Below, in pieces: positions 1 through 64,000 of a stretch of DNA of 64,000 nucleotides. The stretch comes from Selaginella tamariscina (Eukaryota; Streptophyta; Lycopodiopsida; Selaginellales; Selaginellaceae). The DNA lies in the NCBI GenBank assembly GCA_003024785.1, contig PUQB01000009.1, positions 1,116,632-1,180,631 on the forward strand, given 5' to 3'. Under the pieces are notes generated by a model that was given only the letters and a program-made list of their open reading frames with translations, was not told the origin of the DNA and ran no database searches. Positions within the stretch are counted from its first letter, which is position 1. Each line of letters opens with the position of its first letter. The translations under genes were made by a program, and so were the position numbers.

Positions 1-1270
1 CATAGGTTCGTAATGCATCGATTTTCATGTGTAGTTTTTCAAGATTCCCTGGCTTCCCAAAGAAAGGCGTGGAGAATCCATTTTGTTTGCTACAGGCCTA
101 CTACAGGTATAATGTTCTGTAAATATCACATGTAAACCGTAAACATATGGCATAATATATATATGTATACATATATAAATACATCGGATTTTGGTTTAAT
201 ATACAACTGTTTAAATTACAGCGTCGTTTAATTGCGCTTGCTGACGTGGAAGGTGCTCCCATTCGCTTACGTCAGCTTGCGTTGGCCCATCCAATGGCCA
301 ACTGGAATGCAATATTTGGCATTGTTCAAAGACACTAATACACGTCAGCTTCTACACGAAGTTTATAAGGTCATACATGCTTTCGTGTGTGTATGTGAAT
401 ATAGACATTATCATGTTATATTATATGTATAGATAAACCTGTATATTTTCATATTGATATATCTGTGCATATACGTATGTATGGATGTGGTCTGTCCATG
501 AATGATTTGATATGCAACAGGTGACTGGTATTCTATAAAATATATATCGAGCTTTATCATTACAATTATTTTATTGTGTGTGAAAAACCCGTGTTATAGG
601 TGCTTTGGCTCAGCGGATGTATTCGGAAATCCAATGAGTTTTATGCGAAGCCTTGGCTCTGGGATGTATGATTTCGTCTCTGCTCCAGCAGAAGCATCAG
701 ACAGGTAAAAAAGCACGTATATACGCATGCATACGTATATGTATGTGTATACGTATGTATTGTTCATATTGATATATACACACTAATATTGCGAGATAGA
801 TAATTTGTATATTACTATAATCTTCTTCATCTATACTTAGTGCGAATTACACTTACGCACTCACGTACACACACACATAATAATTTTTGCTGCTTATTTT
901 TTTACTTTATTTTGTTGCAGAATCCAGTATATGTTGTACAGGGAGTTAGATTAGGAACAAAGAGCTTGTTTAGGAACACTATTTTTGCTTTCAGCAATGC
1001 TGCCACACAGATGAGCAAAGCTGCTCGGAAGGTATTAGAATATTGAATGTGTGTGTGTGTGCGTGGTGTCTAGGATGAAATAATTTATATATATTTGCAT
1101 TTACTATGTATGTATGTATATGTAGGGCGTAGCGGTTCTTGCTTTGGATCAAAGATTATCTTAACGAGCATGAAATAAATGACGAAGGAATTTGGTCTCG
1201 TGATAGTAGTATGTGAACGAATTTCTGGAGGTGAGCTTTCATTCATATGTATATGTATGTTTGCGTGTTT

Positions 1271-1328
<58 letters not shown>

Positions 1329-2415
1329 ATATATATATATAGAGAAGAGAGAGAGAGAGAGTAGATAGATAGATAGATAGAGATATATTTGCTATAGATT
1401 ATATACACGCTAACATACTACTCGTTATTTTCTAGGGGCTGACAGGCTTGCTACAATCATCAGTGCGTGGAGCTGAGAGGCATGGGATTCCAGGAGTATT
1501 CTCAGGTGAGAGAGAGAGAGGGATCTGTTTATCTTATTGTATATATTCTTGTGTTTTGTATATATGACTGATTATTTAATATATTCATTATGAATTTATA
1601 TATGGTGTTTTTATAGGAATTGCTGTGGGTGTATTGAGAGCAATAGCAAGGCCAGCAGCTAGTATGTTGGAAGTCGCTGGTAAAAACTGCATTGAGTATA
1701 CGGAACAGCAGCCGCCCCGTACAGCAGAGGAATTCACGTGTTAGGCTCCCAAGACACCTTGAACAGGTTATATAGTGTGTGTGTGTCTATATGTGTATAT
1801 ATATATTAATATCCCCACACATACATGTATAATTTATAATGACAAGTTATAATAATAAGTATATATATTACATACCAAAATATTAATAATATTTTTTCTT
1901 AACAGGGGTCTCCACTGCTTCCATATTCTTGGAACGAAGCATTAGGAATGGCTGTTCTTCTTGAAGCTGAGAATGGACATCTCAAAGAAGAGGTACTATA
2001 TGTACACGTGTGTATATATCTATATACACGCACACACAGGGCTAACATATGTGTTTTATATGTACAGGCGTATGTAACATGCCAGTCATTAGTGGAACCA
2101 GGTGTATTTGTATTATTAACAGAGAACCTGCTTATGCAAGTAAAGTGCACTCGAGAAGTCATGGAACCTAAATGGAATATACTCTCCAAGAACGCCGTAG
2201 AAGACATCTTATACATCGAGAGATCCGGGGAAACAATCGACGTATTATTCTGCACATATTCCGGCAGCAGAAAGGGGCTAACGCCGTCACTAACGCCGTT
2301 TAAGAACGTCAGTTTGCAGCTAGACTGTTCTCAGGCTGCTGACGAGCTTCATCATACACTGGTACGTGTGATTAGTCAGAAACATGGGAATAATTTAGGC
2401 AAGTGGTTAAGTTAA
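1..2415 (+). CDS. VPS13: VPS13-family lipid-transfer protein, C-terminal part (5' end outside window)
   Basis: VPS13 proteins are very long bridge-like proteins that move lipids between membranes at contact sites. Only the 3' end is here. Exons I can follow: about 1-109 (weak), 222-368, 601-706, 921-1030, 1125-1210, 1435-1506, 1618-1770, 1906-1992 and 2069-2415, mostly with AG/GT borders. Recognisable blocks are RRLIALADVEGAPIRLRQL, LLHEVYK, FGNPMSFMRSLGSGMYDF, SLFRNTIFAFSNAATQMSKA and GIAVGVLRAIARPAASMLEV, in the order found in the VPS13 C-terminal region. The last exon encodes a PH-like tail that ends at a TAA at 2413-2415. Several exons need a one-base shift to stay in frame (near 340, 606, 1160 and 1690). 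Introns hold CT/GA and TA microsatellites. The family call is firm; exact exon ends are not. Confidence 0.85.
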
Positions 2416-2579
2416 ATGGCCAGTTAAACATGGGTTAATGTATTAGTATATTCTTTTTGTATATTCAAGAATAAAAAATATGTACCGTATTTAAATAGTT
2501 TAATAACTTATATCATAATAAATTTAAAAAAGTAATTTAATTAATTTTTATAAAAGAAAGAATTACTTCAATAGTAAGT

Positions 2580-2960
2580 TTATTCTGCCTCTGTTGCTGC
2601 CTTTGAACCTAGTGCAGGGATATCCTCAAAAGCTTCTGCAAATAACTATGAATTATAATAATAATTAAATTATATATATATAAAAAAATCATTTATAATT
2701 AAATTAATCAAAGAAAACATTAATTTAATTAAATTTAAACCCCAAGATAAGTTAAAACTGAAATAAATAAACAAATATTTAAATAAATCATATGTAATAA
2801 TTAATCAAAGAAAACATAATTTAATTAACCAAGAAAGCACTTACCCCACGATTGTGGTTGGCCCAGAACTTGTCAAATACAACGTTTGTAAACTGTATTT
2901 TTTTCATGTATAAGTACACACACATACGTGTGTGTGTGTGTGTGTCTATATAATAATATA

Positions 2961-3009
<49 letters not shown>

Positions 3010-3132
3010 GTTCACCAATGACGCCGCCAATGAGGATAATGGAGACATAGACAGAATTACGCCTTGCAATAGCACGGAAAGCACACGATCGAGAGTTACC
3101 ATGGAGCCGGACATCTTCCCCAAGAATCCCCA
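2580..3132 (-). CDS. QCR9: Cytochrome bc1 complex subunit 9-like (QCR9)
   Basis: QCR9 is a small single-pass subunit of mitochondrial complex III. Three exons are visible on the minus strand: about 3132-3010, 2892-2845 and 2635-2580. Exon 1 holds FRAIARRNSVYVSIILIGG, matching the family pattern of a basic RRNSVYV motif followed by one membrane span. Exon 2 gives VFDKFWANHNRG, like the family's KLWEHNN segment, with a perfect GTAAGT donor. Exon 3 encodes a short acidic tail starting EAFEDIPALG and ends in TAA. I see no in-frame ATG in exon 1; an upstream exon near 3210 or a base error could supply it. The exon 2/3 join also needs one extra base, possibly in the GGGG run. A GA microsatellite fills intron 1 directly after the donor. 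The gene is convergent with VPS13. Confidence 0.65.
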
Positions 3133-3995
3133 CGAATCCCGACTAAACCAAGAAAATGCTAACAAGAAAATTCAGTTATATGCTTAACTATAAGTCTTAC
3201 GTGGACATGTACGGATGTACTTAAAATTAAAAATAATAAAATAAAATATATTTCACTTTTTTTTAATATTGAAAGCTATTTGAATTGTTTATTACTTTTA
3301 GTTTACTCCGATGGGATTGCCAGCTCAGCCTTTTTATTCCACCTTGTTTGTTTAATTGCCTCATCAGCAGATGTGCATATGTGGAATACAAATTTTTTTA
3401 TAGTCTGTGTCAACAATTTACATATATATGTGTGTAGTAAACTACACATGTATATTTTTATTGGAAATTTAAATAATAAAACATTTCCGACGTGAAACAA
3501 CTTTAACACATAATTTAAATAAATAATAAAACTTTAGTATTGAATTCTTTCTTTATTTTGAATACTAATATATTTTTCAAATTTTAAAAGTTATTTTACT
3601 TTTAAATTTAAGTTTTAAAATTAAAATAAAATCTAAACCGTTTCGGATAAGTATGATAAGTTCTTTTCACTTGGATCGTTTTAACATATTTTGTCAAACA
3701 AACTTGAGCAGAATTTTAAGTTTGAAACCAATCTAAACCATTCAATTAGATATATTTTTAAAGCATATTTCATGAGTTATTTTATAAAAAAAAATAATAA
3801 TAAAATCTAATTTTTATATATTAAGTAAGTTTTTATAGATGTGCTGTGATGAATATGTTTAAAATACAACACAATGCAATGAAGGTCATAATATGTTAAT
3901 AATATGTATTGCATACATACATACACACACACACACCCCCATATATATATATATATAATATATAATTTAAAGAGCTGTTGTTAGGGTTTTTGGCT

Positions 3996-7660
<3,665 letters not shown>

Positions 7661-9990
7661 TAACCATTAAATTATTTGGTATTTTATTAAATTATCGATC
7701 TCGTTTCTATTTATTTAAATAGAATATATACTACTCATATTCTAAAGCCCCCATTAAAATGAACAAGTTAAATTTATTCATCTTTGGATCTGCGATGGTC
7801 AACCGTCGTTTCATATTCATGATTATATTAATTTTAGGAATTGGATAATTTATATTAAATATTCTTAATATATACTTATGTGGTATCATTAAAATATTCC
7901 TTTATTAGATCATTTTATCTAATATCCCAAGAATTTATATTTAGTTAAGATTCAATAATAAACTTATTATAAGGAAATATAATATATGATATGGGTGTTA
8001 GAAAATATGTATATATGCATATTTGGGTCGTATAAGTGTCAAAATATTATAAAACTTCTTTTAAGTATATCATTAATTGTATACTTTATATACATTTGTG
8101 TAATACTTATAAATTATAATTATTAATAATTTTGGATAGCTGGGTAACATTTTGAGAAAAATGGGGAACGCCTTAGATTATCGGAAACCGCTTTCATCGC
8201 CAAAATTGATTTATTACAAAATTTGAGTTAAGCATAGTTAAGTACATATATGTAATATTATTTATTGTATGCTTCATATCATCCTTTTTATCCATATTTA
8301 ATTAATTATGAATTCCTAGTATATAAATGAAAAACGGCATGTAGATAAGTACTTTAAATACATGTTTTTTTAGTATTTTCCAATTAATGAAGCGGGGTGA
8401 GAAAATAAAATAAATAATAAAATTTTAAAAAATGAAATATTATATATATGTTGTTGTGTGTGTAATATGTTATATATGATATACAAATTTATAAAAATAC
8501 AGAGCTTAAGATAACTTAAGATATGTATTAAGGGTAAGTGTGCATATAATCACAAAAAATTATATAAATAAAATTTACTTAAAACATATTTAACTTTCTT
8601 AAACCTATGTTATTTATACGGATATGTCACTATATCATATAATGTCTATACGATCTTCTAATATCTATCTATGTATCTAATAATATAATATTCATACATA
8701 TTACATATGTACAACATTTATATAACTGAGTTGAGTTTATATGATATATATATATATAGTTCTATTTTATATATAGTGTAAAAACATTTCCATTAATGTG
8801 AACTAATGTTACCATCAATGGGCATCGCTCTCTCCTGCTGGAGTAATTTTCATATAGATATGCATTACATTATTATATATATTAATGTCATTAGAATTTA
8901 TTTTAAATATTTATAAAATTTAACTAAATTGATTTAAATATCAATTCTATGTTAAATATTGCATATACTTTAAACATATTGAAAACATAAATGTTAAACA
9001 TAAAAATAAATAAATAAATTTATATTTTTAAAATAAATAAACAAAAATAAACTAAATAAGAGAGAATTACATATTTACCAGTTTGCCATTTGTATTAGCA
9101 AATTATGTGAAATTACAATTTAAAATTGAATCCCTTAATTTCTAAAAAATATACTTAATAATTAGGGTTATAATAATTAAACTTATGTTAAAATTACTCT
9201 ATTGATTTATGTTTTTTTTTTTTTAAATTCAAACGCAAAGAAATATTTATGTTTTAAATGTTTAGGAAAACATGAAAATTGTATGTGTTGATGTTTTTGT
9301 AATAGTATTATGTTTAGAATCCACAACATTACTTGCATTTTGACTAAACATAAAAAAATATTAGTTATGAAAATAAATCTCTTCATTATGAATGCTATAA
9401 AAATGGTTATTAAGAAATTATATAATCATCTGGTTTAATTATGTTATATTTGAGTCTATTTTAGTGTGTTTGAAAGAGTTTATAGTTAAAAGCGTTTAAC
9501 TGTATTTAAGGCTATTTACATTATGAGTTAGTTTAATATTTAATATTAATTATTATCTTTTTGTGAATGTAATTAATATTAATAATACTTGTAAATTCTT
9601 TAAATATTCACATGTAAATAGTACTGCGGATATAGCCCTTCATTTTAATGATTTATATGCATTTAGAGAATAAATGAAAAATCTTCAGGTTAATACATTT
9701 CATCTGTATACATGATTTCATATATATAATTTTTTTTTAAATATATGTTTGTTTCCTGATTTTTAATATTTACCAATTAATTAAGTTTTAATTACTTACC
9801 ACTAATACAAGAGGGCTGTATTATACCATACTCGTCCATAAATTCATAAACTTTAATAAGGCAAGAGTAAACTTCATATGACAAAAAAAAAAAGTACAAA
9901 TTTAAAACTTATAAAGACAAATATGTAAATTCAAGTGGGTATACAATGTCGAGTCTTTACACATGCACCTTGGGACATATCAAATTTGAA
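7661..9990. other. AT-rich intergenic stretch
   Basis: About 2.3 kb of AT-rich DNA with scattered TA runs. I found no coding block, RNA gene or clear repeat on either strand. Confidence 0.7.
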
Positions 9991-9999
9991 CAAACTTGC

Positions 10000-11800
10000 A
10001 TACTATTACTTAAGTTGTTCAATGCAGTGTGCTTGATACTCAGGTGACGGATCCGGCATTTGAACCTATTGAGATGAACACCACCCAAGACTGGAATAAA
10101 AGGAGCTGCATGCATGATACAAACACAACAAGCTTATCTAAACGTAAAGGAACAGACTGTAGAAACACAGACTCCAAGCATAATACGGGAGGAGAGAGTG
10201 AAAAATCACACATACCTTTCGACTGCTTTAACCAATCACATCCCAGAATAAAGTCAAAGACCTGGAAAGGGACAACCTTAAAAGACCTAGAGGGAAAACT
10301 TATGGTTGTCACCCATAACCAACATAGTCGAAGTGGTGTACTGTGATACTACACGAGACTGCCCATTACTATATAAATGTGCAAGACCTTATTTGCACGT
10401 CTTAAGGGTAATGAGCACCGATGCACCAGAGAAGTAATTATGGAAGACATACTGGATCCTATATCCATAAACACTGTGACTGGAAAATCATTCACCTGTG
10501 CAGAAAATGTAACATTGGATTATCTGGTGGAACTTGCAATCCATAGCAGAAAAAACATGGAGGTGAAGTCTCCATTGCACGGGATCCCTCTGTCGCCTGT
10601 ATGATTATTGATTTTTTGCAATAGATCCACCTGCAAGAGAGGCTTCGTCATCTGGAAGCTCATCATTAAACATAATGACCGCCACATGCACATCATCTGG
10701 AACATATGGTCACCAACCTGGATGTGGTGGACGCCAATTAGAATACACATGACATGCCCACCAAGTATGTTCAGGTGCCCAACATGCCCAACAATGAACT
10801 TAATTAGGTCGACCTGCATTATTCCGATTCCTCATGTCACAAGTCCGTGGATTTCAACCACCACGAGCAAGAACTGAAGTAAGTGCAGGAGGATTTCATG
10901 GAGGTGGTCCACGGGGTTGGCCTCGAGGTGGTCCATGTGCAAGAGGTCGACCACGAAGGGCTTGTCGTGCGGGCACATATGCAGCAACGTCAACCTCCAT
11001 TGGATTAGCACGCTCAAAAGGAGGAGCAGGTAAATACAATAACTAAAATATCACATTAATAAACTAGAAAATAAGGTTGGCCTTGATATAATCTAAGATT
11101 TCATATTGTAACTAGTTTGAGTTCGAAGTGTGTATTGGAATTCAAATTCAAAGTATATATCAAAGTCTAACTTTGAGAATGTTTGTTTATTCGTATAAAT
11201 ATATACGTGTGTGTGTTTATATGCAATGCATATATAGATAAGTTCAGTTTTATGTGTTATGTGGTCGAACGAAGAGCCCGAATGAATCAAACGAGTTCAA
11301 GTTGCATAGTTGGCCATAACATATCAAGCTTAATGGGCTTAGGCATGTTAGGATATGCACACCAAGCTAAATCCCCGAACTTAATACTGAACTGCATAAA
11401 AGACTAATTAGGATGTTGTCGTATCGCATGCAGTTGTTAAAAAGCATCATCTGAGTCCTCAATTTTACTAAACATACGTTTGAGACATTATGTCAACCAA
11501 TTATTATTGGCTTGAATCTCCGTAGCCAATCTAATCCATTATACCATTTGAGTGCGGGGCCTTCCAAACATATAAGGAATTCTTTGAGAGCATGAGCGTC
11601 ATCCCAACCATGATAACGAACAATAACTTGGAAATAATCAAACCAGTGGTATGCATCATCTCCCGAATCACCACAAAAAAATCGAGAGTATTAGAAGCAA
11701 ATCCCCTAGCATGAGGCTCAAGCGAGGAAGAAAAGGACAAACCCTCAACAAAGTATTCCAATAATTTAGTCTATGTATCAATAGCAATTGCAATAATACT
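10000..11800 (-). mobile_element. Degenerate Ty3/gypsy gag-protease remnant
   Basis: Read on the minus strand, three retroelement landmarks appear in the correct order. First, at about 11,640-11,480 there is a gag segment with DDAHALKEFLICLEGPALKW and an adjacent WYNGL-like block. Second, at about 10,800-10,740 there is a zinc knuckle, CWACWAPEHTWWAC, which fits C-x2-C-x4-H-x4-C exactly. Third, at about 10,260-10,210 there is FDFILGCDWLKQ, the conserved block near the end of retroviral-type aspartic proteases. The frame changes between them and stops interrupt the rest. No reverse transcriptase or LTR was found nearby, so this is a decayed 5' half. Plus-strand open frames here (for example the Arg/Gly-rich one near 10,850) are shadows of the gag tail. 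Confidence 0.7.
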
Positions 11801-12620
11801 AAAAGTTGTTTCCACATTCATTATCATGAAAACAGAAAAAGGAAGAGGTGAGAGAAAAGGAATACCCAACTTCTTCAACAATGGAAGAATAAATAAATAT
11901 GCACAGAATGTGATACTTTATTCAGCTTCAAAACCTTACTTATATACAGGAGACCTTCTGCCACTGGCACACATGCGACATGTGATGCTGACACATGAGG
12001 GCCAGATCACCACCCATGTGTCACTATGCATGTGTGTATATACACATGTGTATATACAATATTATCTTACAAACTATGTTATGTCTATATGAATATTTAA
12101 ATCACATCTTCAAATAAATGGAAATTTAAAAAATTCTTTCACTTTTATTGTATATTAATCAAACCAATATAACACTAACAAGTTGTATTTGGAAATATGT
12201 ATATATATATATCCAAAAAGCTAGTGTAGGTGTGTACACGCGTATGTTAAACTACAAACATGCGTACACACCAGCGTTGGAGAAAAAACAGATGATATAT
12301 TTTTAAATAAAAAATCAAATAAATTATCAGTTGATCCTAATACTTCCCACACACACACGCACACGTGTGTGTGTGTGTGCGCATACAGACACATGTGCGG
12401 CAGTGCGTTTGTGTCTGGACCAAGCCGGGAGAGATATGCCCTTTCTGAGCATATGGTAAAATGAGTATTACGTGAAAAGAAAATTTACATAAATAAGTTT
12501 TTAAATATTGCAAAATAACTTCAATGCTAAAATATACCAAAATTACATTTAAATATAATACTTTATTACACATTTAAAATTTGAGAATAGGTTGAGTTTT
12601 ATTAATCCCTCATGCCTATA
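11800..12620. repeat. AT-rich DNA with left arm of an inverted duplication
   Basis: From about 12,180 to 12,600 the sequence is the reverse complement, with some divergence, of about 18,900-19,370. A good marker is the block around 12,395-12,445 (GCGGCAGTGCGTTTGTGTCT, read plus) which reappears inverted at about 19,060-19,110. The shared tract continues into the 3' flank and 3' end of the kinase gene at 12,992. No gene of its own. Confidence 0.7.
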
Positions 12621-12627
12621 ATGAGTA

Positions 12628-12742
12628 TTTTTTTAAATATTTTTAATTTGGTATTTTATAAACATATTGTAATTGTAAAGCCTTTTTTTAAATATTTTTA
12701 ATTTGGTATTTTTATAAACATATTGTAACTGTAAAGCCTTGT
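12628..12742. repeat. Tandem duplication, unit about 58 bp, two copies
   Basis: The block beginning TTTTTTTAAATATTTTTAAT and ending ...TGTAAAGCCT occurs twice head to tail, differing by one extra T and one C/T change. It lies downstream of the kinase-like gene. Confidence 0.85.
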
Positions 12743-12991
12743 TAATAAGTATTTATCTAGATATCATTTTTTCTTAGAAAATTTTTATATTATAGTTGTC
12801 AAAAAAATAGTTCAAAAAATAGTTACTGCTTGAGGCTTTTCACAATAGCATGGGTTGGTCCTGCAAAGAAGCAGTCAGGAACACTCGAAAGCTAAGGCGA
12901 CAATCTACTTCAAGGTACCTGTATTAAGACAAAAGAATAACGACAGTCAAGAAGGAACGTAGAGACAAACAAAAAATAGAAGATTTTAAAT

Positions 12992-15117
12992 TTAAGCAAT
13001 TTGGAGACAGTCCACAAATTCTTCATATGTAGCATCTTTGCGGTACTGTGGCTGCCAAAACAAGGACCGCAACTTCGAAATAATCTTCAAGAGACCATTA
13101 TCCTCACACTTGTCTAACACCAACTCTACAAATCGTTCATCCGATAGAAAACATTCAGCCTTGTTCGAAGCCATATAACCAGAAGACTTGCAGTTCTTCC
13201 AGTAAACTTGACCTCCCACAGCAATGTAGACGAGCACGTAGAAGAGGCTCTCCAACTCCATAGAAACAGTACGCTTGTGTCCTATTAATACACCGTAGGA
13301 CATGAACAAAAGTGTTCCAGGAGAGCGGTCCTTGTAACGAGTTAAAGCAGATCCCAAGTCGATCAAATATGCCTTGAAAGGGTTCCATGCATAGACAATG
13401 TTGCCATAAGATATGTCTCCGTGGAACACCCCTGCTTTCTGCTGAAGTTCATTGATCGTCTTACCAATCTGGCTTATCACATCCACTATAACTTGCATAC
13501 TCAAGTCAAAGGTCAAAGGTGTAAAACAAGGTGTAATGAGGTAATCCCGCCCCTGAAAAAACCTTTTCCTCATATCCATATGCCAGTAATGGCACGATCC
13601 CAATATCTTCGGGCAGCTCCAACATAATTCGTACCTCCTCCCGCAGATGAGGCCCTATTTTGACAACGACCTCCTGCCCCCCCTTCTTGCCTGGTATACA
13701 ACAACTCCCCTGCTATTGGGGGATCCAGCCTGAGGACGTTTGCTTGCCACCAAACGCCTCAGATCTTTAACCGTTTGACCATCCCCTGTCGTGAATGCCT
13801 GGATGGGAGGAGACGGCACATACCCGTGAAGTGCTTGACGGGAATATAGCAGCTTCAAAAGCATATGTAACCCAAGAGACGTGGGGCTAAAGTCCAGCTT
13901 CAGCCACCCGGTGCGCAAAACATGTTCCATATCCACATCTTCCATATCCATGTCCGACCTGCTGAACCTAATGATCATGATCTTTTCCCCGTCAGCTATA
14001 TACCCATACGCAAAGCGTCGCAGGTACTGGGCATCTAGAATGTCCCTGAGCCTGGAAATCAGCTCTCCAATTGCACTGGCTAGTGCGTCTGCCCGGTCAA
14101 GATTTTCCTTCAGCTCTGCTGGCATTACCATGAGAGAAAAGTCGCGACCGGCAGATAAAGCATCGAAATAAGCCAAGTCTGGACGGACAGCAGCATTAGC
14201 AATGCCACACCTGTGGGTGTCCTCAGCCCTATAGCAAATTCCAGCAGCTTGCAGCAGGCGGCAGACCCTCCCGTGTACCAACTGCACCACCCCTCCCCCT
14301 TTGGAGTGCCATACTTCTTGAAACGACCGTCCATCTCTGCGTTCCTTTGCTCTGCTTCGGCATTTGCTAACCTCGAGTCCTTGAAACTGTAGCCAGAGAG
14401 TTCCTCCTCGTACCGTTTCGCTGCATCTATCTCAGATTCCTCCTCCTTACGTTGAAACCCAATCACGATTTTCTGTAGCAGACTTTCCACGTGGTTCGTC
14501 ACATCGATCTCAAAAGTTTCGAAAATGGAATGGGACTCCACCAATCTTCCCTCCCCTGGAACTCCTTACCGATTGCCGAATAATCTGTCTGGCTGGGAAC
14601 ATCGATTCTGTTCAACTTCGAATCCATGCTCTTCAACCTCGAACCCATCCTCTTCAACTCCAAATCATGGCGCTCTCCACGCGAATTCACGTGGGACAAC
14701 TGCACGCCAATCCCTCCCACCTCCACGCCAATCTCGTCCAGCTTCCGCTTGATTACTGGAATCAAGAATATAGAACAGGAAATTCCGGATCTGGATTTTG
14801 AGAAGCTTACCAGAATTGCTGATGTCCGGCTTTACCACGAAAATATGGACTTGATCGTCTACCCTGGGAGGAATCTCCGCTGCCTTGATCTGTTTCCAGC
14901 AATAGCACCCCATGTGCCGCTTCAATGCGTAGGCGAGGGCGCCTTGCTGAACGCCCAATGCCTCCAACAACAACTCGCCGCTGCCCAATACTGAAGAAGA
15001 TACAAGCAAACGCACAGCGCCATTGAGAATGCTCGCCACGGGGAGCTTAACACCTTCCGCAACTAGAGCTACCACATCATCAGTCTCCTCCGCAGAAAGC
15101 TTGTTATCTTCCACCAC
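12992..15117 (-). CDS. REase-like plus protein-kinase fusion, resembling FunK1/Crinkler-RHS effector architecture
   Basis: Read leftward, four overlapping frame segments look like one gene. The first part (15,117-14,500) is a helical, charged region of unknown type. The next (14,540-14,130) is Lys/Glu-rich and probably coiled coil. The third (14,290-13,655) contains RPDLAYFDAL and, about 25 residues later, AELKENLD; this D...ExK spacing suits a PD-(D/E)xK nuclease-like fold. The last (13,690-12,992) is a protein kinase: VVVKIG near its start, catalytic loop HGDISYGNI, LIDLGSA for the DFG site, and GTLLFMSYGVL afterwards. It ends with TAA. Similar nuclease-kinase pairs are known in Crinkler-RHS proteins of fungi, oomycetes and some plants. 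No in-frame ATG is obvious at the 5' end. Base composition is more GC-rich than the flanks. The kinase call is good; the nuclease call is tentative. Confidence 0.65.
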
Positions 15118-16291
15118 TAGGTTAGGGCTTGTGCCACTGGACGGCCCAGATTATATATGCCCCATCAATGGCCTGTGATTGTGTTTGGGGATGAAGGTAC
15201 ATTCCAGAGGTGGTTACTTTCCTCCGAGGCCGGCATTGGTCACTCTCTCTTCGTTGCCGCTCGCTGCCCGGCTTGGCTCACGATCTCTTCACAGCAGCGT
15301 CGGCTACCTTCGCCATCAGTACCAGCGGCCCTGGGCGATCTGCCTGTTCCAGTTCCTGGCATCCAACGTCCAGACCGCGGCCGCCGCGGGCCCGTTGTGC
15401 TTTACCGGTTGAGCGGTCTGCTCCTGCAGAACCCTCTGACCAGCGTCGCTTGAGCACGACTTCTTGCTCGACCTCTGTCCTGTTCTTCCATAATGTGTAC
15501 ATGTGTCGCAACAAGCTAGCAGTTTCAAGTTGCCTTGCAATCGGGCGGCTTCTCCATTCTCGTGGACTGGCTTGCCCAGCATGCCTCTGCATTGGCTACA
15601 TTGCCATGGCCTGCACTCTACGTCCTGGCCCTTCTCGCTGGTGCTTCTGAGGGAACCGTGTGGTGCGTTGGACCTGCACGACTGGCTTCTACGATCGTGT
15701 ACATGGAGAACGAATACGTTGAAGGTGCCGGTCAGCACCAAGAACATGCGGAGCCTTTGGAGCCTCGGGAGCAGATTTAACAGGGTCACAAGAAATCAGA
15801 GCTGTCAAGGAAATTAAGATGTGGAGAAGATCAAGGAGCAGTTTGTGGAGCTGAGAACAGAGCATCAACTTTAGCTAGTCCTTGTTTCTTTCATCCGTTT
15901 GACTACGGATATTTCAAGTCGAGACGAGAAGACGAGTTCTTTTCTTTGCTTTCAAACTCGTTTTGTTTCACGGTGATTGCGAACTGGTGGTACTTGCTGA
16001 TTACTATTTCGCTTGTCCCCAAGCTCTTAGGTCCTGTTTTACTGCGATGTGTACAGCCTGCTGTTCTCTGTTAGTCTACTGCTGTTTGGAGGTAGGCCAC
16101 AATTGTTGTCTCAGGCTGATGGATGAAATGCAGACGCTGACAGGTACTTCCACAACGCTCTGGCCATGAACTTGCTACTCATCTCGCACATCAATCAATC
16201 ATAAGAGCTGTTGCTTAGTTCATACCTTCTCATTTTGCTTTTCAGCTTCTCCCTGTCGTTAACACTCTATCTATCTGTTCTTCTTGTGCAA
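15118..16291. other. GC-rich stretch with overlapping open frames, no recognised gene; possible TATA box
   Basis: This stretch is far more GC-rich than its surroundings and open in several frames on both strands, but no frame gives a protein I recognise. GGCATATATAATCTGG on the minus strand (about 15,145-15,160) is a good TATA box placed some 30 bases before the kinase-like coding region, so part of it may be that gene's promoter. The remainder (15,200-15,780) could be a captured exon. The part just before 16,292 looks like the 5' leader of the LHCII pseudogene. Confidence 0.4.
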
Positions 16292-16858
16292 ATGGCTGCA
16301 ATGACTACTGCTGCTCCCTCCACAGCTGCAGAATGGATTTGTTGGTCCTGATTGCATCAAGTACCTCGTCCCCGTCAGCGGCGAAGCTCCCTCCTACCTC
16401 ACCAGGCGATTACGTTGCTGGACTGTCTGCAGATTCGCCAAGAACAGCAGATGGGCTACGCTGGGCTCATTGGGCTGCATCTTCCCGGAGGTTCTGGCCA
16501 AAAACGGCATCAAAGTCGGATAGGCAGTGAGATCTCAAATCTTCAAGGAGGACTTGGGCAATGCCAACTTCAGAGCATCTTGGCAATCTGTGCATTCCAA
16601 GTGATCCTCATGGGCGCTGTAGAGGGCTACAGCATTGCTGGAGGTCCTCTGGGGGAAATCACTGATCCAATCTACCCTGGAGGCAGCTTCGACCCGCCGA
16701 ATCTGGCCGAGTCCGAGGTGGAGATCAAGAACGGCAGGCTGGCCATGTTCGCCATGTTCGGATTCTTTGTCCGGGGCAAGGGACCTCTTGAGAACTTGTT
16801 GAATCACTTGGCTGATCCGGTTGCCAACAATGCCACAAACTTCACCCATGGTTCTTAG
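16292..16858 (+). pseudogene. LHCII chlorophyll a/b-binding protein pseudogene
   Basis: The start ATGGCTGCAATGACTACTGC begins a plastid leader. Further on, in shifting frames, the order of LHCII motifs is clear: a [10 protein letters not shown]-like region, [56 protein letters not shown], then [17 protein letters not shown] and [20 protein letters not shown]. Functional proteins bind chlorophyll through the conserved Glu and Asn/His residues of the helices; the third-helix EIKNGRLAM motif survives here. Large parts are deleted (the first helix, much around the second, and the WAF block before the end) and the frame changes repeatedly. These losses exceed simple base-calling errors, so I call a pseudogene. 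Ends at TAG 16,856-16,858. Confidence 0.8.
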
Positions 16859-17073
16859 ATTGAATTGTAGCAGCAAAGACTTGTTTGAATCGATCTGTAC
16901 ATGCTTCAAATTTCACTGAACTTTTTCAAATCACGTTAATTCAAGCTACCAAGGGCTTGTTTTTGAATTTTACGCCTTAATTTTTAGCCTATTTAATCAT
17001 CCCTTTTCCTCGTTGTAACCTCGTACCTTCTCATTTCAATCTGTTCTTTAGCTCCTCTCTGATTCTTCTGCCA

Positions 17074-17166
17074 ATGGCTGCAATGACTACCTCCACATTT
17101 GCATGCCAATCTGTGTTCAAGTCTCAGAATGAGTTCGTGGCTCGGAATGTGAGCAATGGCTGTTAA
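17074..17166 (+). pseudogene. Second LHCII fragment, transit-peptide end only
   Basis: A second ATGGCTGCAATGACTACC start, preceded by a pyrimidine-rich leader like that of the copy at 16,292, encodes 30 residues resembling an LHCII transit peptide (MAAMTTSTFACQSVFKSQ...) and then stops. The rest of the gene is missing. It suggests a tandem LHCII pair from which this piece was copied. Confidence 0.6.
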
Positions 17167-17699
17167 ATAAAGCTTAGCCCACACACACTGTAATTCAAAA
17201 GAAATAAGTAAAAAAATTATAATTTATTAATTAAGACTAAACATATTAAGTTGTGAGTTTGAATTATAAATTATAATAAATTTAATTGGCATATTTATTT
17301 AGAATAGACAATAAAATATATTCTACTTCAGTTTTATAAAGAGAAGAAGCGTGAGAAGAGTATTTACCTGTAAAGTACATTTTACTTTATTTGATAAATA
17401 GTTCAGTTTAAATAGGGTATTTCTAATTTATTTTATTAAATAATTGGTATTGAAATAGGGAACACACACACACACATATTATTTTGAACAACCAGACTTA
17501 TTATAAATTTATAACTAAAAAGAATTAAACCTCAGTATAATATTATAAATATATATAATAATTTATATATATAAAGTTCATGCAATGCATGGGCATGAGA
17601 TTAGAAGTGTATACACAAGTACCTTTGAAAACACAGAGATCCTGTAAACACTGCAGAGAACAACAAAGAAGCACTGTTTCAGAATTCGTTACCGCGCTA

Positions 17700-18345
17700 A
17701 AACAATGTAGCAAGTCCAAAGACTTGCAGTGCGGGAAAAGCTACACGTGGACGCAGTTGCAGCCGGGTACCACACGAACAAGCACGTAGCTACTTCTCTC
17801 ATAGCCATGTACAGAAAATGCGGGAGCATGCAGAGTGCTCGGGATGTGTTTGATAGAATGACTCACAAAGACATCTTTGTATGGAGCTCTCTCATTCAGG
17901 GATACGTGGAGAAAGGGGAGAACTCGGTCGCCACTGAGTTGTTCATGAGTGTGGACTGTGCACCGGATTCACTTACAATCATTACTGCAAAACCACATTT
18001 CTGTCTCGAGAACGGGATGGACATTCATAGACAAGTTAAGCAGCACGGATTCGAGTCGGACATACACGACATGGACTTGTCTCATTATGGGATACGTGGA
18101 GAATGGGGAAGGCTCTATAGCTCTAGAGTTGTTCTATAAGATGGACTGTGAACGGAACGGTGTTACCTTTGTTGCCGGAATCAAGGCGTGTGCGTGCCTA
18201 GCGTGTCTGGAGAACAGGATGCGCATACATAAGGAACTCAAGGAGCGAGGATTTGATTAGAGCAGGATAGCTATTCATAAGGAACTGAAGACGCGAGGGT
18301 TGGAGTCGAATACCGCAGTTGCAAACACACTGGTGGATATGTACA
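17700..18345 (+). pseudogene. PLS-class PPR gene remnant
   Basis: PPR proteins bind organelle RNA through tandem 35-residue helical repeats. The frame from about 17,729 shows VATSLIAMYRKCGSMQSARD followed by VFDRMTHKDIFVWSSLIQGY and a second, shifted, repeat containing a MGYVENGEGSIALELFYKMD block. A final NTLVDMYSKC motif at about 18,325-18,350 is the start of another repeat. The spacing and motif style are those of land-plant PLS-type PPR proteins. The reading frame changes at least three times and the last motif runs straight into kinase-derived sequence at about 18,352, so the piece is truncated at a rearrangement junction. No organelle leader or E/DYW domain is visible. Confidence 0.75.
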
Positions 18346-18351
18346 GTAAAT

Positions 18352-18598
18352 GTGCTCATCTACATTGCTGTAGAAGGCCAGGTTCACTGGAAGAATTGCA
18401 AGTCTTTTGATCATATGGCTGCGAGCAAGGCTGAATGCCTTTTGTCGGATGAACGATTTGTAGAGTTGGTGTTAAACAGGTGCAAGGACAATGGTCTTCG
18501 GATAATTATTTCAAAGATGCGCTCCCTGTTTTGGCAACCACAGTAACCGCAAAGATGTTACATATGAAGAATTTCTGAACTACCTCCAAGTTGCTTAA
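18352..18598 (+). pseudogene. Kinase 3'-end fragment, inverted copy of the gene at 12,992-15,117
   Basis: Encodes the last third of the same kinase-like protein (VHWKNCKSF..., CLLSDERFVELVLNRCKDNG, SLFWQPQ) and ends at TAA 18,596-18,598, but on the opposite strand from the copy at 12,992. The similarity continues into the 3' flank to about 19,370, matching the reverse complement of 12,180-12,990. It lacks the ATP-binding and catalytic-loop parts, so it cannot be an active kinase. Its 5' border touches a PPR remnant. Confidence 0.8.
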
Positions 18599-19890
18599 AT
18601 TCAAAATCTTGTACTTTTTGTTTATCTCCCCGTAGAACATGATCCTTCTTTTGTCTCGATACAGGTACTTTGCGTCTCCTTAGCTTTCGTCGAGTGTTCC
18701 TAACCCATGCTATAGTGATCAGACTTGGAAAGCCTCAAGCAGTAACTATTTTTGACAACGAGGGAACCAGAATACACCTATAATATAAAAAAATTCTGAA
18801 AAAAATTGATATCTAGATAAATACTTATTAACAAGAAATGAAAATTATATAATGTGGGTAAAGCGAGGCATGAGGGATTAATAAAACTCAACCTATTCTC
18901 AAAATTTTAAATGTGCTAATAACGTATTATATTTAAATGTAATTTTGGTATATTCTAGCATTGAAGTTTTAGTGGGTTATTTTGCAAAAACTTATTTATG
19001 TAATTTTTCTTTTCACGTACTCTTGTGGACTATACTCATTTTACCGTATGCTCAGGAAGGGCATATCTCTCCCGGCTTGGTCCACACACAAACGCACTGT
19101 CGCACATGTATCTGTATGCACACACACAAGTGTGCGTGTGCGTGTGGGAAGTATTAGGATCAACTGATAATTTATTTGATTTTTTATTTAAAGATATACC
19201 ATCTGTTTTCTCGCCAAAGCTGGTGTGTACGCATGTTTATAGTTTAACACACGCGTCTATACACACCTGCACTACCTTTTTGGAAATATATATACATATT
19301 TTGAAATACAATTTGTTGGTGTTATATTGGTTTGATTAACAATACATATACAATAAAAGTGAAAGAATTTTTAAATTTCCATTTTAATGAAAATGTGATT
19401 TAAATATTCATATACACAACATAGTTCATATATTTTTAATTGTATATGTTTAATATATATAAATTTCTGAATATATAGAATAACCTATATCTTAGTAACA
19501 CATATACAATGAGTTGAGTATATCTTTTCAATAATTGATTATTACATAACATAAATATGACTTCTTCCAATATTTATAAAAAATTAAATATTTGATAATC
19601 AGTTATATTATAAAATTTAATATTTGATAGTCTACTATACTTACATAAATTATTATTTTTTTAACAATTTAAAATCTTAAAAGTATATTCAGTCCCCAAC
19701 CTCCTTATAAAAACATTGCAGAAAACATTTAGCCAGTAAGAAGAAGATGTTGAAGAGTACAGTGAGATTGATATATTCATGTACTTTGCATTAGTAAAGC
19801 ATTAGCAAACACACAGACATATATATAAACACTAAGTTATAACATACAAAAGAAATGTTTGTTATGGCAATATTTTTCTTTTAGCCTTCA
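18599..19890. other. Duplicated 3' flank, then AT-rich DNA
   Basis: To about 19,370 this is the inverted counterpart of 12,180-12,990. From there to 19,890 it is AT-rich with no feature I can support. Confidence 0.6.
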
Positions 19891-20065
19891 GCTATTTGTT
19901 GTCAAAAATAGTTACTGCTTGAGGCTTTTCACGATGGGTTAGGAACACTCGAAAGCTAAGGCAACGAATCTACTTCAAGGTACCTGTATTGAGACGAAAG
20001 AATAACGACAGCCAAGAAGGACCATGTTCTACGTGGAGACAAACAGAAACTAGAAGATTTTGAAT

Positions 20066-20990
20066 TTAAGCAACTTGGAGACAGTCCGCAAACTCTTCAT
20101 ATGTAACATCTTTGCGGCACTGTGGCTGCCAGAACAGGGAGTGCAGCTTCAAAATAACTATCCGGAGACCATCATCCTCACACCTGTTTAACACCAACTC
20201 TATGAATCGTTCATCCGACAAAAGGCATTCAGCCTTGCTTGTAGCCATATGACCAGAAGACTTGCAGTTCTTCCAGTGAACCTGGCCTTCCACGGCGATG
20301 TAAATGAGCATGTAGAGGAGGCTCTCCAGCTCCATGGAGACGGTATGCTTGTGTCCTATCAGTACACATAGGACATGAACAGAAGTGTTCCAGAAGAGCG
20401 GTCCTTGTAATGAGTTAAAGTAGATCCCAAGTCAATCAAATATGCCTTGAAAGGGTTCCATGTGTAGATGATGTTGCCATAAGAGATGTCTCCATGGAAC
20501 ACCCATGCTTTCTGAAGTTCATCGACCATCTTACCAATCTGGCTTATCACATCCACTAGAACTGCCATACTCAAGTCGAAGGTCAGAGGCGTGAAACAGG
20601 GTGTAATGAGGTAGTCCCGCCCATGGAAAACCTTTTCCTCATATCCATATGCTAGCAATGGCACGATCCCAATATCTTGGGGCAGCTCCAACATAACTCG
20701 TACCTCCTCCCGCAGATGAGGCCCTATTTTCACAACGACCTCCTGCCCCTCCATTCTTCCATGGTGTACAACAATCGGGGATCCATCTCAAGGAAGTTTG
20801 CTTGCCAAACGCCTCAGATCTTTAACCATTCGACCATCCTCTGTTGTGGATGGGAGGAGGTGGCATATACCCGTGAAGTTCTCGATGGGAATATAGCAGC
20901 TTCAAAAGAGCATATGTAGCCCAAGAGATGTGGAGCTAAAGTCCAGCTTCAGCCACCTGGTGTGTGAAACATGTTCCGTATCCATGTCTG
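20066..20990 (-). pseudogene. Second partial copy of the REase-kinase gene
   Basis: Same orientation as the copy at 12,992-15,117. It keeps most of the kinase domain: VVVKIGPHLREEVRVMLELP near 20,745, the catalytic loop HGDISYGNI, then LIDLGST, and the C-terminal CLLSDERFIELVLNRCEDDG block ending at 20,066. A frame break lies just after GTLLFMSY (about 20,360). Upstream of 20,760 only traces of the nuclease-like part remain, and it stops at about 20,990 where an unrelated gypsy fragment begins. The 3' flank (19,895-20,060) matches 12,820-12,990. It is probably not functional, though the frame break alone could be a base error. Confidence 0.75.
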
Positions 20991-20993
20991 ACT

Positions 20994-21071
20994 TGCTTCA
21001 ATTTGAGCACATCCTAATTCTTCTCGTCCTTTCTTCGTTGAACCAAATGCTTCATATTTTGCAGTAGGTTC
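20994..21071 (+). mobile_element. Old Ty3/gypsy pol, left piece (interrupted by the LTR element)
   Basis: The frame reads AHPNSSRPFFVEPNASYFAV, the start of a retroelement RNase H region. It breaks off inside a Gly-Ser codon pair at the GGTTC target site and continues in the same frame at 42,916. It begins abruptly next to the kinase copy, so the rest of pol upstream is missing. Confidence 0.8.
21067..21071. repeat. Left target-site duplication GGTTC
   Basis: Five bases immediately before the left LTR, repeated at 42,916-42,920. Removing one copy and the element restores the old gypsy reading frame. Confidence 0.9.
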
Positions 21072-22790
21072 TGTTATAGTTTTTATTATGACTCAACCCT
21101 TTACTTTGGAGGTTAATTGTTGTTACCTAATGTACTATGTTGATGGACCCTAGATATAATGAGAAACAGCCCCGCTTAGTGCACTTAGGTGTTTAAGGTA
21201 GTCCGGCCAGCTATCTTTAGATGTCGCGAGAAACTTTAAGCGAAGGTAGCACTTACCTTCTAGAAAACCCACCCTCAATTTTAACGTCCTAGTTAAGATG
21301 AGTTTGGCATGTTAAATAGGGTTAGGAACACCCCTAGGGTTGCCCTAACCCACGCCCTAAAACCCCCACCCCCTTGGATAGGGTTTAGGGGTAGGGGTTA
21401 GTGTGCAAACTCATCTCATTAACTAAGGGGCTGGCATTCCATGCCAGCCCACTTACACATACAGGAAAAGAGGGGGGGGGGGGGGGGGCGCTCCGTCACA
21501 TAAATAAGGTAGAGTATGTATGAGTGAGTGGGGTTCCTGGGTTCATGACTGAGCTCGTTACTCTTTTTTGGTGCAAGCTCTAGCTTGTGTCGTCAAGGCA
21601 CAACCCTCTGTTGTGCCGCCCTAACTTCCAGATGATAAGGGTACGTCCCACCTTCGGGTAGCTTACCCTTAACGTTGGCGAATCCATGCCTTGGAGATCT
21701 TGTCGGAATGCATAGTCCAAGAGGCAGGGTTGAGGCTTGTCTCCAGCCTCCTCCTCCTCGTCAAGCTAGATATATCACTCACGGCTAAGCAAGGCACTTC
21801 CGTGTCTTTGTCCAACTGTGGGCGTGGAATCTTGTTTGACAGGTTCATGTTACCTAGTTCCTTAGGGTTCATTGAGGGGTTCTAGAGTTAGCATTTAGGA
21901 GCCATGTTTGTGGCACTTGGTGCAACTCTTGAATCTAAGGGCTATGGCATGATAGCCCACATCGTGAAAGGCAATGTCACATGAAATGTGACACTGGGCT
22001 AGACGTCACGCGATATAATGCCTAAGGCATGCCCTTTGGGGTTGTGTCATGGGTTTGTCGCCAAAGGGTTGGATACTCTAGCAAACAGGCATGCTTGTGC
22101 TCACTAGGGTGCTAAGCCTTGGGCATTGGCTCGAGGGAGGTTAGGCCTCATAACTAAGTGTGCTTTGGCACACTTGGTTAGGGGAATGTTCTCCTTGGAA
22201 TCCAGGGGTTGAACAACCTAAACTCGTGGAGCCCTTTTTGTAAAGCATTCGTAAGGTCATGTACTTAGGGTTATCCAAACCTAGTCTTAGGGAGTTGGCT
22301 TAGCAGAACACTCGTGTTCGCTTATGGCGTACACTCGTGTCCTCACTAAGTACTAGCCCTAGGTCTAGGGTATGACTTGGCCACTTAAGCCCTTAGGGGT
22401 TAGTCATGGTTCAAGGTACCCCTTGTTGCCTTAAAGGGGTCGTACTCCCGGATGAGGGTGATTCCTCAAGGGGTAAGTGACGATGCCTTAGCTTTGTTAC
22501 GGGGGTATGTGTAAGGCACATCTCCTTGATGAGGTTAGGGTATGAACCTATCTAGGTCTATTGGGATAGGATCCTAACGTCTACTCGGGATATCCTCTAG
22601 AGTTCGGGGAATGGTTATTCTAGGGGGCTTAAGGTATTACTCTAAGTCTTTTGTTTAACTAGGCATCTGAGTTAGACTCTTAGGGTCGTCTTGGAAGACT
22701 TAGCATTGCTCACATAGGGAATTGACGCCGGGAGGCCACTTGGCACCCACGTGTTGCCACGTGTTAGAGCTTTGGGTTAAAACTCTAACA
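21072..22790 (+). repeat. 5' LTR of the LARD-like element
   Basis: 1,719 bp, TG...CA bounded, highly similar along its length to 41,242-42,915. It contains a G homopolymer at about 21,471-21,488 that is only about nine G long in the other LTR, and blocks such as AACCCTAGGG-type repeats. Open frames inside are short and not conserved between the two copies. Confidence 0.9.
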
Positions 22791-22792
22791 AT

Positions 22793-22805
22793 TGGTATCA
22801 GAGCC
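22793..22805 (+). promoter_or_regulatory. Primer-binding site, initiator Met-tRNA type
   Basis: TGGTATCAGAGCC two bases after the LTR end is the standard plant retroelement site complementary to the 3' end of initiator Met-tRNA. It fixes the element's orientation as plus. Confidence 0.9.
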
Positions 22806-23366
22806 ATTCTCTACGGTTAGTAGGACTGCCTAAAGTGTGATTTGTTTTAGGGTTTAGTTAATTCTAAATTCTTGAAGTACTCTATCCCTTTTGGCTAATG
22901 TCTGAATTCTGCGTGGAGAGTTGGTTCTGAGATCTATAATTCTTTAGAGTACATCTACTTCATAAATGGGTGTGGGTTATGGACCTGAATGTTAAAGGTA
23001 ACACTTGGAAGTCAACTTCCAAGTTATATACCAGGTTATTTTACCTTGTGGTCGTCTAAGTTACTTTACTATATACTTCTATAAGACATGACATGTTAGT
23101 TTGTTCTAACTTACAAACTAAGTCTTGTGAGGTGGGTCTTGTGATATCCTAAGTCCATTGAGTTTTGGCTTAGGTCAAGATTCAATATTGGGTCCAACAA
23201 TAGTGTTCAAACAGGGAAAGGCTTATGTTAAATGTGTCTTTGACTTCGGGAGAAGGGGCATATTCAAACATAAGAATGAACGCTACATTTTGACATAAAG
23301 TGTAAAATAAGCTCTCATTATAATGCATGTTTTCAAGAGTGTAACTCTAGAAGCAGACTATGGTGT

Positions 23367-23534
23367 TAAATTTATAATACAACAAAATATCAAATATTAA
23401 CATATGATGAATATGTTAAACAGTTGGTTCGAAGATCCAATGTAATCAATTAAATTTATAATACAACAAAATATCAAATATTAACATATGATGAATATGT
23501 TAAACAGTTGGTTCGAAGATCCAATGTAATCAAT
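23367..23534. repeat. Perfect tandem duplication, 84 bp twice
   Basis: The 84-base unit beginning TAAATTTATAATACAACAAA occurs at 23,367-23,450 and again at 23,451-23,534 with no difference I can see, suggesting a recent slip or an assembly stutter. Confidence 0.95.
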
Positions 23535-24675
23535 ATATTGTTCGATATTCGCAATATTTTAATGACGCTAGCTATAAGTAACATTAGGTGGAATAGTTTA
23601 CTAAGTTCAAGTCCTTTAATTTGAACAAAGTATAACATGAAACCTTAATTAGTTGTAAGCGCACTTTGTATTCAAGTTGGCTAACTTAGCTAACTCGTTT
23701 GAAGTTGTATCTCATATGGGATCATGAGATAGAGACTTTGAATAATAATTTACAGATTCCGTTTTCTTATCGATATAGTTTTGGGATAAATGGCATGATG
23801 TATCAGAAACAAAAATGTTGAAAAAATACATTTACATTTTTAAGCTTATTGAGTAATGAAGGACTTGCATAGTGAGGGCATTCGGCACACACTTGTGCAT
23901 TTTCATTATTAACTCTTTAATATTGAAATTTGTAACGTTGTTTGCAATGTGAGGATAAGCTCTTAAACAAGGGTGATTCCTTGGTTAAGAAGAGCATGAT
24001 TAGGGATTCTCCATTTTGTTTATCGAATAAGTAAAGAAACTTGCTAAGTTTGATAACTTATGTTGAGAATTATCAATGAGCCAGTAACAATCGGATTTCC
24101 ATTGAAGGTTTAAGTGCATGTACCTCTTCAGAAAATCGGTATTCGATGAGAATCAGAAGTTGGTATTGTTTTTCAATAATGATTTCATTTTAAAGTCGAA
24201 TACGATTATTCAAAAGACGATTTCTTGACTTTGCATCATGGTCGCAAATGTGGGAACTCAATGAACTTATAAAATAAGTATCTTCGAATATCGAAAAATA
24301 GAACTATTCTTGACTCAAGGTTTGATTGTATTCATTGAATTAGTTATCGATTCTATCTCAAGGTTTGATGGTGTTCCTTGAGTTTGATTCAATATTCTTG
24401 AAAAATAAGATATCCAATAGTTTAGATAGTTCAAGAAGATGGTTTCCCTTTTTGATGTTCAAGGTTCTTAACGTATGGTCCAATATCCAGTTCGAGAATA
24501 TAAGGTTTGCCATCACTCATTTGTTGAAATATTTATATTTTAAACTTTTGGCAAAATTTGTGACAATCTTTTTAAGATTGGTTATAAATGACTTATTAAA
24601 GTATAGTATGATATCTCTTCAATATTAAGTTTGGAGCGCTCAATATCGAAACTTAGTTATGATCACATGAGGTGG

Positions 24676-24795
24676 TTAGAGAGCAGCACAAAGTCCTAGC
24701 TTCTGACCTTGTCTCATGAGGACTTGGATTTGTTTCATATCCTCTTCACTGTCATTGTTACCAAGTTCCTTGGCAGCAGTATCAGTCCCGGCCAT
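24676..24795 (-). CDS. Tiny open frame of 39 residues, unknown
   Basis: Starts MAGTDTAAKELG and continues with an acidic then Lys/Gln-rich helix (NNDSEEDMKQIQ), ending with TAA. The composition is protein-like and stands out from the AT-rich surroundings. It could be the relic of a gag start or a captured exon. There is no family match I can name. Confidence 0.25.
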   Translation of the reverse strand: MAGTDTAAKELGNNDSEEDMKQIQVLMRQGQKLGLCAAL

Positions 24796-25662
24796 AATCA
24801 TATAATAGAAAGACTTAAACAAACTTGATTGATAAGACAGTACCTTAGTGTAGTAACTTGAAACATATTTTCAAGTTAGTTGAGAAATGAGGCGTTTCTC
24901 AATACATTGCTTGAGGGGCAATGTGGTACTTTGTGGATGGCTAGGTGTCTACAATGAATAGTGTATCTTAGTTTGACATACTGAACTAGATATCTTATTC
25001 ATGTTTGGGAAAATCTGCCGACTTATGAGATATGACTAAAACATGAAGTTAATATGACACTTCAGTGTTATGATAACATTATGTAAAGATTAATATCTTA
25101 TTAAATCAGTTAGATGAACCAAACACTATTTTTATGATTTCCTCTTAGTCTCTGAACAAGTTCCTCAAAAATACTGTCGTAAAATTAAAGTTCAATTCAT
25201 ATAAACTAAGACCATGTTATTATATAGTCGTAACATTTCGATAAATTGATACGATTGTAAGGTTATATCTGCTAGTATAACAACTAGTTGTAAACTTAGG
25301 ATTTGAACGTTAAAAACGATCATTATCCATTCGAGAGTATCAATATCAAAATTATAACTGTTTATGGAATAAGGATTAGTTTAAAAAAGATGTTTGTTAG
25401 AAAACACTAATTGCTCGAATTAGTGAAAATGTTATACTTTGGAATAATGTTGAGAAACATTTACGTAATCAATTTGAGAGTTGTAAATAAATATAATGTT
25501 ACAACGGCATGTAGTATTACAAGTTCATGGACACTCTTATCATAGAAACTAAGTTTTTAAATTATTATTTTGAGCTTAGTGAGATAAAGAGTTAGTAATT
25601 GAGTACAATGAGAGTGGCAATTAAGAGCTATGTATTTAAAGGTTGTCGATTGAGGCACTAGA

Positions 25663-25689
25663 ATGCAAGTTGTAACTAAAATGGGCATG
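25663..25689 (+). repeat. Left terminal inverted repeat
   Basis: ATGCAAGTTGTAACTAAAAT plus GGGCATG; preceded by TAGA at 25,659-25,662. It matches the reverse complement of 40,173-40,199 at 25 of 27 positions. Confidence 0.8.
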
Positions 25690-26160
25690 GCTATAGTCCC
25701 ATTTCCTAATAATTAGCAATTTTAGCTATTTAATTAGCATTTTCTAATATTAAAGGAATATTCTTTAGAATATATGTTTGAAAAGAGAATATTCTTTAGA
25801 ATATTCTATTTTGTATTCTACCCTTTAATAAATTATAGCATTCATTGAACAAAAATTAATAACATTATAAAAGTAGAATGTATTAAATTATATAATATAT
25901 TGCCTAATATAACAATTAAGGAAGAGCATAAGAGGTACATTATATAAATATTGATGTTGTTATTAAAATATTAATATTTAAATATAACATTATTAATTAA
26001 AAATTTGTAGTAGTAATAAATATATATAAAATCCTATAATAATATAGTCAATCTTCCATATCATTTTTTAAATTTATATAGTTAAGTATACAATTTGGTA
26101 CTATTATTAAAGAGTTTATAATAATTATGAATATTAAATATATGATATTTTATAATTTTG
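25690..26160. other. AT-rich left subterminal region
   Basis: About 470 bp with several GAATATTC/GGAATATTC words (25,757-25,805) like those near the right end (39,998-40,030). These may be subterminal binding sites. No coding signal. Confidence 0.5.
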
Positions 26161-26168
26161 TAATTGCT

Positions 26169-29100
26169 TTAAGCTTCAGAAAACATACATTCCCTTGCAG
26201 TTTTGTTAATCGTGACTTTATCAACGCTTCTTGACATCCACCCATATCGAATGGATTTAACATTTATAAAACATGCTGGGTCTTTTTGATTGGGAGACCA
26301 TGTTTTCTCTAGGCATCCATTATATCTTTCGCTCTCCTTCTCGTGTCGCCTTTTTTGTGGTTTGAACCATGCAACCTTAACAATACTATTTTTTGTGATT
26401 ACTTCAGGTGTGTCGATAATTTGACCCATCCAAATAGGCTGATTATATGACGCATCTGGAGTAATGAGAACCATCATTAGTTTTTGAAGATCCTTGCAGC
26501 AATCAAAGTATGCTTTAGGTTTTTGGTTCCTTTGTCCAACAAAGTGTGGGGTTTGCACTTCCACATCACTACTGGCTTCTATGTCGTCTATGCTCAGTGA
26601 TGTCATTTCAATCTCCTCTCGCCACCTTGTTTTAGGCCAGAAAGGGTGTTGCAATTCTGTACTTGTGACAGTAGGCCCTTCCAACTCTCGAACAACAGTC
26701 TCCCAATAGTTGACCACATGCTTATATAGTTCTGAGTAACCAGTTGCCTTATCAGAATTCTTTGGCATCGATTTTTGAACCCATGCCACATATTTTTTGA
26801 TGCCATCAATAATAACCTCTTGTTCCTTGAGCTGGGCACTCAATGGAATAGGGTCTGGTTGTCCTTCTGGGAGAAGTGGCTTTCCATCCTCTCCACTTTT
26901 GAAGAGCATTAAGCCCTCTTTCGGTAACCACTCCTGCTCTGATGGCCGTAACTTGTACTGCATAATAGGTATACCATCTCGTATGGAGAAAAAGAATTGT
27001 AGCGGCACAAGGTGACCAACTAAAGAATCACTCCCTTCTTTTATATACTCCTTGAGAAATTTTTTGAAGTCTGGCACCTCAGTCACAAGCAAAGCACAAC
27101 TTTTTTTGGAGATGCAATTTTCAAAAAGATTCATCATATGCGGTAAGGTAAGTGCACTTGTCCTTTTTGTAGAGTTGGAGACCTTGCTGAAGAACGCATC
27201 AATATCTTCATGAGTGTGACCAACCATAAGGAAACTGAGCGTGATTGTTTCAAACACACCTTTGGCAACAAGCATTGACAAGTATGCTAGCACATATCTA
27301 GAAAATAAAAGTAAGTATGAGCTTGAGAAACCCTTAAGTAAAATGATTTACCTATTTTTGTTCTCGCCTGCACAATTATCCATCTGTAAAAGCAAATGAC
27401 GAGGAAGCTTATTTGATGTTGAGGACACATGTACACTATTTGAGCTAGATCCCTCCACTGAACCTGAACTCTCAACAGGGCCATCTGTTTTTTGTGCAGG
27501 TTGCTGACAATGCCTCTCATATTCCCAAGTAGCCTCAAGTGCAGACGTGTTCATGAGAGCATTATGTAAAGGTTGAAGGTGTTGTTTCTTCACTTTGAGA
27601 TCACTGATAGGACTTGTCTGTGAGTGGGCTTCAAGGTTTCTGAAACACATGGCTAACGACCCAATAGTGAAATTGGAGTCGCTAGACCAATGTGGAAGTG
27701 AAAAGTGTCCATATGACTCACAACCGTGTCCATGTGTTAGCACACCTGTTAAAGAAATCGGAAGTTTCATGACATTTCCAAGGCACTTTGGTGTTGCAAA
27801 GAGCTTTGGAATGCTGGTCTTTGAATGATCCATCTTGTCATGGATCAAGCACAGGTACTCTGATGGGCGTGACACAGAAAGCATGCGGTGTGCATAGTAC
27901 TGAGACCGCAAGTTTGTTGTGCAATCATGTGGGCCTCCATCTTCCTTTGAATGGTAGTGATCTCCACCAAGGTTTTTGCACAAGCCTCTGCAGCCTTCAA
28001 TGATGTACAAGTGTCACACTTAGAAAAGCTAGAGTGTTTTGCAATCTCCACATCCTTAAAATGAGTATTCCATATGTTGTTGAAGGTACCAGTGCAGATT
28101 GCTTGGAGCCCCATCAAACTGAGGCACTTGTTCACATGTTCACACAGTTTCAATTGAGTGTAGATTGAAGGTAAAACCTTGAGATTTTCCCTGACCCCTG
28201 CATTTGTGGTTCGGCATTTGTGAGGCATCCTGTCTGCATTTGCTTCCACAAAAGCCTTGAGTATCTCTATGGCTGCCATGATGTGAGAGCGGGTTTTGAC
28301 CAAGCCAGTGTTCCCATGAACTGAGGTTCGCGCTCCATCTAGCCACTCATCCCTCCGACGGTAGAACGTGGTCTTTGGGATCCCGTATATACTGTACCAA
28401 GCTTTGAAGCAGATGGCCACCTTATTAAATACCATGGATGTACTCTGATAACCTGTGTCCGAGGCCATTCCATCAATACACCCAGTTAGTGCAGCATATA
28501 CAAACTCATGCCTTTGCTTTTGGGTGAGCATACGAAAGACATGTCTACATTGGGTAATTTCATTCCGGTCTGCCATCTGACAACACTTCTTCTTGCAACA
28601 GTCAATCGTGGAAATGCTCGTAACACTTTCGGAAGATGTAGGATCCATCTTTACCCTCTTGCTGAAACTTGCAGGGGAAGATCTACAACCCATGAATCGC
28701 CTTTTTCTTACAATAGGACCAATGCAAGGAACCTCTTCAAATATGAGTTGTTCTTCCGGGTTGTTATTATTGAAATCCAACCCAGAATATGTTGAACCAT
28801 CTTGCCGTCTTAATTCAGATGTTCGCCACCTCACGAGGGATCCAGGATACAATGTGCCATTAGGTGAAACCTCTGTCACAACTACACCCACGAAGTCGGA
28901 CCCTAGTTTCTCTTCTGACACTGCTTCCATTGGATTTATAGCTGTGATGATGCCTCTTCCGACTTCAATCTCACGAAGAAAGAGAATCACCTCATCCATT
29001 ACAGCAGGCAAGCCATCATCTGGTAAACTCGTGCTACTATTTGTTTGTGACTCTGCATATTTGTGTCAGCCTTGACTTCATCCAAATTCCACAATACAGG

Positions 29101-29286
29101 AGAACCCTCCTCAAATTCCATTCCCAGAACCTCAACATGCTTGTAAATGGTGTTCACCCATACGTACACACAAGATCCTTGGGAAATATTGTGACATGAT
29201 GCATTATTATCTCGAACTTCCACAGTTCCAGTGCCAACTATCTCGTTGTTCCGAAGAAGACATACTTTATCTCCAGTATTAAACAT
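26169..29286 (-). CDS. DUF7869-type transposase-like protein
   Basis: A leftward gene starting near ATG 29,286 (MFNTGDKVCLLRNNE). The first part is a small beta-rich region. A Cys cluster CCKKKCCQM follows (about 28,585), then the helical segment with YGIPKTTFYRRRDEWLDGAR. The core has LCLIHDKMDHSKTSIPKLFA (about 27,830), LLLQMDNCAGENKNR (about 27,370) and SFLMVGHTHEDIDAFFSKVS (about 27,220). These three Asp-containing blocks are the hallmark of DUF7869 proteins and look like the acidic positions of an RNase-H/DDE fold. A short intron (about 27,301-27,352) with GTAAAT and TTCTAG borders separates NKNR from YVLAYLSML. Frame jumps at about 29,000 and 27,850 may be base errors. Ends at 26,169. 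Function as a transposase is inferred, not shown. Confidence 0.75.
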
Positions 29287-29440
29287 ATTGTCCTGCACAT
29301 AAATAATTGTATTATTTATGATATCTGTTTATGCAATATTTTTAAGAAATCTGAATTACGGTTACTTAATAATATGCATATGCAATAATACATAATTATG
29401 TTTAGAGATAATATCTCATGTTTGATTAATACAACTGATG

Positions 29441-30175
29441 GGCGGGATTAATCCCGCCCACGAATCCCTCCGACGAGGAACGGTCGGCGGGATTAATCCC
29501 GCCGCCGACTCAACCCCTTCGGAGAGAGTCGGCGGGATTAATCCCGCCTTGGACTCCCTCCGACAAGGAAGAGCCGGCGGGATTAATCCCGCCGCCTCTT
29601 CCTCCTCGGGGGAGTCCGGCGGGATTAATCCCGCCGACTCTCTCCGACGAGGAAGGGAGTCCGGCGGGATTAATCCCGCCGACTCATCCTCGCCGGAGAG
29701 AGTCGGCGGGATTAATCCCGCCGGACTCCCTTCTCGTCGGAGGAAGAGGCGGCGGGATTAATCCCGCCGGCTCTTCCTTGTCGGAGGGAGTCCAAGGCGG
29801 GATTAATCCCGCCCACAATTCTTACGACGGGGAATGGGTGGCGGGATTAAACCCGCACATAACTCTCTCCAAAACTATGATTTCAAAGAGATCTCGGGAT
29901 AAATCCTGTCCCCAAATCTTTAAAACAGGGAAGTGGTGGCGAGATTAATCCCGCCACCCCTTCCCTGCCTCCTAAAATGGTTGGCGGGATTAATCCCGCC
30001 GACAACTCTTTCTAATAAATTCTGGTAACTCTTCATCAGTTGAGAAGGTTATCGACGGGATTAATCCCGCCACTCTTTTTCAGTGGCGGAGAAGCATTGC
30101 CCGGGAGATGGTGGCGGGATTAATCCCGCCACTTCTTCAAAGAGGCGAAAAAGAAATGGCCGGATTAATCCCGCC
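29441..30175. repeat. Palindrome array 1 (GGCGGGATTAATCCCGCC, about 15 copies)
   Basis: The 18-base sequence is identical to its own reverse complement. Exact copies start at 29,441, 29,486, 29,531, 29,576, 29,618, 29,663, 29,705, 29,751, 29,796, 29,983 and 30,113; altered copies start at about 29,840, 29,938, 30,054 and 30,158. The first nine are spaced 42-46 bases, mostly 45. Spacers of 24-28 bases are related (CTCCCTCCGACGAGGAAG-like) and often begin GACTC and end GAGTC, so they too form inverted repeats. Copies decay to the right. The array begins about 155 bases upstream of the DUF7869-type start. The open frame through it (repeating GGINPA) follows from the palindrome and spacing. Confidence 0.95.
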
Positions 30176-30179
30176 GCCC

Positions 30180-31770
30180 CGGTTAACCTAGAATATTAAG
30201 TTAAAAGGATATTTAAACGTGATAAATCCCTAACGGAATATATTATAATCCTAATGCATTTCTAAACCCCTAAATTGTAATTTTAAGAGAGAATGTAAGA
30301 GAGTGAATCTTAATAAGTATTTTTAAATTTGTTTATAATACTTACTTGTAAACAGCACTGAAGGCGCCGTGCTTTCCTATAAAGAATAGCACCCAATTTA
30401 ATCTCGCTCCTGAGATGATCACTATGAAGAAAAAAGAAGATCTAAAGAGTGAAAAATACAGAAATGAAGAAACCCTTGCCGGAGAAAGAACCAGATCTGA
30501 ATTTGAGTGGGAAATTAAATGCATTTTCAAATTTACATGTCAGACCGACAATACATATGTCAGAAATTCAAATTTTTTAAAAAGAACAGAAAATAAAATT
30601 TAAGATGAGTTGACACAAATATCCGACACTCTGACATATATACTCTCCAGTTCCAATGAGTATTTTAAAATTGCATTTAATGTTATTCAAGTGATTCAAG
30701 CTGTTTAATATTACGAAATTTTAGACTATATTCTACATTCTTAGTATTCAAGTATATTTATATTATATATATATATAAATATATACTTATACAATAAATA
30801 AATTGATATATTATTATGTATCATTTAAAATATATTCATAGTCTGTTTATTATTATTATTTTCTTAATTACTCGAGTATTTAGTTTTCATTTCCTAGTAT
30901 CAATGGGATATTCTTTAATATTTTATTAATATTTGAAGAATATTCTAATATTAAACCTGATTATCATAATTAAATTAGTCTTGTTCTTAATTATTGCAGT
31001 AATTATTCTACATTTGTATATATTAATGGGATTTTCTCAATTAATTTGTTATTATTTCAAGAATATTCATGTGTTAAACCTTATTATCAATATTAAATTA
31101 ATACACACTATGAACATATTTTAAATTATACATAATAATACATCATTTTATCTAATATATAGTCATATATAGTTTTAATAATATATATATTAATATCATT
31201 TCCTTAATTACTTGAGTAATTAATCTTCTTTATATTAATGGGATATTCTTTATTATTTTCTTATTATTCCAAGAATATTCCAATATTAAACATGATTATG
31301 ATAATTAATTTAGTTAATTATTTGAGTACTTAATTTACATTTGTATATATTAATGGGATTTTCTCAATTAATTTCTTATTATTTCAAGAATATTTCAATG
31401 TTAAACCTTTTTATCAATATTAAATTAATATATATTATTAAAACTATATATGGCTATATATTAGATAAAATCATATATTATTATGTATAATTTAAAATAT
31501 GTTCCTAGTGTGTTTATTAATTTATTTTCTTAATTATTCGATGTTTGTTTTGCACACATATATAAACACAATCATAAATTTACACACGCATTACAAGAAC
31601 TTACAAAAACACATATGCACACACATGCACAACCCTAAACCAAACTGAAGAAATAGGTTGCTTCTTTATTGAAAACATCATGTTCAACGCATGTATGATA
31701 TATGTACTCAATCTGTGTGACTGTATGTAACACATTGAATTTACATGTGTAATATTTATATTAAGCTTGT
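30180..31770. other. AT-rich spacer between palindrome arrays, left part
   Basis: AT-rich DNA with diverged repeats of a block containing TTAATGGGATATTCTTTA / AAGAATATTC (about 30,900, 31,030, 31,230 and 31,350). No gene is recognisable. Confidence 0.6.
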
Positions 31771-31777
31771 TGGGAGC

Positions 31778-31807
31778 AAACCCTAAACCCTAAACCCTAA
31801 ACCCTAA
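31778..31807. repeat. Interstitial telomere-type repeat (CCCTAAA)4
   Basis: Four head-to-tail CCCTAAA units, the plant telomere repeat, inside the mobile element rather than at a chromosome end. Confidence 0.95.
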
Positions 31808-31945
31808 TATGTAACACAATGAATTTACTCATGTAATATGTATGTATGTCTGTGTGTATACACGTGTGCATGTATATATGTGTACTCTGTATGTATATAT
31901 GTGTACTCTGTTATGTATATGTTAATATGTGTCTCTCTTCTCTCA

Positions 31946-32260
31946 ACATACACACCATGCATGATCCATGTTAATATGTACTGTCTCTCTTCTCTCAAAC
32001 ATACACACCATGCATGATCTATAATATGTACTCGGTCTCTCTAATATTATGTACTAATATGTATGTATGTCTGTGTGTATAATACACACCATGCATGATC
32101 CATAATATGTACTGTCTCTCTTCTCTCATATACTATGTATGTATATCTGTGTATAATATGTGTAAGTATATATGTGTACTAATATATGCAATGTGTACAA
32201 AAATAATTTTTCAACACTCTCTCTTCTCTCATACATACACACCATGCATGATCCATCCTA
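31946..32260. repeat. Short repeats with TCTCTCTTCTCTC and CACCATGCATGATCCAT
   Basis: Four imperfect copies of a unit combining TCTCTCTTCTCTCA, ACATACACACCATGCATGAT and TATGTATGTCTGTG words lie between the two telomere-type tracts. Confidence 0.7.
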
Positions 32261-32269
32261 AATCCAAAA

Positions 32270-32293
32270 CCCTAAACCCTAAACCCTAAACCC
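32270..32293. repeat. Second interstitial telomere-type repeat (CCCTAAA)3
   Basis: Three complete CCCTAAA units plus CCC, about 460 bases after the first tract and in the same orientation. Confidence 0.95.
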
Positions 32294-32669
32294 ATGTAAT
32301 ATGTGTGTATACACGTGTGTATGTATATATTATGTGTATTAATATATGCAATGTGTATGTATGTATTGATACACATGAAACTTTAACACTCTCATGGACA
32401 CACACATGTTAAATCCCTGCATGATTTATATTTTTGAGGTGTATGTGATACACCCACGCACACGCACGCGCTAATAATATAATGAAAGAATATTCGTTTA
32501 GGGCGAATCTATATTTTATTCTTTTTAGGGTTTAAGTATATTCTCAGAAGGAATATTCTATTAGGGTTGATATATATTTAATTCCTTTAGGGTTTAGGTA
32601 TATTCTTAGGGTTTCAAGAGTGGCAGCTGTGAAATCGGCGGCGGCGGCTGTGCACACAGGTGAGATGTG

Positions 32670-32936
32670 TGTGTGTGTGTGTGTGTGTGTATGTATATAT
32701 GTATAAGTGTGCGTATAATTTTATTTATTAGTTTTATCTCTCGCACACACACGCACACTCCTGTTATGTATATGTGTGTGTGGGTGTGTGTTTGTTTATC
32801 TGTATGATTTTATTTGTTTCGCTCACACACGCATACACACGATATACATATACACATATATATATATACCTATATACATATATACATACATATATTATGT
32901 GTACCAGTATCTGTAAATTTTTTTTATTGATCTTGC

Positions 32937-33003
<67 letters not shown>

Positions 33004-33830
33004 TATTATGTGTACCAGTATCTGTAAATTTTTTTTATTGATCTATCTCTCCCACACACACGCGCACTGCTTTACACACACACACACACACACACCACAC
33101 CACACACACACATATATTATAATATTATATATATAATCAATGCATATTAACAAATAGTATACAACACTAGTTTATATATATGCTTATATATTCATATGGG
33201 TTATATATCTATATACACACATATATATATGTGTGTGTTTCTGTATAATTTTATTTATTTATTAGTTTTATCTCTCGCACACACACGCACACTCCTGTGT
33301 ATGTATATGTGTGTGTGTGTGTTTGTTTATCTGTATGATTTTATTTGTTTCGCTCACACACACATACACCACAATATACATTACACATATATATACCTAT
33401 ATACATATATACATACATACAACACTAGTTTATATATATGCTTATATATTCACAGACTCTCTCTCTTCTCTAAGATTATATATCTATATACACACATATA
33501 TATGTGTGTGTTTATCTGTATAATTTTATTTATTTATTAGTTTTATCTTTTGCACACACACGCACACTCCTGTGTATATATATATGTGTGTGTGTGTGTT
33601 TGTTTATCTGTATGATTTTATTTGTTTCGCTCACATGCATACACACGATATACATATACACACATTTATATACCTATGTACACACATATATTAGGTTACC
33701 AGTACTGTATAATTTTATTTATTTATCTATCTCTTGCACACACACGTACACTCCTATACATACATACATATACATATATATATTATATATACACACACAC
33801 ATATATATGTGTGTGTGTTTTTATCTTGCT
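32670..33830. repeat. CA/TG microsatellite-rich minisatellite, about three long units
   Basis: A block with GTATAATTTTATTTATTAG, CTCGCACACACACGCACACT and TGTTTATCTGTATGATTTTA recurs at about 32,700-32,880, 33,240-33,410 and 33,520-33,680, separated by pure CA, TA and TG tracts (for example CA at 32,941-32,980). It ends directly before palindrome array 2. All open frames here are repeat artefacts. Confidence 0.85.
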
Positions 33831-33842
33831 AAGCCCTCGAGC

Positions 33843-35051
33843 GGCGGGATTAATCCCGCCGCTATAGGTTTATAGCCTCGGCGGCGGATTAATCCCGCCG
33901 CTATATGGTTGGGGCCATGGCGGCGGGATTAATCCCGCCGCCGAGGCCCTTCAGGCATGGTGAGCGGCAGGATTAATCCCGCCGCTCATCCATGCCCTGC
34001 GCAGAATGCGGCGGGATTTATCTCGCCGGCAATGGCCTGTGTGAAGGTTCTAATGAGCGGGATTAATCCCGCCGGATTCCGCGCAGGGCATTTACAGGGA
34101 ATGGGCGGCGGGATTAATCCCGCCGCCGAGGCCTCACGCAGGCCATGGGATTAATCCCACGCTCATGCCCTTCGCGGAGGGCGGCGGGATTAATCCCGCC
34201 GTTCATGTCCTGCGTGAATTCTGGGCGGCGGGATTAATCCCGCCCCCACCCATCCCTGTTCAAAAATGCCGCAGCCAATATATATGTGTGAGCGCATGAT
34301 TTACGAGAGGGCGGCGGGATTAGCCTCCGAACCTTCATTACCCGGTGGCGAGATTAATCTCGAACCTTCATTACCCCATTGGTATGTTGAATCAATCCCG
34401 ACTAACTCTGTCTGAGACGGAGAAGGTTTACAAAATACCAATGGAGGGAACTGAGAAGGGTGGTGGGATTAATTTCACCATCCCTTACATGGTGGGCGGG
34501 ATTAATCCCGCCGCGTACGCATGCCCTGCGCGGAATCGGGCGGGAATCCCGCCGCCATTGGCCTGCCTGAAGTGCCTAGGCGGCGGGATTAATCCCGCCC
34601 GATTCCGCGCAGGGAATTGGCGTCCGGCGGGATTAATCCCGCCGCATAGGGACCGAGTGAAGGCCCTGGGCGGCGGGATTAATCCCGCCGAGTCTTCAAT
34701 GCCTGTTGGAGAATGAATCTCCGCCACCCTTCCCTTTTTCTCCATTGGTGAGTGGACCAATCCCAAACGTTTCTGTCTGAGACGTAGAAGGTTTACAACA
34801 TACCAATGGAGGACTGGGAAGGGTGGCGAATTCATTTAACCATCCCTTACATGGTGGGCGAGATTAATCCCGCCTCCTTTCTGGAGTCACTGAAGGGGTG
34901 TGAGAAATAAATCCTGCCCAGTTCTCTCTGAGACCGAGAAGGGTGGCAAGATTAATTCCGCACTCCCGTTCAAGGCCTCCAGAAAGGTGGCGAGATTAAT
35001 CCCGCCCACTCTTTCAGGAGGCATTGAAGGGGTGGCGAGATTAATCCCGCC
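33843..35051. repeat. Palindrome array 2 (same 18-bp palindrome, about 18 copies)
   Basis: Exact copies of GGCGGGATTAATCCCGCC start at 33,843, 33,922, 34,107, 34,183, 34,227, 34,495, 34,582, 34,626 and 34,672. Variants start at about 33,882, 33,966, 34,010 (GGCGGGATTTATCTCGCC), 34,056, 34,146, 34,347, 34,857, 34,945, 34,989 and 35,034. Spacing is less regular than in array 1. Spacers share their own words (CATGCCCTGCGCAGAAT, and its reverse-complement-like ATTCCGCGCAGGGCAT), so spacers are also inverted repeats. A longer sub-repeat (GTCTGAGACGKAGAAGGTTT plus ACCAATGGAGG) occurs at 34,409 and 34,775. The array ends about 300 bases before the first visible exon of the ParB-like gene. Confidence 0.95.
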
Positions 35052-35167
35052 GCACCTTCCATGTGAATATATATGTGTATTAGTATATATAAGTTGCATA
35101 TCTCATTTTATTTACTTTTATCATCTTATCATAATATTTCGAGTAAAAGCTAGGAATCTATGTAAAA

Positions 35168-35250
35168 CTGTCCAGAGCTCACATTTGTGGTGGTTCTAAA
35201 ACGAAATGTTATCTTTCTTTTGCACTAACACAAATGTGAGCTTCGGACAG
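35168..35250 (+). ncRNA. Hairpin with 22-base arms upstream of the ParB-like gene
   Basis: CTGTCCAGAGCTCACATTTG(TG) at 35,168-35,189 pairs with (CA)CAAATGTGAGCTTCGGACAG at 35,229-35,250, with 20 of 22 bases matching and a 39-base loop. The 22-base arms resemble a microRNA precursor, but an attenuator or a small relic is equally possible. Confidence 0.4.
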
Positions 35251-35355
35251 TTAATTACGTCTACTTCTCTCTGTGTATTATTTTTGTATATTCGGGTTTA
35301 TACAAGTGTGTGTGCGTTTTTATATAATTTATATTTATAGTGTATTATTTTGCAG

Positions 35356-38300
35356 AAGGACGATTTGATCAAACAAGGAGATCGAGTCATTAGTATGGAG
35401 TCGTCGTCAAATTCTGGGTAAGAATTAAAATAAAATCTGTTATACTCGGATACTTGAACTAATCATTTTTGTATTCAGATGTGGAATTGAGGTGACATTA
35501 AAGACAAGAGCAGGAGAAGAGATGGGCAGGGGGATTCTGGAATCAACTTGGCCATATTTTAAGATAAATGGGAAGCGCATTGGAGCAACCATGGTTGCTG
35601 TCAAATTAACCTCTGTCACATCTCATGGACAAGCAAAACAATGGAAAGTAGATTCGCTAGTCAAGCACCCGAAAGCAGGCTGCGAACCCAGATTGGACGA
35701 TGCTCGACAGATATGCCTTGTTCCATCCAATGTCACGTTCTCGGATCCAGAGGTCGTCAGTTACAACATTAATCTCGGGTGGTTTTGTCGACTTGTGGAT
35801 AATGACGTTCACGTGTTCTCTAATGATGTTGACCTTGGAGTTCTTCTTCAACTCAACGAAAGCCCATCTATGGAGGGGATCCATCTGGATGTCTACTTCG
35901 AAGATCTTCAGACTCATCGAGTAGGTGTATTGTCAGGAGATATTGCTTCACAATACAGAAAATCAGCAAGTGGAGCAATCTTCCCTCTTCACATTGAAGA
36001 AGAACACAGCGACATCATAAGGAGATTGAGAGGTGGCTCGGTCTCAGGTTCTCTACAGATCACGTTCAATTTGCTTAGGAAGCTTCGGGAGCTGGAAGAG
36101 TGTGCCGAGAACACTAGAACAGCTGCAGTCGGGGATCACACATGTTGATTCGGATCGCAAAAGAAAATCATCAATCGTTTTGTCAGCTGCACCTGTGGCA
36201 TCTCATGCTGCAATAAGTCACAAGGAAATGATGTTGGATGATAAGATTTATCCTTGTAGGGTTAAATATTGCAGCGTCAACCCAAACTTCAATTACAGGC
36301 CACTCAACCAGGAACGTGTAGCTGAGCTCATGGAGAAGATGAAGGACGACAATTCTTATACCGTTCCACATAATGCGGTTTTGTGTCCATACTATGAAAG
36401 AAGGAAGGGTGCTGACAAAGTCTGGATCACAACACCAGAACAACTCATGAAGATTCAGACGGAGAATAAAAGATCTATCAAGTACTACATCATTAGTGGC
36501 CAGCACACAATAACGGCAGCCCAACGACTTCTCGATGAACACAACAAAGGAACGATGGCAACAAAACTTTCCGAGCATACCCGTGAGAAGCTGACAAAAA
36601 GATCGGCGTTTTTAGCTAAGCCGAATCTCACAATCGAGCAGTACCATAAGTTATCGGCGGAATGGGACGCTGCCGACACCAACCACTACAACAGCAAAAT
36701 ATGGGAGAAGTTTAAACACACGCGAGCCGTGTGGGAATCTCTTCAGCGACCACAAAGAGCTACCGCAGGGAATACACAATCTGCGGAATACCGGGTAAGC
36801 AAATTGTTTGGGCGGGATTTATCTCGCCGGTATATTAATCTGTCTTTTTCCTCAGAGAGTTGAAGAAATTGCAGCAGTTGATTTTGCCCAGGTGGGCGGG
36901 AAGGAAAATCATTTCTGATGATGTTGATTTCTTGCCCCGAAGATAGGATCTTTGCCAAATGGTTGGGGATTATGGAATCCTTTTCAAAAGGAACACTGAA
37001 GAAGAAGCAGACAAGTGAAGGGGAGCCCTCAGAAAAGTCTGCAAAGAAACCCAGTAAGACGCCGAAGGCTAAGTCTGTTCAATCTACAAAGGATGTAGAC
37101 AACGATTTCAAGCTCACATGGTTGAAGCCTTTAAATGGAACAACGATGGAGGAGATGGAAGTCTTGGCTGATTTGGTGATCGATGGCAAACTACAAATTA
37201 ATAACAGCAGCCCAACCTCTCCTTTTCATCTCAAGGCAATGGAGTTGAAGACGGTCAGGCATTTCAAGGAGTGGTTGGGAATACACTGCCACAAACTGGG
37301 TTGGACCTCGACTTCAACATATGAAGAGGTTAGCAAATATTTGCATGTGACGAACGATGATATGCTTGTCGAATGGGTGAACCAATCGGAAGATCTAGGC
37401 AAGAATCTATTGCACGCCAACGCCAAAAAGGAGAACATTGGGATGACGCCTTCTCTTATGGCAGTCCTTCAGCAGCGGAGAACCGAATTGAACCTTATAA
37501 AGGAGGATGCTACGAATCACGACAAGCCCTACAGATGTTTGTTGTTAGATTCGGAGACTTTATGGGGTAACATCACTGCTTGTAGGAAACCGTTTCAATT
37601 GTTCGTGATGGATCGGCGGGTGTCAAAAAATCTTTCGACAGATAGGGCACTAGAGGATCTGGTGGAGAAACTTAGCCGTGCAAGCATATACATAGAAGGT
37701 ATTTATTATTGAATTCATGCTTGCGCTCTTCACTGATACCTACTTTTTCAGGTATTTATTTCTTGATTGCTCATGTCACCGATACTTCGCCAAGAAGAAT
37801 AGACATCGTTGGACAGGATTTTATATGAACGATGCTAATCCCAAGTGCATTGATACTGTTGTTCACTTGGTTGTTAGGAATGCGCCAAACAATTTCAAGC
37901 TTCCAAATGACTGGCCAGGCATCTGTTTGCACTCCAACGGCCCTGAACCTCCATCCGATACACCGATAGGTATGAGTGACGTATTCGGCAATGTACGTTA
38001 TCCAAACATTACAAGTCAAGCGGCACGGAGCATCGTCAACTTGATCAGGGGTCCTCACAGTGATGCGTGGGTTTTTGACTACTGCACTAGGGGGTCCGTC
38101 TTGAAGGAGTGTTACCTTCGGCATACATGTGTGTTTGCCGTTGAGAAGGATAAGACCATGGTTGAGGACCTGAACAAGTGGATAGATTGGGTCTCAACTG
38201 AGTACCCCAACGATCCATAAAGGCGTATTTGAGAAAGTTCCCTCCAGATAAGTGCGATAGCTCTGAAGGTGAATCTGGTTCAATCTCGGAGTCTGAGAAC

Positions 38301-38708
38301 GAACATCAATCAGATATTAGACCGGAAGTTATCTCGAGGAGTACAGAACATTCGCACACTCCAGGACCCATGGAAACATCAATAGAAGATGCAGAAGATC
38401 TTGAACCATCTCACAAGCGGCTTAGACCTTCTTCGCCTCATTCAGAAGGTAATAGCGAAGAAGAATTGATAATGAATTGATAGAGTGATGAATAGTTGTA
38501 AATGAGTGTAACATAAGGCATTTTTGTATATTTCTTTTATATTTGTACAGAAAATAAATTCTCAAGGATTAATGAAGCTTTTAGTTCAAACATGGGTCAC
38601 ACATTAACAAGGTAAATAATATACCTTGATAATTTTAAGGTCAGCTAATTATCATTTTGCAGATGTAATGAAATAATTGAGAACATGGATTTTCAGCATT
38701 GCCATGAG
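35356..38708 (+). CDS. ParB-like plus divergent methyltransferase-like protein
   Basis: Exons: 35,356-35,418, 35,478-36,794, 36,856-37,698, 37,752-38,447, 38,551-38,611 and 38,663-38,708, with good GT/AG borders. The 5' start is not certain. The N-terminal 220 residues have no family I can name. Next comes a ParB/sulfiredoxin-like block: SIKYYIISGQHTITAAQRLL near 36,480-36,535, matching the SGQHR..A.. motif with R replaced by T. A Lys-rich linker follows. The C-terminal part has DAWVFDYCTRGSVLKECYLR (about 38,065-38,125) followed by CVFAVEKD, resembling the SAM-binding motif I and acidic strand 2 of DNA methylases. I see no canonical (D/N/S)PP(Y/W), so activity is doubtful. A Ser/Glu-rich acidic tail ends it. 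Frame jumps at about 36,120, 36,900 and 38,215 may be base errors. ParB-methylase pairs are common in phages and plasmids. Confidence 0.5.
36811..36828. repeat. Single palindrome inside a 61-bp intron
   Basis: GGCGGGATTTATCTCGCC, identical to the array 2 variant at 34,010-34,027, lies within the intron 36,795-36,855 (GTAAGC...CCTCAG) of the ParB-like gene. It is the only palindrome copy outside the arrays in this window. Confidence 0.9.
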
Positions 38709-38752
38709 GTAAGAGAGGGGTTTGGCGACAATTTCTTGTGCCACATGTCAGA

Positions 38753-39721
38753 ATGACAGAGTTCATGCAGGAAATGGATAATAATGCAGCTCAAAACATC
38801 GTTACCATGGGGGCCACTTCAGTTTTTGCATCATCATTTTTATTGGCTTCAGTTCCGAAATCAATTTCTTCAGCGCATGCAATATCTGAATCTTGTAAGG
38901 ATGATGTACAATTAAATGATGAAGGGATAGGCAACGAATAGTGGCAACGGATAAATGTGAAAGGGAGCAAACAAGTGATTTGCAAAGTATTCAAGAGGCA
39001 ACGCTATCTCATGTTACTCATGGCCATATTGTGTTGTTGGATGTCAATGGTGTTCTGCTTCATCGACAAAGGCCCGAGGATAGAAAAACAGAAATCAAAC
39101 AAGGAGATTTCATTCCTTGTCATGGTAAATTTCGATATGATATTATTTTTCGTCCAGGGTTGGATCGTCTCTTTCAAAAGCTTAAGGAGATGGGTGCGCT
39201 TGTGGGGATTTGGTCATGCATGCAGATTCATAACTTAACACCGCTGTTGAGTTTACTTAAGAAACATTGTAGTGTTGCAGAAGAGGTGATTCGTAAAGAT
39301 TGGATTTTTGACCAGCGAATGTGTCATAAACCTCTCGAATTTCACAATATAAGAAAGGAAAGCAAGCCATACTTCTTCAAGAATGAAAGAATAATTGGGA
39401 CTCATGGGGAGATCAGTCGCTTAAGGATAACGAAGAATGCACATATCTTAGTAGTAGACGACTCTCCTCAGAAGGCTATGCTCAACCAAAACATTGCTTG
39501 TATTCATCCAATCACTTTCGATCCATATTCTGATCGATATCATGGATGAGCTAGTGAACTACTTGGATACGTGCCTCAGAAAGAAGAATCTCGAAAATTT
39601 TTGTGAGCAGTATCCACCGTATCATACATTTCCTGAAGCTTTTCTTTCTCGTGATATTGAATTTTATAAAATGAAGGATAGCAACCGGGCGCTTTATAAT
39701 ATTATTCTTAAGGAACTTTAG
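38753..39721 (+). CDS. HAD/FCP1-like (NIF domain) phosphatase-like protein
   Basis: The frame starts at ATG 38,753 (MTEFMQEMDNN) and, after a probable one-base shift near 38,940, gives the catalytic strand HIVLLDVNGVLLHR (about 39,025). FCP1/SCP phosphatases have DxDGT/L here; the second Asp is Asn, a change also seen in some plant FCP1-like proteins, so activity is uncertain. Further motifs fit the fold: FRPGLDRLFQKLKEMG, VGIWSCMQ (the motif II Ser/Thr region) and ILVVDDSPQKAM (the terminal Asp pair). Another small shift occurs near 39,548. It ends with TAG at 39,719-39,721. It follows the ParB-like gene by under 50 bases with no terminator in sight and may be the 3' part of the same gene. 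Length and motifs suit a single HAD domain. Confidence 0.7.
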
Positions 39722-39764
39722 TTTTTATGCCTGCAGACTTATCACATCTTATGTATTAACAAGG

Positions 39765-39911
39765 ATGGCAACTCCCAATTGCATTCGTGAGAGTGTTAAG
39801 TGGTGGCAACAACATCAAGATATTGACCAAAATGATTTGATTAATCCGGAGAGTGATGATTTAGACAAAATGAAAAGATTTCTTTGTATGATAGAAAGAA
39901 AGTATTTATAA
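39765..39911 (+). CDS. Small open frame, 48 residues, unknown
   Basis: Starts MATPNCIRESVKWWQQHQDI and is rich in Asp and Lys (DLINPESDDLDKMKR), with protein-like composition. It could be a last exon of the HAD-like gene (a CAG acceptor lies just upstream at about 39,736) or a separate small gene near the element's right end. Confidence 0.3.
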   Translation: MATPNCIRESVKWWQQHQDIDQNDLINPESDDLDKMKRFLCMIERKYL

Positions 39912-40172
39912 AAAATTAACATGTTGATAAGAAAATGATTTCATTTGTAATTATGTTTGATAGTATTTCTTCATTATTGTAAACTATTTTTAGAATAATA
40001 TGAATATTCTAAGATATTTTAGGAATATTCCTTACTAAGTAAGGTTATTGAAGGATTAATTAATTAATTAATTAATATTTAAGGCTTAATTACATATTAA
40101 TTAAATGATTAATTAATAATTAAAACTTAAGTATTAATTAGTAATTTATTTTATATTCCCATTTTCACGTAT
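39912..40172. other. AT-rich right subterminal region
   Basis: AT-rich, with GAATATTC and GGAATATTCC words (about 39,998-40,030) echoing the left subterminal region, and a run of TTAA repeats. No coding signal. Confidence 0.5.
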
Positions 40173-40199
40173 CATGCCCACTTTAGTTACAACGTGCAT
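40173..40199 (-). repeat. Right terminal inverted repeat
   Basis: CATGCCCACTTTAGTTACAA plus CGTGCAT; followed by TAGA at 40,200-40,203. Reverse complement of the left end with two mismatches. Confidence 0.8.
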
Positions 40200-40203
40200 T
40201 AGA

Positions 40204-41224
40204 GATGGATTGAATTTCCTAGACATTGGTTTATAAGAAAGGTATGTTAGCTTATATGGTCCCTGAACTGGCTGGTGTTATGGCAGAGTACAAAGTTGGT
40301 TGCGAAAGATAAATAGTAGTGTCATCATCACACTTGGTTGTAGATTTGACTGAATTTGATTCCTATCGGAAGTAAATTTATGTTGGTTGGCATGACCTTG
40401 TTGTATACATGTGTACAACCATGCGCCTCTGTGATCGCCTCTGGCTAGATTGACATGGTTACAAAGAACATGGTTTCAAGAATAGTACTCTAGTATTGGA
40501 AAAAAGCTTGATTCCGATAAAGTCTCATACCTAGTCTAGTGTAGCTATATACTAACAAGGGATAGGTATAGTAGCAGACCCTTATGTAAAGGGGTAATAA
40601 GAAACACCAAAGGATGTAGAAGTGTGAGGCTATAATACCGTGACATGTGAAAATGTGGAACCATTGGAAAATCAAAGAAATGCGAAGGTGTTTGGTCAAG
40701 CATTTGAGAAGTGCTTGTTGTACGCTAGATGACAAAGGTCGTCAACAGCGTTTGATATTAAGGAATAAAGCAAGCCTTTATTTCTTGTTAACCAAGGGCC
40801 GACAGCAACACTAACTAGAGGCCTCCAATATAAATTCTAGTTAAGTAAAGAAATTAACAATTGTGTTGTGTGCGTCGGGTGACAGACTTTGCAAATGTGC
40901 AAAAGGTCTCCAAGTGAACGCTATCCCATGTTACTCATGGCTATATTGTGTTGTTGGATGTCAATGGTGTTTTGCTTCATCGACAAAGGCCCGAGGATAG
41001 GAAAAAAGAAATCAAACAAGACTTCATGTCGCAGGTGTGCCTTCGACAGCTAGGTTTACAACTTAGTGAACGACGGTTCTGAAGTACTTGTTTCGCGTAA
41101 TGCAAGGGGTAATACAACTTATGTGAACTTTTGGCTGACTCCCCATAGAATGATATGTTAGTTTTGGTTAGTTTCTCTAGCATTATCTAGTCTTGGAGTT
41201 AGATGTCAACAAGGACGTTGACAT
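40204..41224. other. Right internal region of the LARD-like element
   Basis: About 1 kb between the inner element and the right LTR. No retroelement proteins. It contains the HAD gene fragment listed next. Confidence 0.6.
40917..41026 (+). pseudogene. Duplicated fragment of the HAD-like gene
   Basis: About 110 bases nearly identical to 38,998-39,108, covering the region that encodes LLDVNGVLLHR and the next helix (shared words TTGTGTTGTTGGATGTCAAT and CATCGACAAAGGCCCGAGGA). It lies outside the TIR element but inside the LARD-like element. Confidence 0.9.
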
Positions 41225-41241
41225 TTTCAAAGGCGGGAGTG
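41225..41241 (+). promoter_or_regulatory. Polypurine tract of the LARD-like element
   Basis: TTTCAAAGGCGGGAGTG directly before the right LTR, the place and style of plus-strand priming sites in plant LTR retroelements. Confidence 0.75.
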
Positions 41242-42915
41242 TGTCATAGTTTTTATTATGACTCAACCCTTTACTTTGGAGGTTAATTGTTGTTACCTAA
41301 TGTACTATGTTGATGGCCCTAGATGTAGTGAGAAACAGCCCCCGCTTAGTGCACTTAGGTGTTTAGGGATAGTCTGGCCGGCTATCTTTAAATGTCGCGA
41401 GAAACTCTAAGTGAAGGTAGCACTTACTTTCTAGAAAACCCACCCTCGATTTTAATGTCCTAGTTAAGATGACACCCCTAGGGTTGATCTAACCCTAGGG
41501 TTGCCCTAACCCACGCCCTAAAACCCCCACCCCCCTTGGATAGGGTTTAGGGGTAGGGGTTAGTGTGCAAACTCATCTCATTAACTAAGGGCTAGCATTC
41601 CGTGCCAGCCCACTTACACATACAGGAAAAGAGGGGGGGGGCTCTATCACATAAATAAGGTAGAGTATGTAGGAGTAAGGGTTCCTGAGTTCATGACTGA
41701 GCTCGTTACTCTCTCCTGGTGCAAGCTCTAGCTTGTGTCATCAAGGCACAACCCTCTGTTGTGCCACCCTAACTTCCAAATGATAGAGGTATGTCCACCT
41801 TCGGGGTAGCTTACCCTTAACATTGGCGACTCCATACCTGGGAGCTCTTGTCGGAATGCACAGTCCAAAAGGTAGGGGTTGAGGCTTGTCTCCAGCCTCC
41901 TCCTCCCCGTCAAGCTAGATGTAGCACTCACGACCAAGCAAGGCACTTCCGTGTCCTTGTCCAATTGTGGGCGTCAGATCTTGTTTGACAGGTTCACGTT
42001 ATCTAGTTCCTAAGGGTTTGCTAAGGGGTTTAGAGTTGGCATTTAAAAGCCACGTTTGTGGCACTTGGTGCAACTCAAGGTTATGGCATGATAGCCCACA
42101 TCGTGGAAGGCAGTGTCACATGAAGATGTGAAACTGGGCTAGACGTCACGCGATACAATGCCTAAGGCATGCCCTTTGGGGTTATGTCATGGGTTTGTCG
42201 CCAAGGGGTTGGATACTCTAGCAAACATGCATGCTTGTGCTCGCACTAGGGTGCTAAGCCTTGGGCATCGGCTCGAGGGAGGTTAGGTCTCATAACTAGG
42301 TGTGCTTTGGCACACTTGGCTAGGGGAATGTTCTCCTTGGAATCCAAAGGTTGAACAACCTAAACTCGTTAAGAGGAGCCCTTTTCGTGAGGCACTCGTA
42401 AGGTCATGTACTTAGGGTTATCCAAACCTAGCTTTAGGGAGTTGGCTTAGCAGAACACTCGTGTTTGCATATGGCGTACACTCGTGTCCTCACTAAGTAC
42501 TAGCCCTAGGTCTAGGGTATTACTTGGCCACTTAAGTCCTTAGGGGTTAATCGTGGTTCAGGGTACCCCTTGTTGCCTTAAAGGGGTCGTACTCCCGGAT
42601 GAGGGTGATTCCTCAAGGGGTAAGTGACGATGCCTTAGCTCTGTCATGGGGGTATGTGTAAAGCACATCTCCTTGATGAGGGCCTGTCTAGGTCTATTGG
42701 GATAGGATCCTAAAGTCTACTCAGGATATCCTCTAGGGTTTGGGGATGGTCATTCTAGGGGCTTAGGGTATTACTCTGTTTAACTAAGCATCTGAGTTAG
42801 ACTCTTAGGGTCATCTTGGAAGACTTAGCGTTGCTCACACAGGGAATTGACGTCGGAAGGCCACTTGGCAGCCATGTGTTGCCACGTGTTAGCCCTCTGG
42901 GTTAAAACTTTGACA
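41242..42915 (+). repeat. 3' LTR of the LARD-like element
   Basis: 1,674 bp, TGTCATAG...TTTGACA, similar throughout to 21,072-22,790 with small indels (for example a rearranged block near 41,470 and a shorter G run near 41,632). Followed by the second GGTTC. Confidence 0.9.
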
Positions 42916-44816
42916 GGTTCTATCCTATCATAAGTTGGAAAAGACAAGTTACTCCATCTTGTAGCCTTTCACTCTCGTAAGTTCTTTTCGGTGGAGATTA
43001 ATTACGAGATTCATGACAAGAAACTTAAGGTCACTGTGGATTCGTTCGAGGAGTGGCGGCACTTCCTAGAAGGTGTTGCGCATCCCGTACAAGTTCTTAC
43101 GGATCACAAGAACCTAGAGTTTTTTCAAATAGCTCGAATTCTTAGTCGGCAACAGGCTAGATAGGTGGAATTCCCATCACATTTTGATTTTGTCATCATT
43201 TACAGACTTGGTTTTTGGAATGGCAAAGCGGATGCATTGTCTAGGCACTCTTATCTTGCATCGACCCCCGATGATCCTGCATATGACATCAAAAGCAAAG
43301 TATGTTGGGACCTGATTAATTTCGGCTTGCGGCACTATAGGTTCATCAGGCTCTAGCAAATTCAACACTTTTACAGACATCCATTTGCAATTGGCTACAG
43401 ACGACTTGGCAAGAATGTGTTCTCACACATTTGTCCTGACATCGTAAGCTCCTCTTCCTCCAGTTTCCATACAAACTATAACTTGTTCGCCATACAGGAC
43501 GGGCTCATGTACCGGAAAGATCTCCTGTACATTCTTGTTGGTGTTTACAGGACTCGTGTGGTACATGATTGTCATGATACCCCGGCTACAGACATTTTGG
43601 TGTGGCCAAGACTGTTGAGTTAGTGATTCGCAACTATTGGTGGCCTAGGTTGTGAGGTTTTTGTGAAAAAGTTTGTACGGAGTTGTTGACGCTTGCAACA
43701 GGTCAAAGATGCCTTGCCATGCACCCTCTGGTCTTCTTCATCCTCTTTTGTTCCTTCTGCTCCTTGGAGATCCATTTTTATAAATTTCTTCACAAATCTT
43801 CCTCCTCCTCATGATTTTATGCAGTTCTTGTGGTGGTTAACTATTTCACTAAACAAGCTCATTTCTTACATGTAACAAGACAGCTACATGCCAAACAACT
43901 GAGTTGGTGATCCGTAAAGTGTTTTGACATCATGGTCTTCCTGAGAGCTTGTTTTTGATCGAGACCCACAATTCATGTCTAGATTTTGGCAAGAGCTTTT
44001 CCGGAATCTACAAGTTAAAGCAGATCTTTCTTCGAGATATCATTCACAAACTGATGGGTAGTCAGAATGCACGATTCAGATTTGGAGCAGTATTTCGCTG
44101 CTTCATCAGTTACAACAGGACAATTGGTTGACCTTCTTCCTATGACGAAGTTTGCTTACAACAACTCCGTTCATGCATCTAAGGCCAGACACTTTTCTTC
44201 GCTCTTACAGGCTACCATCCACGTTTTGACTTTGCTCCTCCTGCTTCTCCTTCTTCCGCTCCTGCAGTACATGATCGTCTCTAGCATCTTTGTCAGGTAT
44301 AGGATGATCTCCGAGTTCATCTTCAGCAGGCACAGAAATGGTACAAACATCATGCTGATGCTCATCGTCAGTCGGCACCTGCATATAAGATTGGTGATCT
44401 CATGTGGCTCTTCGTCAGCATATTCGCACCAACATACCTTCAATGCTTAGGTCCTTACAGGATTGCGGCTAAGGTCAATCCTGTAGCTTTCCGACTACAG
44501 CTACCATCTACTATAAAACTTCATCTTCGTGTTCACACCTCTTTGTTGGAACCATATCATTCCTTCTTCTCTCCTGAGCATGCTTCTTCTCCTCCCCTTC
44601 ATGTGGTCATTGACGATGAACCTGAGTACGAAGTTGCATCCATCCTTGATTCTCGTCTTCATCGCCAACTTCAATACTTGGTGGATTGGAAAGATTATTT
44701 GCTTATGACCGCATGGAACTGCACCCAATCTACTCCATGCTTCTTCCAAGGTGCTGCCTTCCATCGGCGTTATCCTGCTAAATCAAGTTTTAGGACTCGT
44801 GGAACTCGTCCTTAGG
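42916..44816 (+). mobile_element. Old Ty3/gypsy pol, right piece: RNase H, integrase remnant and C-terminal domain
   Basis: Continues the frame broken at 21,071: SILS, then VGKDKLLHLVAFHSRKFFS, FEEWRHFLEGVAHPVQVLTD and HKNLEFF, then NGKADALSRHS, the normal RNase H end. From 43,470 the integrase region is frame-shifted but traces remain (TNLPPPHDF, VHASKARHFSS). At about 44,450-44,810 LGPYRIAAKVNPVAFRLQLP and a VDWKDY block form the chromodomain-type tail (EYEVASILDSRLHRQLQYLV). It ends with TAG at about 44,814. The frame is disrupted in many places, more than in the neighbouring host genes, so this copy is dead. Confidence 0.85.
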
Positions 44817-44826
44817 GAGGAGGTGT

Positions 44827-45183
44827 TGTCACGACCCAATACAAGATACAAGATACGGGATACAGGATATGCCTATAAGATATGCCTATAGGATATGCCT
44901 ATAGGATATGCCTACGGGATATGATTACAGGATATACAACATGATATGCCTATAGGATATGCTTTCAAGATATATTTACAGGATAAGGATCACCATTTTT
45001 AGCTCATAACTAAATTAGGCTCATATATCTAATTGTTGTACAATCAATTATTATCAACACATTCATTCTAAGATCATTCTTGTTTCTGTTCTTGTCTTGC
45101 TCCTTGCCTTATACTCTTGTCTTGTCCCTAGCTCTTGTCCTACTCCTGAGTCAAGCTTCCTTATTCTTTGATCGTGGTTGACA
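44827..45183 (+). repeat. Probable 3' LTR of the old gypsy element
   Basis: Begins TGTCACGACCC right after a purine tract (AGGGAGGAGGTG) and likely ends ...GGTTGACA. It contains about six tandem copies of a GGATATGCCTATA unit (44,865-44,960). The end is a guess from TG...CA; no matching 5' LTR is in the window. Confidence 0.6.
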
Positions 45184-46240
45184 AAAGGAAGGAACAACAG
45201 CATGATCACACTCCAAAAGTGTTTCACTCCCATGCAAGTAGCATGAAGTTGTTCAAAACCCCAAACAGCAACAAGGCATTCTTTTTCAGTAGTGGAATAA
45301 CTCCACTCAGCAAGCTTGGGGTACTCAACTAGTGTAAGCCACCGGGTGTCGAATCGTAGGATCCGCAATATCGGTTTGATCAACACACCCAATACCAATA
45401 TCTGATGCATCTACTCGCAAAATGAACAGACGAGTCAAATTTGGGTTGAAGTAGTGGTGGAGTTGTCAAACAACTCCTTTAATTGGTCAAATGCCTGCTG
45501 ACACCTATGAGTCCACCTAAAAGGTACCTATGGACGAACTAATTCCCAAAGAGGGGTAGTTCGATCAGCAAGATAATCAATGAATCGACCCAAGTACTGC
45601 ACCTTGCCCAAGAAATGCTAGACTTCTTATATCGTACAGGGACAAGGGAACTCTTGAACAGCTCGCAACTTCATTGGATCCACCTGTAACCCTTCTTGAG
45701 ATGTACAGTAACCCAAGTAATGGTGTCGGTTGAATTGAACACACACTTTTCAAGTTTTAACTTCAAGTCACTTCTCGAAATCGATCAAGAACTCGCCGTA
45801 CATCACGAACATGATTCTCCCAAGAACTAGACTCATGAATGAGTACATCATCAATCAAATCGGTAGTGATATCATGCATATCTGAAAAAAGCTCATCCAT
45901 CGTGCAATGAAAGGTGGCTGAAGTTGAAGTTAATCCAAAGGGCATGACCAAAAACTTGTAAAGACCAAATGGTGTTCGAAAGGCTTTTTTTGGAATATCC
46001 TCCTCAACCATAGGAACTTGCCAATATTCTGATGCCAAATCCAACTTAGTAAAGCATCGACTCTGACCCAAATGATTTAATAGATTGGCAGAGTTCGGAA
46101 ATGGATAAACATCTTTGACGGTAACATCGTTAAGAGATCGATAATCCACATAGAATTGTAGAGATCCATCAGCATTGGGAACCAAATGAGGTTCATATGC
46201 TCATGACTCCATGATGGACGACACACCTTTATACCGATCA
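45184..46240 (-). mobile_element. Ty3/gypsy reverse transcriptase-RNase H fragment
   Basis: Reading leftward from 46,240: PHLVPNADGSLQFYVDYRSL, then LDLASEYWQVPM, FRTPFGLYKFLVMPFGLTS, and LIDDVLIH in place of the usual YxDD catalytic box. After a frame change the RNase H part appears (EWSYSTTEKECLVAVWGFEQ near 45,270). No integrase or LTR of its own was found; it lies back to back against the LTR at 45,183. It is a truncated copy of a different gypsy lineage from the one at 60,668-64,000. Confidence 0.8.
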
Positions 46241-47680
46241 TATCGGTAACAGCTTATTCACATAGCCAATAACTCTTTTGGTAAACTTGCGTCAAATCGG
46301 GACTTTAAAAGGCTTGCATTGCTATAAATTTTAGGTGTAATTAAATTCTACAATAAATATTTTTATTTGGTTAATTATTTTGTTTTGTTTTTGGTTTCAG
46401 GAAAGAATTAAAGATGCAGATACATCTTGGCCTTAATACAAGCTAATATATAATTTAATATTATTTTAATATCTACATACTTATTCAATATTATTATATT
46501 GCTTCAGGGTTGGTGCTAGACTAGACAATCTAAATGTTGAACCTTTACGAGATTTTTACTTGAATGTCAAAGAAAGATTACTACCACTAAAATTATATAT
46601 ATATATATATATTGTATATGTTTACATTAACTTGTATAAATGCATGCGAAATTGTAAAAATATTTTGTAATACATAATATTATTAATATATAATAATATT
46701 ATGTTATAATACTGTTTTACATCTGTTTTTTTTAAATTTTCTTACGCTATTTATAACAATCAATATTAATGAATAAATTTATTCATATATATAATTAATT
46801 TACTTTAACTTAATTTATATAAATCCACATGTGTACTTATCATATCAACTTCTACAAATGTGTTTTAAGATATTAATAAGAGCTTTTATAATATGTCAGG
46901 AATAATATAATAAATTTTAACTAGTAAATTTCCAAGTGTTGCAATGTGTGTGTGTGCGTGTTCCTACATACTGGTTAAATGTATAGCATTCAGGAGGCCA
47001 TTGGTTTAAAAGTAAGTAAAGTAGTTTTGATTAATATATATTTTTAAACTGTTTTAATTAAGCTACTTTGAAAAACAAGTAACTGGACTACAATAGTATA
47101 TAATTAAATTAAATTTTGATGTGATGAAGCTTAAATATAACATTTTCCTGGTTTTATTATTTATCATTAAATTAAATTTAATTACACACTAATACAAAAG
47201 GAGTGAAGCTTCCTTGTGTTTTAATATATAGTATATTATCTTTATTATACTTAGTCATCAATATAAGGATTTATTATTTATTTTAAATTGTGTGTCACAT
47301 GTTAATGATTGTTATGTTATCTTACTTATTTAATATTATTATTTCTTTGTGTAATTATTTAATAAATTTTAACTTAACAGGGCACGATTTATATTCTCTA
47401 TAAGGAGAAACATATTTAAAAGTTATAACATATAATACAAGAGATAATAAGGTATTGAAAGTAGAAAATTATTATATGAAGAAATTCAGTTCGTTTTGCC
47501 CATTACAATTTTTAAGAAATGAACACACATGTTAAACATGTTCCTTGTTAACCTTTATTAATTAATTGATTACTTAATTAAAATAACATCATATATTATA
47601 CTAATCACTCTTTCTACGTTTAAAAAACACTAAAAATCTAAAAACCAGTTAATAAAAACCATATACCATTGTTCTTGTGT
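46241..47680. other. AT-rich intergenic stretch
   Basis: No gene, RNA or clear repeat recognised, apart from a short TA run at about 46,590. Confidence 0.6.
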
Positions 47681-47686
47681 TGCACC

Positions 47687-47968
47687 TCATCGTTCTTCGG
47701 TGGGGGCCAATAACCCCGTGTACAGCTGCTTCTGTTTCTCATATAACTCCTTATACTGTGCTAATAAGTTTAACTCGTTAATTACCGCCTTGTCATTAGG
47801 GGCGAGCTGCTTAACCTTGTTAAAATCCTTTCTTGCGTTTCCACACGTCCAAGTGCCGCTTGTGCTTTTCCCCTTCTGAACACTGCTTTAACATTGTCTT
47901 CGTCTTCTGCCAGCACCTGTGATTTTATACATTAATTATATAAATTATGTATTTACAGCTCTCTCTTC

Positions 47969-48006
<38 letters not shown>

Positions 48007-49332
48007 ATATATATAATATATCGGTTTTTATGCATATACATGACGCAATCTGTTTTAATAAACACGATTATACACTTCGTTATTAGCATGAATCTAATCA
48101 CAACCGTATCTAACCACACGACACACTAAACTTCATATATATATATGCATATACATATACGTACCACATGCACTGGGCATTGCTTCGTCGTACTGCCCAG
48201 TTTAAAAGACAAGCTGCTATGTTTAAATGGCATGGATGTTTAACAGCATTTGCCATGTCTTTGTATTTCCCAAATAGTTGAAATAAAGTCATCCCATATA
48301 CGCAAGAGCTGAAAAGATAATTTTGATTATATGAATTACTTGTGTATTAGTAATAATTAGAAAGAAAATAATATATTAATACCATTTCATATTGTTGCAT
48401 TGCCTCGGCCACTTTATCATTCTTGAATGCATCATTGCCGTCTACTCTCCTTCTGTCTGCAGCCTCTATCCTCTCTTCCACAGTCATTCTGCCCTAGCCT
48501 TTCCCTGTATAATGATTAAATTTTTATTTTTACTAACATAGATAATTTTAATATACACATTATAATAACTACAATAATATATATAAGTAACAACATGTGA
48601 TTATATTAAGTATGATTAACTATATTAATTATAATTTTACGATATTAACTTTTATTAAAATCTTTTACCTCTTTTGCATTCTCAAGCCAATGAGGTCGAC
48701 TTCATATATGTCAGCCATGGGTGGAACATTAGGAAAAGAAAATTGCCTTCTTTCCCATATCCATATTTCCACCCCACTTTAAAAATGCACTCTCTCCAGC
48801 CTTCATACTTGCTATGCCTATTGCAAGACCTCGTAATTGCTCCTTCTCTGTAGACATAAATAAATAACAATATATAACAGAATAATATTAATTAGCTAAT
48901 AAGAGTTGAATCTTATGTTATTACACATAATATAATACATGTATGCACTACCATGGCCAAGAACAATTCAAATAACTTGCTGCTCCTTCCTTGTATCATG
49001 GAACTTATGCATTGTGCTGGCTGTCCACGCTCGATAGTGTACTACATCGTAGTATGATTAATATCTCTCTCTCTCTCTCTCTCTCCTCCTCTCCTCTCTC
49101 TCTCACACACACACACAACACACACACACACACAACGCGCACGCGTTAACAATAGTTACTATATATCTATATACCATGCCATGAATCAAATTTCATAAGT
49201 TTATTGTCCCAACTTTACACGTGTATATACACACTTGTGTCTATATCTTCTAAATGTTTTTCACACATGCAAGACACATATATAACAGGTGTGTTATTAC
49301 ATGTGTGTGGTCTATACACACACACAACACAC

Positions 49333-49382
<50 letters not shown>

Positions 49383-49731
49383 TGTGTGTACAGAAAATAT
49401 ATACATACTGAAGCAAGTAGCATGTTTCTGAGGTTCTTCGCCGTGCCCCTCTTTAATCAGCTGCTTTAGTAACACCCTCCACCAACGTCTCCTCAACAGA
49501 ACTAAGCTTCGGAGGAAGATCTTCATCTTGGTCCCGTAGAACCTCAATGGGCTTCGATTCTTTGACAATCTCCTGCTCAGTTCGCACATTTCTATCCGGA
49601 GTATCCACAGATTCTATGAATTCCTTCCTAGTAGGCTCTGATTTCATCACTTCCTCGCGATTTTTCATGGTTTCTTCGGAATTATGCTCAGATTTCATGG
49701 ATTTGTCGGGATTTTCCATATTTTTCGCCAT
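47687..49731 (-). CDS. TWD1: FKBP42/TWISTED DWARF1-like immunophilin
   Basis: Plant FKBP42 is an FKBP-like co-chaperone with an FKBP domain and TPR repeats, binding HSP90 and ABCB auxin transporters. Exons (minus): 49,731-49,409, 49,041-48,952, 48,847-48,669, 48,504-48,383, 48,308-48,165 and 47,916-47,687. The start is ATG 49,731 (MAKNMENPDK). An acidic leader leads to PPKLSSVEE, IKEGHGEEPQKHATCF, then HYRAW, FHDTRKEQQVIEL, ASMKAGES and YGKEGNF of the FKBP domain. MTVEERIEAADRR opens the TPR part, followed by GKYKDMANAVKHPCHLNIAA and DNVKAVFRRGKAQAALGR, ending LYEKQKQLYTGLL. The protein stops soon after; the C-terminal membrane anchor of angiosperm TWD1 is absent. Many one-base jumps occur (about 48,200, 48,285 and 47,845), typically a lost base in a doubled letter. 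Confidence 0.88.
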
Positions 49732-49869
49732 GGTTTTGGTGGTGCTTTGATCAAATTCAGAATCTAGACAGGCCAAGTAAAGAAATCTGTAAATACTAGC
49801 GGATTCATGCAACCCAAGTCCTTACCTTCCCTGTGCTGTTCCTCCATTCTGTACTGTACTCCCAATACT

Positions 49870-52800
49870 CTTGTTTTAGGGTTCTATAAATCAATATAAT
49901 AAATATTTATTTATTCTTCTTTATGTTTAGATTAAGTCATAAATTAATTATAAAAATATCTTTTATCATAATTTTTTTTTAATTTCTAAGTGATTCTATT
50001 ACTATTTATTTGTAACCTGTTTCATACATTTCAAAACTATTATAAATTACCTTCAGAATTTATATAAGTTATTAATAATTTCTAAAATATTATAAGTTGT
50101 ATTGACTATGGTATTTGCATAATTTATAATAACATATGTACACAAATAGTGAAACACTTGGTTATATAGTACAAGCAAGTTCCTTAAGTAATAAATTCCA
50201 ATTTGTTTAGAAATAATTATAGTATGTAAGCATTATTCTCGCACTTTGCTTAAATAATAATAAAAATTCTTTCTTTTTTAATAGAACTTTTATAAATATT
50301 ATTTTAACCTATTTGAATTAAATTTGAAAAAGTGAGCTTAATTTTGGGATTAAGACTTATATATATATAATTTATGTAAGCATTCTAAGTAAGCTACATT
50401 AATAGTTTTATTGTTAATATTATACATTCTATTTTGTTTAACTTGAATAGTTTTCAATTTAAGAATTAAATTATAATCATTTTTCTTAAAAAACTTGAGT
50501 ATATAATTATCAATAAATATTTTATAATTACATCATTATTAGTTATTTAACATTTGTATTAACTTAATCTAAATAATAATTAATGGACAAACACAGGAAA
50601 GTAATATCTTCTAATAAATAAATATTTATATATTATTAAAGACATTTAAATTTAATATGTGATAATGAGTAAAAAAAATTATATTGTATTGGCATTAATT
50701 ATATCATTTACATTAGGTTATTATACCAAATTGTATCCTTCTTTCATAATTTTAACACTTAAAATATAAATAAGTACATGTAATATTCAAACTTGTCATT
50801 TTCTATATTCTAAAGTATTTAAAATATATTTAATAAAAAATTAATAAAGCGGTGAGAATAAATTAAAATGATATATTTATATTATTTAAAAAATTAATAA
50901 GACCATTAGGCATGTGGGGACAAGTTAAATTCATATTCACTTTAAATATTAAAGAAAAATACGAGACCTTTCAAAAAAATGTGTATATTCCATTTTATCA
51001 ATGTATTGACATAATAAAGGTAATTATTTTAAAAATAAAGTCTCAAACATATTAAATATTTAATTAAGTTGTTGAATTATTTGAATCTTTTATAATATTA
51101 TATAAATAAATGTATAAACTCAATGGTATTTTTAAAACATTTTGTTAGTCACATGTATTTAAAATGTCATTTTTATTTCCTAGGTTATATTAAAAACAAA
51201 ATTGTGAAAAAGATATACTCAAATGAAATTTTAAAAATAACATTATCAAAATTATTAATTTAATACACTAAAAACAAAGTGTACAACAATGTACCTTCAT
51301 AAATAATGCATTTATTATTAACTTTGATTATACCTTTATAAAAATTAGAGATTCATAAAGTCACATTTAAATGTAAATTCATGATAATAGTTTTACTTAA
51401 TAAATTGAGTTTACCTAATAAAAGAGTTTATCACTTTAAAAATAATCATTAACAATTTAAAATAATTTTCTTACTAATAAAAATTATTTAATTTTACTTT
51501 ATAAGTAATATTAAAATAGTTTTGATAAAACTTGATACCAATAATAACTTGTAAAAACTTATTTCACTTCAATTAAGGAAAAAAATAATTAAATTTCTTC
51601 ATATTTCAAAAAAAACTTACTTCCTTTAATGTGTTAGTGTTCGCATCATTTAAATCATTAAGAAAAAATGTATAAAATTATACAATTTATACAAACATTT
51701 GTATAAAATTCTAATAACAGAGAAAATCTTGTTAATTCTACAAGGCAACATTGCATGATAAATAAACCTTTAAATATGTTTATTATAAGTAAGTTATAAC
51801 TTACATTTATTTATATATTTTATTAATTAATATTTTCTAACATTGTGTTTTAGCACTCATACATTTTGTATATATATATATATATATGTTTTATGTTTTG
51901 CAATATTTATATATCTTTATGCATATTAATGTAAGATATATTTATATATCTTCATATGTATTAATTTTTTAAATTATTTATTTATTTTACATATTCAATC
52001 AGGAAAATCATTCATTCTATTATTATAATAAGAATTAGGAATTACTTAAGACTTTTCAAATATTTATGTGCTTATTAAGAAAATTAATTTTATATAAAAA
52101 ATAACTTTATAAAAATCAATTTAAAATTAATTATTTATTTTTGACTTATATTTAACTTAGTTATGATTATTTAAAATGTATAAGATAATATATTTATGAT
52201 ATAAATTAATAAAACTTAATACTATAAATTTAAATAAAAATATATGTATATTGATGATTTTTGCAAATTTGTATCACACACACACACACACACACACAAT
52301 TTAATTTACATCTTATATTTAAATAAAAATTGGATATGTAATGCATATTAAAAACCATTAAAGAAGTAAAACAAGTATATAAAAGAGAATAATTTTAATA
52401 AATTCTTTGTATTAGTAATTTAAAATCATTGCAAAATACATTAAACTCATAAATATCTTATTATAATGAGTTACATTTATTTATTTGAAAACTCCATTCA
52501 CATTTTATATTGATTATAATTAAATTTAACTTCATTTATTAAATGTCATGATAAATTATAATATGAACCACTTTTTTTAAAAAAGAATGAATATCTATAG
52601 TTAGCCTTATTGATTAAGTAATTTTTTAATAATTTTAAATTTAGAACTAAATATATTATGTCATGTAATAGTCTTAAGTTTTTATATCATATCACTTCTT
52701 TTAATGTAAAATAAATAAAATAACTAAATATATTTTTTAAGCAATAATTTATTGTCATTATAAATTCTAAATAAGATATTCAACTTAAATGTATTTGAAA

Positions 52801-55800
52801 TATATTCCACTCCTTTCATTTATTATATTACTGAATTTAATTTTAAAGTTTATTTTTTAAATTATTACTTTATATAACAAATTTTAAGTATTAATATAGT
52901 TAAAATTCATATTACCATTTTGATGTTCCATATTATAATTGATATTTTTAGTGTTAATATTATGATTAGCATTTAAATATTCTTCACTATTTCATTTACA
53001 TTCCAAGTATATTTTTAAATTTAGCAAAATAAAAAAATTTATAAAAATATAATTTTAAACATTTATATAATTAATAAATGGAGTATTATTAATTTTATGA
53101 TATTATAATTGATTATTTAATTGTATTAGTAAAAACAAATTCATAAAACATAAATAATAAAGAATTTAAATATATTATGCACTTTATAAAAGTCATCACC
53201 TTTTTATGTGTAAGACTTAAATTTGATGTTTTAATAAGACTTTCTAATATATATATATGGAATACATACTAGAATTAAAGAAAAAATAAAAAAAGAATTT
53301 TCGGTGTTAAAAATACATGTTTCAACTTAAAAAAGAAGATTTAAGTTATTCTTAAAAAATTTATTATAATCGTAAAGTAGTTATGTATTAGTTATAAATA
53401 ATATACCTAATTTATGTATTTAGTGATTATTTCAATCTAATAAGAAGATTTAAATTTAAATATTATAATAATTTAATTAACTTAAATAAATGGTCTATAA
53501 TAATTACTACATTTTTCTCTCCGTGTTAGCTTTATATTTCATGAATTTGATTTTGTTCAAATCACTCTGTTCGGATGCACACACACACATCATACATTTA
53601 TTAACATTCATCCAATTATATAAATATAAAATACATGTCTTTAGAATCTTAACAATCATTTTATATAATACAAAATAAAAACTTCATGGTATATTTTATA
53701 ATTAAAAATTAAAAAATCTAAAGTTTAATTTACTAACTTTTTCAATTTTTATTTTTTTCATTTCTTTTCTTTTTTCATAAATATATATATAACACAAATT
53801 CGTGTCATAAATCTTTTACTATGTCATCACTATTGCATTAAGAAAAAAATTAATTAATGAATAAGGTGCATATTGAATTTATCACTCTTGATTATATTTA
53901 AATCTCAATAATATTAAATTTATTACTTTCTTAATTACATTTTAACTTAAATTTAAATCCATTGTACATACTTTATAACTTTGAATATGCTAATTGCTCG
54001 AATTTTCTTTTATGTTAAGCAAATTTTATTCATTTATATATTTGTTTCATATATAAATATTTTTCTTTAATTAAAATTAAGTACTTAGCATAATTAATGA
54101 GCATATCTTTAGAGCGAATTGAAAGAAGTATTACATAAATAAAAAATTAAAAACAATATCATAATAATATTAAGTTATAAAAACATATATAAGTTGCCAT
54201 GGTTTTAACATGGTTATAATATGGTTACCTTATGAGATTATTGTAAAATAAGATGATATGTAATAGTTTATTATAAACATAACGAAAATAGGATTTTTAA
54301 CTTTGGTTTATTAAATCATATAATTATTGACATCTTCAATAAAGGCATTTGAAAATAATTGAAAAGAAAGTAATGTTATCTTTTGAATATGCAACTAAGA
54401 TAATTGTATATTGAATATTATAAATAATTAACTTTAATGCTTTAATAAGAATATCACATTAGCATTTTTAATTCATCGTAATTCAGCTTTAACGTAGTGT
54501 GTTTAAATAATAGTAAACATGCTCTTTAAATAATATGAAGTATAAATAGATCTAAAACGTGATAAATAACACATATAATATCATATATACAATATTGTAT
54601 TATACAGATCGTTTTGAGTTAGTTAGCGTAATCTAATTTTTAACCTTTCAAAATATGATAAATATTATCTCTGGTATATAGATATCTAATAGTTTATCAT
54701 ATATAAATACTACAGTATATATTATAATGCAATTAAATTTAAACTAAAAATTTAGCTTATAATTAATAAAAGATATATATAAAGATTAATTATATAATAG
54801 TTGTATTAATTATTATTAACTGTAAACAATTTCTAATAAAACACAATGTGGTTAAATAAATTAAATACAGCAATTAACTTTTATCCAACCACATTATAGT
54901 GGGTGATATACGATTGTAAACCTGGTTTTATAAGACCGTTGAAACTGTCCATCAATGATAATAAGCGAAACCTTTAATTAACAAATTATCTGCAAGTGAA
55001 TTAAGAAAACATAACTAACTAAAAATTAAACTAATCACTACAATTAATTAATTGAAGCTTAGAATTTTATTTTATTAAATAGGTTCCCGTTTAGTTGAAG
55101 CTATTGAGTTTTATTTAATCTAACTATTGTATGTATATAGGTATGTGTATATATTTTTGTATTTATTTGATAAAATATGTTGAGGATGCCAAAGGTCTAG
55201 TATTTAAGATAATACATTTTCTAATTTCAGCAATTATTGTTAATATTAAGATTGATGGAAGATAGTTATAATCAAAAATTAAATTTGTTAATTAAACATA
55301 ATAAATTTATGTATATAGTGCATACTACTTGAACTACAAGTTTAAAGTTTGTTTAAGAGTATTGTTTAGTTAAATTAAATGAATACGAATTAGTTTTAAT
55401 GATATTATCTGTTGTATAATTGTATAAAATTATATGTTATGTAATTCTATATATAAACTTACATCTTCCTCCTATAAATTAAGTTAATGAAAATTACATC
55501 TAGTATGACAATTGCATATTATTATAACTTAATGGTATACAAAAGGGTATGCATTTAATAACTATATATCATTGCACGAATTAAGACATAAAACAATGCA
55601 GACCCACTATATATTTTATAATTACTTCGATGTGTATAAAATTCAATATATATTAGACCCATAAGCGATTTGACTTATATTAAATACGGAATTATGAAAG
55701 TATATTAGAATATACTACTTTATATCAGGAATATTCCTTATTATGAAAATCTCTAACTTAGAATAGGGAAAATGCTAAGAGATCAACCATATAAACTTTT

Positions 55801-57990
55801 TAAATAAACAAATAATTTATATTTTCAATGCGTCTTTTTCGTTAGTTTTTTGGTTGTAAAATTCAATTATAAAAGATTAAACTACATAGAAAACGAGAGA
55901 ATAGTAAAGCTTAAAAAGTAAACATATATACAGATACACATACACACACGCTCATGCACACGCATATAGGAGCTCGTCTGCTCATTTTAACACACTCCAT
56001 GTCTCTCTCTCTCTCTCACACACACACACCTCTCCCCTGTGTATGCACATGTGTATGAAACCTACTCTCTCTCTACACACTGTATACTATTTATAAGAAT
56101 AGTACACGTACATATAAATATATTTATGCACACACAGGCTCCTACGTGCATTTATTAGCACCACTTTTTGAATTTTACAAATGCTTGATAATATTAACAA
56201 CTATTACATATAATAAAACCTATTTTAAATTAATATTTTTTGTCATTTTTTATTAATAGCAATTATTATAAATAGTGGTTTTAACTGGACATATAAATAT
56301 ATCACGCACGTATATTATTATTGTCATTTTATACACTAATACATATCACTCATGATGACTAACGCATGCGATGTTCCAAAGCAAATCAGATGCCCATTAG
56401 ATTGTGGTGTGCGTGTGCGTGCGTGCGTGTGTTATGTGTATCCAGCACAATACACAGCATTCCGTATGACTCTGTTAATAGTATATCATCACGTCACTTC
56501 CGTATTACAAAAGTTAAGGAAAACGAAGTAAAGAATATATAAAAGTATGAATCGTGCGTCTGTATATTCAATAGGTGTTAAGAAATTTATATATATAGTT
56601 TGAACTATATTGATTATTTAATAGTGCCGATGATGATATTTACATCATAGTCACTATTTGAATTCTAAAAATAAATAAATTATTATTTAGCATATTTACT
56701 GTTACATTATTTATACAGAATCCTTCCGACAGCCAACGCTAGGATTTGAAATTTACAAACATTTAAACTTTTTCACTCGTATTATTTAATTATTATAATT
56801 CATTTTTAATTATATTAAAGATATAAAGACACTCCGCCCATTAGACAAAAAATATTAAATTTATACTATTATAAATTTAGGTACAATAGAAAGAAAGGCA
56901 TTGTTATCAAAAATTATATTTACATATATTTACTAAACTTCACCGCACTTCAAAATTAGAATACATCAGAAAATTTAAACTATACCAAGTAAATTAAAAT
57001 TATACACATATAAGATAGTAAAATTATATATATATATACTGATAAGAAGATGACCTAACACAGTTCGGGTGAAATCTACATTACATAATAAACAGTTATG
57101 AAAATACCAGTGAACTTTTTTCAGAAAATTAAACAAATTAAATGACACGATGGTGGTAGTTTTCATTTGAAAACTACAACTCCACTTTTTTCGCTTATAT
57201 ATGTTTAATTATACAAAAATAAGCTAAATAGAATCACTACTATTCGTTTAATTATAAAAACAATACACTAATTAGTAATTAAATATTGATATGCATATCA
57301 CAATTAATATACTTGAATCTAAACGTCAGTAAAATAGCTCGTATTGTGGTAGTCAATTATGAACATGCAAAACAAAAAAATTGAGATAAAAAAAGAAAGA
57401 AGAAGAAGAAGAAAGATAGAAAGACAGAAATATAAAATTTATATAATATATACACATACATAAGATACATACGATGTGCAAATGTTTGTGTAATGCGTAT
57501 GTTTGTGCATATATATTGGTAAACTATGTTAGATGAATTAATTCTTTTCACATTTTCCATGTACTTTAATCTAGAGTTATTACAAATAAAAGAGAGTTAA
57601 ATTACTAATGACTCTTTATCTATTGAATCAAATACATTGCCGTTACATAAAATGCTCTTCATATTGAACAAAAAGAGTCTTTGAAATTTTTAAAAACATT
57701 TATTTTATGAATTGTTGTAATTAAAGATATGCATACTAATCATTGTCTTGTTAAATTAAGATTAATATAGGGCCATCCAAAGACTTTAAAACCGTCCCAT
57801 GCACGTTACTAAAATTTGTACCGTTGTATTAAGTTATTACAAGAATTTATGTTTTAAATGATGGGCTACATATAAATCCTTCAATTCAGAGTATATTCTA
57901 GCATATCTAAGTTATGTACGACGCATTCTAGATGTGTATAAACATACAGGACTATATATATATACACATACATACGGCACATATAACTAA
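49870..57990. other. Gene desert, extremely AT-rich
   Basis: About 8 kb dominated by A/T with short CA tracts (52,276-52,298; 55,930-56,110) and scattered TA runs. Read on both strands, I found no conserved coding block, tRNA, rRNA or mobile-element protein. Possible old non-coding repeats cannot be judged without a genome-wide search. Confidence 0.7.
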
Positions 57991-58014
57991 CTTAGCGATT
58001 ATATATCTATAAAG

Positions 58015-60477
<2,463 letters not shown>

Positions 60478-60543
60478 CTGAAATAAGAAGTGATTACTGT
60501 TTGTCTAATTTAATATTGAATTAAACAGGTTAAAAATTTACAC

Positions 60544-60667
60544 CATTATTAAGTTTAATCAGGTTTAATTAATAAAATTAATAAGCTTCATTAAGTTTAA
60601 TTCATTTTAATTAAACTTAATGAAGCTTATTAATTTTATTAATTAAACTTGATTAAACTTAATAATG
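60544..60667. mobile_element. Near-perfect 59-bp inverted repeat (foldback/MITE-like)
   Basis: Arms at 60,544-60,602 and 60,609-60,667 are reverse complements with one mismatch, separated by six bases. The sequence is AT-rich (AAGCTTATTAATTTTATTAA in the right arm). It lies in the GH1 intron and touches the LTR of the adjacent retrotransposon. It is a hairpin-type element or a palindrome created at the insertion. Confidence 0.9.
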
Positions 60668-60878
60668 TGAGAGAAGTGTAAATACTAAATACGATTCCAT
60701 TAGGTCTGACTGATACAGGGTATTTATACTAAGTGTCTGTGCTAGGATTAGCATTCTTGGTACCAAGTAAATCACGGTGCCCAGATTAGCCAGTGCCCAG
60801 ATTAGTGTGTGCCACATGGCACCTCCATGGCAGAGTATACGTGGCATATATACGTAGTATATACCATGGAACTTTACA
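60666..60878 (-). repeat. 3' LTR of the gypsy element (short, about 0.2 kb)
   Basis: Starts TGTGAGAGAAG on the plus strand and ends ACTTTACA. The adjacent CCCCCTCTC (60,881-60,891) is the reverse complement of a purine tract, as expected for an element read leftward. The partner LTR is outside the window, but its end sequence reappears at 63,461-63,488. Confidence 0.65.
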
Positions 60879-61042
60879 TCATCCCCCTCTCAAGACGTGG
60901 CTTCTGCCTATCAAGGTGGTCCTCCTCTTTAGACGAGTGTCCGCTGGTGGAACGGTAATAGCCGACACACATGAGTGACATGTTTGACTCCCGAACCCCA
61001 TCACACCGCTTCAAGCGATACACTTGTGTTCCCAATTATTCT

Positions 61043-61937
61043 TCAACACTCCAAGGCCTGACCCATCACGGTTGAAGCCCTGCTGCGTGTGTTTGATCCC
61101 CTAACCTTGGAAACTTGATAAGAACCAAATCTCTCACTTGGTATTGAGGTGGCGTTCGATGTCGTTGATTGTAAGTCCGACGCTGATACTCTTGTGCTCG
61201 AGCTAACTGTTCTCCACCTTGAGCATACAATAGAGGAAGGACTTGGTTCAAATGCTCTAACCACATACGCCCATCCATATACCGTGCCTCGTGGGTTCAC
61301 GACCATACAAAGCTTTGAATGGGGAAATCCCTGTTGACTTGTGAGGGGCTGAAACATAAGCAAATTGGAGATATGGAAGCCACATATCCCAATCCGTATG
61401 GTCAGAGCGCACATACTTGGCAAGCATGACTTTGAAAGTTCTATTCAACCGCTCCACCAAACCATCAGTCTCAGGATGATAAGCTGAGGCAAAAGATTGT
61501 CGGATCTGCAACCGTCGCATCAACAAAGCTACTGCTTCTGCTGCTGGGCTTGGTCCTTGATCCGATAAAATTCGTTCGGGGCAACCATGCCTTAGCACCA
61601 CTTGAGCTAGTAAGAATTTGATGATGAAAGTTGCTGTAGCATCTGGCAAAGCACACACTTGTACCCACTGAGTCAAGTAATCAAAGCACACAATGATGTA
61701 TCGATTACCGAATTGCGACACAGGGAATGGTCCCATGATGTCATATGCTACCAGCTCAAAGGGGCGAGAAACTTGAATTGGCTCCATGGTTGCTGCAGGA
61801 GGAAGTGTGGACACGTTATGCCTTTGACACTCCGGACATGTATGAATGTACTCATGTAGGTCTTGCCGCAATCGGGGCCAATACAAGTGCTGTCGAATCC
61901 TCTCAAGGCATCGTTGGAATCCCATGTGTCCGGACAT
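61043..61937 (-). CDS. Gypsy integrase and C-terminal domain
   Basis: Begins with an HHCC zinc-binding end (HMGFQRCLERI ... CPECQRHN), then the catalytic core: YDIMGPFPVS (first Asp), ILSDQGPSPAAE (second Asp; the usual SDQGxxF is altered) and DGLVERLNRTFKVML (Glu). It continues WDMWLPYLQFAYVSAPHKST and SPFKALYGREP. A frame shift near 61,270 leads to the tail with QVRDLVLIKFPRLGD (about 61,110). Integrase inserts the cDNA into the host genome. The length and motifs look complete. Confidence 0.88.
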
Positions 61938-62178
61938 CGGGTTGTCATGAAAGAATTACAATCAGAAGTTAATGTAAACTGGTGGTGCCACCACACGACA
62001 CTCAGAACTGTCTCCAACAAAGACAAGCAAGTCATCCATCAGTCTGAAAGATCGTGCATACATGCGAAAGTTAAGATCCTCGCAAGGTACCTCACTACTC
62101 AAGACCTCCCGCAACCTCTTGATCCATGGCTCCATCTTCTAAGCCTCCACAATGTCTTCCCGCCTTGGAAGTACGCGA

Positions 62179-63402
62179 TCAGGGAGGGCATTTGGCAACA
62201 ATGCCACAGGGGCTGCCACTACCACAGGAGCTCGGATAACGCATCCACATCCGCCATGCTAGCCCTGGGCGATGAACAACCCGAAAATGATACCCTTGCA
62301 AAATTAACGCCCAACGTGCAAGTCGTCCTGTCACATTCCTTCTCTTCATGATTGAGTTGATGGCAGCATGATCAGTTTCCAACAATGTGTTGGAGCCATA
62401 TAGATATGCATGGAACTTTTGAAAGGCCCATACAGCTGCCAAACATTCCTTGTCCGTGGTGGAATAATTTTTCTTTACATCAGTAAGGCTCCGACTTGCA
62501 TAAGCGATTGGGTACCGCTGACCATTGGGAGTCTCCTGCAACAGATCGGCCCCCAACCCAACATCTGAAGCATCGGTCCGAAGAATAAAAAATTTGGCAA
62601 AGTCCGGATACCGCAACAAAGGTGGGGATCCTAGTAATGCCTTAACATCCTCGAACGCCTTCTGACACTTCTTGGACCACAAGAATTGAGCTCCTTGTTT
62701 TAACAATCCTCGCAATGGGGCTGTCAGATCTGAGAACTGCGGAACAAACCTCGCTAGGTATGTTGCCTTTCCCAAGAAGTGCTGCAACTCCACCACTAAC
62801 TCAGGAGCAGGAAATTCTCGTACAGCTAGGGTCTTCTCAAGATCCGGTTTCACACCCTCTGCTGTGATGATGAATCCTAAGTATTTCAATGAGGTACATC
62901 CGAACTTGCACTTCTGCTCTTTTAACTTTAGCCTGTATTGCACCAATCGCTGCAAGACCCGCTCTAACTGCTGAAGGTGCTCCTCCCACGTAGCAGAGTG
63001 AATCAGAAGGTCATCGATGTACGCACGTGCAAATTCTTCAAAGCCCTCCAATAGCTCGTCCATCATCCGCTGGGCCCCAACCAACCCAAATGGCATGACC
63101 GTAAACTCGTACAAGCCGGATGGTGTTCGAAATGCTGTCTTTGCTGCATCTTCAGGAGCCATAGGGATCTGCCAATAGCCGGAAGTTATGTCAAGGATAG
63201 TGAAGTACCGGCTATTCCCCAATGCATCGACCAAATCATCCACCCTTGGTAGTGGATATGAATCTGGAACAGAAACATCATTCAATGGCCTGAAGTCAGT
63301 AGTGAAACGTGTAGTCCCATCTGGCTTCGGAACTAGGTGTGGTTCTGCTGCCCATGGACTTTGGGACTTACGTATCACCTTCAACTCTAGCATCTCCCTC
63401 AC
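62179..63402 (-). CDS. Gypsy reverse transcriptase and RNase H
   Basis: One open frame of about 400 residues. RT motifs: LVPKPDGTTRFTTDFRPLND, LDITSGYWQIPM, FRTPSGLYEFTVMPFGL and the catalytic box AYIDDLLIHS. These are followed by LKYLGFIITAEGV, and then RNase H with ILRTDASDVGLGADLLQE, YSTTDKECLAAVWAFQKFHA and LLETDHAAINSI. The end should read HRPG...ADALS; a one-base loss at about 62,250 moves it to the next frame, where MADVDALS is visible. The short gap in the FGL block (the usual NAPATFQ is missing) suggests a small deletion at about 63,070. Confidence 0.92.
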   Translation of the reverse strand: MREMLELKVIRKSQSPWAAEPHLVPKPDGTTRFTTDFRPLNDVSVPDSYPLPRVDDLVDALGNSRYFTILDITSGYWQIPMAPEDAAKTAFRTPSGLYEFTVMPFGLVGAQRMMDELLEGFEEFARAYIDDLLIHSATWEEHLQQLERVLQRLVQYRLKLKEQKCKFGCTSLKYLGFIITAEGVKPDLEKTLAVREFPAPELVVELQHFLGKATYLARFVPQFSDLTAPLRGLLKQGAQFLWSKKCQKAFEDVKALLGSPPLLRYPDFAKFFILRTDASDVGLGADLLQETPNGQRYPIAYASRSLTDVKKNYSTTDKECLAAVWAFQKFHAYLYGSNTLLETDHAAINSIMKRRNVTGRLARWALILQGYHFRVVHRPGLAWRMWMRYPSSCGSGSPCGIVAKCPP

Positions 63403-63417
63403 ACAACGATTCAGGAT

Positions 63418-63495
63418 TCACCTCGTTTGTTGGAAAAGGACCGCCCAACATCTCCACCAATGAGAGAAGTGTGAATACTAAATACGATTTAGGAT
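63418..63495. repeat. 78-bp insertion of LTR end plus leader inside pol
   Basis: On the minus strand the insert reads as the last about 28 bases of the LTR (matching 60,668-60,695) followed by TTGGTGGAGATGTTGGGCGG, typical of the region just after a 5' LTR. It is bordered by near-identical ACGATTYAGGAT at 63,406-63,417 and 63,484-63,495. It brings stops into pol. Confidence 0.75.
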
Positions 63496-64000
63496 ATCCT
63501 TCTCCTTTGGAGATCGTCGCCTGAGCCCCATCCTGATCAGGCGAGTTGTACTAGTCGGGATGTGATGCCGAGTTGTCAACAGGGGATTTGCATCTCCTAC
63601 AATGGGTTTGAATAGGCTCGGATACCTCGCCAACAAGTCCTTGATGTCCTTAGCTCGTTGCTCTGGAGAAGGCTCTGCCTTAGGCGACATCATGCCCTGC
63701 AATGTTGCTGCCATGCCATTCGGTGCATGTTCTGTAGCCTGCAATGGGGGGCATCCTGGGATAGACAACGTGCACATTTCAAAATCACATCTTGCCTTGA
63801 CCGCACGAAGCCAATTGACACCTAGGATGATGTCATGGACTTAGCTCGGCATCACCCGCAATGGAAGTAGATGATGGTATCCTCCTAACACCACAGGCAC
63901 ATGTGCAATTCGATGTGATTGAGCAAAAGACTGCTTATCAGCAAACACTACCTTCAAAGTCCACTCAGCTGGTACTGTGTGCAAGTGCAAGGACTCCGCT
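63478..64000 (-). CDS. Gypsy protease region and linker (partial)
   Basis: The upstream half shows VPVVLGGYHHLLPLRVMPS and DIILGVNWLRAVKARCDF, the C-terminal part of a retroviral-type aspartic protease (its catalytic DSG lies outside the window). A stop or frame change sits at about 63,842. The next 99 residues are a linker to RT, with LLARYPSLF and RLIRMGLRRRSPKEKDILNR, the usual region just before the RT fingers. It is cut by the 78-bp insertion at 63,418-63,495. Confidence 0.75.

Follow-up and report, generated by a model that had tools for sequence, protein, structure and literature searches.

A very abundant DNA transposon family in Selaginella tamariscina with a DUF7869 gene, an accessory gene and palindrome arrays upstream of both

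The stretch of DNA that we analysed (hereafter the window: 64,000 nt of Selaginella tamariscina, assembly GCA_003024785.1, contig PUQB01000009.1, positions 1,116,632-1,180,631, forward strand) contains one copy of a very abundant and recently active DNA transposon family. The element moves as a single unit bounded by 27-bp terminal inverted repeats (TIRs), generating 4-bp target site duplications (TSDs), and its features are best explained by a cut-and-paste DNA transposon of the autonomous type, about 14 kb long, that has amplified recently. Its left and right genes point outward and each has an array of the same 18-bp palindrome, GGCGGGATTAATCCCGCC, close upstream. We consider it slightly better than an even chance that this is a possibly Sola-like transposon with a DUF7869 transposase, whose accessory protein would act on the promoter arrays and keep the genes of the element expressed and its chromatin open, in the manner of VANC. 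The features of the window copy are as follows.

25659-25662, no strand: left TSD TAGA, directly outside the left end
25663-25689, + strand: left TIR ATGCAAGTTGTAACTAAAATGGGCATG, 27 bp
26169-27297, - strand: left gene exon 2, encoding the remainder of DUF7869, with a GHTHEDID motif (Pfam PF25273, E 1e-26)
27298-27351, - strand: left gene intron, read from the sequence
27352-29286, - strand: left gene exon 1, encoding the N-terminal domains and the opening part of DUF7869
29441-30175, no strand: array 1, 15 sites of GGCGGGATTAATCCCGCC at <=3 mismatches, mostly ~45 bp apart
30176-33842, no strand: central spacer, AT-rich, containing interstitial AAACCCT repeats and runs of dinucleotides
33843-35051, no strand: array 2, 16 sites of the same palindrome at <=3 mismatches
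35395-35417, + strand: right gene exon 1, read from the sequence
35479-36794, + strand: right gene exon 2, encoding an N-terminal domain akin to one in the left gene, followed by the ParB-like part
36811-36828, + strand: palindrome variant GGCGGGATTTATCTCGCC in intron 2 of the right gene, absent from the list of the first-pass annotation
36856-37698, + strand: right gene exon 3, MT1 region; the frame of the window copy jumps near 36.9k
37752-38480, + strand: right gene exon 4, a stretch that looks by eye like methylase motif I, followed by a rapidly changing tail; the window copy has frame jumps here
38753-39912 (approximate), + strand: NIF/HAD-type gene downstream of the right gene, Pfam match in the ORF 38923-39549
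40173-40199, - strand: right TIR, inverted match to the left TIR
40200-40203, no strand: right TSD TAGA, directly outside the right end

The first-pass annotation had described 27-base inverted ends with TAGA outside both, and these were found at 25663-25689 and 40173-40199, matching at 25 of 27 bases and having no other match in the window within 8 substitutions. It had also suggested searching the assembly with the TIRs and the palindrome for further copies, empty sites and 4-bp duplications, reasoning that TIR matches only here, or genes lacking these ends, would separate the ends from the cargo; within what was examined neither was encountered. In the 300.7 Mb searched (1391 contigs) the TIR family pattern gave 4496 matches at <=3 mismatches and the exact palindrome 27,128 sites, the reversed-string control being zero for each. 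The gene blocks of the window copy match at ~92-99% in six further copies, and in a sample chosen from the TIRs the full-type element continues inward for ~1.3-1.5 kb at 93-99.7% in 27 of 30 ends. Exact 4-bp TSDs flank 11 of 21 end pairs, as against 5 of 420 mismatched (cross) pairs. Moreover, one copy of the element is inserted inside another, at a site that is empty in seven of the eight other copies searched, and this empty site fixes the termini as AT...AT. Inverted ends in many copies, a TSD and an empty site are thus all present, as in class II TIR transposons. Together with selection on the accessory gene, these results strongly support the earlier claim that the element is mobile and brings along both its own genes and its own site arrays.

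A 245-bp derivative consists of the two ends alone (~131 and 114 bp), contains no palindrome and has its own target duplication; its junction has 97 matches in the genome. The two ends are therefore sufficient in cis, and the arrays are dispensable in cis for movement.

A first look gave 4249 candidates genome-wide for DUF7869 and 4848 for the right gene, and of the 150 scored of each, a 180-aa domain of the right gene was identical at 128 places. Sampled copies hold 14.6 exact palindromes each (102 sites in seven copies), so that the 27,128 sites correspond to ~1,860 copy equivalents, or ~26 Mb and 9% of the assembly if every one were complete. This figure is approximate and towards the upper end, because the seven copies, the window copy aside, were chosen through their palindromes.

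The DUF7869 domain reported earlier for the left gene was confirmed by Pfam (E 1e-26 and 1.2e-13). Exon 1 has frame jumps in the window copy; in copy E023r it stays open for 645 codons. The protein has D-rich motifs by eye and a weak, sub-threshold match to Transposase_23 (EnSpm; E 0.2), and its DUF7869 piece found no relatives among viral contigs. The two exons gave dN/dS values of 0.31 and 0.45 (frame-shifted controls for exon 1, 0.86 and 0.85), a substitution pattern that shows purifying selection on this gene. The DUF7869 protein is probably the transposase of the element.

The right gene had been labelled ParB/methylase-like. This resemblance comes from reading by eye and gained no profile support, as no significant ParB or methylase match was found in Pfam, PHROGs, PDB sequences or, for two pieces, NCBIfam; the rows returned ranged from E 0.058 to 1.5 and carried no fitting name. 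The position of the ParB motif GERRxRA reads GQHTITA, and by eye the position of the DPPY-like methyltransferase motif reads DSET. With neither a ParB nor an N6/N4 methyltransferase profile match, and DSET at the latter position, we reject the identity of a ParB-methylase enzyme. The ParB-like piece had no relatives among viral contigs and no match in a phage tblastn search, and AlphaFold modelling of it alone gave a mean pLDDT of 37.8 and no usable fold. The reading frame of exon 2 jumps near 36.05k in the window copy and runs open through this place in copy L078. The dN/dS values are 0.20 for the ParB-like part, 0.13 for MT1, 0.30 for MT2 and 2.4 for the tail. Frame-shifted controls, which cover four of the eight segments, gave 2.07 and 1.44 for the ParB-like part, 1.54 and 1.68 for MT1, and 0.46 and 1.76 for MT2. 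On these ratios the core of the right gene (dN/dS 0.13-0.20) is shown to be under purifying selection. The first-shift control of MT2 is weak (0.46 vs 0.30 in the real frame).

The HAD gene of the first-pass annotation proved sound (PF03031, E 2.7e-10). It has a 356-aa open frame in copy E011r, and its dN/dS is 0.71, on few changes.

The window holds 20 exact sites of GGCGGGATTAATCCCGCC and 32 at <=3 mismatches (15 in array 1, 16 in array 2 and the one at 36811-36828), while 100 shuffles gave none. As had been claimed, the two divergent genes are each preceded by such an array: the ATG of the left gene lies 155 bp from the start of array 1 and that of the right gene 344 bp beyond the end of array 2, both start codons being read by eye. 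The intronic palindrome occupies the same intron place in copies E013 and E023r. Among 233 monomers the palindrome positions carry 1.3-2.0 bits and the remaining positions at most ~0.5, a score raised in part by the selection of monomers at <=4 mismatches to the palindrome. Between array 1 and three copies of other lineages the palindromes differ by 4-7% and the spacers by 22-23%, an apparent conservation inflated by an alignment that sets palindromes on palindromes. In the easily aligned pair of the window copy and L077 the difference is small (1/180 in palindromes vs 7/410 in spacers), and in two pairs with L076 the palindromes are not more conserved than the spacers (13/281 vs 25/557; 9/175 vs 7/411). 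Compensatory changes within the palindrome showed no clear excess over independence (266 sites, nine pairs): compensated sites numbered at most 5/266 at any pair, with 0.05-4.3 double changes expected per pair. Each palindrome holds two CpGs, and the observed/expected CpG ratio is 1.12 and 0.97 in the arrays; since the array spacers (0.67 and 0.57) and the left gene (0.41) have lower values, we draw no conclusion on methylation from it. A variant palindrome, GGCCGGATTAATCCGGCC, has 44 sites. We looked at C819, C660 and C585 for a family that pairs another palindrome with a right gene that can be read, and found none: the C819 stretch (L075, 9.5 kb), read for this variant, had no match to the element proteins, and C660 and C585 are close relatives with the same palindrome.

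The arrays are probably a self-made system that keeps the genes of the element under its own control or unsilenced. We propose that the palindromes near the two promoters, and the one in the intron of the right gene, would be bound by the right-gene protein or by both element proteins in complex; binding by the right-gene protein is inferred, and a host factor could also be the binder. Once bound, the protein would keep the element genes expressed and the chromatin open, by anti-silencing or auto-activation, as VANC does for VANDAL. A more elaborate version, which we regard as doubtful, is that a VANC-like anti-silencing evolved independently from a ParB/methylase-related scaffold; such a protein would load at the arrays and the intron, perhaps read the CpG methylation of the palindrome and spread over the 14-kb element, enabling its roughly two thousand copy equivalents.

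The same arrangement, with arrays 155 and 344 bp from the start codons and a further site in the intron of the right gene, would also suit an autoregulatory repressor by which the element shuts both genes and controls its copy number. We consider this unlikely, as thousands of first-look candidates for each gene fit escape better than tight self-limitation. The self-silencing module suggested in the first-pass annotation is possible, and less likely than self-activation or anti-silencing because the right-gene domain is identical at 128 places; the centromere- or parS-like alternative named with it is unsupported because the copies listed are scattered along contig C1 and across many other contigs. 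Palindromic arrays and a ParB-like stretch seen by eye recall such a segregation module, but with this dispersal, no ParB profile match and GQHTITA in place of GERRxRA it is extremely improbable and we reject it. A comparably unlikely reading to self-repression is that a host transcription factor uses the arrays as enhancers and that the right gene serves another purpose, for instance in helping transposition. It would agree with the finding that profiles identified no DNA-binding domain in the right protein, but an 18-bp palindrome with so many exact sites is longer than the usual site of a plant factor, and an intron of the right gene contains a variant site. Sites repeated so densely within a DNA transposon could also be where the transposase must bind for transposition, the role of the subterminal repeats in Spm; however, the arrays lie 3.8 and 5.1 kb from the element ends and the 245-bp derivative lacks palindromes, so that we reject this very improbable role.

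In En/Spm (CACTA) elements the helper protein TnpA acts on repeated sites, which in Spm are subterminal, and the elements have CACTA ends and a 3-bp TSD. The helper proposed here, acting on repeated sites, and the weak Transposase_23 match of the left protein recall this system, whereas the sites of the window element are not subterminal, its ends are ATGCA and its TSD is 4 bp, so that it does not fit CACTA/EnSpm. With ParB/parS partition systems it shares palindromic sites in arrays, but it has no ParB profile match, its copies are dispersed, and no ParA match to Pfam was found among the ten element pieces scanned. Ginger elements are described with TG...CA ends and a Gypsy-like integrase (PMC10741241); the ends here are AT...AT and no element piece matched an integrase in Pfam, which sets the element apart from Ginger. 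The Sola superfamily, reported from the moss Physcomitrella patens, has a DDD-type transposase and, like the window element, a 4-bp TSD, some members exceeding 15 kb; in the passages on Sola, neither palindrome arrays at promoters nor a comparable accessory gene are mentioned (PMC10741241). The element is possibly Sola-like.

The VANDAL elements of Arabidopsis have a Mutator-type transposase, unlike the window element, which has short TIRs and a 4-bp TSD and whose probable transposase is a DUF7869 protein and not of the Mutator type. According to the passages on VANC, VANDAL/VANC is the precedent for transposon-encoded anti-silencing and, like the present element, combines a transposase and an accessory gene with a short motif tandemly repeated in noncoding regions, the VANC21 motif being 9 bp and that of the window element an 18-bp palindrome (PMC5735166, PMC10398659). 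VANC carries DUF1985/DUF287 (PMC5735166), for which the pieces of the right protein gave no Pfam match. Should the arrays be the target of the right-gene protein as proposed, sequence-specific anti-silencing encoded by transposons would have arisen more than once, outside Arabidopsis VANDAL and directed at an 18-bp palindrome; the protein would provide a new DNA-binding specificity, and the family a natural system for testing how DNA transposons of large size evade silencing in plants.

The window copy of the element is bounded by two terminal inverted repeats (TIRs), each adjoined on its outer side by TAGA:

25663-25689, left TIR, 27 bases, matching the right TIR at 25 of 27 positions
40173-40199, right TIR, 27 bases, inverted relative to the left TIR

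No further TIR-like sequence within 8 substitutions was found elsewhere in the window. The palindrome GGCGGGATTAATCCCGCC occurs there in 20 exact copies and, with up to 3 mismatches, in 32 (0 in 100 shuffles). These form one array upstream of the left gene (29441..30175) and one upstream of the right gene (33843..35051), in which neighbouring sites are most often 44-45 bp apart, plus one site in a right-gene intron. The two genes point outward; their ATGs, assigned by eye, lie 155 and 344 bp from the respective arrays. In its ends, flanks and arrays before divergent genes, the anatomy described in the first-pass annotation was correct. The intronic site (36811-36828) is a palindrome variant found at the same place in two other copies, E013 and E023r, and further copies have lone outlying palindromes ~1.6-1.8 kb from an array, compatible with this intron position.

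Outside the element, the window contains a perfect 84-bp tandem repeat in two copies (23366-23534, ~2.1 kb to the left), two minus-strand ORFs (12992-14431) that hit PF17667, a fungal protein kinase family, here on plant DNA (E 7.4e-13 for one ORF and 8.5e-4, below the curated cut-off, for the other), and minus-strand LTR-type retroelement fragments (61257-63417; integrase, reverse transcriptase, RNase H). A chlorophyll a/b-binding gene in the window and AAACCCT repeats, which also occur inside the element, indicate a land plant.

In the assembly (300.7 Mb, 1391 contigs) the family TIR pattern, allowing up to 3 mismatches, matched 2310 + 2186 times and its reversed control never, and the palindrome was found at 27,128 exact sites, this being the number of sites, each counted on both strands (control 0). 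Sixteen 10-kb stretches of contig C1, chosen for holding or bordering palindromes, yielded six further copies with ~92-99% identity to the window copy over the gene blocks. Three of the six are imperfect: E011r has 2500 N in place of array 2 and the start of the right gene, E015r has one end that the TIR scan missed, and E023r has a mutated end. A near-copy of E015r lies 18.6 kb away from it. Two copies on C1 (~899-912.6k and ~918-931.2k, stretches L015-L018), ~18.6 kb apart and sharing array layout and the flank of one end, are probably a segmental duplication. E021, a pair of stretches, is a degenerate relative (~77-89% identity where gene and end parts align).

A second sample comprised the first 30 listed TIR ends, in 3-kb stretches too short for the element's own arrays. 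Here 27 of 30 ends entered a full-type element for ~1.3-1.5 kb at 93-99.7% identity; the others were an internal deletion (L053), the end of E021 (L033) and a short derivative (L032). This sample, chosen by ends, agrees with the one chosen by palindromes.

An exact 4-bp direct repeat was present at 11 of 21 end pairs (TAGA in the window, ATGT, ATAA, ATTA, GTAG, AAGA, TAGA, TATC, CGTT, CTAT, TGGT) and absent at the other 10, against agreement in 5/420 mismatched pairs; of 12 further pairs noted in the TIR listing, 10 were taken and those on contigs C68 and C80 left out. One copy (C2:121721-135520) is nested inside another family copy, its flanks reading CATATTA, then the element, then ATTATTAAGC. 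The same site is uninterrupted, with a single ATTA, in 7 of the 8 copies searched; E021 gave no match to it. The nested copy and its empty site fix the ends as AT...AT and the target duplication as 4 bp. These copies, duplications and empty site lend strong support to the proposal of a mobile element carrying its own gene set and site arrays.

The short derivative L032 (C1:1443135-1443379) is a 245-bp MITE composed only of ~131 bp of left end and 114 bp of right end, with TTAA on both sides and no palindromes. As it is devoid of arrays and genes, these are dispensable in cis for transposition. A 39-bp pattern over its internal junction had 41 + 56 = 97 genome matches (up to 3 mismatches; control 0), of which the sequence was read at L032 only; one further match, on contig C89, has a listed TIR as far away as L032 does.

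The left gene matches DUF7869 in a profile search, and its motifs IHDKMD, QMDNCAGENKN and GHTHEDID, seen by eye, make a DDD-type transposase plausible. A first look for DUF7869 gave 4249 candidates in the genome, of which 150 were scored; the 14 control genomes had none. The left genes of the window copy, E013 and E023r are ~0.1% substitutions apart, yet carry frame-breaking indels, possibly assembly errors. Frame jumps interrupt the left and right genes of the window copy; other copies are open through several such places.

Scans of the right gene against Pfam, PHROGs and PDB sequences, and of two of its pieces against NCBIfam, gave nothing significant (stray rows, E 0.058 to 1.5). Its ParB and methylase labels, proposed in the first-pass annotation, come from motifs seen by eye and have no profile support in these collections. 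The N-terminal domain resembles a left-protein domain (two-sequence BLASTP, E 6.5e-7, composition correction off). Of the 150 places scored, 128 (that in the window copy included) carry the 180-aa ParB-like stretch with 100% identity, which indicates recent amplification. The third gene, annotated as HAD, is of NIF/HAD type by profile match; its motif reads DVNG, missing one aspartate, the second, of the DxDx(T/V) signature.

Between two copy lineages (3 x 4 non-independent copies, 9 or 12 pairs used) dN/dS was 0.31 and 0.45 in the exons of the putative transposase and, in the right gene, 0.37 in the N-terminal domain, 0.20 in the ParB-like part, 0.13 in MT1 (exon 3 region) and 0.30 in MT2; the HAD value was 0.71, on few data. 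Frame-shifted controls, run for 4 of 8 segments, gave 0.86 and 0.85 (left exon 1), 2.07 and 1.44 (ParB-like), 1.54 and 1.68 (MT1) and 0.46 and 1.76 (MT2). Judged by these low values and their controls, the right-gene core is a maintained part of the element and no passenger. The right-gene tail (~38215-38480) gave 2.4 (per pair ~1.1 synonymous and 9.6 nonsynonymous changes) and is either fast-changing or free of constraint.

Among 233 monomers of seven copies (E021 left out), chosen by up to 4 mismatches to the palindrome and so favouring its positions, the 18 palindrome positions hold 1.3-2.0 bits and their neighbours at most ~0.5. Against three copies of the other lineage, array 1 differs by 4-7% in palindromes and 22-23% in spacers, a contrast inflated by an alignment that favours palindromes. 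In close pairs it is small or absent (palindromes versus spacers changed: 1/180 and 7/410 for the window copy and L077, 13/281 and 25/557 for the window copy and L076, 9/175 and 7/411 for L076 and L077). Compensatory changes inside the palindrome showed no clear excess. Related arrays in L075 (C819:56900-66400) and L021 (C1:2056807-2059136) combine GTGGCGGGATTAATCCCGCCAC and a symmetric variant, GTGGCCGGATTAATCCGGCCAC, spaced by 29/44 bp; GGCCGGATTAATCCGGCC has 44 exact sites genome-wide.

The promoter-proximal arrays on both genes, the intronic site and the conserved accessory protein, together with scattered copies and arrays dispensable for movement, point to a role of the arrays in controlling expression or chromatin rather than in transposition chemistry or segregation. 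The centromere/parS reading first suggested is not supported, given the scatter of the listed copies. In the proposed mechanism, the right-gene protein would bind the palindrome; self-repression by an element protein and a host factor acting on the arrays are both live explanations.

No published description of this element was found among the titles listed from the literature searched; DUF7869 had no match there, and the only match for GGCGGGATTAATCCCGCC was unrelated by title and abstract start. The closest worked-out precedent for the accessory gene and arrays is VANDAL/VANC, in which the accessory proteins clear silencing marks and bind short motifs that are often arranged in tandem in noncoding DNA (PMC5735166, PMC10398659). 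The element is possibly Sola-like: its 4-bp target duplication, its large size and the probable DDD character of its transposase match the account of that superfamily in PMC10741241.
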